Virus record (IMG/VR): IMGVR_UViG_3300027881_000007
Location: 1-64,000 of that record
Strand: one strand, 5' to 3'
Length of the DNA: 64,000 nt
From: a virus
Shown here: positions 1 through 64,000 of the stretch, piece after piece
How positions within the stretch are numbered: position 1 is the first letter of the stretch
Layout of the letters: each line of letters begins with the position of its first letter
The notes under the pieces: model-generated
The model's database searches: none
The model's input: the letters and a program-made list of their open reading frames with translations, nothing else
What the model was told of the DNA's origin: nothing
Program-made: the position numbers and the translations under genes

Positions 1-282
1 GTTTCAACATCACATGCTTATGATCTAAATTTCTGTCGTGGTAAAATTAGTTACATCTACGACCAGACAGATAATACTCTCGCCGTTGATGGACCACATG
101 AGTGCAGACAAGAAATGCTTGTCGATGGTTACTGGCGTGCAATGAATCACTTTGGGCAATATGTCATTGTACAATACGACTATTACCTTAAACCTGTAGC
201 TGTTAAAGGCATCCGGCAGGCAGTTGCAAGATACGATGTATTTACTTTCAGTCAGTCAAAAATAGGAGAGGAGGTTAACTAG
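1..282 (+). CDS. C-terminal part of an unrecognised protein (cut by window edge)
   Basis: The first frame is open from base 1 to a TAG at 280-282, giving 93 residues with no start in the window. The visible part is rich in Tyr and aromatic residues (for example VIVQYDYYLKP) and ends KIGEEVN. I see no signal peptide, membrane segment or known motif. The ribosome site of the next gene (GGAGAGGAGG) lies inside its last codons and the two genes are one base apart, so it is the first member of the short plus-strand operon with the PilZ genes. Function unknown. Confidence 0.75.
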   Translation, partial: VSTSHAYDLNFCRGKISYIYDQTDNTLAVDGPHECRQEMLVDGYWRAMNHFGQYVIVQYDYYLKPVAVKGIRQAVARYDVFTFSQSKIGEEVN

Positions 283-283
283 T

Positions 284-730
284 ATGGATTTATCACAATC
301 GACTGAGACAGAGTTAAAGAAGTTCCTTGACACAAAGGAGTTGGAACTGGCAGAAAGTTTGTTGGAATGTGAAGTGGTTGAGGCCGGTCAAACTCATGTT
401 CTAAAACGTCTCAAGATAAGGGTCAAAGCGCTTATGCCTACGGTCTACACTTACATGACCAATGTCTATTGTGCTCACACCAAAGATATCAGTGTTGGTG
501 GCGCCTACATCTTGACCAACGACCCTCCCCCAATTGGAGCGAAGATTGCGTTAACACTACGGATAACTACTCCATTTAGATTGGACCTAGGGACGATTGG
601 TGCAAGAGTCGTTCGCGTTAATGAGGTCTATGGTCGAGAAGAAGCAGGTTTTGCAGTAGAGTTTGAAAACCTGACTCCAGACCATATAAAGATTCTATTC
701 AAGTTTGTAAATGAAAGCTTGAAAGTCTGA
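284..730 (+). CDS. PilZ-domain protein 1
   Basis: 148 residues. The C-terminal 100 residues read as a PilZ domain: an R-x3-R element (RLKIR) is followed by the second signature DISVGGAYI (D-x-S-x2-G) and a beta-barrel pattern ending GFAVEFENL. These two motifs are the c-di-GMP contacts of PilZ domains, so binding is plausible but unproven. The N-terminal 45 residues are charged and helical. The start has GGAGAGGAGG about 10 bases upstream. It is followed 12 bases later by a second PilZ gene, suggesting duplication. A role in sensing or subverting host c-di-GMP signalling is inference; PilZ folds can also act as plain structural domains. Confidence 0.8.
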   Translation: MDLSQSTETELKKFLDTKELELAESLLECEVVEAGQTHVLKRLKIRVKALMPTVYTYMTNVYCAHTKDISVGGAYILTNDPPPIGAKIALTLRITTPFRLDLGTIGARVVRVNEVYGREEAGFAVEFENLTPDHIKILFKFVNESLKV

Positions 731-742
731 AAGGAGTTAACC

Positions 743-1105
743 GTGGAAGAAACCCTTACAAATGAAAGACAAGTTGTAAAAGCGCACGTCGTCAAAAGGA
801 GGAGAACAAGGGTAGATGTGACTTTACCCGTCAGGTTCACTAATCTAGGAGGAGAGTTCAGACACGCCAGGACCAAGAACATTAGCACTGGTGGTGCATA
901 CATCTGCAATGAAACTGCCATGATGCCAGTTAATACCTTCACTAACTTGTGTATTGACCTGCCAGGTGAACCGCCAATACTGGTCTATGCTCAAGTAGTC
1001 TGGACTAACCGCTTTGGTTTCGGTGTCAGGTTTATGAACCTGGATCCTAAGGACAAGGACAAGATCAGAAACATAATCAGAAACAATGGCAAGATAACAT
1101 TTTAG
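743..1105 (+). CDS. PilZ-domain protein 2
   Basis: 120 residues with a GTG start and AAGGAG six bases before it. A basic stretch KRRRTR (R-x3-R motif) leads into a PilZ domain whose second signature is NISTGGAYI; the barrel ends FGVRFMNLDP. It is a diverged tandem copy of the preceding gene (shared ISxGGAYI and the A-x-VV barrel strand), shorter at the N-terminus. Both PilZ c-di-GMP contact motifs look intact. Next comes a small acidic gene 15 bases downstream, so the four genes are probably cotranscribed. Confidence 0.8.
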   Translation: MEETLTNERQVVKAHVVKRRRTRVDVTLPVRFTNLGGEFRHARTKNISTGGAYICNETAMMPVNTFTNLCIDLPGEPPILVYAQVVWTNRFGFGVRFMNLDPKDKDKIRNIIRNNGKITF

Positions 1106-1119
1106 GAGGATGTTGCCTT

Positions 1120-1299
1120 ATGAATTACTACGAGAGAATCATTCGGAAAGGAGCGATGGCAGCAGACAACTACAGGAAAAAGGAAACTCCCATTGAAGGA
1201 TTGAATGTAACTGAGCAGGAACTTGAGGAGTTGGATTTGGACGCCCTCATGCTCATCGAAGGTTTGGGAAATCCTTTCGATCCTGTTATTGAGGACTAA
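1120..1299 (+). CDS. Small acidic protein (YYExII N-terminus)
   Basis: 59 residues starting at an ATG preceded by TAGGAGG. The N-terminus is basic (MNYYERIIRKG) and the rest acidic (EQELEELDLDAL, PFDPVIED). The first 24 residues resemble those of another small reading frame at 59711-59872 (MDYYETIIQRG), which supports both as genes. No known fold. It is the last gene before the terminator at 1315-1350. Confidence 0.65.
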   Translation: MNYYERIIRKGAMAADNYRKKETPIEGLNVTEQELEELDLDALMLIEGLGNPFDPVIED

Positions 1300-1314
1300 G
1301 TTAACAACGAAAAA

Positions 1315-1350
1315 AATAACCCCCGAATTTACACCCGAGGGTTATTTTTT
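1315..1350 (+). terminator. Intrinsic terminator after the PilZ operon
   Basis: AATAACCC (1315-1322) pairs with GGGTTATT (1339-1346), with further C/G pairs inside, followed by a T-run to 1350. An A-rich ACAACGAAAAAA precedes it. A near-identical copy lies at 1851-1882. Confidence 0.85.
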
Positions 1351-1368
1351 ATAAAGAGGAGTGACCCT

Positions 1369-1836
1369 ATGAAAAAACTTTGGTTTTTGGCACTGTTGGG
1401 AATAGCAGTCTTATCTTGCGGACCCACAAATGCACAACTGAGGGCGCAGACAAGTCTTCCCTCTATACCTGAAGAAGCTAAACCTAAGGCAAAGATACAG
1501 TGCAAGATTGTCGTCAAGCGTTATGCAGTTTCGGAAAAATCCCACAAACCTGTTCCGGACACAAAAGTTATCATTGTCAAGGATCAGTCTGATCTCCCTA
1601 GGCCGGCCAGATATCTTGTACTAGGTTCGATGACTGTGGAAGCTGGGAAAGATTGTTTTGTAGTTGAGATCATTGATGCTATAAAGGCTGGAGCGGGAAC
1701 CTATGGAGCAAATTACGTACTACCTTGGACCGCACAAGAGGGAACTGACGAACAAGTTGCTGGTCCTGGATTAGGAGTTGAAGGAGATACTTCAAGCGCT
1801 TATATCTTGCTTAGGTCAAAAGAACTATCTATATGA
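1369..1836 (+). CDS. Exported protein, probable lipoprotein
   Basis: 155 residues with a clear secretion signal: MKK, a hydrophobic core (LWFLALLGIAVL), then SC at residues 16-17. AVLSC is an acceptable, not ideal, lipobox; signal peptidase I cleavage after TNA is an alternative. The mature part begins with a Pro/Lys-rich segment. It contains a run near residues 83-125 with YLVLGSMTVEAG then DAIKAGAGTYGANYV, a pattern seen in small envelope lipoproteins of unknown function. It lies between two copies of the same terminator, so it is a transcription unit of its own. A role in modifying the host envelope during infection is inference. Confidence 0.65.
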   Translation: MKKLWFLALLGIAVLSCGPTNAQLRAQTSLPSIPEEAKPKAKIQCKIVVKRYAVSEKSHKPVPDTKVIIVKDQSDLPRPARYLVLGSMTVEAGKDCFVVEIIDAIKAGAGTYGANYVLPWTAQEGTDEQVAGPGLGVEGDTSSAYILLRSKELSI

Positions 1837-1850
1837 TCAAACAACGAAAA

Positions 1851-1885
1851 AATAACCCCCGAGTTTTCACCCGAGGGTTATTTTT
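1851..1885. terminator. Bidirectional terminator between convergent operons
   Basis: Second copy of the 1315-1350 hairpin: AATAACCC (1851-1858) pairs with GGGTTATT (1875-1882). T-runs occur on the plus side and, read on the minus strand, as TTATTTTTTCGTTGT, so it can stop both the plus gene ending at 1836 and the minus sheath gene ending at 1905. Confidence 0.8.
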
Positions 1886-1904
1886 GTGCTTATTTTTTTT
1901 GGTT

Positions 1905-3887
1905 TTAGACGATGAAGAAGTTAAGTTCGATCTTCTCGACAACTCGCGTTGGATCCAGTATAATGTTAACGTGGAAGGTCTTCCTCTTCCTCTCATATTC
2001 AGTTGCACCAACTTCTACGTTGAAGTTGTACAAGCCTCTTCGCTTCCTAATGTCCTCTAAGAACAGAACAATATCACCTGATACCTGACTCCAGGTCAGC
2101 TGATCATTTTGCTCAAAGATGAAGTACCTACAGTACTCCTCAAGGGCCCTCTTGATGTAGAGAACCAGTCGGACAATGTTCAGGTCTTGCAAGGCACTTG
2201 CCTTTGCCTGACTTGTCAACTGACCCCAGACAACATAACCCGGGTTGAACTTCACAATTGGATTCAGCTGTTTGAGGTACATCTGGTCTCTCTGACCCAA
2301 CTTAGGATTGTAGCGGAGTTCTTTGATAGTATCAATTGCTGCTCGGTTGAAACCTGCAATAGCAAACCAGACTTCGGTTAAAGCATCATTTCTTGGCAAC
2401 AGATAAGACATATGGTACATTGGAGAGAACCATACATCTCTACCAGTGAAGATATCAAAGACCTTATTATAAGACTCATACAGAGCAACAAAGTAGTTGT
2501 TGAATGTATTAACGTCTGTCCTCTCTGAAATGGCAGAATTAAATGTGGGGTTGTCACCATTGTCAAGAATACCCACACAGTCACGCCTCGTTTGACACAG
2601 AGAAGAGATTTGCTGCTTGACTGAATTTGGATAACCAGCATCAAACACTGCGCTGATATAGATGTTCTCAGTGTCTAGTACATCATCAACCTGAGAAGAT
2701 CCATCTACTGTGCTAGTTAGAGCACCAGCATAAGCCTGAGCTAACAGTGTGGTTGCTTCTACAGTATCAAGGGTACCTGTTGCATCAATCAAATCGCCCT
2801 CTGAACCATATTTCAATGGAACAGGTTCTGCTGAGGTAAATGCATTTGCGATACTTGTATTTGACTGTCTGATTTCATAAGTAATAGCTGAAACCTCATC
2901 AAATACTGAGACATCGCCAACCCAAGATTGAGATGCACCTGTGAGGTTGCGAGCATCAAATACATTGACTGTATCGTCCTCTGAACCTCCAGCGGCACCT
3001 AACCATCCATAGAGTTGATTACCTCGGGCATCTTTTGCAACAACCATGTAAGTTGAATTTCCGGCCTCAGCTACATTTTCCCAGTCACTAAAAACTTGTT
3101 TGTTATCAGTGATGGTGGCTGAACCTGCAGTTTCAACTATGGTTACTGTACCAATATCTTTGTCGTAGCGTCTTGAGAGTATGTTATAACCTTCAGTCCA
3201 CTCACCGTTGGCCCTCACCATGTCTGCTCTTAAAAGAGTTGAGTAAGTATTAAGAACATCCATAATGAATAATGAGCTACCGGTGTCATCTTGAGCTTCT
3301 GGTCTGAAAGATATCTCAAAAGATTCTACAATAACATCATCTCCATCTGACTGTTTCTCATAAATATCCATCACGTAAACATCATTGAGTAGAGGATTCG
3401 AGATTTCAACAATTCTGATGGCAAGGTTGTTGTACCACTGACCTCTCCCTATTGGATAGATAAAACATAGGGGATAAGTGTCGCCAACAGCCTCTAGATT
3501 TGTAGTGATTTCTAACAATGAGTTTAGTGAATCGTCGTAACTAATTACAACTGAAGCTGTTGCATCAACAGCTGCGTAACTAGCATCAATTCTTATATTC
3601 GCAAATGTAGCATTATCCGGCAGTGGCCGAGTGAAGTACATTGCTCCAGATTCACCCAGGTAATTGTAGGCACAGTATAGACCTTGACCATAACTCTGTC
3701 CATAGGTTTCGATTTTTGGTTCACCATATTCACCGATTAATTCACTACGAGAACCAATGAATTTGAAAACATTGTCCTCGCCCTTCTCTGCCAACGCAAC
3801 GAAGTAACCAATTGTTCCAGGTACAGCTTGTACATACGTTGACAGATCAATAATTTTGGTATATACACCTGGAGAGATATTTGGCAT
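1905..3887 (-). CDS. Contractile tail sheath protein
   Basis: 660 residues, the usual length of T4 gp18-type sheath proteins. The N-terminus MPNISPGVYTKIIDLS and GTIGYFVALAEKGEDN is the classic sheath start. The C-terminal quarter has the conserved sheath core: a NxxxxVRLVLYIKRALEEYCRYFIFE-like helix, then a strand pair ending RVVEKIELNFFIV. AGGAGG lies 9 bases before the ATG. This is the main evidence that the window comes from a myovirus. Sheath subunits polymerise around the tail tube and contract to drive it through the host envelope. The tube gene that often follows is not present; the neighbouring plus-strand operon converges instead. Confidence 0.95.
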   Translation of the reverse strand: MPNISPGVYTKIIDLSTYVQAVPGTIGYFVALAEKGEDNVFKFIGSRSELIGEYGEPKIETYGQSYGQGLYCAYNYLGESGAMYFTRPLPDNATFANIRIDASYAAVDATASVVISYDDSLNSLLEITTNLEAVGDTYPLCFIYPIGRGQWYNNLAIRIVEISNPLLNDVYVMDIYEKQSDGDDVIVESFEISFRPEAQDDTGSSLFIMDVLNTYSTLLRADMVRANGEWTEGYNILSRRYDKDIGTVTIVETAGSATITDNKQVFSDWENVAEAGNSTYMVVAKDARGNQLYGWLGAAGGSEDDTVNVFDARNLTGASQSWVGDVSVFDEVSAITYEIRQSNTSIANAFTSAEPVPLKYGSEGDLIDATGTLDTVEATTLLAQAYAGALTSTVDGSSQVDDVLDTENIYISAVFDAGYPNSVKQQISSLCQTRRDCVGILDNGDNPTFNSAISERTDVNTFNNYFVALYESYNKVFDIFTGRDVWFSPMYHMSYLLPRNDALTEVWFAIAGFNRAAIDTIKELRYNPKLGQRDQMYLKQLNPIVKFNPGYVVWGQLTSQAKASALQDLNIVRLVLYIKRALEEYCRYFIFEQNDQLTWSQVSGDIVLFLEDIRKRRGLYNFNVEVGATEYERKRKTFHVNIILDPTRVVEKIELNFFIV

Positions 3888-3994
3888 ATGCAGTTCCTCC
3901 TAATCCTTCTCTCTCTCTAGTTAGCACACTCTAATAGAAGTCATCCTTTCTCTCGGTGTATATTTCTTAAATCCCTTTTTTTTGTTTCTCTACT

Positions 3995-4657
3995 CTAGAA
4001 ATAGATATACCACACAAAAACTAGCTGACGAGTAACATCTTTTACAATTGTAGGAAATGTGACTCTGGCAAATAAACTAAATGGACCTGACTCGCCTCCT
4101 GATTTACTTGGGGCTACATAGAGTCCTGCTTCACTTAACAATTCACCATTTGCATCTGCAGATCCAATTGTCGTCGTAACTTGTGCTATTAACCACTGGT
4201 CGTCATTTGCGTCATCCTGCTGATAGACAACTGTGTCAATCGGATGCTTGTAATAGAAACCACCACGAAAGTCACCATAACTAGTGTCGGTCGAACTTAT
4301 CGGCACTTCACTGGCCATGTCAGTATCAGTGTTGGTCGGCAAAATCGGATCTAGTGGATCACCTGGCGTAACTCCTCCATCTCCCAGGCCTAGCCACCCA
4401 ATAAAATCCTCTTTAACTGGTACTACACTTGCGTTATCAACATTGAAAACTCTTACGGCTACAAATTCACGTCCAAGGTAAACCACAAGGTTTTCGCTGG
4501 AGTATATTTTCTTTCGCTCTCCATCTACTTCTTCAAAAACCTCGACTCTACCCATAGGTTTCCGGAGAACTTTTTCCTTCACATCCATACCATCACCAAA
4601 ACAGTGCTCTCCGTATTCGTCACTTACCTCAACGCGAATCGTTTCTACTTTGCTCAT
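3995..4657 (-). CDS. Conserved phage structural protein (unknown role)
   Basis: 220 residues, beta-rich and acidic. After a charged N-terminus comes a segment with WLGLGDGGVTPGDPLDP, then EAGLYVAPSK and the C-terminal LFARVTFPTIVKD followed by an aromatic end (VFVWYIYF). I recall the LFARVTFP-type ending from virion proteins of large tailed phages, without an assigned function; this is memory, not a search. It lies between the sheath gene and a zinc-ribbon protein. The candidate promoter motif at 4683-4700 lies about 30 bases upstream. Confidence 0.6.
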   Translation of the reverse strand: MSKVETIRVEVSDEYGEHCFGDGMDVKEKVLRKPMGRVEVFEEVDGERKKIYSSENLVVYLGREFVAVRVFNVDNASVVPVKEDFIGWLGLGDGGVTPGDPLDPILPTNTDTDMASEVPISSTDTSYGDFRGGFYYKHPIDTVVYQQDDANDDQWLIAQVTTTIGSADANGELLSEAGLYVAPSKSGGESGPFSLFARVTFPTIVKDVTRQLVFVWYIYF

Positions 4658-4682
4658 GGTTAAATCCTCTTTACTGAGATTG

Positions 4683-4700
4683 TTTTTAATTTGTTCTAAT
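4683..4700 (-). promoter_or_regulatory. Candidate phage promoter motif
   Basis: Minus strand reads TTAGAACAAATTAAAAAC, one of at least eight related sites found upstream of minus-strand starts. See the finding on the recurrent motif. Confidence 0.45.
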
Positions 4701-4713
4701 ATAAATACAAATT

Positions 4714-4732
4714 AAGTAGTCGCTCGCTACTA
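4714..4732. repeat. AGTAGTCGCTCG hairpin repeat, right copy
   Basis: AAGTAGTCGCTCGCTACT, a short near-palindrome (AGTAG/CTACT arms). An inverted near-copy lies at 5722-5738, so the pair flanks the gene 4739-5659. Confidence 0.45.
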
Positions 4733-4738
4733 GTTTAA

Positions 4739-5659
4739 TTAGAATAGGGCGGTCCCACATTTAGCACAGTAGTCGGCACTTGACTTCGACTTGGTACCGC
4801 AAGTTGGACAGTTTACCCTAGACCTAACGGTAACTGGTTTTTCGACCTTAGTCTTATTGGCCTTGGTTCCTCTGAGTTTCAACACAAGGATGTGCGAGTT
4901 AGACTCAAGTTCACCATGAGAACCAAAGTTGAATGACTGATTAGATGCTGAACCAGGAACTGTGATACCTTCATCCTCGGCGGGTTTAGCACTTTCTTGA
5001 ACAGCATCTTGACTAGTAACAAAACCAGCTGCCTGTGTTTCACTCCCAATGGAGCAATTCATCAATTGAACATCACTCGACTGATTGTGATTGAAAGTTC
5101 CTACTTTAGTTTCATCATCAGAGTTTGTAAATGTATAGTTAACTGAGGAATCATCATCTGTTTTAATGGTTGTCCCACCATAGTAATACCTTGTGCAAGA
5201 ACAGGGATCACAGTAGCAACCAGTACAACGAGGATACCAGTATGGCCAAGGTTGATAAGGTCGCCAAGGTTCAGTAATAACTCTCCTTCGCCTGATGACC
5301 TCTTCATACTCGATCTTCTTTTCAAACCTGTACTCTACTCTGATAATCCCGTCATCTATACGGTCACCACGATGTTCAACTATCTCCTCAGTCTTTTGAA
5401 TAAATCGAAATCTATTCTTAACTTCATATCCCTTCAAGAAACCTTCAAGTTCACATTGAGAGTTAGGTTGAAGGATAAGAGACCCATCAATGGCATCCTG
5501 TCCATCAACGGTAACTTTGACAACTGCTATTCTTGATTCAAGGTTTTTCAATAGAAGGGAATACTCTGAACCAAATGGCAGGGTGACAGTATCATCCTTT
5601 TCTCTCAGGACTTTACCGCCACATTTGATAACGGCAACGAAGCGATCTTTATACACCAT
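4739..5659 (-). CDS. Phage structural-type protein with C-terminal zinc ribbon
   Basis: 306 residues. The N-terminal 90 residues form a beta-sandwich-like domain (GKVLREKDDTVTLPFGSEY, then SLLLKNLESRIAVVKVTVDG) that I recall from capsid- or tail-associated proteins of several large phages. The middle has a Tyr/Pro/Cys cluster (WYPRCTGCYCDPCSC) that could bind metal. The last 35 residues are a zinc ribbon with two CxxC pairs (CPTC, CAKC). The gene is flanked by inverted 17-base repeats. A virion location is inferred from neighbours; the ligand of the beta domain is unknown. Confidence 0.6.
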   Translation of the reverse strand: MVYKDRFVAVIKCGGKVLREKDDTVTLPFGSEYSLLLKNLESRIAVVKVTVDGQDAIDGSLILQPNSQCELEGFLKGYEVKNRFRFIQKTEEIVEHRGDRIDDGIIRVEYRFEKKIEYEEVIRRRRVITEPWRPYQPWPYWYPRCTGCYCDPCSCTRYYYGGTTIKTDDDSSVNYTFTNSDDETKVGTFNHNQSSDVQLMNCSIGSETQAAGFVTSQDAVQESAKPAEDEGITVPGSASNQSFNFGSHGELESNSHILVLKLRGTKANKTKVEKPVTVRSRVNCPTCGTKSKSSADYCAKCGTALF

Positions 5660-5721
5660 GACTACCTCCTTTTACAGGGCACCGTCTAAACCCTCAATGT
5701 TTAAAGACGATTGGAGTTTAA

Positions 5722-5738
5722 GTAACGAGCGACTACTC
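5722..5738. repeat. AGTAGTCGCTCG hairpin repeat, left copy (inverted)
   Basis: Minus strand reads AGTAGTCGCTCGTTACT; inverted near-copy of 4714-4732. It lies directly downstream (minus sense) of the promoter-like motif at 5740-5756, in the leader of gene 4739-5659. Confidence 0.45.
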
Positions 5739-5739
5739 T

Positions 5740-5756
5740 ATTTATTTGTTCTAATA
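5740..5756 (-). promoter_or_regulatory. Candidate phage promoter motif
   Basis: Minus strand reads ATTAGAACAAATAAATA, about 80-95 bases before the start of gene 4739-5659. Member of the recurrent motif set. Confidence 0.4.
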
Positions 5757-5772
5757 TTTCAGTTATATTTAA

Positions 5773-8700
5773 CTAAAATGAATATTCAATAACCAGCTCC
5801 GGTACTAATCCTGAAGCAGAGTAATTACAGTATGCAATAAGTAATGAAGTAGGACCAACATTAAGATAATCATGGTCATATTCTCGTGTACAGAACATTG
5901 CGTATTGACCTATTATATCAATTATACTTTGTAAATAAGCTACTCCTGCTACATTCAAGTCCATCTCGTTCCAACCTAAATTGTCCCAAGGCGAGAATGA
6001 GTCAATTAGTAGTGGACCAGTGAATGCCTGATAATCATTAACTGTAACATCTAGAGGGTTAGAGAGAGTTGCTTCTTGCGCACATAATGCAATTGGAGAA
6101 AACGTCTTCCAGCCGTGAACTCTCAACTTTGCTGATAAAACTGTCACATTAATTAATGCAGTGGTATCGAATGTGAAGAAACCTCTAGCACACTGAAAAG
6201 CAGCATTATGTACTAAAGCACAAGAACTATTTGCTAGACCAGGAGAATCCGCTGAGTCTGCAACAGCCTTGTCTCTTGTGGTAGGCCAGTCTACATCAGT
6301 TCCATAAACTCTCCCATCATAAGCTGCTGTAATTGTCATAAAGTCTATAGTGGTTGTCGTAGTAGTCGCAGTAGTAGTCGTAGTCGTAGTAGTAGTTGTA
6401 GGAGCTGGAGGCAGAGTCGTAGTCGCAGTTGTAGTAGTCGTAACTGTGGTAGTGGTAGTAATTATCGCAGTTGAATCTTGTATATAAATCTGACAAACAT
6501 CCTTACCGCCCATACAGTCAAATAAACCTTCTTCATCAAAATCTTGCCATCCACCAGCCATGTAACCATAGAGATAGAAAGGATCCTCTGGAGGCGTAGG
6601 ATCTGGAACAGGTGGAGAGGTAAGAACCGTATACTCTTCATCTACCCACTGGAGTGGTTCATCAACCCACTGGGTCTCCCACGCCGGACTACTATTAATC
6701 CATTGAGATAAGAGTACCTCAATTGGAACACATTCAGACTCATCATCTATCCATTGTCCTTCTTCTTCTACCCACTGTTCCTCTTGACCAGTCCACTGAC
6801 ATATATCAGGTGGGAGTGTAGTACTCAGAGTTATAGTTGTTGTTGAGTCGAAGTCAAAATCAACTACTGCCGATCCATCAGGCAAGCACATATAGAAATC
6901 ATGTACGTCCTGACGCACTGTAAGACGCATATCATCTAAGTCGTCTGCAATTCCTGTATCATAATATGAACCACAGTCATAAGTTCGTCTTGAATAATAT
7001 AGACCAGCAGTTGAATCACAAGTTATGTACGGATATGCACAACATGATGTACTATCAGCAGCAGGTGTATCAACAACTGTCTGATAAATGATCATTGAAG
7101 ACGAATCATCAAGTATAACCGAATCAAATAGAGCATCATCAAATACCAGTGCAGACTCGAAGAAAGCAAGTCTTGCCCTATAAGGTTTAAAGAAATCAAT
7201 TACCTGTTTGATCAAGAATGGGATGCCTGCGGTAGCTCCACCAATGTTTGGATAGGCCCCGAAGTGTTCAAGTATCCATTGATGCAAGTCTGTAAACAGA
7301 TACTCTATTAGTGTGGCGTCTTCACCAGCATCAAACCAACTATCAATGTCAGCCTTTAGGGCTGGATTTATTGCATTTAGAATTGCTTCGGCAGCATCTG
7401 GATCAACTTGGTAAGGAGGACTATTAAATACTCTTGACCAATTCTCCTTAAATATTTCCAGTTTAGCTTTTCTTTCCTCTCTTGATTCAGGTCGAATATT
7501 GACTAAGGCCTCAAACTCTGCATCAGCTTCCTCTATAGTACCAATTACATCTTTGTTGTACTCCAGATTCCGTGGTTGTTCAGTAGTCGTTGTCACAGTA
7601 GTCGTTACAGTAGTGGTCGTAGTTGTTGCTGTGGTAGTCGTACTTGGAACTGGAGTTGTACTAGTCGTAGTAGTTGTAGTCGTGGTGGTTGTTAGTGGAG
7701 TACCTTCAAAATCATCAAACTCAACAACAAACTGAACGTATGGTGGAATCGTGGTTGTAGTTGTTGGTAGTGGTGGTAGAGTAGTAGACGCAGTAGTTGT
7801 AGTGGTTGTAGTCGTAGTTGAAGATGGACTCCAGAAGCTAAAGTAATCAAAGTCAACTACAAATTCACCAGGAACAGTAGTAGTTGTGGTAGTCGGAAGT
7901 GGGGGTAAAGTAGTAGTTACAGTCGAAGTAGTCGTGGTAGTTACAAAATCACCCTCTTCTCTCAAAGGACTAAATGATACCAATTCAGTTTCTACTTCAT
8001 TACCTAAACCCAAGAGTGGTTGATAGTACATAGGACAAGGAGTAATACAGCGGTAATTGTACTGAACAGCATTACTATTTGTATAGGCTACGTCAATTGC
8101 AGGAGTGCAACCACCCACTGGAGTACAACTTGATTTGTGGTACCACAGAAATGGTTGTTGAGGTCCGCTAGGCTGTTGATTGGTGAAATAACCGTCTCCG
8201 ACTGGACCATCCCATCTAATTTGAAGAACTCCAAACTGGCTAACATCATGCTGAGTATCTTTTTGACAATAGAATCCAGCGAAACCGGTTCCCGGGTAGA
8301 GGTTTGGACCTACTACAGTAGGTGTGAGTAGCCATCCGCCAGATCCTGCAAGGTAAGTATGTATAATGTTAAAGCTCGAATCTTCCCAGAAAATGTGCAT
8401 GCCAAAAATATCATCTAAAGTAACTCGGTGGCCGACAGATTCTAAACTAGTACCAGGTATTTTTGTCGGAGTGCTAAATGAACCAAGTGATTGTCTACTA
8501 TAATATATACCTGGATCAGGTCCAGAAGTTATTGTAATAAGAATAATATTCCCATAATTAGATTTGTACATCCTAGCAAAAGTATCAAATTGACCAACAC
8601 CTGAATCCCAATTTAACTGTTGGACCCAAGGATCGGCCATATGATACCAACTTCCGCCAGATAGTTCATAACTACCCAGGTTGTTCCAGGCTTCCCACAC

Positions 8701-10335
8701 AGTAGTTGGACCGCCTGTATTTTTTGCAATACCGGTAAAGCCTCCAAATCCACCTCTCTGGTGCTGTATGTATTGAAGACTATAAACACCTGGGTAGTTA
8801 TTCGTCCACGGAATCCAGTCTTCCCAGAAAAGTCCTGGCCATCCAACAAAGATTCTACCTGACCTATTAAGACCGAAATCAAGGTCATAAAAGTATCTGT
8901 TAAAGTCATCTAGACAGTTTGGAAACTTGTCAGTATACCGTATTGGAGACCAAGTCAGACCTTCATTACTAGTAGAAGCGTAAGCTAGATCATAAGAAGG
9001 AGATTCATAGAAGGTTACATAGTATTCGTCTTGATCCCAGATATAGTAACAAATGCGTGATCTATCATGCCTAGATTCATAGGGCATCCCGCGATAAAAG
9101 CATCTGGTTCCATCACAACACTCTCCTACGAAAGGAGGAGCTGTAGTGGTAGACGGAAAGAAGTCAGGAGAGGTAGTTGTTGTAGATCCAGTTCCAGTAG
9201 TAGTCGTGGTAGATGTAGTCGTGGTAGTTGTGGTAAATGTAGTTGTGGTTGTTGTTACATCCTCACTGGCCATAGCTGAAAAACCAGCTGGAGGAGTATA
9301 GGTCATACGAGATAGATAACCAACTATTGTGTGTTCTTGAAGGTTACCATTAAGAGAATCAGCTGGATACCAAGTTGTTGCAGCTATACCACTAGCCGCT
9401 GGATTAGTACCAGTTACAGGATCACCACCATTTTGCCATACTCCATTCTTAGCAAAGAAGACTCTAGCGTTATCCATGTCAAGGGCAACACCAATTATAT
9501 CTCCATTACCATATAAATTCCCGTAAGCAGTACCGACCATATTGTTAAATATGCGTCCATCCGTACTGTAGTATCCATAACCTGTACTTTGTCTTCCAAC
9601 ATATTCATCAGTAGGATAACCAGATTGAGCAATACCAACAAACCTATAGTTTCCAACTCCAACTACCTCAATTTCCCAGTACCACTTTCCAGAAGACTTA
9701 CCAAGAGTTGCACCAACTGCTCTATCATTAGAGACAGTACATCTAGCCGTAAGATTGGAGTTCTCTAAAACCATACCTGTAGGATGTATCCATAAAGGAT
9801 CCCACGTAAGTTGATCAGTTGGAGGGGCTGTAGTAGTAGTTGTAGTTGTGTATCCTGGAGGATTATATTTTATTTCAACTTCAATTGCTGAAATAAAAAG
9901 ATCAGTCTGGTTGTGTCCTATGCCACCGCTTGAATCAAGAATCCAAAGTCTAATATTAGTTAATTCGGCTGCAGTTTTAGAGAGAGCCGCCCAGTTGGTG
10001 TAGTAATCTGTAAAATAATCATTGTTAAAACTAACACCACCCAGATCAAGAATCTCAACTAGTCCATCGTAAAGAAGGAACTCCACACCACCAGAAAATG
10101 CTGAGTTAGGAACTCTACCTCTTACCCTAACTCTAAACTCTACTGAGCTACCCAAGAAAGTAGGATTATCAAGACCAAAATGTATATAGGAGTTTGGAAC
10201 ACTTGCGCGACCTTGGATATACGTACTATCATTGGGAGGCCACCCCTCATTCACTTGCAAATGAGGACTAACTTCGGGAGTGTACTCCCTATTTGCAACA
10301 GTAGAATCCGGTCGAACAATTTCCGTAGGTAGCAT
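5773..10335 (-). CDS. Giant multidomain fibre with SPRY, BNR-like and DNRLRE-like domains on Thr-rich linkers
   Basis: 1520 residues. Order: a jelly-roll-like beta domain (1-160); a Thr linker; a SPRY domain (about 175-355, with GKWYWEIEV, GVALDMDNARVFFAKNGVW); a Thr/Ser linker; a BNR/sialidase-like propeller region (about 390-790). Next come several TTTT/TTLPPLPTT linkers; a helical segment (about 950-1130, with NIGGATAGIPFLIKQVIDFF) that I recall from phage tail proteins; a Trp-rich repeat zone with QWVDEE units; another linker; and a C-terminal DNRLRE-like sandwich (RGFFTFDTTAL). The start has AAAGGAG. It sits among virion genes, so it is most likely a fibre or surface display protein; ligand unknown. 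The Thr linkers look like mucin or S-layer stalks and could be O-glycosylated (inference). Confidence 0.8.
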   Translation of the reverse strand: MLPTEIVRPDSTVANREYTPEVSPHLQVNEGWPPNDSTYIQGRASVPNSYIHFGLDNPTFLGSSVEFRVRVRGRVPNSAFSGGVEFLLYDGLVEILDLGGVSFNNDYFTDYYTNWAALSKTAAELTNIRLWILDSSGGIGHNQTDLFISAIEVEIKYNPPGYTTTTTTTAPPTDQLTWDPLWIHPTGMVLENSNLTARCTVSNDRAVGATLGKSSGKWYWEIEVVGVGNYRFVGIAQSGYPTDEYVGRQSTGYGYYSTDGRIFNNMVGTAYGNLYGNGDIIGVALDMDNARVFFAKNGVWQNGGDPVTGTNPAASGIAATTWYPADSLNGNLQEHTIVGYLSRMTYTPPAGFSAMASEDVTTTTTTFTTTTTTTSTTTTTGTGSTTTTSPDFFPSTTTAPPFVGECCDGTRCFYRGMPYESRHDRSRICYYIWDQDEYYVTFYESPSYDLAYASTSNEGLTWSPIRYTDKFPNCLDDFNRYFYDLDFGLNRSGRIFVGWPGLFWEDWIPWTNNYPGVYSLQYIQHQRGGFGGFTGIAKNTGGPTTVWEAWNNLGSYELSGGSWYHMADPWVQQLNWDSGVGQFDTFARMYKSNYGNIILITITSGPDPGIYYSRQSLGSFSTPTKIPGTSLESVGHRVTLDDIFGMHIFWEDSSFNIIHTYLAGSGGWLLTPTVVGPNLYPGTGFAGFYCQKDTQHDVSQFGVLQIRWDGPVGDGYFTNQQPSGPQQPFLWYHKSSCTPVGGCTPAIDVAYTNSNAVQYNYRCITPCPMYYQPLLGLGNEVETELVSFSPLREEGDFVTTTTTSTVTTTLPPLPTTTTTTVPGEFVVDFDYFSFWSPSSTTTTTTTTTASTTLPPLPTTTTTIPPYVQFVVEFDDFEGTPLTTTTTTTTTTSTTPVPSTTTTATTTTTTVTTTVTTTTEQPRNLEYNKDVIGTIEEADAEFEALVNIRPESREERKAKLEIFKENWSRVFNSPPYQVDPDAAEAILNAINPALKADIDSWFDAGEDATLIEYLFTDLHQWILEHFGAYPNIGGATAGIPFLIKQVIDFFKPYRARLAFFESALVFDDALFDSVILDDSSSMIIYQTVVDTPAADSTSCCAYPYITCDSTAGLYYSRRTYDCGSYYDTGIADDLDDMRLTVRQDVHDFYMCLPDGSAVVDFDFDSTTTITLSTTLPPDICQWTGQEEQWVEEEGQWIDDESECVPIEVLLSQWINSSPAWETQWVDEPLQWVDEEYTVLTSPPVPDPTPPEDPFYLYGYMAGGWQDFDEEGLFDCMGGKDVCQIYIQDSTAIITTTTTVTTTTTATTTLPPAPTTTTTTTTTTATTTTTTIDFMTITAAYDGRVYGTDVDWPTTRDKAVADSADSPGLANSSCALVHNAAFQCARGFFTFDTTALINVTVLSAKLRVHGWKTFSPIALCAQEATLSNPLDVTVNDYQAFTGPLLIDSFSPWDNLGWNEMDLNVAGVAYLQSIIDIIGQYAMFCTREYDHDYLNVGPTSLLIAYCNYSASGLVPELVIEYSF

Positions 10336-10350
10336 TAGTCTCCTTTAATC

Positions 10351-10370
10351 TTTTAAAATTTATTCCAACT
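10351..10370 (-). promoter_or_regulatory. Candidate phage promoter motif
   Basis: Minus strand AGTTGGAATAAATTTTAAAA, just before the ribosome site of gene 5773-10335. Member of the recurrent motif set. Confidence 0.4.
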
Positions 10371-10372
10371 AG

Positions 10373-13300
10373 TTAGGGTGTTGTGTAAGAAGCATAGTGA
10401 CCCACCCAACACTCTGCGTCTTCTGCAAAAGCAAGATCAATAGTACTAAACTTAGTCCAGTCAACCGTATCAACAGGTTCGGTTGTTGCATAGTAAAATG
10501 AGAACCTGTAAGCACCAACAAAGAACTTACGGCGCATCCTGACCCAAATCTCTGATACTGCTCCAAGAACTTGTTGTTCCTCATCAATGGTCCCTATTTC
10601 TGAATATAGACCAAATGCATATATATTTCCGCCATCAATTCTTCCACCAACTTTTGCATAAATATCAGTCTGTCCACGAACTCTAAATAGTAACCCAAAC
10701 TCTTGAAAAACTCCACTAATTGCTGGAACTGTAATCTTAGTGTAAACATCAAATTCTTTATCTAACAATTCACACTGAGCAATATATGTTGGAGTGCACG
10801 GATCAAATGCATCACAACCATCTGGTCCAGCATAGACATGGAGAAATCCTCCTGACTCTGAGAAGTTTCCATGACGTTTCTCTTGAAGTTTCCACCTTGC
10901 ATTTATTGATCCATCATTAAAGTCATCTTCTTCTAATCCCAAACCACATGGTGCAGTGGTTGAAGTGGTGGTCGTAACAGTTGTAGTAGTGGTTGTCGTA
11001 GTTGTTGTAGTAATTGCAAATGGATTTGCCTGAAACTCAACAGCTTCAAAACTACCCTCTTTAGCTACTCCGCCTGTGATTGGATCACCCTTGGGTCGAG
11101 TAAGTCCATATTCAAAACTACTAGTATGAACAAGTCTAAATCGAGCGAGTCCATCAGCAGTCGTAGGAGTTCCTGGTACAGCACCCTGTCCATATGGTCG
11201 TATAACACCACCACCACCACCTACATAAGATGGGGCATAAGTTATCGACCAAGCTTTAGAGATTTCATGATCTAGAGTAACATTGACTTCAGTACTATTC
11301 GCACTCCAGTTTAAAGTGCCACGCTGAACATCAAACCATTGTGACTCAATAATCTGAGTTCGAACATTTAGTGTACCTGTACTCAGAGTACGATTTACTC
11401 TAAAAGTATCCTTATCAATAAGTTGCATTATACAACAGGCATCTGCAGAACTCTGACTTGCAACATCAACCCGGTAATTGGATACGGTCATTGTCCTGTT
11501 CGGGGCAACTGGGGCTGGTATTGCCTCGTCAGTAGTAGTACCAGATAGAGAGTAAGCTAAGTGCTGAACATCCCAAATACCAGGAGTAAGAGCTTCAACC
11601 GCCCACCACATCATCTGATACTGCCAGCCGCTTGCATTACCATCTCTGACAAATCTAACCTCAGAGTTAGATTGGAAGTACCCCTCGACTAACTGGTCTT
11701 GCCAGTTATCAGTCTGCCCTCCATTACCACTAAAGACAAGGAATGTGTTCTCTATAACGGCTGTCCCATCTAAATCAGTGGTTCCAGCTACTATTACATC
11801 AGAATTAAAACCACCCCAATTAAGTAGTGAATAACCTGAACCAACAGTCCAACCACTGTGTACTTTCACATGGGCCGGATTAAATTCGACAACATAAATA
11901 CTAACTTGCTGTGTTCCAAATATATTGCCACGACCGATCTTTAATCTAGCACCAGGCGATCTATGATCGAACCAGAAGTATGGCCAACTTCTGTGCCAAA
12001 TTGTTTCTTCTGTGGTTTCAAAAGAGATAAATGGAACACAGTTAAAAATATTTTGACCCTTCGATAAGAGATATTCACTTGGTTGACCATTAGCTACTGT
12101 AATCTCAAATCTCTCAATTGAATCAATAAAGTATGGTAAAGTTGTACTGGTTGTACTTACTGTTGTACTAGTTGTGGTAGTAGTTGTTGTTGACGTTGTA
12201 CTAGTGGTAAAAGGATCATCTCCAGTATTTCTAAAATATCCAAACGTAGCAGTAAACTGTATACCACCTGGATGATTAGCATACAGACCAACATCAATAT
12301 CAGCACCACTAATGAGTTGATTAACAGGTTGTCCGAATTGAATCCAATTATCACCTCCGTCTGCAATATAGAATGCAGTTACTACACCAGCAATCCTTCT
12401 CAGTCTAAGATAAACAGTATTTGGAGCATATGCTACGTTTACCTGATAAGTATAATTGGCGGTACTGTCAATAGTATTACCAAATAATAATCTCTCGCCC
12501 CCTAGACTATCATCATAAATTAAACAAACCTTCCAGAAATTGGTACTATCTGTTGCGGCCAGTATGCCTGCTTGCTCATAGTCATTATCAACATCTGTCG
12601 AAAGTTTTGTATATACATCAAAGTCGCCAGTCTCAGTTGTCTGAAAGGCCCAGGTTGGATCATACTCTCCATCCCAAACATCTCCAGAACCAGAATCAAT
12701 TACAAAAGATCCTTGATAATAGTCTCCGCCTGTACCAGGTTCCCAAGTCCAGAAATTACTAAGGTATTTGATACCATCAGCGGCAATGGTAAAGTTATCA
12801 AAGTCCATCGTCGCAGTTGGAGAACCACCACCACCATCAAAACTATCAAGATAGATTACAATATCTGTTTCACCAGATCCGAAATTGACGAGGGTATCTA
12901 GTAATTGCCAACCAGCATCATAGTAATAACTCTGCATCTGTATACCAGTTCTTACTAACCGCAACTGGCCACTAGTATGAGCTGTACCGACAGATGCACT
13001 CCAACCAGATGTTGTGTTCCAAGTCTGATAACGTTGAGTGCCAGCCCTGTATGCTCTCAGCATTTGAGCTATAGCAGTTCCTGCATGAGCCCTGAGTCCA
13101 CCATACCATCCATTTTGAGATGGACCAGCAATAACGTCATAGTCCACGACTATATCAAAATCGCCAACAATAGTATATGTAGACAGTATTCCCTCTCTGG
13201 TATTACCTGGGGCAACAGAACACTGTAATTTATTACCTTGAATATCTGGACTTGCATCCCATATATTCCACTTGATTGGATCAGGTGGACTTCCATTAGG

Positions 13301-16300
13301 ACCAGTGAAGTCATCGTCTGGATCAAAGTCAAAACTATCATTTCGTAAATATGCTGTAGTTGTGGTAGTAGAAGTTGACGTAGTTGTGGTAGTCGTACCG
13401 GTTGTGGTGGTTGTTGTCGTAGTAGTCGTACTAGTAGTAGTTGTTGTCGTTGTCGTGGTTGTAGTAGTAGGTAGTGGCGGTAGAGTAGTAGTTGCAGTCG
13501 TAGTCGTGCTTGTAGTCGTGGTTGTGCTTGTCGAAGTAGTTGTTGTCGTAACCGTACTGGTGCTCGTGGTTGTGGTAGTTGTGGTCGTAGTAGTTGTCGT
13601 TGTTGTTGGTGGAGGAGGAGTAGTCGTTGTCGTACTAGTACTTGTCGTTGTTGTGCTCGTACTCGTTGTGCTTGTCGAAGTAGTTGTGGTTGTGGTAGTT
13701 GTAGGAGGTGGTGTGGTCGTGGTTGTACTAGTACTTGTCGTTGTAGTTGTGGTTGTGGTAGTTGTAGGAGGTGGTGTGGTCGTGGTTGTACTAGTACTTG
13801 TCGTTGTTGTGCTCGTACTGGTAGTACTTGTCGTTGTAGTCGTAGTTGTACTGGTGGTAGTTGTGCTAGTTGTGGTCGTAGTAGTAGTCGTTGAAGTAGA
13901 AGTACCTGAACCTTCAAGCGGACTATAACCAGTTGGAAGACTATATGCAAAATCAGATTCACCAAAGTTTGCTGTTATCTCTGCAGTATTGTAGTTAAAA
14001 CCGTGCCATGGCCACCAACCTGCTGATGGAGTTATTGTTGCAGCAGGGTTAGTACCAACAACTGGATCACCTGAGTTTTGCCACACACCATTCTTAGCAA
14101 AGAAGACTCTACCGTTATCCAAGTCCATAGCAACCCCTATAACATCATTTGTAGTATAAGAGTTACCATATGACGAACCAGCGCCGTCCTCGTAAACATC
14201 TCCATTAATTTCGTAGTATCCTACACTGTCAGTTACCTGACCCGGAAAACTAGTCGTGGCCATATTTCCGGGGCCAATACCAACCATGTGGGATGATGCT
14301 CCAGGATCAAGATCTATAAATATTTCCCAATACCATTTACCTGCAGTATAACCACGAGTTGCCCTTGTACTTCTCCACGGTCCAGTTGTGCTGCCCGTAG
14401 CAGTAAGATCACCATTTGACAAAGTAACAGTTGCATCTGTCTTATTTGGATCCCACGTCATAGCTGGGTTTGTCGTAGTCGTGGTTGTAGTAGTCGTGCT
14501 AGTCGTGGTTGTTGAAGTCGTAGTCGTAGTTGTAGTAGTTGGACCAATATCGGTACCATAAATCTGGATCTCACACATATCAAATCCAGTATTGATAGTC
14601 CAATTTGTACCACCGTCACCAGAGAAAGCTATTGATCCGCCTGCATAGGCATCGAAATTAGTTCTGTCTGTATAAACATTAGTAGTTGTGCCAACTGGCT
14701 CCATTACTACCCAGAATTTCTGACCAACTTGAACAGAAGTAGAAAAGGTAAACTCATATCTTGTGGGAGAACCTGTAATAGACTCCTCATCTGAAGTACC
14801 CAAGAGAGTCCCACTATATGGATTTGTTGGATGGTAAGTATAGATAGTTAGTCTAGCTCTATCTACAGGAGAACCAGTACCATAAAACTCTGCTATACTG
14901 ATAGAGTCAATATCCCAAGTTCTGGTCGGAGAGAAACTCTGAGCAACTCGGGTCGATCCATATAGATCAGTACAAGTCTCCGAAATCTCTACTAACGGTG
15001 GAGCAGTAGTCGTAGTTGTAGAAGTTGAAGTTGTCGTAGTTGTTGTCGTTGACGTACTAGTGGTTGTAGTGGTTGTAGTAGTTGTTGTCGAGGTTGTAGT
15101 CGTGGTAGTAGTCGGGAAATTTAGTGTGCCATAAGCAATAGTTGCATTGTCAAAATCCATGGTCGCTGTTGGGAGACCAGCAACGGAGTCAAGATACAAT
15201 TGGAAGAAAAGAGCGCCTGATCCTACGCTGAAACTACCTAACGATTGCCATCCAGCACTGTAATAGTATCCGGTGGTGCTGCTTCCGCTTCGCACTATAC
15301 GCAGTTGGCCGCTTGTATCACTGGTTGATGTACTTCCGCCCCATCCGAAGGTGCTGTCCCAAGTTGCGTATTCACTGACTCCAGCTCTATAGGCCCTAAC
15401 TATCTGGAATATACTGCTTCCTATGTTACAACGGATACCACCATACCATGAATTAGTGGATGGCCCAAGAACAACATCAAAATCTACCCACAGATCAAAG
15501 TCACCGGAGATAGTGAATTGAGACTGTACTCCCTCTCTGGTGTTGCCAGAATTAACAGCACATCTTAACTTATTACCTTGAATATCTGGACTTGGACTCC
15601 AAATAGACCAGTTAGTAGGATTGGGCGGATCATCATTATTACCAGTGAAGTCATCATAGAATACAGTTGCTGTAGTCGTGGTAGTAGAAGTTGTCGTTGT
15701 AGTCGTACTAGTTGTGGTGGTAGAAGTTGTCGTTGTACTCGTGCTGGTAGTTGTGGTCGTGGTCGTGGTCGTAGTAGAAGTAGTTGGCCAGTTTAGCGCG
15801 CCTTTATAGATGGTAAAGTTATCCCAGTTCACCTCACAGGCAGGAAGAGTATCGCCGTTACGCAACGTCAGGTAAATGTTGCAAGGCTTACCCGTACCGG
15901 CACTCCATGTATGAGTCGAAGTCCATGCTGATCCTGTCCAGCGATAGGTAGTCCACTGCGTACCCACTCTTGTCACACGCAGCTTAGCAGATGTGTCAGA
16001 AGTACCTACGTTGCCCTGCCACCCACTATTGTTTTCCCAGGTCCAGTATCTTTGACTACCATACCAGCCCCTAACAAAACTGCAACCTTCACCATCTTCG
16101 TCTTCGACTACAAGCTGGCAGCTCCAGAAGCTAGAGTTAGGATAGGTAACTAATTCGTAGTCCACTACAACATCTATATCACCTGAAAGAACATCAAGGC
16201 CAGCATGTGCAAAATAGGTGTTTGCACTGGTTGCACCGGCCGCCGGCAGAACCATATTGAGCTTGTTGCTCTGAATGTCAGGAGGACCATTGCCAGAAAC

Positions 16301-16585
16301 ATCCCAGTAGGTATCATTTGGTGGATCACCGTCACTACCAGTAAATGGATCATAGAATACTGTAGACGTAGTTGTTGAAGTAGAAGTTGTCGTTGTAGTC
16401 GTACTAGTGGTAGTCGAAGTTGTGGTTGTGCTTGTGGAAGTTGTTGTAGTGGTAGTAGTAAATGTGGTAGTCGTTGTGGCTGTTCCATCTTGTAGGTAGG
16501 CGAGAGGACCAAAGTAGTCGTAGGACATTTCTTCCAAAGTCTTACCGGATTCAATGTCTATAACTACTTTATCATAAATTTTCAT
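10373..16585 (-). CDS. Giant multidomain Thr-rich fibre (2070 aa)
   Basis: The longest gene here. The first 30 residues (KIYDKVVIDIESGK, then SYDYFGPLA) are nearly identical to those of the next giant gene and resemble N-terminal attachment sequences of phage structural proteins. Behind it come three copies of a lectin-like beta-sandwich module (FYDDFTGNNDDPPNPTNW type; PDIQGNKL; TATMDFDN). A further receptor-like module (TCTDLYGSTRVAQSFSP), a SPRY domain (GKWYWEIFIDLD, GRVFFAKNGVW) and more concanavalin-like modules follow. Linkers are long Thr/Ser/Pro tracts; the largest (encoded near 13350-13905) runs about 180 residues and contains a perfect 63-base tandem duplication. No enzyme signature is evident. 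Probable adhesive fibre with a mucin-like stalk; the exact receptor is unknown. Confidence 0.8.
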   Translation of the reverse strand: MKIYDKVVIDIESGKTLEEMSYDYFGPLAYLQDGTATTTTTFTTTTTTTSTSTTTTSTTTSTTTTTTSTSTTTSTVFYDPFTGSDGDPPNDTYWDVSGNGPPDIQSNKLNMVLPAAGATSANTYFAHAGLDVLSGDIDVVVDYELVTYPNSSFWSCQLVVEDEDGEGCSFVRGWYGSQRYWTWENNSGWQGNVGTSDTSAKLRVTRVGTQWTTYRWTGSAWTSTHTWSAGTGKPCNIYLTLRNGDTLPACEVNWDNFTIYKGALNWPTTSTTTTTTTTTTSTSTTTTSTTTTSTTTTTTSTTTTTATVFYDDFTGNNDDPPNPTNWSIWSPSPDIQGNKLRCAVNSGNTREGVQSQFTISGDFDLWVDFDVVLGPSTNSWYGGIRCNIGSSIFQIVRAYRAGVSEYATWDSTFGWGGSTSTSDTSGQLRIVRSGSSTTGYYYSAGWQSLGSFSVGSGALFFQLYLDSVAGLPTATMDFDNATIAYGTLNFPTTTTTTTSTTTTTTTTTTSTSTTTTTTTSTSTTTTTAPPLVEISETCTDLYGSTRVAQSFSPTRTWDIDSISIAEFYGTGSPVDRARLTIYTYHPTNPYSGTLLGTSDEESITGSPTRYEFTFSTSVQVGQKFWVVMEPVGTTTNVYTDRTNFDAYAGGSIAFSGDGGTNWTINTGFDMCEIQIYGTDIGPTTTTTTTTSTTTTSTTTTTTTTTNPAMTWDPNKTDATVTLSNGDLTATGSTTGPWRSTRATRGYTAGKWYWEIFIDLDPGASSHMVGIGPGNMATTSFPGQVTDSVGYYEINGDVYEDGAGSSYGNSYTTNDVIGVAMDLDNGRVFFAKNGVWQNSGDPVVGTNPAATITPSAGWWPWHGFNYNTAEITANFGESDFAYSLPTGYSPLEGSGTSTSTTTTTTTTSTTTTSTTTTTTTSTTSTSTTTTSTSTTTTTPPPTTTTTTTTTTSTSTTTTTPPPTTTTTTTTSTSTTSTSTTTTSTSTTTTTPPPPTTTTTTTTTTTTTTSTSTVTTTTTSTSTTTTTSTTTTATTTLPPLPTTTTTTTTTTTTSTTTTTTTTTTGTTTTTTSTSTTTTTAYLRNDSFDFDPDDDFTGPNGSPPDPIKWNIWDASPDIQGNKLQCSVAPGNTREGILSTYTIVGDFDIVVDYDVIAGPSQNGWYGGLRAHAGTAIAQMLRAYRAGTQRYQTWNTTSGWSASVGTAHTSGQLRLVRTGIQMQSYYYDAGWQLLDTLVNFGSGETDIVIYLDSFDGGGGSPTATMDFDNFTIAADGIKYLSNFWTWEPGTGGDYYQGSFVIDSGSGDVWDGEYDPTWAFQTTETGDFDVYTKLSTDVDNDYEQAGILAATDSTNFWKVCLIYDDSLGGERLLFGNTIDSTANYTYQVNVAYAPNTVYLRLRRIAGVVTAFYIADGGDNWIQFGQPVNQLISGADIDVGLYANHPGGIQFTATFGYFRNTGDDPFTTSTTSTTTTTTTSTTVSTTSTTLPYFIDSIERFEITVANGQPSEYLLSKGQNIFNCVPFISFETTEETIWHRSWPYFWFDHRSPGARLKIGRGNIFGTQQVSIYVVEFNPAHVKVHSGWTVGSGYSLLNWGGFNSDVIVAGTTDLDGTAVIENTFLVFSGNGGQTDNWQDQLVEGYFQSNSEVRFVRDGNASGWQYQMMWWAVEALTPGIWDVQHLAYSLSGTTTDEAIPAPVAPNRTMTVSNYRVDVASQSSADACCIMQLIDKDTFRVNRTLSTGTLNVRTQIIESQWFDVQRGTLNWSANSTEVNVTLDHEISKAWSITYAPSYVGGGGGVIRPYGQGAVPGTPTTADGLARFRLVHTSSFEYGLTRPKGDPITGGVAKEGSFEAVEFQANPFAITTTTTTTTTTTVTTTTSTTAPCGLGLEEDDFNDGSINARWKLQEKRHGNFSESGGFLHVYAGPDGCDAFDPCTPTYIAQCELLDKEFDVYTKITVPAISGVFQEFGLLFRVRGQTDIYAKVGGRIDGGNIYAFGLYSEIGTIDEEQQVLGAVSEIWVRMRRKFFVGAYRFSFYYATTEPVDTVDWTKFSTIDLAFAEDAECWVGHYASYTTP
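13350..13905 (-). repeat. Low-complexity Thr/Ser/Pro codon tract
   Basis: About 550 bases of almost uninterrupted ACN codons (plus-strand GTN triplets) with occasional TCN and CCN codons. It encodes mucin-like linker within the 2070-residue fibre. It contains the 63-base tandem repeat listed separately. Synonymous Thr codons vary, so selection appears to act on protein composition, although local slippage is visible. Confidence 0.85.
13682..13807 (-). repeat. Perfect 63-bp tandem duplication
   Basis: Bases 13682-13744 and 13745-13807 are identical. Each unit encodes 21 residues of Thr/Ser with one PPP, so the duplication stays in frame. It points to recent expansion of the linker by slippage or recombination. 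Confidence 0.85.
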
Positions 16586-16603
16586 ATGGCCCTAAATCTC
16601 CTT

Positions 16604-16620
16604 TGTAAATTTGTTCCAAC
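16604..16620 (-). promoter_or_regulatory. Candidate phage promoter motif
   Basis: Minus strand GTTGGAACAAATTTACA about 20 bases before the start of the 2070-residue fibre gene. Member of the recurrent motif set. Confidence 0.45.
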
Positions 16621-16627
16621 TAGAGTT

Positions 16628-19600
16628 TTATGAGGAAATTGAAATTGTTCCACCAGCACAATTGCCAGCGCCTCGGACCCATCCACTTGACGGTGGACAC
16701 AGTTGTCCCGGTATGTAAGTGGCAGTCCAGCTACCACATATTCCCCATCCAATTTTTCCTATAGTAAATGACCAGACAGAGGTAACCTTTAAAGTTGCAT
16801 TATAAGTTGCCCCTGGCAAAGCTACACCCCAATCTCTCCATTCGCAAGAAGTTGGGCTAGTCTGAACACAAGTCCACACTATATTTAGATCAAGACAGTT
16901 GTCAGCAGGACTTTGACAGGTTCCACTTAAACCAGATACCGTTACAAAATATGTGCTTGGACAACTGGGACAGCTAGTGGGAGGATCGGGCGAAGTACCT
17001 GTTACACTTGTTACAGTTGTCGTTGTTGTGGTGGTGGTTGTCGGAGGCAGTGGAGGTATAGTTGTAGTAGCTGGCACATAAACTAGCACACCAACAATCC
17101 GCACACAAAGAGCATCAGAAGAATCATCTTCTACCCAACCAGGTCCAGGTTCATCATAATACCACATATTTCCACCTGGATAGTAATCGGTGGTTGCATA
17201 AACATCCACTGTCTGTCCGCTAGCTAGATTGCCTCCAATATCAGTAGCATATATTACTGCATGATATGTACCTTCATACACAAGAAGAGGTTTTGGAAAT
17301 GAGAATATAAAAGAATATATACCTCCGCCACCAATACTTAGGTTATTCGACTCACCCAATAGTACACCAGCATCTGGTGCGGCACCTAGACTTGTTTCTC
17401 GATATATTCTAACCTTCGCATAGCCACTAGTACTGGTCATATCTCCAACTTCTACAGCATCAACCTCCCACGGCCCCGGAAAAATATACCAACTCTGTGA
17501 TACATAAAGACCATCAAGGTATCCAGGTGTTCCTGTACACTCTAGTGACCAGGTTTCACCAAGATAAGTTGTCGTGGTTGTGAAGAAAGTAATACTGGTA
17601 GTAGTTGTGCTAGTTGTCGTTGTAGTCGTAGGCGGTGATGTAGTAGATGTTGTTGTGAAAAACGTAACGGAAGTACTTGTTGAAACTGTTGTCGTTGTCG
17701 TTGTCGTTGTCGTGGTTATAACTGGCGGCAGTGTTGTCGTCGCTGGTGGAGTTTCTAACCAACCCTTAGCAGCACAACCAACCTGTAACCAATTAGTTGG
17801 AGTAATTGGGGCTGCTGGAGAAGCTATTGGATTCCAATTAATACCATTCAAAGAATAGCTAGCCGTGAATCCATCTTTGTACCACCTCAGACCCAACCAA
17901 AATTCAGTAAGAATACCAACACCTACTGAAGATTCACTTTCAGAACCATCCGCCGCTGTATCAACTCTCTTAAAGTAAAAGCTTCCGCCCTCTCTTGTAT
18001 AAATTACTCGACAAGATGGTTCACCCTCGGCAGGCAATTCCCTAGCAGTGATACCCATCTCAACCCCATCAACAGCAAGGGCTGGATTGACCATAACTTT
18101 TACTGTGAGGTTAAAGAATCCCTTGACATCTTGCCATGCCCAAGTTCCATCAAATTCATTATAGGGACCGTGAAATTGTTCTGGACTTGTCTGAACCTTC
18201 AGTACTTGATCCTCTTCCCAGATACAACCTTCAGCAAAAACACTTACTGGTCTAAAATAAGTACCGTGTCGTTTAAACCACCTCTCATCAAGAACATTAT
18301 CATCAAAATCATCAGACTCAATTAGATGGGGTAAGTATGCTCCAGACTCTAACCAACTTGGTCCATCTGGCCATAGAGTCCAGAACTGATAACGAGAATC
18401 AAATTGATTTCCGCCAGTACGATGTTTAGCACCAAAGTGAACTGTAATTAAACCAGAGTAAGTTTGAGGACTAGCAACTGTAATCTCATACCACTTAATC
18501 CTGTCATAAGAGTAATATGTGAAAAAGTCTGAACCAGTTCTTGAAAGTCTCAACCACACTTCAGTCGGTCGATAACGAGTACCAGAATTATTTGAGAAAA
18601 CACAAACATTACTATCAATTCTCCTAGCTCTTTGTTCACCACCTACTGATGTTAGAACAATAGATACAGTTCGGGCACTATCTATATTAGCCACAAGTCC
18701 AACGAAATCACGGTCTACACCACCAGCCTTCATATGTCTAGAATTTTCGAACCTCATATCAATCGTAAAATCACCCGGGTAATAACCCAGTGTTCCGTGG
18801 GCTGTGAAAGTTCCACAGTGATCTAGTCTAGTATCGTGATCTGATTGAAATACAAATTCCTGTGGCCAATCAGGATAGAAAAAGTTTTTAGACCATCTTG
18901 GGTCATATCTTTCTTCTTCTGGACAAACTCCAGGTGGCCATGTGATAGTCGTCGAAGTTGTTGTTGTCGTTGGAAGTGGAGGGAGAGTTGTAGTAACAGT
19001 ACTAGTGCTAGTTGTCGTGGTTGTAGTCGTGGTGGTTGTAGTCGTGGCTGTTGTAGTAGTCGTAGTAGTTGTGATAACAGCATCTAAATCATAAACTACT
19101 AACTGATCAGTATTGTTTTCAGCGATATAAATATAATTACTAGCACAGACTTGTAGAGTTAGTCCTCTTGGAGTATTGACATTAATATATGTGACCACAG
19201 AAAAAGAAGGACTTGCTGGAGTAGTAACGTCAAATATACCTAAACCATTAGTTGGACCAGTTCCGGTATCGTCATTCGCAACAAACACTCGGTCACACCA
19301 ATAGACCATATTGTGACCATTATATGATAGATCAATAAGGTTAGTAACCTTACTTATACTGGCTGGATTTGACACATCTAAAACTAAAAAATTACTATTT
19401 GCTCTAGCATTTACATAGAGATAATCTCCATCACCATAAACTATATCTTGAACTGCAGCTCCAGTGAAGTCAGAAATATCATTATCATCAGCAAAACCAA
19501 TAGTAACCAACGAGGTACCATCAAAATCAAAAATTGTTAACTCACTATCTGGAGAGCCTCCACACACATAAATAGTATCGGTGCTCTCTTTAATACTTGA

Positions 19601-20749
19601 ACCCCGACAAAAAACTTCTTCATGTGTCACATAAACTGGAACGTTTGGAGTAGATATATCTACTGCAATAAACCTATTAGATATTACCCCATTACCACCA
19701 GATACATAAAGGTAGTCTCCTCTACCTATTATTCTCAACCCAATGTTGGCATAACCCGGAACAACTGCTGAAAGGTCAAGGTCATAAACTTTAGATGGAC
19801 TTAGGGGGTTAGATATATCAATTACCTGAAGATATTGAGAGGTTCCAACTAAATAGGCATAATTACCCTTTATCCAAACATAACCAATGGAGGTCATAAT
19901 GCCATCTGAAACATCTAACTTTGTCACATAAGTAGGGTTAGTTCTATCAGATACATCAACTACTACAAATTCCTGCTGACCTCCACCAAGTCCAACGTAA
20001 GCATAATCTCCTCTAACATCTACACCAAGAGCATTAAGTACATTAGAAGTTAGATAACCTATAGGATGGGGATCAAAGATTGGACAGGGGCAAGTCGTAG
20101 TAGTTACCGTACTAGTAGTTGTCGTAGTAGTTGTACTAGTGGTTGTAGTCGTACTCGTTGTAGTCGTAGTGCTAGTTACTGTGGTAGTAGTGGTAGCAGT
20201 ACTATCCGGATAACTAATTTCAACTTCTAGCTCCGAGAAACTGGTATCAAAGGATCCATCAAAACTTGTTATTACTACTTCTAAATTAGTAAGTTGTGCG
20301 GCAGTCTTGGCAATAGAAAAGCTGCCTTCATAATTTACCCAGCTACCTCCTGGGGACTCTAAATCTGTATTGCCATCAGAGCTTGCCCCGTCTGAATACA
20401 GAGTTGCCCTAACACCATCAGATCCATCAGCGTTCATCGCACGATATCTAACTATAATTGCAGTACTTATACCAGGGAAAGTAGGATTTACGAAACCAAA
20501 GCGTGCACTTTCAGACTGTCCTATGATGCCATTAGTATCGTCAGGAGTACCACTATCTATACCATCATTCATGCGGCCCCAACGACCAGTACCAGACCCA
20601 TAAGTTGCAAAGGTACCACTAACATCACTATTTGGAAGTATGTATTGTGTTGCCTGCATTTGAGCGATAGGACCATCGTAGTCGTAAGACACCTCTTCCA
20701 GGATCTTACCTGACTCAATGTCAATAACTACTTTTTCGTAAATTTTCAT
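16628..20749 (-). CDS. Giant multidomain Thr-rich fibre with LVIVD-type propeller
   Basis: 1373 residues. Residues 1-30 (KIYEKVVIDIESGK, SYDYDGPIA) match the start of gene 10373-16585. A beta-sandwich (about 35-185) and Thr linker follow. A seven-bladed propeller (about 230-560) is built of LVIVD-like repeats such as YAYVGLGGGQQEFVVVDVSD and YLQVIDISNP. After TTLPPLPTT linkers come two lectin-like sandwiches (DHCGTFTAHGTLG; DDFDDNVLDERWFKRHG), a receptor-like module (QSWYIFPGPWEVDAVEVGD) and a Cys-rich C-terminal domain. That tail has paired cysteines that may form disulfides or bind metal. Probable virion fibre; no catalytic site seen. Confidence 0.8.
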   Translation of the reverse strand: MKIYEKVVIDIESGKILEEVSYDYDGPIAQMQATQYILPNSDVSGTFATYGSGTGRWGRMNDGIDSGTPDDTNGIIGQSESARFGFVNPTFPGISTAIIVRYRAMNADGSDGVRATLYSDGASSDGNTDLESPGGSWVNYEGSFSIAKTAAQLTNLEVVITSFDGSFDTSFSELEVEISYPDSTATTTTTVTSTTTTTSTTTTTSTTTTTTTSTVTTTTCPCPIFDPHPIGYLTSNVLNALGVDVRGDYAYVGLGGGQQEFVVVDVSDRTNPTYVTKLDVSDGIMTSIGYVWIKGNYAYLVGTSQYLQVIDISNPLSPSKVYDLDLSAVVPGYANIGLRIIGRGDYLYVSGGNGVISNRFIAVDISTPNVPVYVTHEEVFCRGSSIKESTDTIYVCGGSPDSELTIFDFDGTSLVTIGFADDNDISDFTGAAVQDIVYGDGDYLYVNARANSNFLVLDVSNPASISKVTNLIDLSYNGHNMVYWCDRVFVANDDTGTGPTNGLGIFDVTTPASPSFSVVTYINVNTPRGLTLQVCASNYIYIAENNTDQLVVYDLDAVITTTTTTTTATTTTTTTTTTTTSTSTVTTTLPPLPTTTTTSTTITWPPGVCPEEERYDPRWSKNFFYPDWPQEFVFQSDHDTRLDHCGTFTAHGTLGYYPGDFTIDMRFENSRHMKAGGVDRDFVGLVANIDSARTVSIVLTSVGGEQRARRIDSNVCVFSNNSGTRYRPTEVWLRLSRTGSDFFTYYSYDRIKWYEITVASPQTYSGLITVHFGAKHRTGGNQFDSRYQFWTLWPDGPSWLESGAYLPHLIESDDFDDNVLDERWFKRHGTYFRPVSVFAEGCIWEEDQVLKVQTSPEQFHGPYNEFDGTWAWQDVKGFFNLTVKVMVNPALAVDGVEMGITARELPAEGEPSCRVIYTREGGSFYFKRVDTAADGSESESSVGVGILTEFWLGLRWYKDGFTASYSLNGINWNPIASPAAPITPTNWLQVGCAAKGWLETPPATTTLPPVITTTTTTTTTTVSTSTSVTFFTTTSTTSPPTTTTTTSTTTTSITFFTTTTTYLGETWSLECTGTPGYLDGLYVSQSWYIFPGPWEVDAVEVGDMTSTSGYAKVRIYRETSLGAAPDAGVLLGESNNLSIGGGGIYSFIFSFPKPLLVYEGTYHAVIYATDIGGNLASGQTVDVYATTDYYPGGNMWYYDEPGPGWVEDDSSDALCVRIVGVLVYVPATTTIPPLPPTTTTTTTTTVTSVTGTSPDPPTSCPSCPSTYFVTVSGLSGTCQSPADNCLDLNIVWTCVQTSPTSCEWRDWGVALPGATYNATLKVTSVWSFTIGKIGWGICGSWTATYIPGQLCPPSSGWVRGAGNCAGGTISISS

Positions 20750-20770
20750 ACGACCCTATTCTCCTCCGGA

Positions 20771-20790
20771 TTATTTTAAATTTGTTCTAA
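20771..20790 (-). promoter_or_regulatory. Candidate phage promoter motif
   Basis: Minus strand TTAGAACAAATTTAAAATAA about 25-40 bases before the start of the 1373-residue fibre gene; the closest match to the motif consensus. Confidence 0.45.
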
Positions 20791-20816
20791 CTCTAATCTA
20801 ATCATACAGATTTAGT

Positions 20817-21797
20817 TCAAGCATCATCTGAACAAATGGCCCTCATGTTCCAATTACTAATATCTCTAGTATTAACTCCTTCGATAATCCAGTCTTCTTT
20901 AACGAAATCTCTTTTCACGGGTCGTATCAACAAATGCCAATTCATGTTCGATTTTTTAAACTCTAGACCTTTTAGAACCTGAGAGAGTTTATCACATACA
21001 CCATAATTGAAAACCATAGAGAAATTAAAAGGTTTTTTCCTTATTACATAACGCAGTATATTGTCAAGAGACTCAACGTCTTCAATTGTATAATCAACAA
21101 TATAACCATTTTGACTTCTTGGCTGTGTTGAAAACATGACGTAACCTGTTTCTTTACCATTCTTTTTATAACTAAAAAATTTGTAATTATCCTTAGGATT
21201 CGCCATCTTCCACTGAAAGTATTTCTCACTGCGTACTGGTAAAATTTTATCAGGCACGTCTTCTCTTGAGATAAAGCTACAGATCTTTTTCAAGTCTGGA
21301 GTTTTCAGAGAGGAGACGTTGTCAAAATCTCCTTCTATCTGGTTATCTCCTTCTGATGGACCTCTTATCCAATATTGTTTTTCTAAAAGTTTTCCAAAAC
21401 CCAATTTTACATATCCAGGCATTGAAGTTGTCCCAGAGGTAAAATTTAGGATCAACTTGTAATCTAAAAATTCATTTGCTGCCCAACCCATCGCTACTGA
21501 TAAACCCTTCATACGATGTTTCTCGTTTACAATTGTATCTCCAGCAGTTAACGTTTTAAATTCCTTTCCATTAACTTTCCACTTCATAGGAGAATAAGCT
21601 CTAAACCCTACAACTTTTCCCCTGTGTAAAGCAACAATTGCGTGCGGAAAGTCTGAATAAGGATTCTCGTAGTGCTTCCATTTAAGACGTGAGATTCTAT
21701 GGTCACGCTTATATCCCCAAAGAGCCTTTATCACTTTCACGACTTGATCCATATGGTCGTGGTGATAGGGAACAATTTCATAGTTTCCGTGTATCAT
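20817..21797 (-). CDS. GNAT-family N-acyltransferase-like protein
   Basis: 326 residues. The N-terminal 170 residues follow the GNAT pattern: YEIVPYHHDHMDQVVKVIKAL, then strands around HAIVALHRGKVVGFRAY, the substrate strand TAGDTIVNEKHRMKGLSVAMG (pyrophosphate-loop region) and a final FTSGTTSMPGYVKLGF. The C-terminal half looks like a second, degenerate GNAT repeat. It overlaps the upstream BKACE gene by 4 bases (ATGA), so the two are translationally coupled and probably act together. Acetyl-CoA made by a BKACE reaction could feed the transferase (inference). A sugar or amine acceptor on a surface glycan is possible. Confidence 0.7.
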   Translation of the reverse strand: MIHGNYEIVPYHHDHMDQVVKVIKALWGYKRDHRISRLKWKHYENPYSDFPHAIVALHRGKVVGFRAYSPMKWKVNGKEFKTLTAGDTIVNEKHRMKGLSVAMGWAANEFLDYKLILNFTSGTTSMPGYVKLGFGKLLEKQYWIRGPSEGDNQIEGDFDNVSSLKTPDLKKICSFISREDVPDKILPVRSEKYFQWKMANPKDNYKFFSYKKNGKETGYVMFSTQPRSQNGYIVDYTIEDVESLDNILRYVIRKKPFNFSMVFNYGVCDKLSQVLKGLEFKKSNMNWHLLIRPVKRDFVKEDWIIEGVNTRDISNWNMRAICSDDA

Positions 21798-22663
21798 TGT
21801 TTCAATCCACTAATCCTTCCATAATTTCCATTGTGTTGAAGAGCCAACAGTCTTCTAAATTCATTTGGAGACATGAGTTTTCTTTCATTTGCTTCAGCTA
21901 ATTTGTGAATACGTTTTAAGAGATCAGAGTTTTTAGCAAGTTTGGTCCTATCTTTATCATACCAAATATTATCTTCAAGACCAACTCTTACTCCCCCACC
22001 ATAAGCAATAGCAATTGAATTTACCATTGACTGTGTATTACCCACACCAGCCGCACTCCAGTAAGACCAGTCGGGCAGATCATTTATCATAACTCCCATG
22101 TGTAGTAGACTAGCTTGAGCACACGCTATATTGCCAAACAGTAAATTGAAATAGTGAGGAGGATCTAGTAAACCTTTCTTCTCTAAATATTTAGCATAGT
22201 TAATCATACCTGAATCAAACGCTTCAAGTTCTGCTAAGATACCACGAATCTTCATTACTCTTGCAAGATCCTGTATCATTTCTGGAGAACTCACACTTGC
22301 TTGACGATTGAAGTTAACTGAACTCAAAGTTAAACTGCCCATATCTGGTTTTAGATCCCCATTGAGTTGTAATACTTCTGCTCGCTCCTCAAACTTTTTG
22401 AATGTGCGTCCACTTAGAGAAACACATATTACTAAATCTTTTGAGAATTTTCGAATACCTTCAATGATATTTCTATAGACTGTTGCTTTATATGTTGATT
22501 CTCCAGTCTTCTCATCTCGTGCGTGAATGTGAACAACAGTGATGCCAATATCGTACGCCTCATGTACGTCTTCTATAATCTCGTTGATAGTGATAGGTAC
22601 GTGGGGGGTCATTTCTTTGGTAGGAATCATGCCGGTAGGAGTGAAATTTACAATTAGATTCAT
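21794..22663 (-). CDS. BKACE-family enzyme (DUF849, beta-keto acid cleavage)
   Basis: 289 residues, normal length for the family. BKACE enzymes are zinc-dependent TIM barrels that split beta-keto acids with acetyl-CoA. The VHIHAR motif supplies the two zinc histidines (45 and 47). Near residue 230, GGGVRVGLEDN has Arg, Glu and Asp at the same spacing as R226, E230 and D231 of the characterised enzyme Kce, and HYFNLLFG is the usual strand before it. The active site therefore looks intact. Such an enzyme is unexpected among tail-fibre genes. The product may supply an acyl group to the coupled GNAT protein; the substrate cannot be told from sequence. Confidence 0.85.
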   Translation of the reverse strand: MNLIVNFTPTGMIPTKEMTPHVPITINEIIEDVHEAYDIGITVVHIHARDEKTGESTYKATVYRNIIEGIRKFSKDLVICVSLSGRTFKKFEERAEVLQLNGDLKPDMGSLTLSSVNFNRQASVSSPEMIQDLARVMKIRGILAELEAFDSGMINYAKYLEKKGLLDPPHYFNLLFGNIACAQASLLHMGVMINDLPDWSYWSAAGVGNTQSMVNSIAIAYGGGVRVGLEDNIWYDKDRTKLAKNSDLLKRIHKLAEANERKLMSPNEFRRLLALQHNGNYGRISGLKQ

Positions 22664-22692
22664 CTTAACTCCTCTGGCGGTTTTAAAAGGGA

Positions 22693-22719
22693 GGCGGTAA
22701 CCCTCTATAAGTTACCGCC
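22693..22719. terminator. Hairpin terminator after the tail-fibre gene
   Basis: GGCGGTAAC (22693-22701) pairs perfectly with GTTACCGCC (22711-22719). T-rich tails follow on both strands (TTTATTAATTT; on the minus strand TCCCTTTT), so it can end the minus gene 22735-26322. Confidence 0.8.
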
Positions 22720-22734
22720 TTTATTAATTTCCTT

Positions 22735-25700
22735 TTATGGTGGAGCTGTAGTTGTCGTAGTAGTAGCTCCAGATATCCAGAATTCAATGTTTTCAATCTC
22801 ACCAATACCTGGTGCTGTACTTTCGCTAATCCTATCTAAATCAGCATTTTTAATATCATAAGTTATTGGAGCTGTAGCCACTTGACTAGAACCAGCTGGT
22901 ACATTAACTGTTGCAATAAGTGCTCCATTAACATCCAATAATGAGAGAGGCCATGGTTTTCCAGAATTCTGAGTTGCAGTAACTCTAATCTGCGTTGGTC
23001 GATAAGGACTTTGTGGCCATGTTCCAGTAGTTGCAATAACCATACCAGGACCAGCAACATTATATGAATTACCATCCCAAGTACAATTGACTGAACACAC
23101 CCAAGATGTTAATCCAAATCTCTGATCCCACTCACCTGGAGGAGCAGTTGTGGTCGTAGTAGTAGTAGTCGTCGTGGTTGTTGTTGTCGTTGTTGCTCCC
23201 TCTACAAAGAACTCAATATTCTCAATCTCTCCAACACCTGGTGCTGTACTCTCAATGATATAGAATATATCGAGATTCTTAATGTCAAAAGTTATATTTG
23301 CCGTACCAACTTGACTAGCTCCATTAGGCACAGTACAAGTTGCAATAAGTGTACCATTAAGATCTCTCAAGAAGAGGGGCCATCCTTTTGAAGCATTGTT
23401 AGTCGCAGTAATCCTAATTTGAGTTGGTCTATAACCTTCTACCCAAGTACCAGCCTCATTGATTCTCAGACCAGGACCTGCAACATTGTATGAATCACCG
23501 TCCCAAGTACAATTAACACTGCATGTCCAGAAACTAGGAGATCCAAACTTTTGTTCCCACTCACCTGGAGGAGAAGTTGTTGTGGTTGTAGAGGTTGTTG
23601 TAGTAGTCGTTGTTGTGTATGGTATACAAGTTGGATAAGTACCAAATGAACAACCATATCCAAACCAATCAACTTCAGTATACCAGCAGCTAGTTGGACC
23701 AAATCCAGCATATGCACCAAGGTAGACACCTGTAGCTGGATTACCCGCACCAAAAAGACTAGCACAGGGCACTGGTACTGAGCCAGTATAAATGAAAGTG
23801 ACATTTGAACAGTCCCCAATCCATACAAGGAGGTTTCCTTTGTTGAATCGGAACTCATATCTCATATAGATATTATCAGGTGGTGGTGGACCAGCTGGAA
23901 CTGGAGGACCAGCTGCCCATGCCGCACCATTCCAGAAATAAGCAGTAGCAATTGTGTCATAGTATACAATGTAAGTTCCACCTTGATTCGTCCATATTTG
24001 TACAACCTCTCCGTATGGAGCTTTGCCACTCATATCAAGCAAGCTCATAATATGACTTGAAACAGAAATATCATTCCTCACTCTTGCTTGAGCTGCATAG
24101 GTACTTCCACAATCGAATGGAACTGGTCCTGAGTCTCTATAACCCGAACCAACACCCTGGAATATCACAGTCGTACCTGCTTCAGCAGGAGTTCCCATAG
24201 GTGTCCAAGGTGGAGTTGCTGCTGCATCATCGAAGTGATCCCACCATACACAAGAAGGAAATGGATTAGTTGTAGTAGTTGTAGTTGTAGATGTAGTCGT
24301 AGTTGGTTTGACATAACCAGGTGCACAGAACTCAATGTTGTTGACGTCCAAATTAGAGTCTAGGCTAAGGAACAGTATCTTACCTATGTTCTTACCAATA
24401 AAACTTAGATTAATTGGATCACCAGAAGTGTAAAATGCATCTGATCCAATGAGGTTATTACTAGTATCTCTAATTTCAACACTTTGAGGAGCAAGATTGT
24501 GAGTTATGCGTACTTGTAGTGGTCTAAACCCATTATCCCACGCTTCACCTGTACGAGGTGCTAAGCTTCCTGTTAATCCGCCTCCCAGTGGTTCCCAACG
24601 ACCATTAAGATCATCCCACGCCATTGTAATAGCGTCGCCGCCATCTTGCCACTTCGAATCGTTGAATATATGCACCCATTCACCTGGTGGACAAGTAGTT
24701 GTTGTAGTAGTTGGTGGTGCTACCGTTGTTGTAGTAGTCGTTGTTGTCGTAGTCGTGGTCGTAGTCGTGTATGGTATACAAGGCGGCCAATAACCAGGTT
24801 GACAGGCATATCCGAACCAATCAACTTCAGTGTAGTAAGTATTAGTTGGGCCAAGTCCAGCATATGCTCCAAGGTAGACGCCTGTAGCTGGACTACCACC
24901 ACCTACAAGGACGCCACATGGAACTGGAGAAGTATTATAAACAACACCCCCCAAGCAGTCATAGACACTTATTATGAGAGCTGATTTGTTAAAACGGATT
25001 TCATATCTAAAGTAAATATTATCAGGCATTGGAGGACCAGCTGGACCTGGAGGACCAGCTATCCACGCTGCTCCGTTCCAATAGTTAAGACCTGTACCCA
25101 TATCGTAATAATAAATAAAGGTTCCAGATGGACTTGAGTATATCCTCACAACATAATTCCATGGAGATTTAGTGCTCATATCAAGCAGACCCATAATTTC
25201 ACTAGCAGTAGAGGCGTGGTTCTTCACTCTAGCTATTGCTCGATAAGTACTACTAGCACAGTCAAATGGAACAGGTCCTTGGTCGTGGTAGGATGAACCA
25301 ACACCTTGGAATATCACAGTTGTACCTGCTTCAACAGGAGTTCCCTGAGAACCCCAAGGTGGAGTTACTGATAAATCATCAAAATCATCTTCCCAGCTAC
25401 ATGGAGGAGCAGTTGTAGTTGTAATAATCGTAGTAGTTGTTGTAGTAGTAGTCGTAGTCGTGGTCGTACTAGTAGTAGTTGTCGGAGCAGGAGTAACTGT
25501 AGTAGTCGTAGTCGTACTAGTAGTAGTTGTCGGAGCAGGAGGTAGAGTCGTAGTCGCAGTAGTAGTGGTTGTAGTGACCGCAGTCGGAGTAACATCCTCC
25601 TGTGCTGTCATAGTTGCACGACCACTCAGATAACTAACACTACCAGGAGCAGCGTAAATCTTTACACTAGTAATTCCACCAGCGTAATAACCAACTAACT

Positions 25701-26322
25701 CCCTCTTCATAAAATCATTACTATCTTGATACGTAGAAAAAGATGAGTGCACAATAACTGCTGTCGAGTCAACTGGTTTTGCTCCAAACTGAACATCTCC
25801 TGTACCTACATCACACTTATGACTAAACTGAATGTAATCTATTGCTCCACTCTGATTAACTGCATGAGACGGCGCACCAGCTTCAACTCCTCCATCGTGA
25901 TAAGCATACTGATAATTGTTGCCAGTATCGCCGTTGAACTGAAGGCGTAATTCAGTTGTTTCACTTGTAGTGAGTAGTAATTTGAGTGTATAAATTTGAT
26001 CAGAGGCAAGACCGGTAATCTCTATGAATTCTACAGCTGACACTTCCTGATCATAGACGACTGCCAATCCTGGTATGCGTGGTAAACTTCCAGGTGGGAA
26101 TGAAGAAACAACTCCATAATGAACTGCAGATAAATTAGAGGTCAATTCACTTTCTAAAAGGGTTACAGTTGTGTAGCCTGCACTAAAACTAGCGGACTGC
26201 ACCGTACCATATTTATATCCATCAATCCCGCAATTAGCTCGGATCCTTCTATCTACTTGAAATTCATCAACTCTGTCGCCAGAGACCCGAAACCGATTGC
26301 TGGATACGTAGGTTGCAAGCAT
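22735..26322 (-). CDS. Tail-fibre type protein with repeated lectin-like modules on Thr linkers
   Basis: 1195 residues. The first 90 residues match the N-terminal domain common to many phage tail fibres (SSNRFRVSGDRVDEFQVDRR, then TTVTLLESEL and AVHYGVV). A beta domain to about residue 245 follows. Then, separated by Thr linkers, come two copies of a lectin-like module (GTPVEAGTTVIFQGVGS; PVPFDC; YLGAYAGLGPTN) and three copies of a second module beginning GEW and ending IENIEF or NNIEFCAPG. The protein ends abruptly in a Thr linker (TTTTTAPP). Alternating repeats suggest growth by duplication. Expected role: receptor-binding fibre. Confidence 0.8.
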   Translation of the reverse strand: MLATYVSSNRFRVSGDRVDEFQVDRRIRANCGIDGYKYGTVQSASFSAGYTTVTLLESELTSNLSAVHYGVVSSFPPGSLPRIPGLAVVYDQEVSAVEFIEITGLASDQIYTLKLLLTTSETTELRLQFNGDTGNNYQYAYHDGGVEAGAPSHAVNQSGAIDYIQFSHKCDVGTGDVQFGAKPVDSTAVIVHSSFSTYQDSNDFMKRELVGYYAGGITSVKIYAAPGSVSYLSGRATMTAQEDVTPTAVTTTTTTATTTLPPAPTTTTSTTTTTTVTPAPTTTTSTTTTTTTTTTTTTIITTTTAPPCSWEDDFDDLSVTPPWGSQGTPVEAGTTVIFQGVGSSYHDQGPVPFDCASSTYRAIARVKNHASTASEIMGLLDMSTKSPWNYVVRIYSSPSGTFIYYYDMGTGLNYWNGAAWIAGPPGPAGPPMPDNIYFRYEIRFNKSALIISVYDCLGGVVYNTSPVPCGVLVGGGSPATGVYLGAYAGLGPTNTYYTEVDWFGYACQPGYWPPCIPYTTTTTTTTTTTTTTTVAPPTTTTTTCPPGEWVHIFNDSKWQDGGDAITMAWDDLNGRWEPLGGGLTGSLAPRTGEAWDNGFRPLQVRITHNLAPQSVEIRDTSNNLIGSDAFYTSGDPINLSFIGKNIGKILFLSLDSNLDVNNIEFCAPGYVKPTTTTSTTTTTTTNPFPSCVWWDHFDDAAATPPWTPMGTPAEAGTTVIFQGVGSGYRDSGPVPFDCGSTYAAQARVRNDISVSSHIMSLLDMSGKAPYGEVVQIWTNQGGTYIVYYDTIATAYFWNGAAWAAGPPVPAGPPPPDNIYMRYEFRFNKGNLLVWIGDCSNVTFIYTGSVPVPCASLFGAGNPATGVYLGAYAGFGPTSCWYTEVDWFGYGCSFGTYPTCIPYTTTTTTTTSTTTTTSPPGEWEQKFGSPSFWTCSVNCTWDGDSYNVAGPGLRINEAGTWVEGYRPTQIRITATNNASKGWPLFLRDLNGTLIATCTVPNGASQVGTANITFDIKNLDIFYIIESTAPGVGEIENIEFFVEGATTTTTTTTTTTTTTTTAPPGEWDQRFGLTSWVCSVNCTWDGNSYNVAGPGMVIATTGTWPQSPYRPTQIRVTATQNSGKPWPLSLLDVNGALIATVNVPAGSSQVATAPITYDIKNADLDRISESTAPGIGEIENIEFWISGATTTTTTAPP

Positions 26323-26349
26323 AACTGTTCCCCCTTAATAACTAATCTT

Positions 26350-26390
26350 TGTATGTATTTGTACAACTTATTGTATGTATATGTACAACA
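26350..26390. repeat. Two tandem TTGTATGTATWTGTACAAC elements in the fibre leader
   Basis: 19-base near-identical units at 26350-26368 and 26372-26390, spaced 22 bases. On the minus strand each reads GTTGTACAWATACATACAA, resembling the GTTGGAACAAATTTA motif seen before other genes. They lie 28-68 bases before the start of gene 22735-26322 and could be paired operator or promoter elements. Confidence 0.45.
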
Positions 26391-26392
26391 AA

Positions 26393-27334
26393 CTAAAAGT
26401 TTTTCCAGCGTTCAACCCATTCATAAATATCCACACACGTTCTCTTTTTAATATGTTCTCGTTGGGGGTTGCACTTAACACTAATCTCATCTAGCATGCC
26501 TTGCTTTACATGCTGATGACCCCTCGCTTTGTTCACTAGCCTCTGTGTAATCTCCCGACCACAGGGAAGATACATGGCTATGATTCGATTTCTCAACCAA
26601 TCATTGTAGTTCCAGTGATATCCCCTTTTCTCTGCATAGTGAAAAATTGCAGGTTTAGGGAATATATTCACGTTGTAACCCATCACCGCCAAACTATAGT
26701 TTATAAAGTTTTCTCCTCCTCCATAAATCCCCAACTCTTCTGGCCACATTTGAAGTTCGTCAACCATTATCTTTCTGCTCATCAACATACCACAGGTTGA
26801 CATACAGGGGACTTTGTAGGGCTTCCCATCCTCTGATCGCCTGTATCGACTAAAAGAGTAATGAAGTACGCCCTCCTCTAAGTTGAGTCTAGGTTTGTAA
26901 ATCAACTCCATACCCGGTCGCTCCAGCATGTACGAAATCGGGAGGTGAAGCGATCCGTGCAACTCTTCTTCGTTCTCCTTGTAATACATGAACATATCGA
27001 AAAGACAATCCCTACCAATAATACAGTGAGCATCAGAAAAGAATAAGTAGGGAGACTTCGAATGAATAATACCAAGGTTTTTAGCACACCAATGAGATAA
27101 CTTTTTATCATAATGCAACACCCTTAATTTTGGACCATGACCTCTTGCTACATTCTTTAAAAACTTATAGCCCTTATCTTGTTCTTTTCCACAAGAAGAG
27201 TCTGGTACCCAGTTATTGATTGCGATTATCTCATAATCAACTCGTCCTTCCAGTTCACACATTATATTCTGAACTGTAAAAACATTCTGAGGGTACTCAT
27301 TCACAAAAGGCATAATAATCGACAATTCAGGCAT
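26393..27334 (-). CDS. Glycosyltransferase family 2 protein
   Basis: 313 residues. The GT-A fold is visible: PELSIIMPFVNEYP, then EIIAINNW, a helix reaching LSHWCAKNLGIIHS, and YLFFSDAHCIIG, where the usual DxD is replaced by SDAH. GGENFINYSLAVMGY is the conserved acceptor-side motif. The C-terminus is helical and basic. GT2 enzymes move sugars from nucleotide-sugars to lipids, proteins or glycans. Four glycan-related genes follow downstream or upstream in the same orientation. Substrate unknown. Confidence 0.8.
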   Translation of the reverse strand: MPELSIIMPFVNEYPQNVFTVQNIMCELEGRVDYEIIAINNWVPDSSCGKEQDKGYKFLKNVARGHGPKLRVLHYDKKLSHWCAKNLGIIHSKSPYLFFSDAHCIIGRDCLFDMFMYYKENEEELHGSLHLPISYMLERPGMELIYKPRLNLEEGVLHYSFSRYRRSEDGKPYKVPCMSTCGMLMSRKIMVDELQMWPEELGIYGGGENFINYSLAVMGYNVNIFPKPAIFHYAEKRGYHWNYNDWLRNRIIAMYLPCGREITQRLVNKARGHQHVKQGMLDEISVKCNPQREHIKKRTCVDIYEWVERWKNF

Positions 27335-27343
27335 CGCTATCCT

Positions 27344-28270
27344 CTAATCATTGACAATCCGGTAACAGTCGCCAACAGGAGATCTTAAAGGTCTTGTTAA
27401 GTTAAAGTCAACATTTTCAGAACCAGGCCAATGTGATATGTCTTTCTCACCAAACGTTCTTATCTCATAGACCTGACCAAAACTCCTCATTACGAAAGTT
27501 TTAACCAACTTCCAATTTTTGTTGTAAACTTGGACTTCTCCATCTACATTTGGTCTGTGCTGACACTGATGAGCGTAGTGTGGAGAAATCCCAACACAAT
27601 TGTAATCCTTTGTAATGGAGACTCCTCTGGGAAATCCTCCAGTCTTTACAACTTCACTTCTCTTGTTTGAGACAATTCTTCCATCCCTAGATGAACAAGT
27701 AAGAAATTCATTTCCTTCTGGCCAAACATTATGTATATGATGACCCATTTCTATTCTATCAACTAATTTCAAACCTGGATATTTATGAACTTGGATAAAG
27801 CTGGGTTGATTTTTATTGTGCGCAACCACATAAATGTGACCATCGTAATACCATAATCCATTCATATGGTGATGATCTCTTCCCCGTCCCTTCTCATTGT
27901 AAATCTTCGGATCATACATATTCCATGTTTCGTACTTCTGAGTATATGGATCAAGCATAGTACAGTGATCAAATTGACTATTTGCAATCCAAATCCTTCC
28001 ATCAATCCAACAGATCTGATGAGGAGCAGTAACCTTAAATTTTTTTGGAGGACTAATAGTAATTTCTCTCTGCAAATCTTCTTTTCTATATCCTAGTATA
28101 ACTGTACGGTGACCCAACCAAGTACAAGTAAATAAATGTCTGTCACTCCAGGTTATTCCCCAATGGTAAAGTTGATAATGTTTAGCAAATACATGATAGT
28201 CGCCATTATTAGGATCTAAGATAACAAAGGCCTTATAAGTTCCAACAATCCATTTCCCTTTCAAGTTCAT
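27344..28270 (-). CDS. Beta-propeller-like protein in glycan cluster
   Basis: 308 residues with repeated blade-like units rich in W, H and Y (for example WIVGTYKAFVILDP; ICWIDGRIWIANSQ; LWYYDGHIYVVAHN; GEVQVYNKNW). No signal peptide. The His-rich stretches (GRGRDHHHMNG, GHHIHNVW) could bind metal. Propellers of this kind occur with glycosyltransferases, sometimes as uncharacterised sugar-binding proteins, but I cannot name a family. GAGGG precedes the ATG, and the gene overlaps the methyltransferase by 4 bases. Confidence 0.6.
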   Translation of the reverse strand: MNLKGKWIVGTYKAFVILDPNNGDYHVFAKHYQLYHWGITWSDRHLFTCTWLGHRTVILGYRKEDLQREITISPPKKFKVTAPHQICWIDGRIWIANSQFDHCTMLDPYTQKYETWNMYDPKIYNEKGRGRDHHHMNGLWYYDGHIYVVAHNKNQPSFIQVHKYPGLKLVDRIEMGHHIHNVWPEGNEFLTCSSRDGRIVSNKRSEVVKTGGFPRGVSITKDYNCVGISPHYAHQCQHRPNVDGEVQVYNKNWKLVKTFVMRSFGQVYEIRTFGEKDISHWPGSENVDFNLTRPLRSPVGDCYRIVND

Positions 28271-28782
28271 ACTTTGATTCCCTCTACTCTGAAGTCTCTC
28301 TTTCCCATTCCGTGTGTCCAGCCTTTACCTACATGCCTTATCTTGTATCCCAACTCAACCATCTCTTGGGCTAAGTAACAACCTGTCCACCCTGATCTAT
28401 GAAACCATCCATCCCCATACTTATCTCTATTCTGTCTAGGGTAAAATGCGTGTATTAAATTTATAACGTCGGGTTCTTTCCTTCCCCCCCAACCTTCAAT
28501 ATAATACCAGTAAACTCCAAGGACACAAGGACCTTCCATTATCACAACGCCACCTGGTTTCAGTACGTAGTGAATGTCTCGGAGCATCTGCAGAGCATCT
28601 TCATAGTAAAAATGTTCTACAACATGAGAACACAGTATCTCATCAAAGGAGTTCTCCTTGAATGGCATGTCCTCAATCATCCCAACAACATTGGTACTAA
28701 CTCCACCCCGACTAAGTATTTGAGCATCAAAGTTTATCCACTTCTTTTTGAGCATCTCTCCACTACCAAGATTCAACTTCAA
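28267..28782 (-). CDS. SAM-dependent methyltransferase
   Basis: 171 residues, class I methyltransferase of the short methyltransf_11 type. KLNLGSGEMLKKKWINFD is a variant motif I, SFDEILCSHVVEHF is motif II with the HVVEH signature, and LKPGGVVIMEGP is motif III. The start is a TTG with GGAGG six bases upstream. In glycan clusters such enzymes methylate sugars; this role is inferred from neighbours (GT2 downstream, GT9-like upstream). Confidence 0.8.
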   Translation of the reverse strand: MKLNLGSGEMLKKKWINFDAQILSRGGVSTNVVGMIEDMPFKENSFDEILCSHVVEHFYYEDALQMLRDIHYVLKPGGVVIMEGPCVLGVYWYYIEGWGGRKEPDVINLIHAFYPRQNRDKYGDGWFHRSGWTGCYLAQEMVELGYKIRHVGKGWTHGMGKRDFRVEGIKV

Positions 28783-28784
28783 GT

Positions 28785-29240
28785 CTATCCTCCAGGCGGT
28801 TGTTGAGGTGGTGGTGCTGTCAACTGATTAATCTTCTTTTGTGCTTCAATCCTTTTGTCTCTCCAGAGATTATACTGGCCTTTCAAATCTTGATTGTTAG
28901 GATCCTTTTTCAGTCTGTACTTGAAATCCGTTTCTTTATCCAAGTACTCTTGATACTTCTGGGTCCAAAATTGCAATTCTTGATTCTTAAGCATCTTTTG
29001 CTGTTGTGTTTGAAGTTGTTTAAAGCTAGCCAAAATGTCATCTTTAAGAGTACTGATTTCAGTATTAACATCCTTCTTGTGAAGATCCAGATCCTTCTCT
29101 GTAGCAATAACAGCATCAAGTCCATAAAAACCAGCTATCAGAGCAATAACAACACCAACCCCAATAAGTACCTTCCAAACTTCAGCACATCGTTTCATTA
29201 ATTTCTTGAAACCATTCTCATTGTTATTATCATTCGCCAT
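28785..29240 (-). CDS. Membrane-anchored coiled-coil protein
   Basis: 151 residues. One membrane helix (about residues 23-42, VLIGVGVVIALIAGFYGL) follows a basic cytoplasmic N-terminus. Then comes a long charged and Gln-rich coiled coil (KQLQTQQQKMLKNQEL) and a Pro-rich tail (APPPQQPPGG). AGGAGGTAG precedes the ATG. The layout resembles inner-membrane spanins or phage membrane-tethered proteins; another candidate for that role lies at 56468-56839. Function uncertain. Confidence 0.6.
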   Translation of the reverse strand: MANDNNNENGFKKLMKRCAEVWKVLIGVGVVIALIAGFYGLDAVIATEKDLDLHKKDVNTEISTLKDDILASFKQLQTQQQKMLKNQELQFWTQKYQEYLDKETDFKYRLKKDPNNQDLKGQYNLWRDKRIEAQKKINQLTAPPPQQPPGG

Positions 29241-29306
29241 AGCTACCTCCTATAACTCGTCAAATTTCGCCGCAAATAGCTTCTCTGCTGCGAGTTCTTA
29301 AATTCT

Positions 29307-30107
29307 TCATATTAGTGAGTGATGCACATTCAAAACCACTCCATTGTCGCGTTGAGTAGATTTTAGATGGTAATATACCAGTACAGTAGCCTTCTTTACA
29401 GCCGCAAGTCCAATTTCTTGCATACACACTTTTTCAACATCATTAATACATGGACCAGGATTATAGCAGTAGGAGCAATACTTCCTATTAGTTACATTAA
29501 TTTGTTCCTTGTAACCATTCCACTCCGGGTCAGCAAAACCTCCATAAATCACAACACAGGGGATATCTAATGCTCTACAAAGATGAGAGATGCCGCCCTC
29601 AGCACACACAACTGCTCGACAAGAAGTTAGAAATTCAACAATCTCTCTTAGACCCCCAAGTTTAGGGATAGGTTGAAATCCTGATTGCTCGGCTAGTTCA
29701 GGAAACATACCCCAGTTCTTTTTTCCGTGCCAGTGATCCTTATGAATAACCTGAACTCCAATGGGATCCTTTTTATTGCCTCGTTTAAACTTAAAATAGA
29801 TCTCAGGTTTTAAAATAGGAATCTCAGTCTGAAGTCCATACTGCTGACAAACTATTTCCCAATCTCTTAATATGTGATGCTTCCTAGGCCACTTCTGATG
29901 AATGGGATCATCGTAACCCAGAAAGACTCCCTCTTTTCCTCTTGTATTAATTTCATCAACGAAAGGATTACCTTCTAATAAGAGAGGGTAGTTAGTGTTT
30001 ACAATTATCTTACTGTCTGGATACGCCTCCTTGATCCTCCTGAGAGTAGGAGTCATAAACAGGCAATCACCTATGCCATTGAACGATTTTATTAATATCT
30101 CTACCAA
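29307..30107 (-). CDS. Glycosyltransferase family 9-like (heptosyltransferase-type) protein
   Basis: 266 residues with a TTG start and GGGGAG eight bases upstream. The N-terminus ILIKSFNGIGDCLFMTPTLRRI is typical of heptosyltransferases (GxGD, then helix), and VVCAEGGISHLCRALDIPCVVIYGG is the donor-site signature. It is shorter than bacterial WaaC/F (about 350) but keeps both sites. A late cysteine cluster (YCSYCYNPGPC) could bind metal. The gene follows the GT4-like gene immediately. It could act on host LPS or on the phage's own glycan. Confidence 0.8.
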   Translation of the reverse strand: MVEILIKSFNGIGDCLFMTPTLRRIKEAYPDSKIIVNTNYPLLLEGNPFVDEINTRGKEGVFLGYDDPIHQKWPRKHHILRDWEIVCQQYGLQTEIPILKPEIYFKFKRGNKKDPIGVQVIHKDHWHGKKNWGMFPELAEQSGFQPIPKLGGLREIVEFLTSCRAVVCAEGGISHLCRALDIPCVVIYGGFADPEWNGYKEQINVTNRKYCSYCYNPGPCINDVEKVCMQEIGLAAVKKATVLVYYHLKSTQRDNGVVLNVHHSLI

Positions 30108-31555
30108 TTTCTACACTCCCCAATAATGGGTAGCATCTCCTGCTTATAAATTCTATCCATGTTGTACATACATCTCATAAATGTTTTCGCCATAAGTGAA
30201 TACTCTTGTCTCATCCTACCTCTAATGATAGTTGCCACATCTTCGTAATATTTATCACCTGGTATTGCAAAGTTGTGAGTAAAACTTCCAAAGTCAAAGT
30301 ACACGGCATTCAGACCTGCAATCTCTGACTGCATCTGAAGTGATCTGTTTAGTACTAACAGAACTCCGCCTGTCAAAGCAGCTTCAGGCAAAACAAGTCC
30401 AAATGCTTCTTCTCTTGTTGGGAATATAAAGAGGTTCGAAAGAGAAAATAGATCCTTTACAATATTAGCATCTACTCCTGTTTCAAAACGAGGAGGCTCA
30501 AAACGTGAGCTAAATACTACCTCTTTGTCTGGTTCTAGTCCAAGACCTTGGGCCATTTTACAATAACCCTCAACGGTCTCCCGGTGCTTAGGAACTGTGC
30601 ACCACTGATTTAAAATGATAAGTCTAACATCTTCCCCCTGCTTCTTGAGATTACTAAATATTTTCATAACGTGATCAACTCCCTTAGCACCGAGTCGATC
30701 AACTGAAGCAGGGTACACTTGGATGACAGAAGCACCCATCAAGTCATACTGGTCTATCATCCTACAGGTAATTTCATCATAGTCCATAAAGGTTCTCATA
30801 TCCTTTATGTGATGAATAATTCTAACATCATCCACCTCTCCCCTAAACTGTTCAGCAACTCGCAGTCGATCAGTTTCATTTGGGAATACAATCTTGTGCT
30901 TCTTACTTGGGATAGCCCAGTATTCACGCATGCCACTCGGAATACTGTGAACCCAATGTAACCACCTAACATGGGGGAGTTGAAAAGATGCTTTTTCAAG
31001 ACCAATCTTATAAGGTAGGAACCAACCTTGAAAATTTATGTCATGGCAGAACGCCAATTCATATACTTCTCCGTCTTCATCTGTATCAGTAAAGACCTTC
31101 TTAAGTACCTGTTCTGTCTGATCAATTGTCTTCTTGTGATCATCAGTTAAATCATTTGCATTATGATAATCTTTTAAATGGGCAAAGGGCAGGACTTTAA
31201 GCATCTCTACGCCCTCAAAGTCCTGGTCTCTGTATTTTTCGTTGACCAGTAAGCCAACCTTATGCCCATTTTTCGTTAAAACCTTAATATGATCTTTAAC
31301 AATTCCAGTCAATGAGTAGCGTGGGTTAAACTCCATGAAGTTTGTAACAATACAAATCTTCGCTTTCTTTCCATGTCCTACCTCTTTTGGCACAATTTGT
31401 TTGGGTGGTTCAGGTTGAGATTGAAGAGGTGGAGGTGGAGGTTGAATATCAATCTTTCTCTTATCCTGAACTGTAAATCCAGGGTCAGCCTGTTCTTCCT
31501 TCTTCATTTCGACAGTTCCATCTTCACTTTGCTCCATTTCGATTACCTTCGACAT
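30101..31555 (-). CDS. Glycosyltransferase family 4-like protein
   Basis: 484 residues from the ATG at 31555, chosen because AAGGAG lies just upstream; an in-frame ATG at 31615 would overlap the next gene and has poor spacing. The N-terminal 50 residues are charged and Pro-rich (PPPPPLQSQPEPPKQ). The GT-B fold follows: KICIVTNFMEFNP, GHKVGLLVN; the C-terminal donor domain has VIQVYPASVDRLGAKG, VVFSSRF and SNLFIFPTREEAFGLVLPEA, the GT4 E-x7-E signature. Cytoplasmic enzyme using a nucleotide-sugar; acceptor unknown. Confidence 0.8.
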   Translation of the reverse strand: MSKVIEMEQSEDGTVEMKKEEQADPGFTVQDKRKIDIQPPPPPLQSQPEPPKQIVPKEVGHGKKAKICIVTNFMEFNPRYSLTGIVKDHIKVLTKNGHKVGLLVNEKYRDQDFEGVEMLKVLPFAHLKDYHNANDLTDDHKKTIDQTEQVLKKVFTDTDEDGEVYELAFCHDINFQGWFLPYKIGLEKASFQLPHVRWLHWVHSIPSGMREYWAIPSKKHKIVFPNETDRLRVAEQFRGEVDDVRIIHHIKDMRTFMDYDEITCRMIDQYDLMGASVIQVYPASVDRLGAKGVDHVMKIFSNLKKQGEDVRLIILNQWCTVPKHRETVEGYCKMAQGLGLEPDKEVVFSSRFEPPRFETGVDANIVKDLFSLSNLFIFPTREEAFGLVLPEAALTGGVLLVLNRSLQMQSEIAGLNAVYFDFGSFTHNFAIPGDKYYEDVATIIRGRMRQEYSLMAKTFMRCMYNMDRIYKQEMLPIIGECRNW

Positions 31556-31577
31556 TTCTCGATTCTCCTTCTCTAAC

Positions 31578-32540
31578 TTACGGCCACGTTGGTGGGTAGA
31601 TAGCGCTTCGTCCATACCTCCTGTTAAAGGTGTATATTACAGATAGATATAACTCTAACAATGAAACATTGTAATTTAGAAGAGTCATTTCATATAGATC
31701 AGTTGCTGCGTCATAAATGTGAGCAAACATGGGGTCAGTCGTATAGACATCACCAGTAGCAATCCACAAGTCATATTGATTCTCAACCATCCTTGCGAGA
31801 ACAGCAATAACAAAGAAAAGTTCAGACATGTAATACCTTGGTCTGATGCCAAAGTATGGACTTCTTGAAGGAAGGTTTATTTCTTCAATTTGATGGAAGT
31901 GTTCAACATCTTCTTTTAACATCATCCAGTGTGGGTCTGCATAAGTCATTTCATCAAATGGTACATCTGGCCATGGTATAGGTAGTTCTCCTGGTCCTAA
32001 TGATCTAGTTGACTTCCCTCTAAATACTAATTCGCCTGGACCCAACGGATCTCCAGGCACAGTATACTGTACATCATACTCAACAATATCAATATCAGCT
32101 AAACCATAGTATGCTAAGACCTGATAAAGAGCATTGGGAGTCCCCTTGACTTTATACAAGTTGACAAGATCAAAGAAAAAGTTAACTTTAGTTGTGAAGG
32201 TTAGTATGTCCACTGGGACATCATAACCAAATGATTGAATCAACTGCTGAACGTGAGTATCAGGCATGGGAAATACTTCAGACACTGAGGCCTCAGTTGT
32301 TCCCACAGTCCTAAGTGTAGCATACCAGTCTATAAGGAAGGTGCGTAGTCGTTTGTAATCATCAGAATTGAAGACTGCTTGATCAAGGGTGTTCTCAAAT
32401 AGTTGCTCCGATAAACCCCTCTCAGATTCAGCTATATTTTTCGTATTATTGTCAAGTTCAATCGTATCAAAGGTAGGATCTATCCTTCTCTGATAGAGAA
32501 AATTCCATATTGTCCAATAGTCTTCAATTTTGAATGCCAT
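31578..32540 (-). CDS. Baseplate-like protein
   Basis: 320 residues. A central segment NLYKVKGTPNALYQVLAYYG, then DIDIVEYD, resembles the KGTP-x-A motif of P2 gpI-type baseplate proteins. The rest is rich in aromatic residues with two hydrophobic helices near the end. It overlaps no neighbour and precedes (minus sense) the GT4 gene. A baseplate or wedge role is inferred from the motif and from the sheath in this window; overall family membership is not certain. Confidence 0.55.
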   Translation of the reverse strand: MAFKIEDYWTIWNFLYQRRIDPTFDTIELDNNTKNIAESERGLSEQLFENTLDQAVFNSDDYKRLRTFLIDWYATLRTVGTTEASVSEVFPMPDTHVQQLIQSFGYDVPVDILTFTTKVNFFFDLVNLYKVKGTPNALYQVLAYYGLADIDIVEYDVQYTVPGDPLGPGELVFRGKSTRSLGPGELPIPWPDVPFDEMTYADPHWMMLKEDVEHFHQIEEINLPSRSPYFGIRPRYYMSELFFVIAVLARMVENQYDLWIATGDVYTTDPMFAHIYDAATDLYEMTLLNYNVSLLELYLSVIYTFNRRYGRSAIYPPTWP

Positions 32541-32542
32541 AC

Positions 32543-33202
32543 TTATACAATCTCCTCACACGGAGGTATAGGAATCACCTCTCTAGCAGCCACAAAGTCG
32601 AAATACAGTTCAATTACAAAGGCCTCATAACAACTTTGTAAGACTTCAAATGGTTGAGAGATAAGAGTTGTAGTATCATAGACTGAAGTGTCCTCATCAA
32701 TCTTCAACTTCAAGTACACCCATATCAACTTTGATAAATCAGTACTTAGAGCATCTAGTGAGGCATACAAAGTTATTGACGCAGTTGAATCAACTAGAAC
32801 TACTGAGGTTGAATCAACCAAATTAACTCTAGTTGGGTCAATGCGATATGCCAGTAGAGTATTTAGTAGGGTAAAATCATCTGGTTGGAGATGAAATAGA
32901 TTAAATGCATTAGTGCTGTCACATACTTCATACACCTTGGCGGAAGCATATACCGTTATTCTCTCCCTTACCATAGCTGGCCACTTAGACTTACTCTCTA
33001 TATCTTGGAAAAGATATTCATACTCAGTAAATGGATATGATTCATCGAACAGGAGTTGAATGAATGATTTTGGTTTTAGAAAGAGAGTGGGAATTTCAAC
33101 AGGATAAGGTATCTTATCTTTATTGAGATTCCTGTAAACGACTGCCCTACTAAACCAATATTGTAATTCATTTACTAAACTTGTGGAAAATGGTAACGTC
33201 AT
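32543..33202 (-). CDS. Unrecognised protein paired with the baseplate-like gene
   Basis: 219 residues, acidic and mixed alpha/beta, with an aromatic N-terminus (SLVNELQYWFSRAVVY) and a repeated VDSTSVVLVDSTASITL segment. No signal or membrane helix. The start overlaps the upstream stop (TAATG), and the baseplate-like gene follows 2 bases later. Tight coupling suggests a common virion function. Confidence 0.55.
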   Translation of the reverse strand: MTLPFSTSLVNELQYWFSRAVVYRNLNKDKIPYPVEIPTLFLKPKSFIQLLFDESYPFTEYEYLFQDIESKSKWPAMVRERITVYASAKVYEVCDSTNAFNLFHLQPDDFTLLNTLLAYRIDPTRVNLVDSTSVVLVDSTASITLYASLDALSTDLSKLIWVYLKLKIDEDTSVYDTTTLISQPFEVLQSCYEAFVIELYFDFVAAREVIPIPPCEEIV

Positions 33203-33798
33203 TAAGACTCCTCTTTCGAAATGAAAGAACTAAGTACCATGTAAATATGTCCTTCAAACTCGTGTGGATCCATACCTAATTCATCAGCAAAGGCATGTAC
33301 TTGTTTATCCGAAGGATTTGGATTGGCTTTAAAGAATTTTATAATTTTTGCATGAATGTCTCCACTATCTTCTTGTTCATGCACTGGTTCAGCAGCCTCA
33401 GCTTCAGCTTTAGTTGTCTGTACAGTTCCAGACGGATGATTTGGGGGAGAATAGACTGAATAAAGTTTCAAGTCATCTTCATCCGAGATATTAATAACAT
33501 TGTGTTTAGTTCCAGCTGGTATAACAAATGCTGAACCATCTTCTATTAATATCTCCTTTCCATTTAGGACTACTTTACCTTTTCCTGCTTCAATCCTAAT
33601 AAATTGATCAACATTGGAATGATTCTCTTCTCCAATATCTTCACTAGGCCGAATGCTCATCAATACTAACTGAGATTTTGTAGCAGTATAAAGAACCTTA
33701 CGAAAATTCTTATTTGCTATCGTTTCCTTTTCAATATTAATAAGAAACCCATCAGGAGCTTTATAAATATCAACTTCGTGAGCAGCTTGCTCATACAT
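33202..33798 (-). CDS. Cupin-fold protein with extra C-terminal helical domain
   Basis: 198 residues. Residues 15-115 form a cupin barrel: VLMSIRPSEDIGEENHSNVDQFIRIEAGKG-type first motif (H, D/Q, E) and FVIPAGTKHNVIN second motif (PxGxxH). Metal ligands are mostly present. After an Ala/Glu-rich linker, about 50 residues (FFKANPNPSDKQVHAFADELGMDPHEFE) resemble a small helical domain I recall from DUF5661-type phage proteins. The start lacks a strong ribosome site. Function unknown; cupins range from sugar isomerases to binding proteins. Confidence 0.7.
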   Translation of the reverse strand: MYEQAAHEVDIYKAPDGFLINIEKETIANKNFRKVLYTATKSQLVLMSIRPSEDIGEENHSNVDQFIRIEAGKGKVVLNGKEILIEDGSAFVIPAGTKHNVINISDEDDLKLYSVYSPPNHPSGTVQTTKAEAEAAEPVHEQEDSGDIHAKIIKFFKANPNPSDKQVHAFADELGMDPHEFEGHIYMVLSSFISKEES

Positions 33799-33825
33799 CT
33801 CACGGATGCATTTTTTCTTAATGGG

Positions 33826-33891
33826 TCACCACCTCATCCCGGGCGGACAATCTTTCTTCTCAGATAAGTGTTTCAGGTAACTGTCGATCAT
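33826..33891 (-). CDS. 21-residue minigene with capsid-targeting-like sequence
   Basis: AGGAGGT lies 7 bases before the ATG. The peptide MIDSYLKHLSEKKDCPPGMRW carries the same Y-L-x-x-L-x-E element found at the start of several longer genes here. It may be a remnant of a decayed internal protein or a functional micropeptide. It starts 7 bases after the protease gene stop. Confidence 0.4.
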   Translation of the reverse strand: MIDSYLKHLSEKKDCPPGMRW

Positions 33892-33897
33892 TTTAAA

Positions 33898-35037
33898 CTA
33901 CCTCCTAAACTTAATATTTGGTAGAGGGTACCATGGATGCATTGGTGTATATACTTTAGGTTCAACATCAACTTCAGTTTCACTCTCCTCTTCCGTTTCA
34001 ACATCAACTATGTGCTGTTTGGCATCTCTTTCAGTTGTAAATTCAATTGAAAGTTTGCTCAGTACATGGGTAATAGGATTTGATAGTGTAGTATTATCTG
34101 AACCTGCAAATAGCAACCCTACAGCATTGTTATCCATATCCAATACTAGGGAGCCAGAGTCTCCACCATCACTCATGGGACCAGACATTATTTGGTCTTC
34201 AAATAGAGCAATAGGTCCACCATAATTAACCTGTGCTGTTACGTGGAGTTGAATGACTACACCTTGAGTATATCCAGTTGTTCGACCACTTTTCTGAATT
34301 GGTGTTCCAAGAGTTGGTTCAGATACTCCCTTGACATAACCAATTTCAAGTATCATCAACTCCATATCTTCAAACTTAATTGGGGTAGCTATGGCACAAT
34401 CGACTAGATTAGGATCACCCGGTTCAGCTTCCTTAGATAGAGAGAACTTATGACTTGAACCAAGTAGTTGTCCTATCTTATTGAGTACCTTCTCAATAGA
34501 ACCAGCTATAGGACATATAGGTACTGTATCACCAGAGAAGGAGATGGGCACATAGTCGAGTAGACTAGCTACGGTGTCTTCTTCACGGCCACCATCAATT
34601 CTCCCTGGTTGAAATATGGCATCACCTATGGCAGCTTCATTCGAGTTAGCGAACACGTGATTATTACTCAATAGGAGAATATCATCTCCACGCTTAACAA
34701 ACGCACCAAGAGTTCCTGCAGTTATATCTTTATGTCCCATAGATACACCAGCGGGATATGGCCTCCACCAATCACTTCGTTCTTTTAACGCAACAAATTC
34801 TCCTGTCTCAGTAACATCTGTCTTCGTGCCATCACCTACTGTCTGTGGTATCACATCCTTAGCCGGCAACTTCTCAATAGGGAGTTTCTGCTTAACAGAC
34901 ACAACAACACAAACCTCACTTGTAGCTACTCCGGCCACAGTTTTTAAACCAACTCCCACCGCCACCACGTTGGCCTTCTTAAGAAGATCTTTCTTACTCT
35001 CATTCACAACGTTTCTGACAATCTCTATGGTACTCAT
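33898..35037 (-). CDS. Trypsin-like serine protease
   Basis: 379 residues from the ATG at 35037, chosen because AAGGAG lies six bases upstream; an in-frame ATG at 35070 has no ribosome site. The catalytic triad is visible in order: His127 (LSNNHVFA), Asp213 (LVDCAIA) and Ser294 (SDGGDSGSLV). The chymotrypsin-like fold is preceded by about 90 residues with ANVVAVGVGLK and followed by an acidic C-terminal tail. There is no signal peptide, so it acts in the cytoplasm or virion. It is not of the gp21 prohead-protease type. Candidate roles are virion maturation, host-protein cleavage or self-processing. Confidence 0.85.
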   Translation of the reverse strand: MSTIEIVRNVVNESKKDLLKKANVVAVGVGLKTVAGVATSEVCVVVSVKQKLPIEKLPAKDVIPQTVGDGTKTDVTETGEFVALKERSDWWRPYPAGVSMGHKDITAGTLGAFVKRGDDILLLSNNHVFANSNEAAIGDAIFQPGRIDGGREEDTVASLLDYVPISFSGDTVPICPIAGSIEKVLNKIGQLLGSSHKFSLSKEAEPGDPNLVDCAIATPIKFEDMELMILEIGYVKGVSEPTLGTPIQKSGRTTGYTQGVVIQLHVTAQVNYGGPIALFEDQIMSGPMSDGGDSGSLVLDMDNNAVGLLFAGSDNTTLSNPITHVLSKLSIEFTTERDAKQHIVDVETEEESETEVDVEPKVYTPMHPWYPLPNIKFRR

Positions 35038-35073
35038 GAGATACTCCTTAATTTCAAAGTAGTCTGTCATACA

Positions 35074-35517
35074 TTAAAGAAGAATTTTCGACCAACGAGA
35101 TTCCTCAAATCTTTGCTCAAGGGACGCCTTCGCTTCATCACCATCTGGCGACTTAAGCTCCCCATCCATAATAAGAGACATAAGTTCATGCAGGTCAGCC
35201 TCTCCGATGTTCTTGATAAAGTCCTCTTTAGCAGATTCTGGTATTTTCTCCGATTCTTTGACTACCTCACTAATATATATCCTAAGACTTTCTGTCTTCA
35301 ACTCCTCCACCTTTTTATCATTATAAGCCCTACTTGAATCATCTTCATATTCTGAATCTTCTCCAGTCATAGGATCTTTCTCAGGGGCACCAGCAGGTTC
35401 CCCAGGTGGAAGAGGTTCTTCTACTTCATCGGGATCAACCATCTCAACCATTTCCTGCTCATGTAGTATTTGTTGTTTCTCATCACCGTACAATTCCTCT
35501 AACTTTTTTGTTGGCAT
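35074..35517 (-). CDS. Acidic protein of unknown function
   Basis: 147 residues, very rich in Glu and Asp. An N-terminal helix (KKLEELYGDEKQQILHEQEM) is followed by a Pro/Glu linker and a helical C-terminal domain (LRIYISEVVKESEKIPESAKEDF). AGGAGGAT precedes the ATG. The acidity could indicate a scaffold, DNA-mimic or chaperone role, but nothing specific is visible. It belongs to a run of similarly spaced small genes (35074-38162). Confidence 0.55.
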   Translation of the reverse strand: MPTKKLEELYGDEKQQILHEQEMVEMVDPDEVEEPLPPGEPAGAPEKDPMTGEDSEYEDDSSRAYNDKKVEELKTESLRIYISEVVKESEKIPESAKEDFIKNIGEADLHELMSLIMDGELKSPDGDEAKASLEQRFEESRWSKILL

Positions 35518-35526
35518 ATCATCCTC

Positions 35527-35874
35527 CTAGAACCGAGTCATTTTTAGTTTTGCTTGAAGTTTAGAAATCTTATTAGTCAATTTTGCTTTACATGCCTCAG
35601 GATTCTTATCCTTTCCACACATACCCTTTCCTTTATTAAGAGCACCCATCTTTGCTTTAATCGCTTGTGCTTTGAACCTCTTTAGACACTTGGTCTTATC
35701 CAGACCAGTATAGTCTTTACACGTCCTAGCAGCCTTATCAAAAATAGCCTTATAGGACTTAGCTGCTAAACTAAGGGCCATTGGCACAACAAAGAGAGCA
35801 GTACTCACACCCGCTTCATCAAATACCTTATCTTCTTGTATAAATTGCAAATAGGCATCTAACCTCTCACTCAT
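35527..35874 (-). CDS. Basic Cys-containing protein with capsid-targeting-like N-terminus
   Basis: 115 residues. The start MSERLDAYLQFIQEDK fits the recurrent Y-L-x-x-I-x-E element. A hydrophobic segment (STALFVVPMALSLAAKSY) follows, then a basic domain with cysteines at regular spacing (ARTCKDYTGLDKTKCLKRFK; MCGKDKNPEACKAKL) and a helical end. The C-terminal 70 residues match those of gene 42361-42867, so the two are paralogues. High Lys content suggests nucleic acid contact, consistent with an internal virion protein (inference). Confidence 0.6.
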   Translation of the reverse strand: MSERLDAYLQFIQEDKVFDEAGVSTALFVVPMALSLAAKSYKAIFDKAARTCKDYTGLDKTKCLKRFKAQAIKAKMGALNKGKGMCGKDKNPEACKAKLTNKISKLQAKLKMTRF

Positions 35875-35883
35875 ATCATCCTC

Positions 35884-36474
35884 CTACGTAGACATCTTAA
35901 GTATGACAGCGAATAAACCCACAACACCAAGTAGTGCTATGGCTGTAAGTCCAACCTGTGCTAAAGGTGGAAAGAGAGTAGCTAAAAGAATAAATGCACC
36001 TATACCAAAACCATATGCAAAAGCTCCTTCACCAGCCATTGCCTGTTCACCAAGTTTAGCTTTTAATCGTTTCCTAACGCGGCCAAACTTAAGCAGCACT
36101 TCTTTAGTTTTCACATCTGGTTTATCTGAATGACTTGCGCCAAGAGCAATCATTGATGAGAGATATGAGAGAGCACTATCTGGAACATCTGGATATTTTG
36201 TTTCTAGTTGGTTCATAGACATCATATAGGACTGATCAAAACCTTTAGAGGATGCCCTTCTAGCAACCTTTTTAAACTTTTTAGATGAGATAACAGGTAC
36301 AAGGGTAATCGCTTTTTCTATGGTTTTAGCATCTCCTCTCACTATACCCTTCTTCATACCAAGCATTATCTTATCAAGTCTACCTTGTGTCATCTTCCTG
36401 ACAAAGGATGCTACATTCTCGGTGATAACATCAGACTCTTGTAACTCATTCATATACTTATCAATTATCCTCAT
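35884..36474 (-). CDS. Basic protein with capsid-targeting-like N-terminus and C-terminal membrane helices
   Basis: 196 residues. The start MRIIDKYMNELQESD carries the Y-M-x-x-L-x-E element. The middle is basic and helical (KKFKKVARRASSKGF). The last 60 residues hold two hydrophobic helices (FGIGAFILLATLFPPLAQVG; AIALLGVVGLFAVIL). The candidate promoter at 36504-36522 lies upstream. If the first 14 residues are removed during head maturation, the rest could enter the host membrane with the DNA; this is inference. Confidence 0.55.
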   Translation of the reverse strand: MRIIDKYMNELQESDVITENVASFVRKMTQGRLDKIMLGMKKGIVRGDAKTIEKAITLVPVISSKKFKKVARRASSKGFDQSYMMSMNQLETKYPDVPDSALSYLSSMIALGASHSDKPDVKTKEVLLKFGRVRKRLKAKLGEQAMAGEGAFAYGFGIGAFILLATLFPPLAQVGLTAIALLGVVGLFAVILKMST

Positions 36475-36503
36475 ATCCCTCTCCTAAATTAATCGAACTA
36501 TCC

Positions 36504-36522
36504 CTATTTTTAATTTGTTCCA
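36504..36522 (-). promoter_or_regulatory. Candidate phage promoter motif
   Basis: Minus strand TGGAACAAATTAAAAATAG about 30-48 bases before gene 35884-36474. Member of the recurrent motif set. Confidence 0.45.
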
Positions 36523-36536
36523 CATATTTGAAGTCA

Positions 36537-36926
36537 TCACTGGTCATATTTTGAGACAATCCAACACAGCCTCATCTGTAAAGTAATAGTAGTTAATGGT
36601 ACATTCCCATGCACATCTACAGGGTCCATAGCAGGGGCAAGTTCAGTCTTCCTTAACTCCTCTTCAATTTCCATAAACTCCATATATGCAGCAAGGTCCC
36701 CAACCTCAGGATCATCACCAAGTCTATATTTGTCTCCCTCTTGATGTCCTCTAGGTATAGCAAATATAATCTCGTGATACTCTTCCCTTGTAGGTAACAT
36801 CATATACTCTTCTAGAATAAACTCAGGATAATCACGATGTTCCTTCATCCACTTTTTCTTCTCCTCCAGTGACAGACCCTCCGGCATTTCCTCCAGTGAG
36901 GGCAAACTCCCCGTAAGATCGGTCAT
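36537..36926 (-). CDS. Acidic protein of unknown function
   Basis: 129 residues, rich in Glu, Met and Tyr in the first two thirds (SLEEKKKWMKEHRDYPEF; EEYMMLPTREEYHEIIF) and with a short hydrophobic end (LTTITLQMRLCWIV). No recognised domain. It lies 13 bases from the papain-like gene upstream and is the last gene before the promoter motif at 36504. Confidence 0.5.
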   Translation of the reverse strand: MTDLTGSLPSLEEMPEGLSLEEKKKWMKEHRDYPEFILEEYMMLPTREEYHEIIFAIPRGHQEGDKYRLGDDPEVGDLAAYMEFMEIEEELRKTELAPAMDPVDVHGNVPLTTITLQMRLCWIVSKYDQ

Positions 36927-36939
36927 CTCGCTTCTCCTT

Positions 36940-37515
36940 CTATTCTACCTTCTCAGATATCACAGTCCATCCTTCTTTCTGTGTTTCATCATCAATATCA
37001 TCTGGTTCTACTGAAAACCAATCTCTTTTGTTAAACTTCAAACCTATCTGGTCTTGCCATGCCATAGCTATAAGAGAGGAGCACACAATACTATTCGACC
37101 TATTCAAGGTAGCCGTAAACCAATTAGTCCTAAACAGGTTGTCCCAAAACTGCCAAAATATAGTCACCAGACTAAACTTCTCTCCCAACTTACTATTTAG
37201 TCGTTCGGCAATACCTGCAGCATCTTCATCAGACAAATCATCTTTCCTCACAATCCTGTATGCTCTCTTGGCCATATACTTCTTGACCTGAAGCATATCT
37301 CGTTTGACAACTTTCATCTGTGCCTCTATCAACATATTAGGTGCTATCATACAAGACACGTGAGTAAACCTAGCAGGGTCTCCTCCTCCCCCATATTGAA
37401 TAAACTTAAGAAAGAAATTAGTAAACCAATTCTTCTTGGCACAAGTCATTATTATATCACCCGCCTTTAACTTGGGTACTTCAATCCCTGTAGATGACGA
37501 TTGTGATAAACCCAT
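36940..37515 (-). CDS. Permuted papain-like (NlpC/P60 or YiiX type) enzyme
   Basis: 191 residues. LKAGDIIMTCAKKNW opens the fold; ARFTHVSCMIAPNMLIEAQ carries the conserved His and a Glu; VCSSLIAMAW has the Cys that in circularly permuted papain-like enzymes sits near the end. All three candidate catalytic residues are present. Families with this layout cleave peptides or amide and ester bonds in cell wall or lipids. No signal peptide is seen. AGGAGGATGAT precedes the start. Substrate unknown. Confidence 0.7.
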   Translation of the reverse strand: MGLSQSSSTGIEVPKLKAGDIIMTCAKKNWFTNFFLKFIQYGGGGDPARFTHVSCMIAPNMLIEAQMKVVKRDMLQVKKYMAKRAYRIVRKDDLSDEDAAGIAERLNSKLGEKFSLVTIFWQFWDNLFRTNWFTATLNRSNSIVCSSLIAMAWQDQIGLKFNKRDWFSVEPDDIDDETQKEGWTVISEKVE

Positions 37516-37516
37516 A

Positions 37517-37981
37517 TCATCCTCCTATAAATGTTACCTTCTCCTCTAGGTCTGGTTTATATAAACAGAAAGGTATCAACCAACGAAGATTATTTATCAT
37601 AGTAAACTTATTTAGTTCCCTTGTAGATATAATTGATACTCTCTCATCTGTTACAGTCTTAGCCTCATAGAAAGTATCATGCGGCAACTCAATAGAAAGG
37701 AAATACACCCTCCAACCACTACCTTGAATCGTAACCTTATGACGCCATACATATGGATTGGTTTCAATACCTACCTCTTCTTTAAACTCCCTAGATATAG
37801 CCTCATGCATACTTTCACCATTTTCAATATGTCCACCGGGGCCATTTAATGCACCCTTCTGCCAAGCAGGTCTTTGCTTCCTTACTAATATAACTCTCTC
37901 ACCATCTTCTCTAAAAGCAAAACCTACCACATATTCAGTCTTTCCAAATAGCTTTCCTTTCCTCTCAGATGTATTGAGCAT
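37517..37981 (-). CDS. NUDIX hydrolase
   Basis: 154 residues from the ATG at 37981; the open frame extends to a TTG at 38023 but that has no ribosome site. The NUDIX box is complete (GGHIENGE, then 7 residues, REFKEEVG), so metal-dependent cleavage of a nucleoside-diphosphate-linked compound is likely. VRKQRPAWQKGALNGPGGH resembles MutT/ADP-ribose hydrolases. Phage NUDIX enzymes may clear modified nucleotides or cleave NAD-related molecules or RNA caps. The start overlaps gene 37965-38162 by 17 bases. Confidence 0.85.
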   Translation of the reverse strand: MLNTSERKGKLFGKTEYVVGFAFREDGERVILVRKQRPAWQKGALNGPGGHIENGESMHEAISREFKEEVGIETNPYVWRHKVTIQGSGWRVYFLSIELPHDTFYEAKTVTDERVSIISTRELNKFTMINNLRWLIPFCLYKPDLEEKVTFIGG

Positions 37982-38162
37982 GAAAATAGTATCCCTCCAT
38001 TTTAAAGTTAGGTGGATAGTCAAACCATCTGGGTTTTATCCATACTTGGTGTCTCTTACAGTTTTGATCCCAACAGTAACGACTAGGTACCAATTCTAAC
38101 TCCCCTTTACTGTTTTGTACGGGAACGTATCCATGACCCCAATAATGCCTGTGCCACCACAT
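37965..38162 (-). CDS. Small aromatic protein
   Basis: 65 residues from the ATG at 38162, selected for AAGGAGGG seven bases upstream. It is rich in Trp, Tyr and His (MWWHRHYWGHGYVPVQ; WDQNCKRHQVWIKPRWFDYPP). Two Cys and several His could bind a metal. No family recognised. It overlaps the NUDIX gene. Confidence 0.55.
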   Translation of the reverse strand: MWWHRHYWGHGYVPVQNSKGELELVPSRYCWDQNCKRHQVWIKPRWFDYPPNFKMEGYYFHAQYI

Positions 38163-38164
38163 AG

Positions 38165-38533
38165 TTACCCTCCTTGTGCTCGCCTCTTCACCCATTCACC
38201 TATAGTTATATAATCGCCCTTCGACTTAGGTCCTACAGTCGCCTTCCTAGTATCTGGGTCCACACCACATGCCTCCATTACATCAGCGGGACAACAACTG
38301 TATCCAGCCTCCCTTAATACCCAATGCATAACTTGAAATTTATCAGCATCAACCATCTCATATTGCTGCATCAATAGACCTGTATATCCGCCAAACTGAT
38401 AAGACTCTCCCAACGCATGATATATCATCCTAGCTGTAATCCTAGCTGCCAACCGATTTATGCAGTTACTCTTCAATGGCCACTGAGGATCAATAGGAAA
38501 CTTAAACTTAGGATACATCAGTCTTCTCAACAT
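38165..38533 (-). CDS. Unrecognised protein
   Basis: 122 residues with a basic N-terminus and three or four cysteines around the middle (REAGYSCCPADVMEACGVDP). The rest is helical (NRLAARITARMIYHAL). AGGAAGGTG lies before the ATG, and the radical SAM gene ends 1 base upstream, so the genes are coupled. No motif allows a function; a partner of the radical SAM enzyme is a possibility only from position. Confidence 0.5.
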   Translation of the reverse strand: MLRRLMYPKFKFPIDPQWPLKSNCINRLAARITARMIYHALGESYQFGGYTGLLMQQYEMVDADKFQVMHWVLREAGYSCCPADVMEACGVDPDTRKATVGPKSKGDYITIGEWVKRRAQGG

Positions 38534-38534
38534 A

Positions 38535-39497
38535 TCACCTTCCTACAAGAGTGTTATAATAGCAACCAACCTTACAAGACGCCAGAACTGCACACTCCTT
38601 ACACTTCTCAGATAACTCCATAATAGAGTTGGTCTTCATACGAGATCCCCTTTGAATCATATTAGTGATCTCATCCATCGTCTTAACATCACCATTATCC
38701 TTCAATATAGAACCAACTTTTATCCTCGTCTGATTGCAGTAATATAGTTCAAAATCATAGTCGATCAAACCCATATGTGTATCACCACAACAAGTTATCT
38801 TCGCAAAGTGAAGACCATCTAAATCGTGAAAACTTATCACATCCAACATATCCTGAGTATAGAAGCACATAGGCAAAACGTGATCATAACTGTGCGATAT
38901 ATTCCTCTTCCATAAGTTAGGTCCTATAGTAGTAACTACGTCAATCCACGATTCTCTATACTGGTTTAAGATATTGTCGTCAAACAAATCAACCTGTGTA
39001 TCCGGAGACAATATAATATGTACATATGGACCCAACTTCACACACTGATTTACCTTCTCAATCATCTCATCTATACCATTTAAGGGTACAACAAAGTGAA
39101 GGGACATACGACGTATAAGATCACCATACTCAGGGAACACATTGGGGTCAAATACAAAACCATTTACTGTAAACTGTAACTTGCCTTGAAAGTGATTCTT
39201 GACGACCACTCCATGTTTCGTGATCTCTTTCATCCTTGTACCATTGGTAAATATATTAACCATTCCATAGTGCTTACAGGACTCTATAACTACATCTATA
39301 AACCTAGGGTGAAGTGTAGGTTCCCCACCCATAATCTTCAACTCTTCTTGTTTTAAATGACCAGAGTTAACCTGCATAAACTTAATCAATACATCGGCAT
39401 CCATAGACCCCGTCATCCTGGCATCTGCATTGAAGCAGTGTGGACACGATGCATTACACAACTCTGTCAGAACTATCCTGTGGGCTAGTTGAATCAT
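38535..39497 (-). CDS. Radical SAM protein with SPASM-like C-terminal cysteines
   Basis: 320 residues. Cys14, Cys18 and Cys21 form the C-x3-C-x2-C motif for the SAM-binding [4Fe-4S] cluster, and KIMGGEPTLHP is the GGE motif. Near the C-terminus Cys299, 302, 308 and 312 form C-x2-C-x5-C-x3-C, the SPASM-type motif that binds an auxiliary cluster in enzymes that modify peptides. The substrate could be a peptide or nucleotide; no precursor gene is obvious. The same four-Cys spacing occurs in thirteen small proteins encoded at 44836-53761. Four-base overlap with the nuclease gene upstream. Confidence 0.85.
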   Translation of the reverse strand: MIQLAHRIVLTELCNASCPHCFNADARMTGSMDADVLIKFMQVNSGHLKQEELKIMGGEPTLHPRFIDVVIESCKHYGMVNIFTNGTRMKEITKHGVVVKNHFQGKLQFTVNGFVFDPNVFPEYGDLIRRMSLHFVVPLNGIDEMIEKVNQCVKLGPYVHIILSPDTQVDLFDDNILNQYRESWIDVVTTIGPNLWKRNISHSYDHVLPMCFYTQDMLDVISFHDLDGLHFAKITCCGDTHMGLIDYDFELYYCNQTRIKVGSILKDNGDVKTMDEITNMIQRGSRMKTNSIMELSEKCKECAVLASCKVGCYYNTLVGR

Positions 39498-39877
39498 GTT
39501 GTAACCTTACTCTTCTTAGATGGTACCCCATCATATTCATCTAACTTCTCCAAACCCTCTAATATAAGCAAATGTCCTAGATCACGTCCGTCGAGTAATA
39601 TAACATCGGCAACATAGCGATCATACATACCTGCATAATAGGTTCTCAATATAACCTCTTTACCTTCGATGAGGTCTTTGACAAATACAGATGCCTGATT
39701 CCCGTGTGCTTTCTCTGCTTCATTGACAGGTCTAAAGGTCTCAGGCGTATCAACTATGTGAAGTCTAAACCTACCCTTAAACCTAATCCTGAAACCAAGG
39801 TCCACATCAGCGTCATATGTATCACCATCCACAACCCTTGTAATCAACGCCTTATATTCCCATCTAAAATCTTTCAT
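39494..39877 (-). CDS. SNase-like (thermonuclease) protein
   Basis: 127 residues. The staphylococcal nuclease fold is evident: TRVVDGDTYDADVD, then Arg38, Asp43 and Glu46 (GRFRLHIVDTPE) at the spacing of R35, D40 and E43 of the S. aureus enzyme, and YDRYVADV carrying the second catalytic Arg. No signal peptide, so a cytoplasmic nuclease. Possible roles: host DNA degradation or nucleotide recycling. Its stop overlaps the radical SAM start (ATGA). Confidence 0.85.
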   Translation of the reverse strand: MKDFRWEYKALITRVVDGDTYDADVDLGFRIRFKGRFRLHIVDTPETFRPVNEAEKAHGNQASVFVKDLIEGKEVILRTYYAGMYDRYVADVILLDGRDLGHLLILEGLEKLDEYDGVPSKKSKVTT

Positions 39878-39890
39878 TCACTCTCCTCCA

Positions 39891-39953
39891 TCAATGACAT
39901 TTACAACATATAAACTTACACTTCCCTTTCGGCTTTAGTATAACGTCAGGCAT
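39891..39953 (-). CDS. 20-residue Cys-rich minigene
   Basis: ATG at 39953 with GAGAAT upstream. The peptide MPDVILKPKGKCKFICCKCH is basic and ends in a cluster of four Cys and one His (CKFICCKCH). It could bind metal, or be the remnant of a zinc ribbon like its neighbour. Weak ribosome site; low confidence. Confidence 0.3.
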   Translation of the reverse strand: MPDVILKPKGKCKFICCKCH

Positions 39954-39966
39954 ATATATGAAATTC

Positions 39967-40134
39967 TCAATTTTCACATACATTGAGTTTGCCCTCCGGT
40001 ATTCGCATAAATTCATTCTTGTAGAATTGGAAGTGTTCATTACACTCAGGACAATGAACACATATAGTAGCACCTCTATCGGTTTCCCAATAAAAGGTAG
40101 TCTTACACTCAAGGCATGTAAAGGTACATATCAT
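39967..40134 (-). CDS. Small zinc-ribbon protein
   Basis: 55 residues. Two CxxC pairs (CLEC and CPEC) with an extra CVH and VCEN form a zinc ribbon; the rest is aromatic (TTFYWETDRG; HFQFYKNEF). The start codon overlaps the stop of gene 40131-40307 (ATGA), which supports it. A longer frame on the same strand (39891-40112) is out of phase and is treated as a shadow. Likely nucleic-acid or protein binding. Confidence 0.65.
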   Translation of the reverse strand: MICTFTCLECKTTFYWETDRGATICVHCPECNEHFQFYKNEFMRIPEGKLNVCEN

Positions 40135-40307
40135 ATTTCACTCATCCACTTCTTGATCTCTTCCTCGCTATATCCTTCAGGAAACGAACAATATTTAGAT
40201 GCCCAAGGAGCCATCTTTGCTATTAACTCCTTATCCTTCTTAGACAGGATTATCATTATAGGTTGTTCATTTGAATCAAATACTTTGTTCCCAACTTTCA
40301 CTTCCAT
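40131..40307 (-). CDS. Small conserved phage protein
   Basis: 58 residues from the ATG at 40307 (GGAG nine bases upstream; the in-frame ATG at 40322 has none). The KVGNKVFDSNEQPIMIILS and SKYCSFPEGYSEEEIKKWM pattern is one I recall from uncharacterised proteins of other phages. It looks like a small alpha/beta protein. Function unknown. Confidence 0.6.
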   Translation of the reverse strand: MEVKVGNKVFDSNEQPIMIILSKKDKELIAKMAPWASKYCSFPEGYSEEEIKKWMSEI

Positions 40308-40347
40308 ATTCAGTTGCTCCATAAATAGACAGACAGTAGGTTAAAGT

Positions 40348-40647
40348 TTACGAACCGAGTATCTTCTCTATCGTCTTACCCTCATCATTACACAAGTAGG
40401 CATATGTATCGAAGGCAACAGTAAACTCCTCATTATCTGTTCTCCTACAACACAGAACAACGTATTTATACGGTTCAGTTGTAGGTCCATGTATCCTATC
40501 CAACAGAGTTATGTCATAGTCAAGTTTATCTGGGGCAGCAATTTCTAGACTAGTTATCTCCTTGATCTTAGATACACTGACCTTCCTTATTTCATCCAAT
40601 ATCCACCATTCCTGATTGTCTCGCTCTCTCCTTACCTTTAGTATCAT
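40348..40647 (-). CDS. Small protein of unknown function
   Basis: 99 residues from the ATG at 40647, chosen for AGGAGGTAGAC directly upstream. Alternating beta strands and helices (VRRERDNQEWWILDEI; YKYVVLCCRRTDNEEFTVAFDTYAYL), no signal or membrane helix. Not recognised. Confidence 0.55.
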   Translation of the reverse strand: MILKVRRERDNQEWWILDEIRKVSVSKIKEITSLEIAAPDKLDYDITLLDRIHGPTTEPYKYVVLCCRRTDNEEFTVAFDTYAYLCNDEGKTIEKILGS

Positions 40648-40698
40648 GTCTACCTCCTGCATGTCTGATGTCTACCTACTGTCTGTCTATATCAATAG

Positions 40699-41307
40699 TT
40701 AATGGTTATAATCAGCATTTAGTTCTTTAGAATACATATCAGATTCTGATAATGGTACATCTGGCATATACCTATCCATTAAGTATTCATATCTCGTCCA
40801 AAATTCTCCACCATGCTTATTCCTCTTACCTATACAGGTATCAATGTGAGCTATCTCATGAAGTATCAACCTCTTTATACTCTTTGCCTTAGGGCCTACG
40901 TTTATAACCTTTCTCTCCAACCAACAAAACCCCTCAGAGGAGTCCTTATTATACCACTCTAGAGTCCACCCCCTATGACCAAGGTCTGAGATAACTCTAT
41001 CGAACAACATCCTACCTCTCCACTTATTCACCTCTCTAACTAGTTCGTCACATTGATCATATATAGAGTCCCACACTTTATGAGTTATACTATCCCCTAG
41101 TAACCTATATATCAACCAATGTCCCAACTCATGTAATAGTATAGGTACACGAGTCCATTCACTAGTCGCTAAATCCTTCCTCACAAAGATAGTATTTGAC
41201 GCTGGGTGATATGCTGCCTTTTCATATGGAATCCACTTAGGCAGGCGTTTAACATACAGAATTTTCAGCTTCTTCACTCGTCCATCTGCTCCTATCGCTT
41301 GCCCCAT
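40699..41307 (-). CDS. Protein with two HExxH metalloprotease motifs (SprT-like C-terminal half)
   Basis: 202 residues. HELGH at 59-63 and HEIAH at 150-154 are two separate zinc-binding motifs. The second, with a third His at 165 (KHGGEFW) and the tail RYEYLMDRYM, matches the SprT/WSS1-like pattern. The first is followed by a long helix and resembles a minimal metallopeptidase. This suggests an internal duplication or fusion. It could act on protein-DNA crosslinks or as an anti-host protease. The ribosome site is weak, and the start overlaps the next gene by 16 bases. Confidence 0.7.
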   Translation of the reverse strand: MGQAIGADGRVKKLKILYVKRLPKWIPYEKAAYHPASNTIFVRKDLATSEWTRVPILLHELGHWLIYRLLGDSITHKVWDSIYDQCDELVREVNKWRGRMLFDRVISDLGHRGWTLEWYNKDSSEGFCWLERKVINVGPKAKSIKRLILHEIAHIDTCIGKRNKHGGEFWTRYEYLMDRYMPDVPLSESDMYSKELNADYNH

Positions 41308-41474
41308 AGTTTCCGTTGTCCTTTCATGCCCACATAGGCAAAGTTATCATTCAAGAAAGAGTGTATCTTAAAGGCAATCCTAGGAGGTAAATTAACAATA
41401 CGCCTACCAGATGGGGTATATAGCACACCATTTGAAGAGCAACCACATAGACCGTAGAATAGTTTCAGTTTCAT
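41292..41474 (-). CDS. Small protein of unknown function
   Basis: 60 residues, basic, beginning KLKLFYGLCGCSSNGVLY with a CGC pair and ending KGQRKLWGKR. Its start overlaps the upstream gene by 4 bases (ATGA). No recognised fold. Confidence 0.5.
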   Translation of the reverse strand: MKLKLFYGLCGCSSNGVLYTPSGRRIVNLPPRIAFKIHSFLNDNFAYVGMKGQRKLWGKR

Positions 41475-41998
41475 ATCTCATTAACCTCCTTCTGCACAAG
41501 ACAATGATCAGTCTTTTCAATAATCTGAAATTCTCGAGTCCCCTCCCATGTTAAATCAGAAGAAGGTATATCTTCTAGATAATAGTAACAGCATGCAGGC
41601 GACCATTTCAGTACACTTGGGTCTGTCTTAACCTTACATATAATATGAATCAAACCAAACTTATTATCTGCTGTTTTAACATTCCTTGCCCACCTAAATT
41701 CAAAACCAGGTTTAACCGTCCTCACATTAGTCATATAGAGCATAGGTTGCTTACCAACAATAGGTATATCGCCTTCCTCTTTGGCCCTTGCAATAAAGGT
41801 TGATAAAGTAAGTCCCTCACGCTCAATCAATGGAACATATTGAGGTCTAGTAGCATGATACAAAAACATATGGGATTCAGTTTCAAGTATACGCTTACAC
41901 AGAGTTGCTTGCCTAAGGTCATAGTACTCCAACCACCTAACGACCTCATCTCCAGAGTCTTCCTTTAGGGTATATAGATAATCATCAACAGCCTTCAT
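41471..41998 (-). CDS. ADP-ribosyltransferase-like protein with capsid-targeting-like N-terminus
   Basis: 175 residues. The start MKAVDDYLYTLKEDS carries the Y-L-x-x-L-x-E element. MFLYHATRPQYVPLIEREGL resembles the first motif (YHAT/G, then hydrophobic turn and EGL) of ART-fold enzymes, including RNA 2'-phosphotransferases and Rifampin ADP-ribosyltransferases. A later MLYMTNVRT strand and TREFQIIEK could supply the remaining core, but a clear catalytic Glu cannot be fixed by eye. T4 packages the ADP-ribosyltransferase Alt through such an N-terminal peptide, so an injected host-modifying enzyme is an attractive inference. AGGAGGATGATAC precedes the ATG. Confidence 0.5.
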   Translation of the reverse strand: MKAVDDYLYTLKEDSGDEVVRWLEYYDLRQATLCKRILETESHMFLYHATRPQYVPLIEREGLTLSTFIARAKEEGDIPIVGKQPMLYMTNVRTVKPGFEFRWARNVKTADNKFGLIHIICKVKTDPSVLKWSPACCYYYLEDIPSSDLTWEGTREFQIIEKTDHCLVQKEVNEI

Positions 41999-42023
41999 GT
42001 ATCATCCTCCTACTTCCTCAGTT

Positions 42024-42149
42024 CTATCGCCAGAGAATCACTCCCAAATATGGCCACAGTCTCGTGTTACCAAAAACACAAAAAGCCAAATTGTAAAAGT
42101 TCCATCTTGCTTTTTTAACCAAGTCTTCTTGCTGACAATGAATACACAT
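42024..42149 (-). CDS. Small Cys/aromatic protein
   Basis: 41 residues with GGAGGAG nine bases before the ATG. MCIHCQQEDLVKKARW opens with a single CxxC, followed by a hydrophobic half (NFYNLAFCVFGNTRLWPYLG). It fills the gap between two clear genes. It could be half of a zinc site or a membrane peptide. Confidence 0.4.
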   Translation of the reverse strand: MCIHCQQEDLVKKARWNFYNLAFCVFGNTRLWPYLGVILWR

Positions 42150-42163
42150 GATTTTTACTCCTC

Positions 42164-42349
42164 CTATTTAGGTGGCCAAAAAAACTTCCTCAACCAATCA
42201 AGGAACATAACAATAGTAATGATACCACATATAAGGGATCCCCAAGCCATCACTTCTGCTGATAAAGGAGGAGGTCCTATCTTTCCAATAGGCATATTCG
42301 GATATAGTACACCTTCCCAAAACCTTGTTAGGTGGTCTATAAAGTTCAT
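42164..42349 (-). CDS. Small membrane protein
   Basis: 61 residues with one membrane helix (about 33-52, VMAWGSLICGIITIVMFLDW) and a short basic tail (RKFFWPPK). The N-terminal 30 residues are amphipathic. AGGAGGATGATAT precedes the ATG. Possibly holin-related or membrane-modifying; not recognised. Confidence 0.5.
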   Translation of the reverse strand: MNFIDHLTRFWEGVLYPNMPIGKIGPPPLSAEVMAWGSLICGIITIVMFLDWLRKFFWPPK

Positions 42350-42360
42350 ATATCATCCTC

Positions 42361-42867
42361 CTATACAGTTACCTTTTTCAACTTTCCTCCAACCTTACCT
42401 ATATACTTATTAACCTTGGCCTTGCACTTAGTGGGATCCTTCGACTTATCACATGCTTTGATTGCTTGTTTAAGATCCAACAATTGTTGACTCAATGCAT
42501 TAATTCTATACTGTTTCATACATGCCGTTTTTTCTTCACCTGACCTATTAGCACATGCCTTAGACGCTGGACTATATTTAGCCTTATATAGTTTATATGA
42601 AAGATAGACCAACAACGCTGCTACAGCTATACCACCTATAGCGGTACCATATTTCCCAAAAAATGAAACGGATGATTTAGCATCAGGATATATCTTCCTT
42701 GCATTATCTTCCATTTGCTTAACCCATTCCCAGTCTACCTTAGGGTCAAGGTCTACATCCCCGGGTTTCATTGTTACATCTATTTCATCATAGTCCCACT
42801 CTATCTTTTCATCTAACATTAAGTACATCACATATTGGTCTATAATTAGTGATTCATATGACGGCAT
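42361..42867 (-). CDS. Membrane protein with basic Cys-repeat domain
   Basis: 168 residues. A tyrosine-rich N-terminus (IIDQYVMYLMLDEK, a loose variant of the Y-L-x-x-L motif) is followed by an acidic region, one membrane helix (TAIGGIAVAALLVYLSYKL), then a basic Cys domain. That domain (SKACANRSGEEKTACMKQY; ACDKSKDPTKCKAKVNKYI) matches gene 35527-35874 over 70 residues. A Cys-(12)-Cys ... Cys-(8)-Cys spacing suggests disulfides or metal. Function unknown. Confidence 0.55.
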   Translation of the reverse strand: MPSYESLIIDQYVMYLMLDEKIEWDYDEIDVTMKPGDVDLDPKVDWEWVKQMEDNARKIYPDAKSSVSFFGKYGTAIGGIAVAALLVYLSYKLYKAKYSPASKACANRSGEEKTACMKQYRINALSQQLLDLKQAIKACDKSKDPTKCKAKVNKYIGKVGGKLKKVTV

Positions 42868-42876
42868 ATAATCCTC

Positions 42877-43113
42877 CTATACTAGTTGCTCCATAGCGTC
42901 AATAATACCTCGTATATTAGTGCGACTATTAAGACAATCACATGGGGGTCTGCCAACACAATCACAAAAGGTTACCACCTGACAGTAAGGACACTTATAC
43001 CATACAGTCAACCTTTTATTACACCTTATACAGTTGACCTCATAATCCCTATCACCTAACTCATTGTCAATCATACGGACATTGAAAAGATGTTCATCCT
43101 GAGTATCAATCAT
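42877..43113 (-). CDS. Zinc-ribbon protein, triplet copy 3
   Basis: 78 residues from the ATG at 43113. Motif order: CIRC, CPYC, then CDCVGRPPCDC, followed by a helix ending MEQLV. The leader GTAGGGGTCATGTAT before the ATG is nearly the same as for the other two copies, which fixes the start. Last of three tandem paralogues (42877-43606). Probably binds zinc; role unknown. Confidence 0.65.
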   Translation of the reverse strand: MIDTQDEHLFNVRMIDNELGDRDYEVNCIRCNKRLTVWYKCPYCQVVTFCDCVGRPPCDCLNSRTNIRGIIDAMEQLV

Positions 43114-43381
43114 ATACATGACCCCTACTAAGTATATCTTCTTTCAACTGTTTAGCTCCACACATTATAACCATATAATTCATACGTTCAATAAGGCATC
43201 TAATTTCTTTAGTCGTGGTCATACACCTACATACATATCCTGTGCAGTCACCACAGAAATATACCTTCTTACATGACGGACAATTAAAGCGATCCCCTGT
43301 ACGCATACCACAGTTGATGCAATATACAATCTCATCAATATCATCTATGATAATTAATTTTGCAGTTTTGCCTTTGATCAT
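43106..43381 (-). CDS. Zinc-ribbon protein, triplet copy 2
   Basis: 91 residues: CINC, CPSC, then CGDCTGYVCRC and a longer helical tail (IRCLIERMNYMVIMCGAKQL). The N-terminus MIKGKTAKLIIIDD is shared with copy 1. Leader GTAGGGGTCGTAT. It overlaps copy 3 by 8 bases. Confidence 0.65.
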   Translation of the reverse strand: MIKGKTAKLIIIDDIDEIVYCINCGMRTGDRFNCPSCKKVYFCGDCTGYVCRCMTTTKEIRCLIERMNYMVIMCGAKQLKEDILSRGHVYD

Positions 43382-43390
43382 ATACGACCC

Positions 43391-43606
43391 CTACAGATTC
43401 AGTTGCTTCATCTCCTCAATAGTCTCTCTCAATATATTAATGAGAGTATCAGAACATCCACACAAAGGTTCTGCATGACAATCACAGAAATATACACTCC
43501 CACATTGAGGACAAGTATACCAATCCTCTACTGGTTCATTACACCTCATACAGTATAGTACAGTATCATCTATAATGGTTAAGTCTGGAGTTTCGCCCTT
43601 GATCAT
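43391..43606 (-). CDS. Zinc-ribbon protein, triplet copy 1
   Basis: 71 residues: MIKGETPDLTIIDD, CMRC, CPQCGSVYFCDC, CGC, then a helix ending EEMKQLNL. Leader TATAGGAGTCATAT. All three copies keep two CxxC pairs and an extra Cys-rich knuckle, so eight to nine cysteines may bind two metals. Confidence 0.65.
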   Translation of the reverse strand: MIKGETPDLTIIDDTVLYCMRCNEPVEDWYTCPQCGSVYFCDCHAEPLCGCSDTLINILRETIEEMKQLNL

Positions 43607-43615
43607 ATATGACTC

Positions 43616-44419
43616 CTATATAGTTGGTGCTTTCTCTGGCCACTGCCCCATAGTGGGTTGTCCGGGCGGTATAACTTCTTCCTCTTGGGGTTTTGTATTT
43701 GAGGTTATATTTGTATTTTGTTCCTGTGGGGTATTTATTTGACCTATATGTTCAGTGTGTTCAGGGTCTTTTATGTAGGGTTTGTCAGAATCGAAGGGAG
43801 ACTGTTCCTTTTTGGACCTTTTGGAATTGAAGTATTCCTTTAGTTCAGGCGTGAGGTGGTGTAAACGGTTATTTGCGGATAGCATATCGAGCATATGGAT
43901 GAAGTGTACATATGGGTGGTAATCACGGAAGTTAAATTCGTCGGCATTCTTGACATCTGTAGACCATCGTCCTTGATGGAAGCGTAAACAGTCTTCTAGA
44001 ATGTCGTACATATCATCGGAATATAGTTGGAGGATGATTTCTCGGTTTTTCCTGAGCTTTTGTGCTGCGATCAAGTCGTGAGCATTTGCAGTATGAGATC
44101 GTTCTGTTGGATTTTCTCCATATTTCCAAGCGTCGTGCAACGCAATTGACAGGCATATGATGTCTGCATCAACTGATTTCGGTTCTGCTCCATACATCCT
44201 CATTACTTTAGTTGCTGCGTATAACATTTCATATGTATGCTCGATAACTGTCGGAACTCGCCCATCATCCTTATTGTGGTATTTCCCAGTTGACGAAGTT
44301 GGGCGTTGCCATATCGAATATATCTTAGTCAGCATTGCAGTCCACAACTTGAATCCATCCTCTGTCATGTTCTCTTTCAATAGATCATTCATCTCAGCTT
44401 CATAGTTCATGGTTGTCAT
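43616..44419 (-). CDS. HD-domain phosphohydrolase-like protein
   Basis: 267 residues. The HD core is visible: VIEHTYEMLYAATKV (first His), LSIALHDAWKYGE (His-Asp), HTANAHDLIAAQKL, RFHQGRW and HFIHMLDMLSANN (last Asp). This arrangement fits metal-dependent phosphohydrolases acting on nucleotides or cyclic dinucleotides. The C-terminal 50 residues are a disordered Lys/Pro/Gln tail. Preceded (minus sense) by an iteron-like region (44487-44557). A role in nucleotide metabolism or in defeating cyclic-nucleotide defence is inference. Confidence 0.75.
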   Translation of the reverse strand: MTTMNYEAEMNDLLKENMTEDGFKLWTAMLTKIYSIWQRPTSSTGKYHNKDDGRVPTVIEHTYEMLYAATKVMRMYGAEPKSVDADIICLSIALHDAWKYGENPTERSHTANAHDLIAAQKLRKNREIILQLYSDDMYDILEDCLRFHQGRWSTDVKNADEFNFRDYHPYVHFIHMLDMLSANNRLHHLTPELKEYFNSKRSKKEQSPFDSDKPYIKDPEHTEHIGQINTPQEQNTNITSNTKPQEEEVIPPGQPTMGQWPEKAPTI

Positions 44420-44486
44420 CCTCCCTTTCAGAGTTTCAAATTAATTCTATGTTTGCCTATGGCAACAGGTATTCAGAGTCTCATAT

Positions 44487-44557
44487 CGCGTTATATACGC
44501 CGCTATATACACCGCTATACATAAACAACTGTTTACAAACATAAATTATTGTTTATG
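44487..44557. promoter_or_regulatory. Three 12-bp iterons plus AT-rich inverted repeat
   Basis: Three tandem units with core CGYTATATAC or CGCTATAC start at 44487, 44499 and 44511. They abut an inverted repeat: CATAAACAA at 44520-44528 and TTGTTTATG at 44549-44557. It is the longest unassigned stretch in the accessory block and lies upstream of the HD gene. Operator, promoter or replication-origin candidate. Confidence 0.45.
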
Positions 44558-44876
44558 TCATCTTGTATGGATCAACTATAAGCCATTGCTCATACTCCCA
44601 CCGCCTCATATTAACTAATACATCACAATTGTCGTCGGTTCTAATAAAGATCCATCTTCGGGTGAAACCAGTTATGACCCCACGCTTACCTCTAACCTCT
44701 ACCTTCACATTAATGCTCAGTCTCTTATTGACCATGAAGTAGAAGTATGCGACCATGCTATCAATAAAGTTCTTGAGAGCTAACATGACTCCAAATGCAA
44801 TAAGAGTTTGAAATAGGAACCACCATAGTTGCGGTTTAACTGCTGTCATTATTTCCATCATCTCCTTCTGTCCCAT
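44553..44876 (-). CDS. Small membrane protein with MscS-like core
   Basis: 107 residues. A membrane helix (LWWFLFQTLIAFGVMLAL) is followed by an amphipathic helix and a beta domain (KVEVRGKRGVITGFTRRWIF, then DDNCDVLVNMRRWEYEQW). This order resembles the pore helix and beta domain of MscS-type channels, with much of the usual protein missing. GGAGAT precedes the start. Alternatively a simple membrane-tethered beta protein. Confidence 0.5.
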   Translation of the reverse strand: MGQKEMMEIMTAVKPQLWWFLFQTLIAFGVMLALKNFIDSMVAYFYFMVNKRLSINVKVEVRGKRGVITGFTRRWIFIRTDDNCDVLVNMRRWEYEQWLIVDPYKMT

Positions 44877-45258
44877 AACATATCTCCTTCTCTCTTAAGT
44901 ATTCTTTTACTATCTGTATAACTCGACTTCGTATGTCATTGAGCATTTTCTTAGTTCTTAGATGTTTTGGTTGATAAAGAGTCTCGTCGTCATAGAATTC
45001 CTGACCAATTCGTGAGTAAATCTCTTTTAAATGCTCACAAGACTCTGAACAGTTTACATATATTAGGCACTGTGAGCAAATTAGGTCATTTATCGGATCT
45101 GATAGGTTTTTCACTGTTGAGTCGATTTTGACCTGCTCACGTGGATCCTGCGTAAAAATTTTCTTTCTAATCATGGTGCATCCAACCGCCGCCTTTTCTA
45201 ACTTTTTATCTGGATGAGATTTTTTTATGGATCGGTCATACCCAATCTTGTATAGCAC
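44836..45258 (-). CDS. C-x2-C-x5-C-x3-C family protein 1
   Basis: 140 residues, the longest of the family. CSQCLIYVNCSESC lies at mid-protein, followed by helices (HLKEIYSRIGQEF; DIRSRVIQIVKEYLREKE). The first 60 residues are basic. The GTG start overlaps the preceding stop; an internal ATG (MIRKKIFTQD) is an alternative start. Motif shared with twelve other genes here. Confidence 0.6.
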   Translation of the reverse strand: MLYKIGYDRSIKKSHPDKKLEKAAVGCTMIRKKIFTQDPREQVKIDSTVKNLSDPINDLICSQCLIYVNCSESCEHLKEIYSRIGQEFYDDETLYQPKHLRTKKMLNDIRSRVIQIVKEYLREKEICYGTEGDDGNNDSS

Positions 45259-45476
45259 TAATTTTTTCCATCATGTAAGAGAATGATCCAGATGAAGGGG
45301 ATTAAGATAATAAGGAGCGTCATACAAACAATTAACTTAACGGGTTCCTTTAAAGCTCCTCTTCTCTCCTCTTGTCGCTCATACTTCCTCTTATCCTCAC
45401 AGGATATAGAACAAGCAGATATAATTAAGCAAGCGGGACAAGGATCCCTCAGTCGGGTAAACATCCACTTTTTCAT
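45258..45476 (-). CDS. C-x2-C-x5-C-x3-C family protein 2 with membrane helix
   Basis: 72 residues from the ATG at 45476. CPACLIISACSISC near the N-terminus is followed by a charged segment and a C-terminal membrane helix (LIVCMTLLIILIPFIWIILL). This copy places the Cys motif at the membrane. Confidence 0.6.
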   Translation of the reverse strand: MKKWMFTRLRDPCPACLIISACSISCEDKRKYERQEERRGALKEPVKLIVCMTLLIILIPFIWIILLHDGKN

Positions 45477-45517
45477 ACTCAAGATCCCACGAATTTTTTA
45501 GTATCCAATTTTTCACC

Positions 45518-45694
45518 CTATATAGGAGTTTCAACTCCATCTTCATCCACCTTAGAGTCCATATAGAAAATCAAACCCCCACATATAATCATATGGATAA
45601 AGAAAGCATTCCATAGACCCATAACAGGTAGACTAATGAAAATAGCAATTGCCATATTCAATACCACCAGGGTTATCCAAGGGTAGAACCACAT
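45518..45694 (-). CDS. Small two-helix membrane protein
   Basis: 58 residues. Two hydrophobic helices (MWFYPWITLVVLNMAIAIFI; NAFFIHMIICGGLIFYM) and an acidic tail (DSKVDEDGVETPI). GGAGGGGGAAGACTGA precedes the ATG. It fills a gap between clear genes. Holin-like in size; function unproved. Confidence 0.5.
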   Translation of the reverse strand: MWFYPWITLVVLNMAIAIFISLPVMGLWNAFFIHMIICGGLIFYMDSKVDEDGVETPI

Positions 45695-45710
45695 TCAGTC
45701 TTCCCCCTCC

Positions 45711-46145
45711 CTACCTTATACCATTAATTATGTCATAATTCTTCTTCACAAAAGCAAGGGCCTTCTTTTTACCCTTCTCCTCCAACTTCCTCATTAATAC
45801 CTTAACTTTCTCATCCTTGTCTTTCAACCCTTGCATATTTTTATCTAATAGTTCATTATACTTTTTCTTCTTCTCAGGATCTGTGGTCTTAGTGATCACT
45901 TTCTTAAGGGCACTAATGGCACATCTCTGGTGACATAGGATTCCTAACTTGCCACTCTTTGACATATACTGAACATATAGCATCCCCGGAAGGGTACCTA
46001 ATAGGAATCCTGTTGCTGTCTTGGTACTCAACTTTAGTAGTTTATCACACCTTCTATTACATGGTATGACCTCTTTCATAAATTCTTTGCCATAATATGC
46101 TTCATGTATGTATAACTGTTCTAAATAGGTATCCATTATTTCCAT
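45711..46145 (-). CDS. Basic helical protein with capsid-targeting-like N-terminus
   Basis: 144 residues from the ATG at 46145, preceded by GGAGGAGTTAAG. MEIMDTYLEQLYIHEAYYG is a looser version of the recurrent element (Y-L-x-x-L, then IHE-A). The following region has a hydrophobic segment (TATGFLLGTLPGMLYVQYM), three or four Cys, and a Lys/Glu-rich helical end (KKKKKYNELLDKNMQ type). Candidate internal virion protein. Confidence 0.5.
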   Translation of the reverse strand: MEIMDTYLEQLYIHEAYYGKEFMKEVIPCNRRCDKLLKLSTKTATGFLLGTLPGMLYVQYMSKSGKLGILCHQRCAISALKKVITKTTDPEKKKKYNELLDKNMQGLKDKDEKVKVLMRKLEEKGKKKALAFVKKNYDIINGIR

Positions 46146-46146
46146 C

Positions 46147-46335
46147 TTAACTCCTCCCCCTCCCCCTGTCCTCAATCCAATAAGGGGAATCCTCATCTAT
46201 ATTCAATAGTTTACCACAATGGTTACAGTATGCAGGGTACCCATCCATTACATAGGAAAATGTGTGCATACTCATACCTTTACATAGGGAGCAGACAAAT
46301 TTATCCAACCTCTCATAGTCTACAGCTTCTTTCAA
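46147..46335 (-). CDS. Small zinc-ribbon protein
   Basis: 62 residues. Pairs CSLC and CNHC form a zinc ribbon with a typical GYPAYCNHCGKLL knuckle. The start is a TTG with AGGTG 5 bases upstream; no ATG precedes the first Cys. Function unknown. Confidence 0.6.
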   Translation of the reverse strand: MKEAVDYERLDKFVCSLCKGMSMHTFSYVMDGYPAYCNHCGKLLNIDEDSPYWIEDRGRGRS

Positions 46336-46365
46336 TTTTTCACCTCCCTCTCCTTAGAACAATCC

Positions 46366-46812
46366 TTAAATGGTCATCTCTATATTCATTACTGTATCAG
46401 GATGCAATATCATATCGTCTTTGTTTATATGCCAATAGTCTTTAGTAGTACCACCAAACTTACGGGACATACCATCCCAATCTGCAATCATCTGTTTAAC
46501 ATACTTCATTGGCATAGGTATGGGGATTATCTCGTCTTTCCTAGTTACACTGACCCAATAATTCCAGTGGTGTTTATTTCTCTTTTGATGCCTTAACCAA
46601 CCCAACTGAAAGTTCATATTGTGTTCGTCAGACTGTTTGTACTCCTCGGTGCGATTTGTCTCATTAAAAAACCTTGCATATGGAATAAACTCTGACGGCA
46701 GAAACTTTGATAAATCATGGGTTATGCCATGGATGAATTGCCTAGACTTGACACACTCTATAAATACATTCCATTTATGCTCACACACATACCAAAAGTA
46801 TCTCCAGTACAT
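46366..46812 (-). CDS. DUF5662-like protein
   Basis: 148 residues from the ATG at 46812. The pattern fits DUF5662, a family I recall from phages: THDLSKFLPSEFIPYARFF, then GWLRHQKRNKHHWNYWVSV, MPMKYVKQMIADWDGMS and ILHPDTV. The conserved His and Asp residues resemble HD-type hydrolases, so a phosphohydrolase role is plausible but untested. Confidence 0.75.
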   Translation of the reverse strand: MYWRYFWYVCEHKWNVFIECVKSRQFIHGITHDLSKFLPSEFIPYARFFNETNRTEEYKQSDEHNMNFQLGWLRHQKRNKHHWNYWVSVTRKDEIIPIPMPMKYVKQMIADWDGMSRKFGGTTKDYWHINKDDMILHPDTVMNIEMTI

Positions 46813-46813
46813 A

Positions 46814-46948
46814 CTACTCAACCTCTTGTTCTCTTATATCAGAACAATCCTCACAGGTATATTCCATCTCCTCTCCTACAAGGAAACATACCACAGGTTC
46901 ATTACTTATCATAGGGTCTATCTGTTTATTACAGTCAGAACAGTTCAC
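46814..46948 (-). CDS. Small zinc-binding protein
   Basis: 44 residues from a GTG with AGGAG five bases upstream, just after the previous stop. CSDC and CEDC pairs separated by about 28 residues form a short zinc site. Acidic. Tightly spaced with the DUF5662 gene downstream. Confidence 0.5.
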   Translation of the reverse strand: MNCSDCNKQIDPMISNEPVVCFLVGEEMEYTCEDCSDIREQEVE

Positions 46949-46956
46949 ATTAACTC

Positions 46957-47220
46957 CTATATATGCAGGAACAATGATGCCATAGCTCCACCAAATAATA
47001 TTACCCAAAATATCAACTTCATAGCTTCCACTGTATCAAATAGGTTCTTCCTAATCACACCACACCTACTATTATATAAAATACATTGCTCACACACTTC
47101 AGTACATATAGTTTCAATGAGGCATCTCTCACAGGGGTTTCTTAGTATCTTAACCCTGTTGAGTCCTTCTATCAACTTGTCATCCCATATCCATTGACGG
47201 TCATCCATATTGTCATCCAT
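46957..47220 (-). CDS. C-x2-C-x5-C-x3-C family protein 3 with membrane helix
   Basis: 87 residues. CERCLIETICTEVC sits near residue 35, followed by CILYNSRCG and a C-terminal membrane helix (MKLIFWVILFGGAMASLFLHI). AGGAGTTGGG precedes the ATG. Like copy 2, it couples the motif to the membrane. Confidence 0.6.
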   Translation of the reverse strand: MDDNMDDRQWIWDDKLIEGLNRVKILRNPCERCLIETICTEVCEQCILYNSRCGVIRKNLFDTVEAMKLIFWVILFGGAMASLFLHI

Positions 47221-47262
47221 CCCAACTCCTACCTTGAAAACTCAGAGTCCAAGTCCGAATTT

Positions 47263-47655
47263 TCATTGAGGTCCATACTTGGGTAATGTGATCCAGGGTT
47301 TTTTGTATTCAGTCTTGCTAAAACTAACCTTCTCTGAATAATAACCATTTGATTCACCTAACCATCTAATGGTCACAGAACCTATAATGGTTGACAACTT
47401 ATAGAATGTCCATGTAAAACTCTCACTACCATACTCCACAGAGTGGTCGTGCTTCTCATTACTAACAACCTCTTCGGCCAACAGTATGGGGTTACCAATT
47501 AAATCCTTTAAATCTCCAACAACATCCACGATGTTGACGGTTTCACATCAGTCTTTGGCATGATACATCTTATATATATCACCTTCTTCGGTGGTAAATG
47601 TCATCTCCGTACTGCCTACATTACCATTGATCTCCTTTATGATCTCATTTTTCAT
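47263..47655 (-). CDS. Possible UGA-readthrough (selenocysteine-type) gene, or gene broken by one stop
   Basis: ATG at 47655 overlaps the preceding stop (ATGA). The frame runs 35 codons ([12 protein letters not shown] ... YHAKD), meets TGA at 47550-47548, then continues in the same frame through [20 protein letters not shown] to a stop at 47263, 130 sense codons in all. The whole reads like one conserved phage protein family I recall (DUF7448-like) in which D-C-C-E-S-V follows the H-x-x-D segment; here the first Cys codon is TGA. The only restart codon, GTG at 47529, has no ribosome site. A 17-base perfect hairpin with a GTG loop (47520-47536) begins 11 bases after the TGA, as in E. coli fdhF. 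A simple nonsense mutation remains possible. Confidence 0.55.
47520..47536 (-). promoter_or_regulatory. Candidate bacterial SECIS hairpin
   Basis: Minus strand CAACATC-GTG-GATGTTG: seven perfect pairs and a three-base loop starting with G, beginning 11 bases after an in-frame UGA. Distance, stem length and loop G meet the usual bacterial SECIS rules; no bulged U is visible in the upper stem. Confidence 0.45.
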
Positions 47656-47963
47656 TTCTTCGAACCTTGCCACTTGTCGTCCCTCCGCCTCAATTCAAAT
47701 TGATACTCATTACCGTCCCTGAACTCCAGCCTGTGGATACACAACTCCCACCATAGTAGTTTAATGGACTTCCATTTTAGTTTGATTGTCATCTTCAACT
47801 CCTTGAACTCTTCCATCAACTTAATGTATTCGTCTGCAGCTATCTTATCTATAATATAAGTAGAACTCATGAGGCTGTGTCTTTCTAATCTCTGTATGAT
47901 ATTGTTCTTCATCCTTTCGATGACTCTATCTATTGCATCATTCCATCCTTTGTAATAGTCCAT
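47652..47963 (-). CDS. Small protein of unknown function
   Basis: 103 residues, basic and helical (AIDRVIERMKNNIIQRLERH; YIKLMEEFKELKMTIKLKWK), ending FELRRRDDKWQG. Its stop overlaps the start of the UGA-containing gene, so the two are translationally coupled. Not recognised. Confidence 0.55.
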   Translation of the reverse strand: MDYYKGWNDAIDRVIERMKNNIIQRLERHSLMSSTYIIDKIAADEYIKLMEEFKELKMTIKLKWKSIKLLWWELCIHRLEFRDGNEYQFELRRRDDKWQGSKK

Positions 47964-47969
47964 AATCCG

Positions 47970-48287
47970 TCACTCTACGAGAGTGTCCACAATATAGTTT
48001 AGGTTTTCTATTAACTCGTCCTCACTAACCTTATATGTACATCCTCCTAACCATCCCATCATTGCTCCATAAACTGTATGATAATTCTGACACGCTCCAC
48101 TACATATAGTGAATACTAGACAGTCTGTGCATATTTCTCTAACAACCAATGTTACTACGGCCATTAAATCCCATCCACTTCGAATGATCTTTGTGTGATC
48201 TTGTGCGGCCAAGTTTATACTGCTATGGTTGTATTTGAAGTCTGCCACACTGGGGATAATGTCAATTTTCTTCATGATTGCTGTCAT
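47970..48287 (-). CDS. C-x2-C-x5-C-x3-C family protein 4
   Basis: 105 residues. CTDCLVFTICSGAC near residue 53, then NYHTVYGAMMGWLGG and YKVSEDELIENLNYIVDTLVE. It belongs to subgroup A (Y-x-x-M-x-W-L after the motif) with copies 5, 6 and 7. The upstream gene overlaps its start. Confidence 0.65.
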   Translation of the reverse strand: MTAIMKKIDIIPSVADFKYNHSSINLAAQDHTKIIRSGWDLMAVVTLVVREICTDCLVFTICSGACQNYHTVYGAMMGWLGGCTYKVSEDELIENLNYIVDTLVE

Positions 48288-48543
48288 CTTCTTCTTTAAA
48301 CTCCTTTAATATAGTCCAGAACTTCTCTTCTATTCTCTTTTTAGATACATTTAGGTCAGCTATATCTACTAACCATTTCCACATACGACCATAGACCGCG
48401 TCGAAACTAGGGCAACCTATGGTGCAAGTCGATACCACGAGACATTCCTTACAGAGGTTTTCGTCTATTAGGGGTCTGGTTGTCTCTGTGGCATCTTGAT
48501 ATAATGCCTCGACCCTCACTTCGAGGTCATGTATGTTGGACAT
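48262..48543 (-). CDS. C-x2-C-x5-C-x3-C family protein 5
   Basis: 93 residues. CKECLVVSTCTIGC near residue 31, then SFDAVYGRMWKWLVDIADLN and a charged helix. AAGGAG lies 10 bases before the ATG. Subgroup A. Confidence 0.65.
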   Translation of the reverse strand: MSNIHDLEVRVEALYQDATETTRPLIDENLCKECLVVSTCTIGCPSFDAVYGRMWKWLVDIADLNVSKKRIEEKFWTILKEFKEEDDSNHEEN

Positions 48544-48763
48544 CCTTTATAATCTCCTTGAAGTCTATTATATTCCAAAAGTCCGTAAAACCTTGACAGG
48601 GTAATTTCCAACCCATATGTGTAGAACGCCAGTTGGTATCACCCCACATACCAATGCTGATTTTAGATTCGCCACACCTCTCACAGTACCACATCTCTCC
48701 GCCACCAATCCATTTGTGGGTACGGTCATATCTATAGACTTCTCTATCACTTATAGTTGTCAT
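48527..48763 (-). CDS. Small zinc-binding-like protein
   Basis: 78 residues. One CERC pair (MWYCERCGESKISIGMW) and a late Cys, with many Trp and Gly residues. Likely a half zinc ribbon. Overlaps copy 5 and the next gene. Confidence 0.5.
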   Translation of the reverse strand: MTTISDREVYRYDRTHKWIGGGEMWYCERCGESKISIGMWGDTNWRSTHMGWKLPCQGFTDFWNIIDFKEIIKDVQHT

Positions 48764-48887
48764 ACTTAGACTTCCAGGGCTTCCAGTAGTAGGGACAATA
48801 TAAACCTTTTTTACCTGCCTGGGGGCTGTGGCAATAACATACTCTACCTATCTTTATTCCGTGCATACAATAACCTTTTATATTCAT
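48747..48887 (-). CDS. Small Cys-rich protein
   Basis: 46 residues from the ATG at 48887, with GAGTGG upstream. MNIKGYCMHGIKIGRVCYCHS and GLYCPYYWKPWKSK hold four Cys and two His, a possible zinc site. An upstream in-frame ATG at 48971 would add a segment with two more Cys (LCEW, ECEW) but overlaps the next gene by 46 bases. Start uncertain. Confidence 0.45.
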   Translation of the reverse strand: MNIKGYCMHGIKIGRVCYCHSPQAGKKGLYCPYYWKPWKSKYDNYK

Positions 48888-48925
48888 TTTATGCCACTCA
48901 CATTCATTTTGTCTACTTTTAAATT

Positions 48926-49213
48926 CTATGATAATTCTCCACTCACATAGTCTAAACCGAGGCACTCCCATAGGTCTTCTCTTAAACTACCATATACCCA
49001 CCAAGTGCAATGCTCTCGTCTTATAGTGTGACAAGTAACACAAGTTTTGAATGTATTGAATCGACCATCCCATTTACCATTAACTCTTTCATACTTCTGC
49101 CCTGGTAGAATCGGTTCACCACATTCACAACACTTATGGGTCTTCCTGGCAACTACAACCTTCTCTGTAGCAAACTCAGGCATATCGCCCGTGTCATTAC
49201 ATACACATTTCAT
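48926..49213 (-). CDS. Zinc-binding protein
   Basis: 95 residues. KCVCNDTGDMPEF opens the protein; CCECGEPILPGQKYE and CVTCHTIRREHC form a zinc ribbon with a third pair. WVYGSLREDLWECLG ends it. I recall similar proteins in other phages (HKC-x-x-C, PG-x-x-Y), without a function. Four-base overlap with the following gene. Confidence 0.6.
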   Translation of the reverse strand: MKCVCNDTGDMPEFATEKVVVARKTHKCCECGEPILPGQKYERVNGKWDGRFNTFKTCVTCHTIRREHCTWWVYGSLREDLWECLGLDYVSGELS

Positions 49214-49500
49214 GTTGAATCTCCAATCTCTATTTGCTTGTTCTTAAATAGGTTTTCGTGACCCTGAAAACCAGGGAACAGCTGATAATAAGATAGTCCA
49301 TCTGCCTTAATTTCATCTAATTCAACAGATAAATGTGTAGGTATAAAGTCTCCTGAATATTCAGAACTTTTATTTGAGAGGTATATATTTGTAACTATAT
49401 GTCCAGTCTCTTGATGGAATTTATATAATAGTTGGGCAAGTCGGGATTCAAGTTCACACCTCTTCTTCTTTATTTTCTCTAGGTCTTTCATCTTCTTCAT
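49210..49500 (-). CDS. Small protein of unknown function
   Basis: 96 residues. A basic coiled N-terminal helix (KKMKDLEKIKKKRCELESRL) is followed by a mixed domain (HLSVELDEIKADGLSYYQLF). No known motif. Confidence 0.5.
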   Translation of the reverse strand: MKKMKDLEKIKKKRCELESRLAQLLYKFHQETGHIVTNIYLSNKSSEYSGDFIPTHLSVELDEIKADGLSYYQLFPGFQGHENLFKNKQIEIGDST

Positions 49501-49501
49501 T

Positions 49502-49747
49502 TCAACTCCTTCTCTTTGAGGACTTAGACTTCAGTTTCTTGATTTTGTGTCCCTTCACTTTGTGAGGTGGCAACTTATAACCTACAAGCTCCCCCGAGAA
49601 TCTGCCAAATACATCCATGGGTTTTAGTCTTTTATTGCACACGGGACATCTATATTTCTTATCATTATCGTCGAACCATGCTTCACCAGTACACCAGTCG
49701 CTCATTCTAAATCTCCCATGACCTCCCTTACCTTCTCGCTTGCTCAA
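49502..49747 (-). CDS. Small basic zinc-ribbon protein
   Basis: 81 residues. A CPVC pair (YRCPVCNKRLKPMDVFGRFSG) and one upstream Cys (SDWCTGEAW) sit between basic ends (KREGKGGHGRFRM; KVKGHKIKKLKSKSSKRRS). Probably binds nucleic acid. Confidence 0.55.
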   Translation of the reverse strand: MSKREGKGGHGRFRMSDWCTGEAWFDDNDKKYRCPVCNKRLKPMDVFGRFSGELVGYKLPPHKVKGHKIKKLKSKSSKRRS

Positions 49748-50096
49748 CTAAACCTTCTATTCTGTCTAATATTCCTAAGTAATTTAATTCGCCGGCCGTG
49801 TACTTGTGCTCATTATCATTTAACCACTGTACCATGCTTTTATATGTATCTAAGTACTCTGAACACACAACTTTACACACTGGGTCAACTAAACATTCCC
49901 CACATACTACACCTGATATAACAGTTAGTACTTCTCTAGCCGTGGGACCACACTCAAATTTATAGTTTAAACCTATCATCTTAATATTTACTGTTGGCTT
50001 CTTACATCCCTTTAGTTGTTGGTGTTCCTTCGAACCGGACGGGATGTTTATATAAATGGGGTCTACTGCTGTTAATTTATCTCTCATTATTTCCAT
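49728..50096 (-). CDS. C-x2-C-x5-C-x3-C family protein 6
   Basis: 122 residues from the ATG at 50096 (GGGGGA four bases upstream). CGECLVDPVCKVVC is followed by SEYLDTYKSMVQWLNDNEHK and a helix. About 65 residues precede the motif. Subgroup A. Confidence 0.65.
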   Translation of the reverse strand: MEIMRDKLTAVDPIYINIPSGSKEHQQLKGCKKPTVNIKMIGLNYKFECGPTAREVLTVISGVVCGECLVDPVCKVVCSEYLDTYKSMVQWLNDNEHKYTAGELNYLGILDRIEGLVEQARR

Positions 50097-50326
50097 CAAT
50101 TCCCCCAAGTCTCTACTAACTCGTCTAGTTTTATTTTGAACTCATCTTCTGTAACATTGTATCCTTTTATCCTGGAGAACCAACTTATCATTGTTCCATG
50201 TATCATGGAGTAGTTGTGACATGACATTTCACATATGAAACCAACCAGGCAGTCCTTACATACAACTTCCTCTATAGCAATTAATATATGTCTACCCCAT
50301 CCCGGTTTCCATTCTACTTGCTCCAC
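50096..50326 (-). CDS. C-x2-C-x5-C-x3-C family protein 7
   Basis: 76 residues. CKDCLVGFICEMSC near residue 23, then HNYSMIHGTMISWFSRIKGY and EDEFKIKLDELVE. Very similar in layout to copy 4. Stop and next start overlap (TGATG). Confidence 0.65.
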   Translation of the reverse strand: MEQVEWKPGWGRHILIAIEEVVCKDCLVGFICEMSCHNYSMIHGTMISWFSRIKGYNVTEDEFKIKLDELVETWGN

Positions 50327-50574
50327 GTTTCACCCTTCTTCCTCTGTATTACACTCATTGCCTGCCTGAGAAAATGTTGCTCAACCTTCTTTGTATAGGG
50401 ACGACTTTTGTCTATTCTACCAGTTGCACGTTCCGCCCAATCATACTTTCCTCTGCCGTCACAATGAGGACATACAATTGCCTCTGGTTCAAATGGTTCA
50501 TCATTCGTGGGTGCTAATACTAGTCCAACTCCACTACATTGACCACATAAATATTCACCCTCTTTTAATCTCAC
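50314..50574 (-). CDS. DnaJ-type zinc-finger protein
   Basis: 86 residues. CGQCSGVGLVLAP and CPHCDGRGKYDW are CxxCxGxG repeats of the DnaJ cysteine-rich type, two repeats giving one zinc site. The rest is a basic helix. No J domain is present. Role unknown, possibly a protein-folding or binding adaptor. Confidence 0.7.
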   Translation of the reverse strand: MRLKEGEYLCGQCSGVGLVLAPTNDEPFEPEAIVCPHCDGRGKYDWAERATGRIDKSRPYTKKVEQHFLRQAMSVIQRKKGETWSK

Positions 50575-50815
50575 TAAATCTATCCTTCCATGTTTCGTGT
50601 GTAATCAATATAGCCTTCGCTCGATGTGAGAGTATACCTTTAGCTTCAAATACTTCCCATAGTTCATCACAGACTTCACTACAGTTCATAAACAATATGC
50701 AGTCACTACATTTCTCTTCGACTACCTGAGTTGCCTTGTCGGCCATCTCACTCCAGTCTTGTTTGTTCTTCGTTATTTCTCTTGGGAATAGTTTCACTTT
50801 ATATAATCTCCCCAT
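50555..50815 (-). CDS. C-x2-C-x5-C-x3-C family protein 8
   Basis: 86 residues. CSDCILFMNCSEVC, then DELWEVFEAKGILSHRAKAIL. Subgroup B (D-E-L-W after the last Cys, then SHR or THR) with copies 9 and 10. An internal ATG at 50746 with GGAG is an alternative start that keeps the motif. Confidence 0.65.
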   Translation of the reverse strand: MGRLYKVKLFPREITKNKQDWSEMADKATQVVEEKCSDCILFMNCSEVCDELWEVFEAKGILSHRAKAILITHETWKDRFSEIKRG

Positions 50816-51000
50816 CTATCAACTACATGTCTCACTCGATGTGCCATACTTACAGGGGTTATGAGATCTAAAGGGATATTGATATTATTCTCCCTTAATA
50901 CCTCGTATAAGTCGACACAGGATTCGCTACATCTGGTGTACAATAGGCATCCCTGACATTTCTCTAAAATAATTTCAACTAATCTTTCAGCTTCTCTCAT
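50794..51000 (-). CDS. C-x2-C-x5-C-x3-C family protein 9
   Basis: 68 residues. CQGCLLYTRCSESC near residue 15, then VDLYEVLRENNINIPLDLIT and AHRVRHVVDRWG. Subgroup B. It directly follows copy 10. Confidence 0.65.
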   Translation of the reverse strand: MREAERLVEIILEKCQGCLLYTRCSESCVDLYEVLRENNINIPLDLITPVSMAHRVRHVVDRWGDYIK

Positions 51001-51201
51001 TTAATACTTATTCCTCCACGCATTCCGTATGAGTATACCCATTACTCGATGTGTATAGATTTTCTCCCTTTCAAATTCGCTCCACAACTCATCACAGACT
51101 TCACTACAATTCACTTGTACTATACACTTTTTACAATGTCCTCTAATAAGTTTAAGAGCTCTATCCACTTTTTCATTATCTGATAGTTCACGATCCTTCA
51201 T
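51001..51201 (-). CDS. C-x2-C-x5-C-x3-C family protein 10
   Basis: 66 residues from the ATG at 51201 (GAGG six bases upstream). CKKCIVQVNCSEVC, then DELWSEFEREKIYTHRVMGIL. Closest to copy 8. Subgroup B. Confidence 0.65.
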   Translation of the reverse strand: MKDRELSDNEKVDRALKLIRGHCKKCIVQVNCSEVCDELWSEFEREKIYTHRVMGILIRNAWRNKY

Positions 51202-51463
51202 ATGGAACCTCTTCACTTGTAACAGTATGCTTAAGAAACTTAACCATAGTTAGAATGTCTTTTTCTTCCATATCCCCTTGTGCTTTAATCCTCTCTAGAG
51301 AGGTCATGTATATCTCATTAAACTCGGGGCAAATGTCAGAGCATGTTGTACTAACTAAACAATCAGGACAGAGCACTTTGACTATTGTAATCGCCATTAC
51401 TCTTATCGCTCTGGCTGGAACTTGAGGTTGATTCGTTGCTTTGTGACTATAACTATGTCTCAT
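51188..51463 (-). CDS. C-x2-C-x5-C-x3-C family protein 11
   Basis: 91 residues. CPDCLVSTTCSDIC near residue 33, then PEFNEIYMTSLERIKAQGD and a helical tail. The N-terminus is basic (SYSHKATNQPQVPARAIR). Four-base overlap with gene 51460-51663. Confidence 0.65.
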   Translation of the reverse strand: MRHSYSHKATNQPQVPARAIRVMAITIVKVLCPDCLVSTTCSDICPEFNEIYMTSLERIKAQGDMEEKDILTMVKFLKHTVTSEEVPYEGS

Positions 51464-51663
51464 TTTAGAGCATCCAGTATGGCAACTACATGGTTGCCCG
51501 TCGCACCACAGTAACCATTATATGCTTCTGGAACATTAATGTCCCACGTCTTAATAACATCCCACACAGCGTTAAATTCAGGTGTCTCCAGTTCTTCTGG
51601 TAGTGGATCTCTCCACTCGATTGGGTTCTTCAGTTCATTCACTTCTTTCACTTCTCTCTTCAT
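51460..51663 (-). CDS. Small acidic protein
   Basis: 67 residues from the ATG at 51663 (AAGGAG upstream). PIEWRDPLPEELETPEFNAV and NGYCGATGNHVVAILDAL suggest a small folded domain. Not recognised. Confidence 0.5.
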   Translation of the reverse strand: MKREVKEVNELKNPIEWRDPLPEELETPEFNAVWDVIKTWDINVPEAYNGYCGATGNHVVAILDALK

Positions 51664-51677
51664 TCGCTTGTCTCCTT

Positions 51678-51908
51678 TTAACCAAATAACCAATGAGCAA
51701 AGTCTAACAGTACCATATCTCTAAACTTTAAAATGAATCCATATAATCCGAAAACAATCAAAACTAGATATAAAAATCCTAAGAACATCGCAATAGTTGC
51801 TAGTGCAGATGCCAGGACTGCCAACCAGTGAAGTATTTTACGCCACCAGGGCAGTCCGGCATACCATTTTTCAAATGGTTTAGGATATTTCTGTTTAACT
51901 TTTGCCAC
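51678..51908 (-). CDS. Small membrane protein
   Basis: 76 residues. A basic, aromatic N-terminus (KPFEKWYAGLPWWRKIL) and one or two membrane helices (HWLAVLASALATIAMFLGFL; YLVLIVFGLYGFIL). Unknown function. Confidence 0.5.
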   Translation of the reverse strand: MAKVKQKYPKPFEKWYAGLPWWRKILHWLAVLASALATIAMFLGFLYLVLIVFGLYGFILKFRDMVLLDFAHWLFG

Positions 51909-51926
51909 TGCAAAATCCTATGCTTA

Positions 51927-52052
51927 TCATTTCTTAAATAAAGATTTAACCCACTCAACAAACTTATCAACGTACTTCTTCACCAACGCTGGTTGTGCAA
52001 TAAAATTCCAACCAACTATTAAACCTATTCCAAAACTAATAATAAGGTCCAT
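51927..52052 (-). CDS. Small membrane protein
   Basis: 41 residues with AGGAGG nine bases before the ATG. A hydrophobic segment (LIISFGIGLIVGWNFIA) and an amphipathic basic tail (VKKYVDKFVEWVKSLFKK). Too short for the supplied frame list but well supported by its ribosome site. Confidence 0.55.
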   Translation of the reverse strand: MDLIISFGIGLIVGWNFIAQPALVKKYVDKFVEWVKSLFKK

Positions 52053-52064
52053 AATAATTGCCTC

Positions 52065-52271
52065 CTAGTATGGTATGATTGTGATTAAATCGGCCACCCC
52101 ATAACCTCCGTGGCCATTGCCCTCGCAGTTGTGCATATTAAATAGATGATCTCGGGGCACTTTGAATGTATTACTAATTAGGACATCCTGTAAAATTTTA
52201 TCTGGTACTATTTTCTCTTCTTTGTAAGTTAGTCCACAGTTTCTACAAGTGTAGACGAACTCGTTTTCCAT
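52065..52271 (-). CDS. Small zinc-ribbon-like protein
   Basis: 68 residues. CRNC near the start and a late His/Cys cluster (HNCEGNGHGGYG) can bind zinc. It overlaps the next gene by 43 bases. Confidence 0.5.
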   Translation of the reverse strand: MENEFVYTCRNCGLTYKEEKIVPDKILQDVLISNTFKVPRDHLFNMHNCEGNGHGGYGVADLITIIPY

Positions 52272-52471
52272 GTTCCCTCCTCCTTCATTCGTTGTATATC
52301 ACTGACTTTTGTAAGATGACACCCACAAGTACACCATGTGAATCTTTTATCCTTTTCAAATAGTTCATATTCCTTTTCTTGTTTAAATCTTTCTATTGAT
52401 TCTGGAGACCATGTTTGATTACAGTTGTAGCATTTCCATAACCATCTATAATCATCTGGAAGTTTTCCCAT
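52229..52471 (-). CDS. Small zinc-binding protein
   Basis: 80 residues from the ATG at 52471 (GGGAG upstream). CYNC and CTCGCH pairs surround an acidic/basic helix (RFKQEKEYELFEKDKRF). Two-site zinc ribbon. Unknown role. Confidence 0.55.
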   Translation of the reverse strand: MGKLPDDYRWLWKCYNCNQTWSPESIERFKQEKEYELFEKDKRFTWCTCGCHLTKVSDIQRMKEEGTWKTSSSTLVETVD

Positions 52472-52476
52472 TGTTT

Positions 52477-52668
52477 TTACTCCCAATAAATACAGTCAAC
52501 GGGGCACACTTCCATTGCCTCTGCTATACATTCTTGATCAGTACTATCTGGGTCGATAACTTCTGCCAGCTCTGTGGACTCATTAAAACGAAATATGTCA
52601 GGACATACAATGACACAATTTTCACATCCATTACATTCATCCGCATCTATTCTAACTCCTTTAGCCAT
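52477..52668 (-). CDS. Ferredoxin ([4Fe-4S] type)
   Basis: 63 residues, the size of small bacterial ferredoxins. DADECNGCENCVIVCPDIF carries C-x2-C-x2-C-x3-C-P, and a second region ends MEVCPVDCIYWE. One complete cluster motif is present, and the last Cys pair can complete or stabilise it. Phage ferredoxins can supply electrons to reductases or radical SAM enzymes; the local radical SAM protein is a possible partner (inference). Confidence 0.85.
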   Translation of the reverse strand: MAKGVRIDADECNGCENCVIVCPDIFRFNESTELAEVIDPDSTDQECIAEAMEVCPVDCIYWE

Positions 52669-52679
52669 ACCTAACTCCT

Positions 52680-52907
52680 TTATGTATATTGATGATTCTT
52701 CTGTTCTTTCACATCTCTTGCCATTGATAATAACTCCGCTTTACGTTCAACTGTTCTATCGTGATGTCTAGTGTCTGCACACATTATCATTAGATAATCT
52801 ATGCCTTCACAGTATTCACTACAAGTTGCTCTAACTATACAACCTTTACATACTATTTCTTTAATTGCTTTCTTACATTCATTATACATACGAATATGTT
52901 CTTTCAT
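52680..52907 (-). CDS. C-x2-C-x5-C-x3-C family protein 12
   Basis: 75 residues. CKGCIVRATCSEYC near residue 21, then EGIDYLMIMCADTRHHD with an extra Cys and two His. Its ATG overlaps the stop of gene 52904-53251. Confidence 0.65.
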   Translation of the reverse strand: MKEHIRMYNECKKAIKEIVCKGCIVRATCSEYCEGIDYLMIMCADTRHHDRTVERKAELLSMARDVKEQKNHQYT

Positions 52908-53251
52908 CTACGGTCCTCTGCAAGTTTTCTCTTAAACGCATCTACACATCTTCCGCATATGTCATATTCTTCTTTAAGTTTTTCAATGTATGATTCGCTT
53001 CCGTCCCATACTTGTTTAGAAGGATACAAATCAATACCGCAGCATCCTCGGGATGATCCTCCTTTTATGTGCACTTTCTTAGATTTTGAGGTCTGTTTAA
53101 CAATTAGAACAAGTTTTCTAGTACCAACTCTTGCCTTTGCTCGTCTTTTCCTTCTTCTTTCTTCTAGTATAAAGTCTGGAACTACTCCACCAAATATGGA
53201 TCTACAGGGACCCATGTGTGCCTTTCCACAATCCCAACACCGATCAGTCAT
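52904..53251 (-). CDS. Zinc-binding basic protein
   Basis: 115 residues from the ATG at 53251 (AAGGAG upstream). CWDCGKAHMGPC at the start, a basic middle (RRRKRRAKARVGTRKLVLIV), GCCGIDLYPSK, and CGRCVDAFKRKL at the end. The three Cys groups suggest two metal sites. Likely nucleic acid binding. Confidence 0.6.
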   Translation of the reverse strand: MTDRCWDCGKAHMGPCRSIFGGVVPDFILEERRRKRRAKARVGTRKLVLIVKQTSKSKKVHIKGGSSRGCCGIDLYPSKQVWDGSESYIEKLKEEYDICGRCVDAFKRKLAEDRR

Positions 53252-53289
53252 CTTCGTCTCCTTCACTATTCACAGATACTCATCTTCAC

Positions 53290-53556
53290 TTATACATATA
53301 CTCCAACAATGATGCCACCGATTGTAAAAAATAAAAGATCTAATGCTGTATCGTCCCAATGACCTATAGGCCATTGATCAATTGTTTCTCGGGGTAGACC
53401 TAATAGAAAACCGCTTATCCCTCCCATGTACCAGTTGGGATTACTAGCTATAGGGTATAATGCAATTGCTGCCCAAGCTAAGTGAAAGAGTTGATCAAGT
53501 CTTTTTCTCCATGTCTTACCAATCAATTCATCAATCTTGTCTTTAATAGCCATCAT
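53290..53556 (-). CDS. Small membrane protein
   Basis: 88 residues with hydrophobic helices near 27-48 and 68-88. GFLLGLPRETIDQWPIGHWD is a conserved-looking loop that I recall from phage membrane proteins. No function known. Confidence 0.5.
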   Translation of the reverse strand: MMAIKDKIDELIGKTWRKRLDQLFHLAWAAIALYPIASNPNWYMGGISGFLLGLPRETIDQWPIGHWDDTALDLLFFTIGGIIVGVYV

Positions 53557-53761
53557 CTTCCCCTTTAGTTAGTCCTTTCGCACTATCTATAGCTAATTGC
53601 TTAACCTCATCTGGAGACAACCTTCTACCTATTCTCCCCTCTATTGTATTCATTTGTCTATAAACGGGATTGAAAACTTCGCGATATGTATCGCACGGCA
53701 TATCACAAGTAGCATGAACTATACAACCTTTACATATTATCTCGACGACTTCTTCGATCAT
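53543..53761 (-). CDS. C-x2-C-x5-C-x3-C family protein 13
   Basis: 72 residues. CKGCIVHATCDMPC near residue 10, then DTYREVFNPVYRQMNTIEG. Very close to copy 12 in the motif (CKGCIVxATC). It marks the right end of the family cluster. Confidence 0.65.
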   Translation of the reverse strand: MIEEVVEIICKGCIVHATCDMPCDTYREVFNPVYRQMNTIEGRIGRRLSPDEVKQLAIDSAKGLTKGEDDGY

Positions 53762-53769
53762 TATACTTC

Positions 53770-53985
53770 CTATGGAGAAGGTTTTAAGGCAACTCTTCTG
53801 ATTGCTTCTTCGTTTACAATGTAACTAAGATACTCGGCATTACCCACTAGTTTTTTGCACCCAGTACAATATACTCTAGGAATTCCACTTCCCTCCCATG
53901 CTAAGGGAGTTTCATGGGTCTCTCCACATTTGGGGCATATACACTCAGTAGGCACTTTCTTTAACTCGGGTCCTATTCTCCGCAT
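53770..53985 (-). CDS. Small zinc-ribbon protein
   Basis: 71 residues. CICPKC, then CTGC after about 27 residues: a clean zinc ribbon. Basic ends. Nucleic-acid or protein binding is likely. Confidence 0.6.
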   Translation of the reverse strand: MRRIGPELKKVPTECICPKCGETHETPLAWEGSGIPRVYCTGCKKLVGNAEYLSYIVNEEAIRRVALKPSP

Positions 53986-53994
53986 TACTGCCTC

Positions 53995-54402
53995 CTAGAA
54001 TATAGCACCAAGTTTGCGAACCAGTAGATCCCATAGACTAACCGCTTTATCCCAATAAGCAACTACAAGGAAAAGCGTATTAATCATAGTCATAATGACA
54101 ATGATAGCAGTGTAACCAACAACTTTTCTGGAATACTTTTTAACCATCATAGATGATATAACTGAAGCAACAGCCTGAGATGTAATTATTCTTTGTAGGG
54201 ATTCAACTTCTCCCAAGTAATATTTTACACCACTGTCTGAATAGTAAAATATTCGCCTCAGTAAATCCTCTGGTCCTTCTTTCAACCAGGACTTTGTTAA
54301 CTCCATCGACTCATTGTTGGCATGTACCTTAATATCGTCGGGCACCTCTTTCTTATTTTTATTAATTTCTTTTAATACTTCTTCAAGTTTCTCTTCGCTC
54401 AT
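53995..54402 (-). CDS. Membrane protein with long cytoplasmic helix
   Basis: 135 residues. A charged helical N-terminus (KLEEVLKEINKNKKEVPDDI), then one or two membrane helices (VVGYTAIIVIMTMINTLFLV). The C-terminus is amphipathic. Unknown role. Confidence 0.5.
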   Translation of the reverse strand: MSEEKLEEVLKEINKNKKEVPDDIKVHANNESMELTKSWLKEGPEDLLRRIFYYSDSGVKYYLGEVESLQRIITSQAVASVISSMMVKKYSRKVVGYTAIIVIMTMINTLFLVVAYWDKAVSLWDLLVRKLGAIF

Positions 54403-54514
54403 CGGACGACCCTTTGATTAAAGATTTAAGTCTAGAGAAGAACCTGCCCATATACCTTCCAATTACAATACCTATAAAGGTATAGAGGAGTGGTTCATAT
54501 TCAGCAAATTTCAT
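54383..54514 (-). CDS. Small membrane protein
   Basis: 43 residues. Hydrophobic helix (PLLYTFIGIVIGRYMG) with a basic tail (RLKSLIKGSSDERRET). It overlaps the following gene by 20 bases and has a weak ribosome site, so it is only moderately supported. Confidence 0.4.
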   Translation of the reverse strand: MKFAEYEPLLYTFIGIVIGRYMGRFFSRLKSLIKGSSDERRET

Positions 54515-54517
54515 TGT

Positions 54518-54841
54518 CTACTTTCCCTTCGGTTTCTCCGGAATCTTCGGATGGGCCTTAATTGATTTCCTGACTTTCGCTGGAGATTTACCTTTACCTC
54601 TCCAATAGGTTGACGCATGGACTTCATCTTTAACAGTTGCACAAAACGCTTCAGGATCATCAAGTTTCCCTTTCATCTTCTTCACACATAACTTAAAGAA
54701 ACCGGGGGACTTCGGTCCCCCTTCAACTCCCTTCGAAAGAGTCATTCCAAACTTTTTAACGCTATCTCTTGTCCAACCTTTCGGATAGTTCTTAAAACCA
54801 GATTCTTGTAGATAGTTTAAATATTCATTAAGTACATTCAT
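54518..54841 (-). CDS. Basic protein with capsid-targeting-like N-terminus
   Basis: 107 residues. MNVLNEYLNYLQESG is the best copy of the recurrent Y-L-x-x-L-x-E element. The rest is Lys-rich (FFKLCVKKMKGKLDDPEAF; HASTYWRGKGKSPAKVRKSI) and probably contacts DNA or RNA. I recall similar YWRGKGKSPAKV endings in other phages. Candidate packaged internal protein. The promoter motif lies 17-34 bases upstream. Confidence 0.6.
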   Translation of the reverse strand: MNVLNEYLNYLQESGFKNYPKGWTRDSVKKFGMTLSKGVEGGPKSPGFFKLCVKKMKGKLDDPEAFCATVKDEVHASTYWRGKGKSPAKVRKSIKAHPKIPEKPKGK

Positions 54842-54857
54842 AAGACACCTCTCACTT

Positions 54858-54875
54858 AATTTTATATTTGTTCCA
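54858..54875 (-). promoter_or_regulatory. Candidate phage promoter motif
   Basis: Minus strand TTGGAACAAATATAAAAT before gene 54518-54841, with a TATAAAAT ending close to the T4-type late element. Member of the recurrent motif set. Confidence 0.45.
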
Positions 54876-54928
54876 AATTGCAGGAATTATAACGCGGGTA
54901 AAGCATTAGAAATAATATGGAAAATGTC

Positions 54929-55204
54929 TTATGGGCGAGGAATCTGATCTTTATCGTCTGGGGGAGAAGTTTTGGGAGATTTATCTTTAGGATCCTTCTT
55001 TTTAGCAGCAGCAGCCCACTCTTGAATCTTATTTGAACCTACATAAGCACCCCACAAAATTGCAACTAATTCTGGGGTTAAAGAAGGATATGGTTTTTCA
55101 AAATACCAAGCAAATGGAAACATAAATACAACCATACCTGTAAGAATTGTAGCAAAGAATGCAGTCTTTGAGGCCTTGTTATCAACACTCCATAAGAATT
55201 TCAT
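54929..55204 (-). CDS. Small membrane protein (holin-like size)
   Basis: 91 residues from the ATG at 55204 (GAGGAG upstream). Two hydrophobic stretches (AFFATILTGMVVFMFPFAWY; PELVAILWGAYVG) and a charged, Pro-rich tail (KKKDPKDKSPKTSPPDD). The topology suits a holin or a membrane partner of the spanin-like genes next to it; not proved. Confidence 0.5.
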   Translation of the reverse strand: MKFLWSVDNKASKTAFFATILTGMVVFMFPFAWYFEKPYPSLTPELVAILWGAYVGSNKIQEWAAAAKKKDPKDKSPKTSPPDDKDQIPRP

Positions 55205-55932
55205 TGTATTCTCCTCACAAAAAGTAATGGCCATCTCTCATCGAAATTAGTAAAGTGTCGGTTCAACTGTTTCACTTCTTTTGTATCTGGAATATCTAAT
55301 CTGTTTGGTTTAACTTTATATCTAACATTCCCTGTGAGGACACATCCTTCAACTAGTCCACAAAACTGAGCAACCCGTTTTCCCCTTCTTTTAGGTTTTT
55401 TACAGTAGTCTTCATATCTCACAACCTTATATAAATCTGAAGGTAGTGTTGTTAATTGTGTATTTAAACGAGATAACTGTTCTTCGTGAATAACAGCTCC
55501 AGCCCTAAGATTTACTGAATGTCTTCTCCGAAAAGTTGATAAGACACACATTATAGGATTTCTAACCATTACAACTATTTTTAAATCATCCTTAAACAAA
55601 TCATATACATCATATAGATCTGGAGCGGAACGAGCACTCCCTCCAAAGGGTGCAGACCGTTTATATAGTACAACATCCTTTCTTGGAAATTTTTGAAGAA
55701 GTTTATCAATCATTGGTTGTATTTGACTCTTAGCATCTTGATGTTGTTTAAAGTCGCCTTGGCGATCCCACATTGTTCTTGTCAACTCATTAAACTCATT
55801 AATCAAGGGATCATTAAGTGGTCGATGATTTCCGCCAAGAGTTAAAACATTGCCCGGAGTGCTTAGTATTCTGAGCATCATTGTCGTACCAGAACCAGAG
55901 CAACCAACAATAAAGATAAACTTATAACTCAC
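55201..55932 (-). CDS. Sulfotransferase-like protein A
   Basis: 243 residues. IFIVGCSGSGTTMMLRIL is the 5'-phosphosulfate loop of PAPS-dependent sulfotransferases, and IVVMVRNPIMCVLSTFRRRHS is the 3'-phosphate motif (RNP then S). The rest fits a P-loop sulfotransferase. Part of a run of four such proteins (55201-58994) next to an APS-kinase-like gene. Acceptor unknown; glycans are likely. Confidence 0.75.
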   Translation of the reverse strand: MSYKFIFIVGCSGSGTTMMLRILSTPGNVLTLGGNHRPLNDPLINEFNELTRTMWDRQGDFKQHQDAKSQIQPMIDKLLQKFPRKDVVLYKRSAPFGGSARSAPDLYDVYDLFKDDLKIVVMVRNPIMCVLSTFRRRHSVNLRAGAVIHEEQLSRLNTQLTTLPSDLYKVVRYEDYCKKPKRRGKRVAQFCGLVEGCVLTGNVRYKVKPNRLDIPDTKEVKQLNRHFTNFDERWPLLFVRRIQ

Positions 55933-55941
55933 TTCAATCTC

Positions 55942-56532
55942 CTATAATACTAAGACAAGAGCAATCCCAACAGCAATTGCTCCTATAACTCCAAGGGTAA
56001 TTTTATTTTCAATTCTTTGTTTCTCTAATTTATATTCCAACTGTAGAACTCTATTCTCGGCATTTACCCATAGAGTCCTGTAACGCTGAATGGTTATATC
56101 TTGGAGTTTGACAACATCTAACATTGCATTGTAAAGTTCAACTTCAACTTGTACTCTCTGAACCAATAGTTCAGAAATTTCAGCCATCATTTTGCCTTGC
56201 TCAATCTTGGCAACTATTTTGTTGTGCTCTTCAACAAGATATCCAACTACTTCAGCACCCTCTGGCACTTCCCCTTCCCAATCAAACTCTGTAGTCTGAC
56301 CTTTTCTTATTAAGATAATGGGAACAGGTTCATTCATTTTATGAACTTTATGAAGTATCTGCTTTAGTTTATCAACTCTGAGTTTGAAGGGGCGTTGGAA
56401 TCTCTCTTCCATTTCAATGGGTTTAAATTCATCTGGAGGCTTGAAATCTTTTGGACCGCTGGCACAACTAGTCAGCAGACCAATTCCAAGCAGCACGTAG
56501 ACGATCCAGGGACTCCTTAGCCGTTTGAACAT
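55942..56532 (-). CDS. Spanin-like lipoprotein with C-terminal membrane helix
   Basis: 196 residues. Signal peptide with lipobox LLTSC (Cys23), a long periplasmic helical part (ISELLVQRVQVEVELYNAML; RVLQLEYKLEKQRIENK) and a C-terminal membrane helix (ITLGVIGAIAVGIALVLVL). An outer-membrane lipid anchor plus an inner-membrane helix is the layout of unimolecular spanins, which fuse the two membranes at lysis. The gene start is embedded in the end of gene 56468-56839, as in Rz/Rz1 pairs. Confidence 0.65.
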   Translation of the reverse strand: MFKRLRSPWIVYVLLGIGLLTSCASGPKDFKPPDEFKPIEMEERFQRPFKLRVDKLKQILHKVHKMNEPVPIILIRKGQTTEFDWEGEVPEGAEVVGYLVEEHNKIVAKIEQGKMMAEISELLVQRVQVEVELYNAMLDVVKLQDITIQRYRTLWVNAENRVLQLEYKLEKQRIENKITLGVIGAIAVGIALVLVL

Positions 56533-56839
56533 TTTTTATCTCCTTAACGGTTCTATTAAAAGTCCTAATAGACCTACCTAAGTCGATCTTAACCACTTGC
56601 GCCACCTCTTCTCTTTTTGTCATCTTCGTTGCTAGGTTGTCATTTGCAACAGCAAGCTGACTTAGTGCAGTTGTTAGTTGTTGCATTTGAACGAACTGTT
56701 TCATTTCATAGTTGTGGCGGTCCGTTAGCATATCCTTTGTCTCACTACGATAGCTAAGAAATATAATGAGAATAATAATAGCGAGAATGAATATGCCAAA
56801 GTCCTTAATTATTCCTAAGGCCTTGCTGAGTGCATCCAT
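56468..56839 (-). CDS. Membrane coiled-coil protein (inner spanin-like)
   Basis: 123 residues from the ATG at 56839 (AAAGGAG upstream). One N-terminal membrane helix (FGIFILAIIILIIFLSY), then a coiled coil (FVQMQQLTTALSQLAVANDN). It overlaps the spanin-like lipoprotein gene by 65 bases in another frame, as inner spanins (Rz) overlap Rz1. Together they suggest a two-gene lysis module, although the partner alone could span both membranes. Confidence 0.6.
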   Translation of the reverse strand: MDALSKALGIIKDFGIFILAIIILIIFLSYRSETKDMLTDRHNYEMKQFVQMQQLTTALSQLAVANDNLATKMTKREEVAQVVKIDLGRSIRTFNRTVKEIKNVQTAKESLDRLRAAWNWSAD

Positions 56840-57627
56840 TATACCCACTCCTTTATTCTATATCCCAAAAGGTCAAACAGTTTTTCATTTTGTTCTCTGT
56901 AAAAGATATTAAATTCTCTCCTCACCTTTTTCTCCATTGGTTCGAAATTAGCCCCTACCCTTGACCAAACCTTATATACCTTTTCTTGGCTGTCCTTATA
57001 CATATCCCCTGTTTTCTTGCTATACCTTTTAGAAGGATGAATAATTTCAGTGGGAAAGTCAATAGGATCTGCTCCAAGAAATTCGTGTATCTTACTCATC
57101 TCATTAGTGGTATCTTCTTTCATCCTTTCGACAATGTATATATGAACCTGTTCTCTAGGAATATTTATAAAGACATTTTCTGCAAGATGCTTATAATATC
57201 TTCCCAATCTCAGATACATAGTCTTAAATTTTCTACAATTTTCTAAAGTAAATTTCCAGTTCACTTTTTTTGCTTGAACATTCATTCTATAGTGTGAGTA
57301 TGCCCGATCAGTTGGATTTCTAATTCCTATTATCAGTTTTGTGTCAGGAGCATATCTGCCCATAAGTCTCATAGCTTTTCTATGTCCTGCATAATCTGGA
57401 CTTTTTTCACCAGAAATTTTTCCCACAAACTTACTCTTATACCATTTAATTCCTTTATTCCAATTGTGTAAACCCCAAAATCTCATTTCAGTTCCACCGC
57501 CTACACCTGGTCTAACTGGACCTCCCCTTTTAGACATTGTTATATCTGGATGTTTATTCAGGTTTAGAAACAACTGAGTAGTTCCACACTTTAAAAAACC
57601 TGCTATTATAAAATCAGGAAGTTTCAA
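56839..57627 (-). CDS. Sulfotransferase B
   Basis: 262 residues, the clearest of the four. DFIIAGFLKCGTTQLFLNLN is the 5'-phosphosulfate loop, and IIGIRNPTDRAYSHYRM is the 3'-phosphate motif typical of heparan-type N-sulfotransferases. GEKSPDYAGHRKAM supplies the region with the catalytic-base-like residues. PAPS is the donor; the acceptor could be an amino sugar or hydroxyl on a glycan. Confidence 0.85.
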   Translation of the reverse strand: MKLPDFIIAGFLKCGTTQLFLNLNKHPDITMSKRGGPVRPGVGGGTEMRFWGLHNWNKGIKWYKSKFVGKISGEKSPDYAGHRKAMRLMGRYAPDTKLIIGIRNPTDRAYSHYRMNVQAKKVNWKFTLENCRKFKTMYLRLGRYYKHLAENVFINIPREQVHIYIVERMKEDTTNEMSKIHEFLGADPIDFPTEIIHPSKRYSKKTGDMYKDSQEKVYKVWSRVGANFEPMEKKVRREFNIFYREQNEKLFDLLGYRIKEWV

Positions 57628-58321
57628 TACAATCTCCTATCTCGTAAACTGGTCCATCGAATTTATTAAATACCTTTATAACATCATTAAATCTTGGGTC
57701 AACCCTTTTCAACATAAAACCATTCTTCTTATGGTTGAGTATTCTCCCAACTCTCATAGGTTCTCTGTAATCGAATGGATCTAGATTACAATGTTCATAA
57801 ATTCTCGCTGATATTTCTTTAAAGTTTGAGACCATATTTTCATACTTTATTGTTAAACAACTTTTTAAGTCTGCAATCATTTCAGTGTACTTTGGTATAT
57901 AAGTAATATACTCATCAATCATTCTGGGAATCTGTTTCATCTTTCCCCTTTTACGATATTTCATTTTTATAATCGAATTCCATGAGTCAAGGGGATGTCT
58001 CACTATTTGAATTATTCTTGCATCACTACCAAAGAGTTCATTCCATTTTTCACAATATTCAACAACTGTAATATTTGATAAATGGCGTTTACCAATTACT
58101 CTCTTTTCGTAGATTAGTTTATCTCCATGATTTAACTTAAACTTAGGGTATTTGTTGTAAAGATAATTCTTAGTTGTAAATTGAAATCTAGATGAATATC
58201 TACTTCGTATTATATGCTCTTCATTAAACATACCTGCCATTTGTGGATGTTTCTTACAAGTCCTATATGTAAGTGTAGTCCCACTTCTTGGAAATCCGAC
58301 AACCAAAACCTTTACTCCCAA
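57614..58321 (-). CDS. Sulfotransferase-like protein C
   Basis: 235 residues. VLVVGFPRSGTTLTYRTCKK is the phosphosulfate loop; IIQIVRHPLDSWNSIIKMKY is the 3'-phosphate motif. ATG overlaps gene B by 14 bases. Substrate unknown. Confidence 0.8.
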   Translation of the reverse strand: MGVKVLVVGFPRSGTTLTYRTCKKHPQMAGMFNEEHIIRSRYSSRFQFTTKNYLYNKYPKFKLNHGDKLIYEKRVIGKRHLSNITVVEYCEKWNELFGSDARIIQIVRHPLDSWNSIIKMKYRKRGKMKQIPRMIDEYITYIPKYTEMIADLKSCLTIKYENMVSNFKEISARIYEHCNLDPFDYREPMRVGRILNHKKNGFMLKRVDPRFNDVIKVFNKFDGPVYEIGDCIETS

Positions 58322-58322
58322 A

Positions 58323-58994
58323 TCATCTCCCCCTTAAACGCTTATGAAACTTGTTAACTTCTCTATAGAGTTCTTTTGTTCTTTCAATAACTACTTCTTC
58401 TACTTCTTTACTTATTGGTTTATTAGTTGAGGCTTTTCTGTGATCTACAACATTTATTAACTTTCTAAATGGTCCAACGTCCTGGAGTTTTATATCGTTT
58501 GTCCATTGTTCAAATCTTACAATAGGATTCCCTGACTCCAAAAAATCAAAAACAACATTGTTCCATCTTGTTGTGTACCAGATAGCTAGTTTCTCTGTGT
58601 CTACGCCTCCAAAGCGTTCAGCCTGTTCGGGGTGTCTTCGACTATACATTGAGCAATAAGCGTACACAGGATTTCGTACAATACACATTGCCTTAATAGA
58701 ATTTATTGTTAGAAATGGAGTAAACTTAGAGACCCCACCACTGAATAGAATGGGTTTTTTAGAATTGTGAACGAACCTTACTAAATTATCGTTAAGATTG
58801 ATAGTCATATCAAGGTCAGTCCCAGTACGTTGTTTCCATCTTTTCTGCATAGTTGCTTTTGGCATATAACATATATCACCTGCGGAACCGATAACTGTAT
58901 CTGGTCGCATATGAGCATTCATCAAACGTCTAACAAGAGATGTGGCATGACCACCCCATGGTGCAATTGCTACTTTAATATTCTGGTTCTTCAT
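58323..58994 (-). CDS. Sulfotransferase-like protein D (diverged)
   Basis: 223 residues from the ATG at 58994 (GGAAGG upstream). The loop IAPWGGHATSLVRRLMNAH is a diverged 5' site lacking the usual K/R-x-G-T-T. MCIVRNPVYAYCSMYSRRHP is a good 3'-phosphate motif. The altered loop could mean a changed donor or loss of activity. Confidence 0.6.
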   Translation of the reverse strand: MKNQNIKVAIAPWGGHATSLVRRLMNAHMRPDTVIGSAGDICYMPKATMQKRWKQRTGTDLDMTINLNDNLVRFVHNSKKPILFSGGVSKFTPFLTINSIKAMCIVRNPVYAYCSMYSRRHPEQAERFGGVDTEKLAIWYTTRWNNVVFDFLESGNPIVRFEQWTNDIKLQDVGPFRKLINVVDHRKASTNKPISKEVEEVVIERTKELYREVNKFHKRLRGR

Positions 58995-59310
58995 ATTCTG
59001 TACCTTCCCATAACTCTCCAAATGGGAGACAAATTTCAAGACATTCCAAAAGTAGTGATTGTGCCTTCTTCCTCCATTCTCTCTTCGGACTAATACAAGC
59101 GACTACAACTGTAAACCCTTGTTCTTCTAATAATGCAGCAAACTTTGCTATGAGCATTATATTGCTTTCTCGTCCCTCATCTGTAAAATCAGAGGGAAAA
59201 TGTTCTCTTATCCTGTCCCCATCTAAAACAATACCATTAGTTTGTCTAGCAATACGATTTGCTAAAGTTGTCTTACCCGCCCCAGATCGACCTGTAATCC
59301 AATATACCAT
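58975..59310 (-). CDS. Short APS-kinase-like (CysC-type) protein
   Basis: 111 residues. P-loop GRSGAGKTT (7-15), then VLDGDRIREHFPSDFTDEGR and NIMLIAKFAALLEEQGFTVVVACISP follow CysC closely. The usual 200-residue protein is shortened: the segment after ISPKREWR is deleted, and it jumps to YEEPEY. APS kinase makes PAPS, the donor for the four sulfotransferases beside it. Whether the short form is active needs testing. Confidence 0.75.
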   Translation of the reverse strand: MVYWITGRSGAGKTTLANRIARQTNGIVLDGDRIREHFPSDFTDEGRESNIMLIAKFAALLEEQGFTVVVACISPKREWRKKAQSLLLECLEICLPFGELWEGTEYEEPEY

Positions 59311-59322
59311 TTATGTAATCCT

Positions 59323-59832
59323 CTATCTGTTTATATAATCAGTTATCACAGCAGCTCCATGAATAATCTCAACACTCTTCTCAACTATTTCAGCACCCTC
59401 TTCATGAGTTGGAGGTTCAAGTTCTAAGCTCGCTTGCATCCTTTCCATAACAACTAAAGGAAAATCAGATTCGATTGCTCTTTCAATACAAGTTTCATAT
59501 GGAGTTTTTACATAAATAATTGTTACATCTGCTCCATATTCTTTACCTAAGTTGATTACTTTCTCTCTTCTAAATTTTGTTGTGTGTGTTCCATCGAGAA
59601 CTACATCTAGTCCTCTGATCAGACTGGCCCTAACCATTGTATTAAATGTGCCCCAAACAAAGTCTTCTAGTTTTGGATCAAATTCAACTCCAAGTGCAAG
59701 TCTAATATCATCACCACAAATGACTTGGTATTCCCGGAGTTCCCGATTCACTATTGTCGACTTCCCGCTCTTTGGGAGGCCGCACATTATCACCATCGTC
59801 GGTCTTCTCTCTACTCCTTGATCTTTCGGCAT
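59323..59832 (-). CDS. P-loop kinase (polynucleotide-kinase-like, AAA_33)
   Basis: 169 residues from the ATG at 59832. MCGLPKSGKSTIVNREL is the Walker A loop, VICGDDIRLAL the next motif, DVVLDGTHTTKFRREKVINL the nucleotide kinase signature. It is of the type that phosphorylates nucleic acid 5' ends, sugars or small molecules. It directly follows the small YYExII frame and precedes the APS kinase, so it may belong to the sulfation module or be independent. Confidence 0.75.
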   Translation of the reverse strand: MPKDQGVERRPTMVIMCGLPKSGKSTIVNRELREYQVICGDDIRLALGVEFDPKLEDFVWGTFNTMVRASLIRGLDVVLDGTHTTKFRREKVINLGKEYGADVTIIYVKTPYETCIERAIESDFPLVVMERMQASLELEPPTHEEGAEIVEKSVEIIHGAAVITDYINR

Positions 59833-59872
59833 TCTCAATTCCCCTTTGAATTATTGTTTCGTAGTAGTCCAT
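59711..59872 (-). CDS. Possible overlapping small protein (YYExII N-terminus)
   Basis: 53 residues whose ATG overlaps the upstream stop (TAATG). MDYYETIIQRGIENAERS resembles the start of gene 1120-1299 (MNYYERIIRKG). The rest is charged and Pro-rich and overlaps the kinase gene in another frame over 122 bases, so it may be partly accidental. Confidence 0.4.
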   Translation of the reverse strand: MDYYETIIQRGIENAERSRSREKTDDGDNVRPPKEREVDNSESGTPGIPSHLW

Positions 59873-60144
59873 TATTCAAACCTCTTTTTGACCTTCTCCA
59901 TATAAGCATACTGATCTATTCTTGGAGGATTTGGCTTATGATTATATCGTGAAATAATTCTCCAATCCCTAACTTGTGGTTCTCTACATCTTTTACATTC
60001 TCTATACAATCTTGAGTATTCTCCTTCTGTACCGGTGCACTCTCTTGTAATAGTACCATCAGGTTGGGCATATACTACACTAGAGGCCTCTTCCCATTCA
60101 TGTTCTTTTAAACACTTCATCGTGGGATTTCCATTTTTCTCCAT
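59872..60144 (-). CDS. Small zinc-binding-like protein
   Basis: 90 residues. KCLKEHEWEEASS with CTGTEG and CKRCREPQVRDW gives one CxxC pair plus single Cys residues. GGAGG lies about 10 bases before the first ATG; a second in-frame ATG at 60120 is also possible. Function unknown. Confidence 0.5.
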   Translation of the reverse strand: MEKNGNPTMKCLKEHEWEEASSVVYAQPDGTITRECTGTEGEYSRLYRECKRCREPQVRDWRIISRYNHKPNPPRIDQYAYMEKVKKRFE

Positions 60145-60167
60145 TACGCATCTGCCTCCGACCTTTT

Positions 60168-60401
60168 CTAATCGACTTGAGCAGCTTTCGATTCTGGAGT
60201 ATGCTTTTTGCCTTTTTTGATTTCATTAATTATATGCTCCGATAGAATTTGATCTTGTTTTAGAAATAACCTTATTGCCTCAACAGTGATACACTTTGAA
60301 ATCTCAGAGTAACAGCTTTCCTTTTTGCAATAACTCCTATCACTCTTTACTTCATGGTCATCACATCTTGCGCATGTACCTAAGATCATAGTCCCTATCA
60401 T
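60168..60401 (-). CDS. Small Cys-rich protein
   Basis: 77 residues from the ATG at 60401 (AAAGGA upstream). CARCDDHEVKSDRSYCKKESC forms a possible zinc site (CxxC, then Cys-x4-Cys). The C-terminal half is a helix (EHIINEIKKGKKH). Confidence 0.5.
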   Translation of the reverse strand: MIGTMILGTCARCDDHEVKSDRSYCKKESCYSEISKCITVEAIRLFLKQDQILSEHIINEIKKGKKHTPESKAAQVD

Positions 60402-60412
60402 TTCTATTCCTT

Positions 60413-60598
60413 TCAATCTTCAAACAACTTCCAAAAGTGCTCATTGACAACTTTTTGAATTTCAGGATCAGGATCTTTTTGCTCCTTAAATAAATTATAT
60501 ACAAACTTTCGATGAATTTTTGCTTCTTCTTCTGTGAGATTTCTATGTCCGGGAAAGAGTTTTTCACAAAACTCAATCCAATTTTTATCGCCCGACAT
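60413..60598 (-). CDS. Small protein of unknown function
   Basis: 61 residues from the ATG at 60598 (GGTGAGG upstream). WIEFCEKLFPGHRNLTEEE and IHRKFVYNLFKEQKDPDPEI suggest a helical protein. Its open frame and the next gene's TTG overlap, but the ATG at 60401 is preferred there. Confidence 0.5.
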   Translation of the reverse strand: MSGDKNWIEFCEKLFPGHRNLTEEEAKIHRKFVYNLFKEQKDPDPEIQKVVNEHFWKLFED

Positions 60599-61019
60599 CT
60601 TGTACCTCACCTTCAATAGAAGGACCTTCTACAGAAAGAAGTTCTTCATCTGGTATTCCTAAACCAACTGGACTTAACTGCTCCAATTCATATACAACCA
60701 TAGATTTTAGAATACTATTCCAAGTTTTCCTATTGAAGGGTCCATCAGGCAAGTCATTGCCCCTAGTCCAGTCTTCTGCAGCCCTTGGTTTTCTTCGTGA
60801 AACTACACAACCAAGATATCCTTTATTGGGTCTTTCAATTGCTACTATAGCATATACATTCTCAAAAGTATATAGTTTAAATTTAAAGCGATGTTCATAT
60901 TCACCATTGCCGTGACCTTCTCCTTCGTCCTCTGTAATATGGACATAGTTTTCAACGTTTCCACGAGTTCCCAAGTCTTCTTCTATCCACTTTTTTAGAT
61001 CTTTAATTGTATTACTCAT
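60585..61019 (-). CDS. Unrecognised protein
   Basis: 144 residues from the ATG at 61019 (AAAGGAG six bases upstream); upstream in-frame codons have no ribosome site. Alpha/beta pattern: IKDLKKWIEEDLGTRGN, HRFKFKLYTFENVYAIVAIE and a basic middle. The C-terminal tail is acidic. It is the first gene after the non-coding RNA region. Confidence 0.55.
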   Translation of the reverse strand: MSNTIKDLKKWIEEDLGTRGNVENYVHITEDEGEGHGNGEYEHRFKFKLYTFENVYAIVAIERPNKGYLGCVVSRRKPRAAEDWTRGNDLPDGPFNRKTWNSILKSMVVYELEQLSPVGLGIPDEELLSVEGPSIEGEVQDVGR

Positions 61020-61041
61020 AGTTCGCTCCTTTCTTGACAAC

Positions 61042-61094
61042 GAAAAAAAATGAGGGGGTTGCGACCCTTTTGAAAAAAAGGCGTGGACCCCCTC
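61042..61094 (-). terminator. Terminator of the non-coding RNA region
   Basis: On the minus strand TGAGGGGGT pairs with ACCCCCTCA, with further pairing inside, followed by eight T and CGTTGT. The same T-run plus CGTTGT ending is seen at the terminators near 1315 and 1851. Confidence 0.8.
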
Positions 61095-61195
61095 AAAACC
61101 ACATCTATCCCAAAGGAGAAGAGTTTAGCAGCCTTTTCCTGTGTGGACCAAACTCTATTAATGCAGGGTCGCAGACAGAATGACATGAACTAAAC
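61065..61195 (-). ncRNA. Structured RNA module, copy A
   Basis: About 120 bases that align with 61265-61390 (shared AAACCACA, CTCCT or GGAG, TCGCAGAC and other blocks). On the minus strand AGAGTTT and AAACTCT can form a stem. No open frame with a ribosome site crosses it on the minus strand. Possibly a diverged tRNA-like or a new RNA type; not assigned. Confidence 0.35.
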
Positions 61196-61264
61196 CACAC
61201 AAACCCCGGCAGATAGAGGCAAAGGCAGCAGGCGCAGCAAGGCACCATCGAGGAGATGCGGACC

Positions 61265-61390
61265 TTGTTGAAAAGGGGTGGTCTCCCCAAACCACAACTT
61301 CCCTAGGAGTCGGCTAGCACAGTCAGGATTTTCTGGTGCAAACTGTGTTAGGGCCGCAGGTTCGCAGACGGCATGGGCTGGACTCGCACC
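61265..61390 (-). ncRNA. Structured RNA module, copy B
   Basis: Second copy of the module. CACAGT/ACTGTG and GTGGT/ACCAC stems are visible, and 61395-61434 next to it has a nine-pair hairpin (CCACTATGC/GCATAGTGG). Low coding potential; the only long open frames here run across the RNA and lack ribosome sites. Confidence 0.35.
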
Positions 61391-61394
61391 AACC

Positions 61395-61434
61395 ACTATG
61401 CTGAATCGGAGGGATTTTTTGATGCATAGTGGAG
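61395..61434 (-). ncRNA. Nine-pair hairpin between tRNA-like and duplicated module
   Basis: CCACTATGC and GCATAGTGG flank a 22-base loop. It is part of the same minus-strand transcript between the tRNA-Gly-like gene and module B. It may be a processing or packaging signal; not identified. Confidence 0.4.
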
Positions 61435-61444
61435 AAAAAACTTT

Positions 61445-61512
61445 TGGAGCGGGGGAGAGGAGTCGAACCCCTTCTGGACTTGGAAGGTCCTTACCGGCCA
61501 CCCGGCCTCCGC
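61445..61512 (-). tRNA. Compact tRNA-Gly(UCC)-like gene
   Basis: Read from 61512 down: acceptor GCGGAGG, which pairs with CCCCCGC except for one A-C mismatch; anticodon loop CTTCCAA (anticodon UCC) on a GGAC/GTCC stem; T-arm AGGGG-TTCGACT-CCTCT; discriminator T and encoded CCA. The D arm and variable loop are shortened, giving 65 bases before CCA against the usual 72-76. It may be a functional compact tRNA or a decayed one. Confidence 0.6.
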
Positions 61513-61518
61513 ATGTCT

Positions 61519-61809
61519 TCATTTCGGAACCTCCAGAGGAGTGTTGTGATTCATTTTTCTTCGAAGCATTTCTTTAACCAATTCATTATGTACATTTATA
61601 ATAAACTCAAACGCTTCTCTAGTCACATTACCTTTTTTATTCCATGCGCCGTGTAGCATATGACATTTTCTATGAAGATCAACTAACTGCGGATTGGTTA
61701 ACTCTCGTACTACCTTCCCGCTCCTGTCCCTCTCAATCTCTTTAAGACGATTATATGTGGAGGGTAATTTTTGTATTATTTTCAAATACCTTTCGATCAG
61801 AGGATTCAT
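61519..61809 (-). CDS. Small helical protein of a phage-wide family
   Basis: 96 residues. LIERYLKIIQKLPSTYNRLK is a variant of the N-terminal motif lacking the Glu. The rest (TNPQLVDLHRKCHMLHGAWN; FIINVHNELVKEMLRR) resembles small helical proteins I recall from other phages. Role unknown. It precedes the tRNA-like gene. Confidence 0.55.
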   Translation of the reverse strand: MNPLIERYLKIIQKLPSTYNRLKEIERDRSGKVVRELTNPQLVDLHRKCHMLHGAWNKKGNVTREAFEFIINVHNELVKEMLRRKMNHNTPLEVPK

Positions 61810-61821
61810 TTTCTGATCCTA

Positions 61822-62193
61822 TTAGCGAGATCGTTTTAGTCGTCGTTTAGCCTGTTCCTTAAGAAGCTCAGCATAAGAAAATGATGAAACCCTAATATCC
61901 TCTTTTAATTCACCTTTTTCTCTTTGACCCTCGACCCACTTGGCCAACTTAGCTTGCATGCCATCTGCCCAATTGGAGAGAGTTGGGTTTTCCTTCTTAT
62001 TCCAAACATTCAAATTTGTAAGAGCCTTTGAAACAGTTTCCCAACCCTTCTTTTTAATCAGATCTTCGAAGTGACTCATCGAAAGTGTTTCAACATCTTT
62101 ACCCTCAGGCACCTCAAGGACACCAGGATGTTTAACTGGAATTTTTACCTTCTGCTCACTAAGTCCTTCAAGGTAATTGTTTACGGCCTTCAT
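61822..62193 (-). CDS. Basic protein with capsid-targeting-like N-terminus
   Basis: 123 residues. MKAVNNYLEGLSEQK carries the Y-L-x-x-L-x-E element. HPGVLEVPEGKDVETLSMSH and WNKKENPTLSNWADGMQAKL follow; the C-terminus is very basic (KEQAKRRLKRSR). Probably DNA-binding; internal virion protein candidate. A TATAAATA-containing motif lies just upstream. Confidence 0.6.
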   Translation of the reverse strand: MKAVNNYLEGLSEQKVKIPVKHPGVLEVPEGKDVETLSMSHFEDLIKKKGWETVSKALTNLNVWNKKENPTLSNWADGMQAKLAKWVEGQREKGELKEDIRVSSFSYAELLKEQAKRRLKRSR

Positions 62194-62202
62194 ATTATGC
62201 TC

Positions 62203-62220
62203 CTATTTATAATATGTTCT
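62203..62220 (-). promoter_or_regulatory. Candidate phage promoter motif with TATAAATA
   Basis: Minus strand AGAACATATTATAAATAG just before the ribosome site of gene 61822-62193. It includes TATAAATA, the core of T4 late promoters. Confidence 0.5.
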
Positions 62221-62229
62221 ATATAGACA

Positions 62230-62613
62230 CTATATTATCCCATTCGTTCTGTCGAGTGTAATCTTCACGTCTTGTATGGATTGTCCAAAAATCTGTTTCT
62301 GTAAAAGGAAATTACTCGTAGCAATCTCAAGTCGTTCCATAGACTTATTTGCACAACGATCTTCTCTCAAATATTCTTGAATACCAAGAGCTTCAATAAT
62401 GTCATCCTGGCTGACTTCATAGTTATACATTAATAAGCTCCCTATTCTCCTTTCTGCTCCTTCTGTTTCTTGTATTTTCAGAGCATCTAGAAGTTGCTCT
62501 CTCGTACACTTTCCTCTAATTACAAGGATTTCACCCAAGAGAGCTTTTCCCTTGTTTTCAACTATTTCTGCCTCTGTGTATATACCTAGTTTCTCAAGTA
62601 TCTTTCTTAACAT
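62230..62613 (-). CDS. MshEN-like (GspE N-terminal type) protein
   Basis: 127 residues from the ATG at 62613, with GAGGTGG upstream; an earlier in-frame codon at 62643 is inside the preceding gene. LGEILVIRGKCTREQLLDAL and IGSLLMYNYEVSQDDIIEAL are two repeats of the MshEN/GspE_N type, which bind c-di-GMP in some ATPases. Here no ATPase follows. With two PilZ genes at the left end, this hints at c-di-GMP biology; binding is not certain. Confidence 0.6.
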   Translation of the reverse strand: MLRKILEKLGIYTEAEIVENKGKALLGEILVIRGKCTREQLLDALKIQETEGAERRIGSLLMYNYEVSQDDIIEALGIQEYLREDRCANKSMERLEIATSNFLLQKQIFGQSIQDVKITLDRTNGII

Positions 62614-63001
62614 GGTCGTCCACCTCACTTTTATATTTCTCAAATTCAGTCTCTAGGCGAACAAAGTCCAATTTTATTTTGTCTATCTCCTTTATTTTCT
62701 CCGCTTGTGGTTCCATCTTAGTTTGAACTACAGCCATTTCTTTTGAGAACTCACTCAAACTAGTAGAGCATCCTTCCATAGTACTGGATAGTTTGTCAAG
62801 TTTTCTACAGAGTCGTGCATCACAAGTATTTCTATATTGACTACAAAGTTCTTCCCATTTTTCTCTTGTTAAGACTTCTCTTGCATAATCAAATTTAAAC
62901 TTAAAATAATCCTTGACTAACCATATTAATAGTCCAATACTCGCTGTAGCAATCACTCCAAAAATTATTTTCAGAAAGTCTGTGAAGGTGAATTTATCCA
63001 T
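62594..63001 (-). CDS. Membrane protein with coiled coil
   Basis: 135 residues. N-terminal membrane helix (FGVIATASIGLLIWLV), a Cys segment (CSQYRNTCDARLC), and a coiled coil (MEPQAEKIKEIDKIKLDFVR). It starts 8 bases inside the structural gene upstream. Type resembles phage membrane-tethered coiled-coil proteins. Confidence 0.55.
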   Translation of the reverse strand: MDKFTFTDFLKIIFGVIATASIGLLIWLVKDYFKFKFDYAREVLTREKWEELCSQYRNTCDARLCRKLDKLSSTMEGCSTSLSEFSKEMAVVQTKMEPQAEKIKEIDKIKLDFVRLETEFEKYKSEVDDHVKKDT

Positions 63002-63785
63002 CTATCGTGTCTCTTGGAGAGAGCATTTTCTCTACAACCTCATAGACATCTTCAGGATCGGGTTCAGATGCCATATCCTCTTTGAGGCACATTGTTTTTG
63101 CTCTCTCAAGTAGAGCCTCCTGTGCGCGAGAATTTTTCATCCCTTTTGATTCCATTAAATCAACTACATCTTGATTAGTAATTTGATCCGGCCGAATGTG
63201 CGTCTCAACCACTTTCTTTTTCTTTAAAGTTTTTACTTTTTTAACAACCCTTTTCTTTGGTGGTAGAAATCCCTCAGTCAGAAAATGGTCAACAGCATTG
63301 TGCATACTTCTAAGTCTTTCCTCGGCCATACTTCTCGCTTCACCTTCTTCTTCTTCGTCGTCGATTATGATTTTTCTGTCGTCACCCTTCTTGTGAATGA
63401 TAGTTTCATCATCTACTAATGTAACACTTACTTCTTTCTTCTCAGTTTTAGTTTCCTTTTCATCTTCAGTGATAACCCTTGCTTCTATTTTTACTGGACT
63501 CACTACCCTAAATTCACTTCTCCAAGGATCCATGTAGAATCCATTTCCAATGATCTCCAATTTAGCCATTAACAACTCATCATCTTTCAGAGATCGTCTA
63601 ACAACGCTGTTCAATGCTGGCAAATCAACAGAGATAGACTCACTACGCACTTCGGCCGGAAACCCATATTCAACATTGTCTACTACAACTCGTAGTGTCC
63701 CAACCAATTCTTTGTAATCAATGCCGCCAATTTGAACTTCAAATTGGAGTGTTCTCCGTTCATTGACTTTTAACTTTAGTGCCAT
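62994..63785 (-). CDS. Probable structural or scaffold protein
   Basis: 263 residues. The beta-rich N-terminal half (FEVQIGGIDYKELVGTLRVV; LEIIGNGFYMDPWRSEFRVV) is conserved in my memory of large-phage virion or core proteins. The C-terminal half is charged: acidic (IIIDDEEEEGEARSMAEE) then basic (KKRVVKKVKTLKKKKVVETH) and helical. Such a two-part layout fits a head scaffold or core protein. No catalytic motif. Confidence 0.5.
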   Translation of the reverse strand: MALKLKVNERRTLQFEVQIGGIDYKELVGTLRVVVDNVEYGFPAEVRSESISVDLPALNSVVRRSLKDDELLMAKLEIIGNGFYMDPWRSEFRVVSPVKIEARVITEDEKETKTEKKEVSVTLVDDETIIHKKGDDRKIIIDDEEEEGEARSMAEERLRSMHNAVDHFLTEGFLPPKKRVVKKVKTLKKKKVVETHIRPDQITNQDVVDLMESKGMKNSRAQEALLERAKTMCLKEDMASEPDPEDVYEVVEKMLSPRDTIDG

Positions 63786-63802
63786 AGCAATATCCTCTCT
63801 AA

Positions 63803-64000
63803 TTAATCCTCATCGTTATTATTATTGTTATCAAACTTAACTTTGGTCACCTCAATCATTGTAAGATCTTCGACTTCTCTAGTTTTCTCTAATTCAACTC
63901 TCTTAACCATGACCAAAGGTCTTTTGATTTCTTCTTCTTCGATACGCAAAACTGCCGTGCCGCCTACATCAGGTATAAGACCTGGACAGGGACAGCATAT
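63803..64000 (-). CDS. C-terminal part of an unrecognised protein (cut by window edge)
   Basis: 65 residues are visible, ending in an Asn-rich tail (KVKFDNNNNNDED). The N-terminal part seen has Cys residues (ICCPCPGLIPDVGGTAVLRI) and then Glu/Lys-rich strands. The next gene starts 18 bases later. Function cannot be told. Confidence 0.7.
   Translation of the reverse strand: MCCPCPGLIPDVGGTAVLRIEEEEIKRPLVMVKRVELEKTREVEDLTMIEVTKVKFDNNNNNDED

Follow-up and report, generated by a model that had tools for sequence, protein, structure and literature searches.

An apparently undescribed multicopy family of small four-cysteine proteins in phages

Why does one segment of a viral contig carry thirteen small genes whose products agree in a single cysteine pattern? 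The window analysed here is a 64-kb stretch of a 113-kb viral contig, and a motif scan of it located C-x2-C-[LI]-[VLI]-x3-C-x3-C in 13 minus-strand ORFs between positions 44836 and 53761. A preliminary description had regarded the encoded proteins as free-standing SPASM-like modules, amplified in one phage, with a radical SAM enzyme and a ferredoxin encoded in the same window as candidate partners. The genes concerned are the following:

38535–39497, minus strand: radical SAM enzyme, not a family member; SPASM-like C-terminus at residues 299-312, CKECAVLASCKVGC; TIGR04085 match at 1.1e-5, just under the cut-off
44836–45258, minus strand: family member, CSQCLIYVNCSESC; ortholog 55% identical, dN/dS ~0.24
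45258–45482, minus strand: family member, 72-74 aa, CPACLIISACSISC; C-terminal hydrophobic helix, kept in the ortholog
46957–47220, minus strand: family member, 87 aa, CERCLIETICTEVC; C-terminal hydrophobic helix
47970–48287, minus strand: family member, 105 aa, CTDCLVFTICSGAC
48262–48543, minus strand: family member, 93 aa, CKECLVVSTCTIGC; no other Cys
49728–50108, minus strand: family member, 122-126 aa, CGECLVDPVCKVVC; dN/dS ~0.31
50096–50326, minus strand: family member, 76 aa, GTG start, CKDCLVGFICEMSC; no other Cys; dN/dS ~0.41
50555–50815, minus strand: family member, 86 aa, CSDCILFMNCSEVC; no other Cys
50794–51000, minus strand: family member, 68 aa, CQGCLLYTRCSESC; four Cys; ortholog 46% identical; modelled with AlphaFold2
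51001–51216, minus strand: family member, 71 aa (GTG start) or 66 aa (ATG 51201), CKKCIVQVNCSEVC; no other Cys
51188–51463, minus strand: family member, 91 aa, CPDCLVSTTCSDIC; no other Cys; no reciprocal best hit in the relative G003
52477–52668, minus strand: small ferredoxin, within the island; no counterpart in G003
52680–52907, minus strand: family member, 75 aa, CKGCIVRATCSEYC; ortholog 65% identical, dN/dS ~0.26
53543–53761, minus strand: family member, 72 aa, CKGCIVHATCDMPC; no other Cys; ortholog L171:11926-12144, 54% identical

All thirteen genes of the preliminary description are present, and in 200 order-3 Markov shuffles of the window the motif count averaged 0.005, with a maximum of 1. 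The 2-5-3 spacing and the [LI][VLI] pair after the second Cys are invariant in the 13 proteins, and 10 of them have Ser or Thr right after it in the case of the third Cys, in line with its being called the usual residue there. The two proposed membrane helices correspond to C-terminal hydrophobic helices in the products of 45258 and 46957. Subgroups are real as well, although weak: A2 comprises five proteins with 22-32% identity to its first member, and A3 four proteins with 27-33%. Besides the thirteen, the sole genic match in the window is the radical SAM protein, where the motif had likewise been noted, and the remaining 49 kb of the contig hold no additional family copy. For the gene at 44836, the ortholog in G003 favors a start at ATG 45174 (112 aa) over GTG 45258. 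A promoter and terminator scan gave signals no higher than in shuffles. At 42877-43606 the region also encodes three unrelated paralogs that resemble zinc fingers.

A locus search with the small proteins as queries returned no relatives; DNA patterns were therefore used to find them. Contrary to the idea of amplification in one phage, at least 17 further phage contigs carry the family. Where it is amplified, copy numbers run from 2 to 27, with 18 on the 277-kb relative G003 and 27 on an 89-kb contig. A profile built from 96 members (the motif tallies given below use 103) detected the family in 12 phage contigs, at 2-27 copies per record, and in none of six controls, and 11 of 20 phages chosen via an unrelated gene carry copies. 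In the tandem array of another contig (G018), closer neighbours are more similar (rho -0.20, permutation p=0.003). The family has expanded by duplication, and distant phages have amplified it independently. In cultured phages (INPHARED), tblastn gave only chance-level matches, two of which were inspected, and no convincing relative. GC-rich coding variants gave 26 matches in IMG/VR; a single frame, rich in Cys and Arg, matched the profile weakly, which we judged to be chance. In prokaryote genomes, convincing matches were confined to a single Thermoplasmatales MAG, on contigs that bear phage-like genes too. In Pfam, PHROG and NCBIfam, no family accounts for the motif in most members or matches more than 10 of the 96, and literature searches returned no description. 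In this respect the preliminary description is supported: the proteins form a real multicopy family, apparently an undescribed one.

Reciprocal best hits in G003 exist for nine of the 13 family genes, and the motif is kept in all seven positional pairs examined; judging from this conservation, the genes are very probably translated and under selection. The product of 51001–51216 has as its weak reciprocal match the G003 copy that adjoins the radical SAM gene of that phage. Where computable, dN/dS is 0.24-0.41, indicating purifying selection, although dS is near saturation. The family nevertheless diverges faster than its surroundings, the median ortholog identity being 49%, against 67% in the flanking genes (p=0.007, Mann-Whitney), which could reflect weak constraint rather than conflict. 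Its copies share a variable island with other small, often lineage-specific genes, of which only 8 of 23 have an ortholog in G003. Because many unrelated small genes also reside there, the island position is not family-specific.

Across the 103 members the four cysteines and [LI][VI] are retained, and 23 members have no cysteine beyond these four. All are free proteins of about 45-190 aa, none attached to a radical SAM domain, and the motif is N-terminal, central or C-terminal depending on the member. Some versions are fused to a membrane helix, and 14 members have an added zinc-ribbon-like C-terminus, mostly of the CPxCG type. The motif itself contains no His, and Gly follows its second Cys in 0 of 103 members. 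Variants hold CX2CX5C constant and place the fourth Cys at X3, X4, X5, X8, X9 or X18. An AlphaFold2 model of the 50794-51000 protein, of moderate confidence (mean pLDDT 68), consists of helix 2-15, the Cys loop, helix 29-37 and helix 49-67; the model of an 8-Cys protein was poor. Structure searches with the former gave a best Foldseek E of 2.0 and a best VIA Z of 3.9, none significant, and the similarities to DNA-binding helical domains (VIA Z ≤3.9) are at background level.

Does the spacing imply kinship with SPASM domains? CX2CX5CX3C is common to both and occurs in 13 of 13 window proteins, so the spacing match stands. Homology does not: TIGR04085 matched 10 of 96 real members (best 2.2e-3) vs 3 of 48 shuffles in which only the four cysteines were kept (best 3.3e-4), and as such shuffles match the SPASM profile equally well, homology was rejected. 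In SPASM domains the first three cysteines of CX2CX5CX3C and a distal Cys ligate Aux II, and the fourth serves Aux I (PMC5715301); the four are thus divided between two clusters, and the motif is not a single site there. This, the members with only these four cysteines and the shifting fourth Cys of the variants speak against a free-standing SPASM module. The seven-Cys definition of SPASM also includes an upstream CX9-15GX4C and a downstream seventh Cys (PMC5715301), absent at least from the 23 members that have no other Cys. A further difference is that SPASM needs up to seven cysteines and a radical SAM domain.

A functional tie to radical SAM enzymes can be conceived in two ways. The proteins might be detached SPASM-like electron-transfer or docking modules serving phage radical SAM enzymes, a reading in keeping with the identical spacing, with the motif in the SPASM-type C-terminus of the window enzyme and of the PapB-like phage enzymes G010 and G011 (CNECLVQIICRNGC and CDDCIVQIMCRNGC, respectively, within the SPASM domain), with the reach of the family profile to those domains (E ~1e-5), and with radical SAM genes in 10 of 12 family contigs vs 2 of 6 controls. 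Alternatively, they might be Cys-rich precursor peptides modified by a RiPP-like radical SAM system, amplified beside its maturase: the paralogs are Cys-rich and stand in tandem arrays, the window enzyme (whose relatives in L012-L014 are 58% identical) has its best NCBIfam match, by way of the radical SAM domain, in the PapB ranthipeptide maturase, and radical SAM genes have family genes as direct neighbours in G003 and G005 and a variant in G018. Adjacency is not general, however. Among 33 loci selected by relatives of that adjoining enzyme, a strict family gene adjoins the radical SAM gene in only four, all close relatives, and a fourth-Cys variant does so in one more. This weakens both readings, and the proposed radical SAM link is not conserved. 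Given also the Cys-only shuffles and the two-cluster ligation, detached modules appear highly improbable. Precursor peptides seem more improbable still, with a Cys spacing constant over 103 members and a variable remainder, a motif whose position varies, fusions to membrane helices and zinc ribbons, and no visible leader/core organisation. Partnership with the ferredoxin was rejected too, since without a G003 counterpart that link is not conserved.

If the loop is no SPASM fragment, which metal would it hold? A CCHC zinc knuckle is 14 residues long, equal to the motif loop. As 23 members have only the four motif cysteines, we infer that all four from one chain meet at a single site. CX2CX5C plus one more Cys, at X3 to X18, resembles the ligand logic of several iron-sulfur proteins. 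In WhiB, CxnCx2Cx5C binds a [4Fe-4S] cluster, and WhiB/Wbl proteins are likewise small (80-140 aa) and helical, with protein-protein partners (PMC7363131); their fourth Cys, however, lies N-terminal to CX2CX5C, and their G[VI]WGG motif is missing from the window sequences. The PHROG WhiB-like family gave one very weak match (E 0.19). Cas4 and AddB have a Cys4 iron-sulfur staple (PMC3466216), but its fourth ligand is far N-terminal rather than 4 residues on, and the family has no nuclease domain. RseC is membrane-anchored and has CX2CX5C, but uses three conserved cysteines (PMC11729352). By this analogy, the metal is probably a [4Fe-4S] cluster. Zinc is possible but less likely; the same proteins would then be mini zinc fingers for protein or nucleic-acid binding, an alternative of equally limited probability. 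Zinc ribbons and knuckles are also small Cys-rich modules, ribbon-like ones are fused to 14 members, the zinc-finger-like paralogs are encoded nearby, and Cas4-type sites can hold zinc in place of iron (PMC3466216). Against this, the motif has neither His nor the Gly of the CPxCG knuckle seen in the fused ribbons, and several proven [4Fe-4S] families share CX2CX5C with one additional Cys.

Our tentative preference is for an unnamed phage family of metal-pinned Cys4 mini-proteins acting as fast-diverging, putatively host-directed adaptors. Each protein would consist of a short helix, the 14-residue loop C-x2-C-[LI]-[VI]-x3-C-[ST]-x2-C and more helix, with a single metal centre on the four loop cysteines standing in for a hydrophobic core. 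Duplication expands the family, and everything except the loop diversifies. The copies may serve as distinct accessory adaptors of small size, every one of them having a protein partner to itself; some are anchored in the membrane, and others bear an additional zinc ribbon. Most likely these putative adaptors would redirect or protect host processes in infection; no host target can be read from the sequence. Tiny genes without a name abound in large phage genomes, and here dozens per genome belong to one recognisable family, for which a single Cys4 metal site is the clear biochemical prediction; such a profile could annotate numerous small phage genes together. If the site is [4Fe-4S], the phages would possess a large redox-sensitive adaptor repertoire dependent on host iron-sulfur assembly. 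A bolder and rather doubtful extension is that, in a large class of uncultivated phages, a 14-residue [4Fe-4S] loop is sufficient by itself and serves as the common chassis on which each genome builds dozens of fast-evolving, interchangeable mini-proteins; among viral iron-sulfur families, this one could be both the smallest and the most amplified. If true, phage takeover would be tied to host cluster assembly and redox state. The adaptor reading has also to be set against a neutral one, in which the genes are by-products of a region that duplicates readily and turns over fast, without a specific shared role. Turnover in the island is indeed high, as the 8 of 23 non-family orthologs illustrate. 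Such an origin is nonetheless very unlikely, considering the four cysteines and [LI][VI] retained in 103 members, the dN/dS of 0.24-0.41, the reciprocal best hits kept by nine of 13 genes and the independent amplification in distant phages.

Thirteen ORFs on the minus strand, between positions 44836 and 53761, each encode the motif C-x2-C-[LI]-[VLI]-x3-C-x3-C, with Ser or Thr after the third Cys in 10 of 13. The preliminary description of this gene set is thus borne out, given that order-3 Markov shuffles contain the motif 0.005 times on average and never more than once. The same Cys motif is also found, as claimed, at residues 299–312 of the radical SAM protein at 38535–39497 (CKECAVLASCKVGC). 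The window belongs to an IMG/VR viral contig of 113,344 bases, the rest of which yielded no more family copies.

Starting from relatives of the radical SAM gene (58% identity), we reached three related contigs (the longest 277 kb), in which seven of the thirteen small genes are retained in the same order. A coding pattern scan combined with region retrieval gave 103 members, with the consensus C-[KE]-[ED]-C-[LI]-[VI]-x3-C-[ST]-[ED]-x-C and Pro preceding the first Cys in 70. A profile built from 96 members identified 13 copies in the window contig, 18 in its 277-kb relative (G003), 12, 10 and 8 in contigs G004, G005 and G006, respectively, and 27 in the 89-kb contig G018, compared with zero in six large control contigs. 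The family is also present in 11 of 20 phage records picked by a different gene, two of the 11 (G006 and G013) having already been among the contigs of the earlier profile scan. The reversed pattern had zero matches in a scan of 20 records. Thus, the family is not amplified in one phage only, as had been proposed, but is real, widespread in phages and apparently undescribed so far.

Further copies occur on three contigs of the Thermoplasmatales MAG CSMAG_1140 (16 of 17 pattern matches); the remaining one, C43, stands alone, includes a stop and was rejected as chance. Two of its contigs, L194 and L204, carry arrays of an eight-Cys form binned in this archaeal MAG. Because at least L204 also has phage-type RNA ligase and NADAR genes, we interpret the MAG copies as viral, from DNA that is probably misbinned or of an archaeal virus.

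Members are about 45 to 190 residues long, some with membrane helices and 14 with a C-terminal zinc-ribbon-like part; 23 have exactly four Cys. Among sequence variants, the CX2CX5C of the first three Cys is constant and the fourth lies at X4, X5, X8, X9 or X18. The eight-Cys form, CX2CX5C...CPCX2CX5CX3C, occurs in G018 and the MAG contigs. In G018 (IMGVR_UViG_3300037468_000575), L173:6522-13454 is a tandem run of more than 20 such relatives, possibly with two metal sites per protein; judging from its ORFs, this contig also seems to carry genes for RNA polymerase subunit-like proteins. An AlphaFold2 model of 50794–51000 consists of a helix, the Cys loop and two further helices (pLDDT 68), and the eight-Cys form was modeled poorly (pLDDT 54). 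A fold search of the models against the PDB and viral structures gave no significant match.

The motif had been read as a free-standing SPASM-like module, and its CX2CX5CX3C spacing is indeed that of SPASM. TIGR04085, the NCBIfam model matched by the most members (10/96, best 2.2e-3), is hit on the CX2CX5CX3C half of its profile. However, when all residues but the four Cys were shuffled, 3/48 sequences still matched, a rate similar to that of real members, and the best shuffle match was stronger (3.3e-4). SPASM homology was therefore rejected, and by sequence comparison the family is not SPASM. In anSME, Cys317, 320, 326 and 348 ligate Aux II, whereas the fourth motif Cys, Cys330, is a ligand of Aux I (PMC5715301). 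With the motif cysteines divided between two clusters, a four-Cys protein could not be a SPASM site cut loose.

A closer parallel is offered by proteins that combine CX2CX5C with one more Cys, namely WhiB (PMC7363131), RseC (CX2CX5C type; PMC11729352) and the Cas4/AddB staple (PMC3466216). The family proteins are probably single-site Cys4 proteins. Zinc is able to fill a Cas4/AddB-type site (PMC3466216), but we would favor [4Fe-4S] over zinc in the family loop, because of these parallels and because Gly follows the second motif Cys in 0/103 members, unlike in the zinc ribbons fused to members, most of which have CPxCG.

Seven ortholog pairs between the window and the 277-kb relative share 38–65% identity, with dN/dS of 0.24–0.41 in computable pairs, where dS is near saturation. 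Reciprocal best hits were found for 9/13 family genes (median identity 49%) versus 16/17 flanking genes (67%; Mann-Whitney p=0.007 for identity), and for only 8/23 non-family genes of the island. In the G018 array, similarity between copies falls slightly with distance (rho -0.20, permutation p=0.003). Such a picture is that of accessory genes that are under selection, sit in a variable island and have multiplied by duplication; from it we infer that the proteins may act as host-facing adaptors.

Radical SAM genes occur in 10/12 family contigs versus 2/6 controls, immediately after family genes in G003 and G005 and after a variant in G018. Among 33 collected loci of that enzyme, a strict family gene is adjacent in only four, all close relatives, plus the G018 variant; a general link was therefore rejected. 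The small ferredoxin at 52477–52668 has no counterpart in G003. A radical SAM enzyme with the C-terminus CRKCNWTC (L243–L274) is widespread over some 30 phage loci at ~46–86% identity and absent from INPHARED. Large phages also carry genes for a PapB-like radical SAM/SPASM maturase of the ranthipeptide type (L113:1881-2969, NCBIfam match 4.7e-32, and L060:1111-2214), for which no obvious substrate was identified. The 328-kb contig G015 (IMGVR_UViG_3300020477_000990), classed as viral, has 22 radical SAM matches and may not be a virus.

Other genes in the window are as follows.
21794–22663, minus: beta-keto acid cleavage enzyme (BKACE), complete (PF05853, 2.9e-77)
42877–43606, minus: three tandem paralogs of another Cys-rich zinc-finger-like protein (weak MYND / C5HC2 matches)
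55201–59039, minus: three genes encoding sulfotransferases (Sulfotransfer_1/3, best Pfam E 9e-12 to 5e-16)
55201–59039, minus: additional gene of similar size to the sulfotransferases, no Pfam match

Since the zinc-finger-like paralogs have just one counterpart in G003, they represent a second expansion of small metal-proteins. The BKACE gene sits among tail-region genes, and the sulfotransferase genes are unusual phage cargo.

Follow-up and report, generated by a model that had tools for sequence, protein, structure and literature searches.

Whether a UGA codon in the middle of a phage gene ends the protein or is read as an amino acid is the question raised by a locus in the window, a stretch of 64,000 nucleotides that forms positions 1 to 64,000 of the virus record IMGVR_UViG_3300027881_000007. 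Between positions 47655 and 47263 on the minus strand, direct reading reveals a single 130-codon frame broken solely by a TGA at codon 36: an open stretch (47655-47551) is followed by the TGA (47550-47548), by TGT (47547-47545), which encodes Cys37, and by a reopened frame that runs to a TGA stop at 47265-47263. The ATG at 47655 overlaps, in the bases ATGA (47652-47655, minus strand), the stop codon of the gene that precedes it (47652-47963); translational coupling at this overlap is likely, and translation of the interrupted gene would probably start in this way. An earlier note on this DNA had described both the two collinear frames, parted only by TGA and followed by TGT, and the overlapping start, and these observations hold. 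The note took the pattern to be that of selenocysteine (Sec), and in the DUF7448 protein of the window gene the UGA at codon 36 is very likely read as Sec.

If the UGA were a true stop, a 35-residue N-terminal peptide and/or a protein restarted at the GTG at 47529 would have to be functional. Such a start codon is indeed present and is the only one available to the downstream half, as had been noted earlier. However, this GTG lies within the loop of a hairpin, no ribosome site is evident at it, and the restart product would be devoid of the conserved N-terminal strands and of the H-x-[QK]-D-U-C-E motif. Moreover, termination leaves the identical split in six other genes (see below) unexplained and is therefore extremely improbable.

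The protein obtained by reading through the UGA belongs to the DUF7448 family: it matches Pfam PF24240 with 85.8 bits (E=3e-24), far above the curated cut-off of 27 bits, and phrog_2650 with E=1.3e-40, and a single profile match covers both flanks of the UGA. In a tblastn search, the window protein matched 104 phage records. When relatives were read codon by codon, the codon aligned to the UGA was TGT or TGC in 82 of 82, and in an alignment of 47 sequences both cysteines of the D-C-C-E motif were invariant. The alignment of homologues that the earlier note had advised thus confirms its statement that relatives carry two cysteines where the window gene has UGA followed by Cys. Sec would be inserted in place of the first invariant Cys of DUF7448, giving a D-U-C-E motif in which Sec and the invariant Cys37 form a vicinal pair.

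The same exchange recurs in other phages. A pattern search of IMG/VR in which UGA replaced the first Cys of the motif returned nine matches, six of which are DUF7448 genes; a looser pattern added one more gene, L121, and a third variant nothing further, so the search looks saturated. Besides the window, seven contigs (L084, L085, L086, L089, L090, L091 and L121) carry six distinct UGA genes, which brings the number of distinct UGA DUF7448 genes to seven. The six other proteins share 42-55% identity with the window protein. Every UGA gene has its own start and its own stop, is open on both sides of the UGA and retains the conserved C-terminal residues. Pattern scans for the UGA motif in 84,980 cellular genomes gave 0 and 5 matches, and all five were due to chance.

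A nonsense mutation, a decaying gene or a sequencing or assembly error could in principle have turned TGT or TGC into TGA, for which one substitution is enough; in the window gene, 14 further codons likewise lie one step from TGA. Since the scans queried chosen codons only, the argument is carried by the control scans. UGA at the second Cys of the motif gave 22 matches in the IMG/VR pattern scan, none of them DUF7448, and a change from TGG to TGA at the conserved Trp98 gave a single match that is not DUF7448. Among 133 distinct Cys-type homologues, no internal stop was found in 13,625 aligned codons; the lone stop flagged in this set sits just 5' of the likely ATG start of its gene. Error or nonsense mutation is far too rare to produce seven matches at one codon given these controls. 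In addition, one UGA gene is present in two assemblies: L085 and L086 represent the same phage DNA, with the same UGA and 8.4 kb that align with no mismatch and one gap. Furthermore, the invariant residues 3' of the UGA are all retained. Error, decay and chance nonsense mutation are already largely refuted as explanations and very unlikely. The recurrence of UGA at the same Cys in seven distinct phage genes, with none at the neighbouring Cys, instead supports the Sec pattern proposed earlier: in-frame UGA stands where homologues have Cys, coding continues 3', and background nonsense does not explain the recurrence, as is expected of a bacterial-type selenoprotein gene.

The phages that carry UGA are dissimilar. 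The window belongs to a 113-kb virus record (G000) that encodes T4-like gp23 and gp20, a tail sheath domain and a family B DNA polymerase. The records that hold its capsid relatives (65-94% identity) reach 312 kb, and the window record may therefore be part of a larger phage. Between 5773 and 20749, the window also contains three ORFs of great length (1373, 1520 and 2070 aa) with LVIVD, SPRY and DUF1349 domains, possibly tail or adhesion proteins. DUF7448 was detectable in none of 20 capsid relatives, several of whose records are fragments, which suggests that it is an accessory gene. The UGA contigs range from 27 to 47% GC, and their carriers differ in phage hallmark genes, which include T4-like gp23/gp20 with PolB, terminases and portals, PolA, and a RecA/UvsX-like protein. 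This diversity suggests an accessory gene with wide horizontal spread among phages. When the contigs with UGA-type DUF7448 were inspected whole (L161-L174), they were seen to represent phages whose replication and packaging genes differ greatly. In a protein tree of low resolution, the UGA genes are scattered, with at least six changes, but their placement in one clade is not rejected (p-AU 0.45), so that the tree does not demonstrate independent origins. It is possible that Cys and Sec were swapped repeatedly as DUF7448 moved among phages; in some phages, a takeover or redox function may thereby depend on host selenium status and Sec machinery.

Some bacteria are known to have variant tRNAs that insert Cys at Sec UGA codons, and the UGA might be decoded by such a tRNA-Cys variant. 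It might also be decoded as Trp or Gly under an alternative code, and alternative codes are known in phages (PMC9523058). However, all carrier contigs use TGA as a normal stop: it terminates 49 of the 171 ORFs predicted in the window record and serves as a stop in each other UGA contig, which bears out the statement in the earlier note that genome-wide recoding is not the explanation. In addition, the in-frame UGA is restricted to one invariant Cys, a position at which Trp or Gly would disrupt the motif. Decoding as an ordinary amino acid is thus highly improbable, although a Cys-inserting tRNA variant may operate in a given host, and genome-wide recoding is very unlikely. Sec is the sole explanation found that covers the recurrent UGA at one Cys, the clean neighbouring Cys, the stop-free family, the intact downstream coding and the normal use of UGA as a stop.

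No tRNA genes were found in the 113-kb record. The earlier note had proposed looking for the Sec machinery genes selA, selB, selC and selD in the phage or its likely host; for tRNA-Sec (selC), nothing was found above the cut-off in any record searched, including the contigs that carry a UGA gene, and decoding must therefore come from the host. Matches below the cut-off from L090, L121 and capsid-relative records were rejected; where ARAGORN was applied to them, it called ordinary tRNAs (e.g., Leu) among them. In the capsid relatives G012, G018 and G027, many such sub-cut-off matches to the tRNA-Sec model suggest large arrays of tRNA genes, in contrast to the tRNA-free window record. When 395 genomes from a single phylum were searched for a host with DUF7448 and the capsid protein as queries, no match was obtained, an uninformative result. 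It is very probable that these phages borrow host machinery, presumably SelA, SelB, SelC and SelD, to put selenium into one protein. In particular, a host SelB-type factor with Sec-tRNA would recognize a hairpin just 3' of the UGA.

Such a hairpin is present in the window gene. Its core (CAACATC-GTG-GATGTTG, 47536-47520, minus strand) is a perfect 7-bp stem with a GUG loop that begins 11 nt after the UGA, exactly as first described, and it extends by three further pairs across a T/T mismatch to 47540-47516. Published criteria for bacterial SECIS elements (PMC13188914) ask for a loop of 3-9 nt, a stem of 4-16 bp, G in the first two loop positions, a distance of 16-37 nt between UGA and loop, and an MFE of at most -7.5. 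The window hairpin, for which the earlier note had recommended a comparison with a bacterial SECIS model, agrees with all of them (loop GUG of 3 nt beginning with G, stem of 7 bp plus 3, 18 nt, -8.6 kcal/mol), though the criteria are not specific. Its folding energy is better than that of 60 out of 60 synonymous recodings. The hairpin is real and of the right form. However, under a flexible criterion an equal hairpin is found at 7% of the coding positions of this genome, and the weight given to it earlier was too high. By itself, it exceeds chance only marginally.

The hairpins of the seven UGA genes are heterogeneous. Those of L084, L089 and L121 also pass the criteria; in L085 and L091, the hairpins at the equivalent place are too weak, and L090 has a strong hairpin with no G in the first two loop positions, so that three of the seven genes miss at least one criterion. 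The criteria are passed by 17 of 55 Cys homologues (p=0.17 for the difference in pass rate), and the pass rate alone therefore cannot discriminate. Raw folding energy does not differ between UGA and Cys genes either (p=0.32). When measured against synonymous recoding, the mean z-score is -2.7 for UGA genes and -0.3 for Cys genes (p=0.0024), and against the coding background the hairpins of the UGA genes give a combined p=0.00024, with L090 entered as 1. L121 and L089 have a hairpin in common in which one pair is compensated (CCG/CGG vs CCA/UGG). An Rfam scan around the UGA returned only snoRNA matches, which were attributed to chance. At the level of sequence, the UGA genes have stronger hairpins than their Cys homologues: in the group as a whole, the hairpins exceed what the protein demands, and that of the window is consistent with this and not decisive alone.

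The function of the protein can be approached through its fold and its motif. The AlphaFold model of the window protein (pLDDT 84) is mainly beta, and a fold search of the PDB gave no significant match. Its viral relatives by predicted fold are phage DUF7448 proteins and proteins of giant viruses (Mimivirus, Hokovirus, Tupanvirus), one of them named DUF7448. No paper on DUF7448 was found in the literature searched. Cys-type DUF7448 genes are unannotated at L001:980-1333 (Escherichia phage vB_EcoS-26175II) and L002:962-1357 (Bacillus phage Goe3), which indicates that public records undercount the family. Sec in bacteria is reported to evolve from redox-active Cys (PMC1794560). Judged from the residues, a vicinal Sec-Cys pair, which may be redox-active, beside conserved His, Gln, Asp and Glu suggests a thiol/selenol redox function, with metal binding as the alternative.

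Poxviruses encode glutathione peroxidase selenoproteins and offer a precedent for a virus-encoded selenoprotein that depends on host Sec machinery. They differ in that the poxvirus gene relies on a eukaryotic SECIS in the 3'-UTR and encodes a known enzyme, whereas bacterial-type decoding is proposed here for a protein without known function. Selenoproteins of bacteria (PMC13188914; Sargasso Sea selenoproteome, PMC1088965) likewise have UGA at the Cys of homologues and, directly 3' within the coding sequence, a hairpin whose apical loop contains G and lies 16-37 nt from the UGA; in contrast to these, the window gene is phage-borne and belongs to a family whose hairpins vary and in part fall short of the criteria. 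Phages are mentioned in neither source, and the main text of the first, a 2026 review of the prokaryotic selenoproteome, contains none of the words phage, virus or viral. The nearest earlier report concerns Basilisk-like Bacillus phages, for which tRNA-Sec has been described (PMC6145125), which hints similarly at phage engagement with Sec decoding; the accessible part of that report mentions no selenoprotein gene, whereas here putative selenoprotein genes occur and no tRNA-Sec was found above the cut-off. No phage selenoproteins were found in the literature searched, in which few subscription journals are covered, and earlier reports may exist.

The window gene thus belongs with other DUF7448/phrog_2650 members by Pfam, PHROGs and predicted fold, and differs from them in that its first invariant Cys is encoded by UGA. 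The best verdict is that these genes constitute a new phage-borne selenoprotein family whose function is probably thiol/selenol redox; phage-encoded selenoproteins appear to be undescribed in the literature searched. If this is true, standard gene callers cut short members of a phage family, and selenium would be a determinant of some phage infections. Moreover, Sec would mark the likely catalytic residue of the widespread DUF7448, which by predicted fold is also present in giant viruses, and would thereby provide a direct lead to the function of this family.

What the first reader, a model, noticed from the sequence alone, without database searches (positions are those of the whole stretch)
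55201..59310. Four sulfotransferase-like genes beside an APS kinase
Seen: proteins A (55201-55932), B (56839-57627), C (57614-58321) and D (58323-58994) have P-loop sulfotransferase motifs, and 58975-59310 has CysC motifs. Known: CysC makes PAPS, the donor for these enzymes. The set forms a self-contained sulfate-transfer module, unusual for a phage. Gene D has a damaged donor loop and the kinase is short, so parts may be specialised.
Basis: partly seen in the sequence, partly recalled or inferred. Interest (0 to 1): 0.75.

Follow-up and report, generated by a model that had tools for sequence, protein, structure and literature searches.

The report
Phage sulfotransferase array with lidless CysC
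A large bacteriophage carries a row of enzymes predicted to add sulfate groups, next to an unusually short version of the enzyme that makes their sulfate donor; this short enzyme turns out to be a family seen so far only in viruses that usually sits beside sulfotransferases, so some phage genes recorded as "sulfate assimilation" may really serve sulfate transfer.

Summary
On the minus strand, proteins A, B and C match sulfotransferase models above curated cut-offs, and the 111-aa protein K matches APS kinase. D is a divergent, probable sulfotransferase relative. The whole array recurs in identical order in a related 277-kb phage under purifying selection.

K is not a truncation. It belongs to a clade of mostly 111-140-aa, lidless CysC-like kinases. 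Compared with CysC it lacks the APS-binding lid and the last strand, but has a conserved PxGxLWxGTxYExP tail. Full-length, lidded CysC proteins occur separately in viral records.

In records with K, sulfotransferases occur in 44/50, and within 1 kb on the same strand in 38/50. They occur in 1/50 random viral records and 3/21 with full-length CysC. PAPS reductase occurs in 1/50 and ATP sulfurylase above cut-off in 0/50.

Best reading: K converts host APS to PAPS for phage sulfotransferases acting on glycans. Published viral cysC genes of similar length were read as sulfate assimilation. Catalysis by a lidless kinase and the sulfate acceptor are unproven.

The parts
58975..59310 (-). K: lidless CysC-like (APS kinase-type) P-loop kinase, 111 aa
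   Evidence: PF01583 E 2.1e-18; model pLDDT 89.6 with APS kinases as best folds, Z up to 16.3; lid and last strand missing
58323..58994 (-). D: divergent probable sulfotransferase-like protein, 223 aa; overlaps the end of K by 20 nt
   Evidence: No Pfam or PDB hit; local alignment with A beyond 500 shuffles; 80% identity in the relative and dN/dS 0.087
57614..58321 (-). C: Sulfotransfer_3 protein, 235 aa, donor loop GFPRSGTT
   Evidence: PF13469 E 4.5e-16; 70% identical in L002
56839..57627 (-). B: Sulfotransfer_1 protein, 262 aa, heparan-sulfate 3-O-sulfotransferase-like over its full length
   Evidence: PF00685 E 8.5e-16; PDB 1t8t E 3.6e-14 over residues 2-256
55201..55932 (-). A: Sulfotransfer_3 protein, 243 aa, donor loop GCSGSGTT
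   Evidence: PF13469 E 8.7e-12; 58% identical in L002
56468..56848 (-). Membrane-anchored Rz-like (spanin) candidate lying between B and A
   Evidence: phrog_739 E 0.0064, weak; same place in the relative
55942..56532 (-). Lipoprotein-like gene overlapping the spanin candidate, between B and A
   Evidence: N-terminal lipobox-like LLTSC read in the sequence; 70% identical in the relative
59323..59838 (-). AAA_33 / polynucleotide-kinase-like P-loop kinase directly upstream of K
   Evidence: PF13671 E 4.8e-17; 86% identical in the relative

Best explanation
The cluster is a phage sulfate-transfer module. Host ATP sulfurylase supplies APS; the short lidless kinase K phosphorylates it to PAPS; sulfotransferases A, B, C and perhaps D move the sulfate to acceptors, most likely glycans of the virion fibres or of the infected cell surface. 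Shown here: homology of A, B, C and K, conserved order, purifying selection, and general linkage of the K family to sulfotransferases. Inferred: that K makes PAPS, that the transferases are active, and what the acceptor is.
For: Pfam matches. B is full-length similar to heparan 3-O-sulfotransferases. Same order in a relative. dN/dS 0.09-0.25. K fold and profile match APS kinases best, and core APS-site residues remain (R35 42/42, R47 41/42, F/Y42 41/42, P75 42/42). In K records a sulfotransferase lies within 1 kb on the same strand in 38/50 against 12.3 expected by random placement, and in records of 20 kb or more in 9/21 against 1.16. The sulfotransferase is upstream or downstream of K about equally often. 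Controls: 1/50 random viral records, 3/21 records with lidded CysC. Glycosyltransferases sit near K in other phages and elsewhere in this genome.
Against: K lacks the lid. In M. tuberculosis CysC lid closure is essential, and lid residues Arg559, Lys562 and Phe576 contact the nucleotides (PMC4373884); none is kept in K. Six of 34 K clusters have no sulfotransferase found nearby. No acceptor is identified. D is unproven.
Confidence: 0.55

Rival explanations
1. The kinase is an auxiliary gene for assimilatory sulfate reduction: it boosts PAPS for cysteine synthesis in the host, as published viral cysC genes are interpreted, and its neighbours are incidental.
For: Viral cysC genes are reported in this role (PMC9529941, PMC10914622).
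Against: PAPS reductase-type genes in 1/50 K records and ATP sulfurylase above cut-off in 0/50, against sulfotransferases in 44/50. Full-length CysC exists in other viral records and rarely has a sulfotransferase.
Confidence: 0.12
2. K has changed substrate after losing the lid: it phosphorylates something other than APS (a sugar, a nucleotide or a protein), and the sulfotransferases use PAPS made by the host. The linkage reflects a joint pathway, for example glycan building.
For: Lid Lys, Arg and Phe are lost; gluconate and sugar kinases are the next folds (Z 12.6); glycosyltransferases and methyltransferases near K in several phages; one K fused to a NadM-like nucleotidyltransferase domain.
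Against: Core APS-site residues are nearly invariant, and profile hits in the PDB are APS kinases with a clear margin.
Confidence: 0.25
3. K and its partner sulfotransferase form one complex in which the partner closes the open active site, so PAPS passes directly from kinase to transferase. This is a special form of the best explanation, not exclusive of it.
For: Close, same-strand pairing in either order; loss of the part that encloses APS.
Against: No fusion of the two was seen; no complex was modelled.
Confidence: 0.2

Closest known systems
CysC / APS kinase (PF01583), including APS kinase domains of PAPS synthases
   Same: P-loop, DGD-R motif, F/Y-T-D-x-x-R segment, SP-x-x-x-R segment; fold match Z up to 16.3
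   Different: About 25 residues lost inside the lid region (13 before PKG and 12 spanning RAGxxxxFTGID) and no C-terminal strand and helix; new invariant Trp in a PxGxLWxGTxYExP tail; separate side of the tree, support 100/100
Viral cysC auxiliary metabolic genes (Challenger Deep PMC9529941; COBRA freshwater phages PMC10914622)
   Same: Viral APS kinase-like proteins; the Challenger Deep CysC proteins were modelled over 109-135 residues, the size of this family
   Different: Published reading is sulfate assimilation; neither main text mentions sulfotransferases. I could not compare their sequences.
Phage-encoded Sulfotransfer_3 proteins (OM43 phages, PMC10580990; Synechococcus phage S-SRM01 as cited there)
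   Same: Same Pfam family in phages
   Different: Function called unclear, and no kinase partner reported in the passages read
Heparan sulfate 3-O-sulfotransferases (1t8t, 6xkg)
   Same: B aligns over its full length, E 3.6e-14
   Different: No heparan sulfate is expected in a bacterial virus system; acceptor unknown

Membership tests
APS kinase (CysC) | Score over the curated PF01583 cut-off | tested here: met
   67.3 bits against 21.1
APS kinase (CysC) | P-loop, DGD and APS-site core residues | tested here: met
   K13 and R35 42/42, D30 41/42, D32 40/42, R47 41/42, P75 42/42
APS kinase (CysC) | Lid with Arg, Lys and adenine-stacking Phe (RDPKGLYKKARAGxxxxFTGID) | tested here: not met
   Absent from K and relatives in the alignment with Salmonella CysC; all 20 full-length CysC reads from viral and phage records have it
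APS kinase (CysC) | Five-stranded core with C-terminal strand | tested here: not met
   Model has strands 2-7, 27-30, 68-72 and 90-95 only
APS kinase (CysC) | Makes PAPS from APS and ATP | not testable with these tools
   Needs an enzyme assay
PAPS-dependent sulfotransferase: A, B, C | Pfam sulfotransferase score over cut-off | tested here: met
PAPS-dependent sulfotransferase: A, B, C | 5'-PSB loop and 3'-PB Arg/Ser motif | tested here: met
   In A, C and the phage partner sulfotransferases, donor-loop Gly and Ser and the Arg and Ser of the second motif are invariant; in B read directly: GFLKCGTT and IRNPTDRAYS
PAPS-dependent sulfotransferase: D | Pfam sulfotransferase score or profile match | tested here: not met
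   No hit; profile comparison probability 0.3%; structure model failed, pLDDT 31.5
PAPS-dependent sulfotransferase: D | Significant similarity to a sulfotransferase | tested here: inconclusive
   Alignment with A exceeds 500 shuffles, but not with B or C
Assimilatory sulfate reduction module | Kinase found with CysH/CysD or ATP sulfurylase | tested here: not met
   1/50 and 0/50 over cut-off; many records are fragments

The most novel reading that the evidence does not exclude
Phages have evolved their own minimal, lidless PAPS-making kinase that works only together with partner sulfotransferases and sulfates glycans on virions or infected cells; many viral 'cysC assimilation genes' are in fact this system.
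Probability: 0.3. Interest if true: 0.8.

Novelty: new variant of a known kind. Interest (0 to 1): 0.62.

Why it matters
Viral cysC genes are used in ecology papers as evidence that viruses steer sulfate assimilation. If this kinase family feeds sulfotransferases instead, that reading is wrong for a whole class of genes, and sulfation would join glycosylation as a chemistry that phages carry themselves. A CysC that works without its lid would also challenge the view that lid closure is essential.

Tried and rejected
K as a broken or truncated gene: rejected, because nearly all of 42 distinct family sequences (90% clustering) are 111-147 aa, the few longer ones carry C-terminal extensions, and all keep the conserved tail. 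D as a decaying pseudogene: rejected, dN/dS 0.087. Structure of D: failed, only two sequences. DNA search for the region in phage records: no match; C and B not found in phage records. K relatives in phage records: only full-length lidded CysC. Scan of cellular genomes: nothing, but the pattern covers only 11 of 42 K variants, so absence from prophages is weakly tested; a second scan could not be formed. B as viral scan query: no relative. Rosetta-stone fusion of K with a nucleotidyltransferase (L047): the domain matches NMN adenylyltransferases rather than ATP sulfurylase and was found only once, so it was not used as evidence for PAPS synthesis. Literature search for a phage cysC-sulfotransferase link: none in this library, which lacks most subscription journals.

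Full report
What is there. The window is the first 64 kb of a 113,344-base virus record. A, B and C score above the curated cut-offs of sulfotransferase families, and K (58975-59310) scores above that of APS kinase. D has no family match. K overlaps D by 20 nt, D and C are one base apart, C overlaps B, and B overlaps the next gene (coordinates), so they are probably translated from one message. Between B and A lie two overlapping genes, one with a weak Rz-like spanin match and one lipoprotein-like.

Conservation. The same genes in the same order occur in L002-L004, which are identical over the stretch and come from records of up to 277 kb. Most of the 113-kb record is also collinear with the 277-kb record, many proteins (tail sheath and large tail-region proteins among them) at 54-94% identity, so the window is part of a larger phage genome. 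K (90%) and the neighbouring kinase (86%) are better conserved than A (58%), B (67%) and C (70%). dN/dS is 0.09-0.25 for all, with synonymous sites near saturation for some.

The kinase. K belongs to a family found at 54 viral loci, 34 clusters at 70% identity. In the alignment with Salmonella CysC, 13 residues before PKG and 12 residues spanning RAG to FTGID are missing, and the protein ends soon after the YExP segment. In M. tuberculosis CysC this region is the lid (residues 552-581), which carries Arg559, Lys562 and Phe576 at the two nucleotides, and lid closure is essential (PMC4373884). Trp101, Tyr106 and Gly98 are invariant in the new tail; that Trp101 takes over adenine stacking is only a guess. 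The model is confident (pLDDT 89.6) with four strands, and the best folds are APS kinases, Z 16.3 to 12.9, then gluconate kinases at 12.6. A profile of the family finds APS kinases in the PDB at E down to 2e-24. Lidless and lidded forms fall on the two sides of one branch with support 100/100. The relatives of K in the annotated phage records are lidded full-length CysC.

Link to sulfotransferases. Of 50 records with K (window relatives left out), 44 have a PF13469 match. In 38 it lies within 1 kb, always on the same strand; random placement within the same records would give 12.3, and in records of 20 kb or more 9 of 21 against 1.16. By clusters of K at 70% identity my tally is 28 of 34, with the sulfotransferase downstream in 14 and upstream in 14, so the link does not rest on one inherited arrangement. 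Controls: 1 of 50 viral records picked by an arbitrary 15-mer and 3 of 21 viral records with full-length CysC. Some of the 44 matches are weak by score, but most of the adjacent ones carry the loop G-x-ARSGTS and the second motif. PAPS reductase-type genes occur in 1 of 50 K records and ATP sulfurylase above cut-off in none; many records are fragments, so these are lower bounds. In one relative a Sulfotransfer_2 gene and glycosyltransferase-like genes also stand near K, and glycosyltransferases do so in others.

Acceptors. B is similar over its full length to heparan 3-O-sulfotransferases, which points to sugars. The genome encodes glycosyltransferases of families 2, 9 and group 1 beside large tail-region proteins with Thr/Ser/Pro runs, one with 322 such residues in nine runs; the relative has them too. 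That these runs are glycosylated and sulfated is a hypothesis without test.

Known work. Sulfotransferases in phages are known and their function is called unclear (PMC10580990). Viral cysC genes are read as sulfate assimilation (PMC9529941, PMC10914622); the Challenger Deep proteins were modelled over 109-135 residues, which fits the lidless family, but I could not see their sequences. I found no paper in this library that links the two.

Verdict. Enzyme activity and acceptor remain open.

Noticed in passing
window 5773-26322: Large tail-region proteins with long Thr/Ser/Pro runs (up to 322 residues in nine runs in the 2070-aa protein), conserved in type in the 277-kb relative; possible O-glycan carriers.
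   Followed up: partly
window 20817-22663: A beta-keto acid cleavage enzyme (PF05853, E 2.9e-77) next to a GNAT acetyltransferase inside the tail gene region, 88% and 66% identical in the relative.
   Followed up: partly
window 49728-53761: Series of small paralogous-looking proteins sharing a C-x-x-C...C-x-x-x-C pattern (e.g. ICKGCIVHATCDMPC), about eight copies.
   Followed up: no
L047:6001-6720: Lidless CysC fused to a NadM-like nucleotidyltransferase domain (PF01467), an arrangement that recalls kinase plus adenylyltransferase PAPS synthases; single case.
   Followed up: partly
L002:8465-9439: PfkB-family sugar kinase resembling HldE, just upstream of the cassette in the relative and absent at that place in the window.
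   Followed up: partly
L048:6378-7016: Gene beside K with a P-loop-like SRTGHN start and no Pfam match; may be a divergent sulfotransferase like D.
   Followed up: no
L023, L024, L027, L029: K homologues next to a deaminase-like gene and an unknown Cys-containing protein, without a sulfotransferase nearby: the main exception to the pairing.
   Followed up: partly
window 55942-56848: Two overlapping genes in different frames, one weakly Rz-like (phrog_739) and one lipoprotein-like, possibly a spanin pair, which would suggest a Gram-negative host.
   Followed up: no
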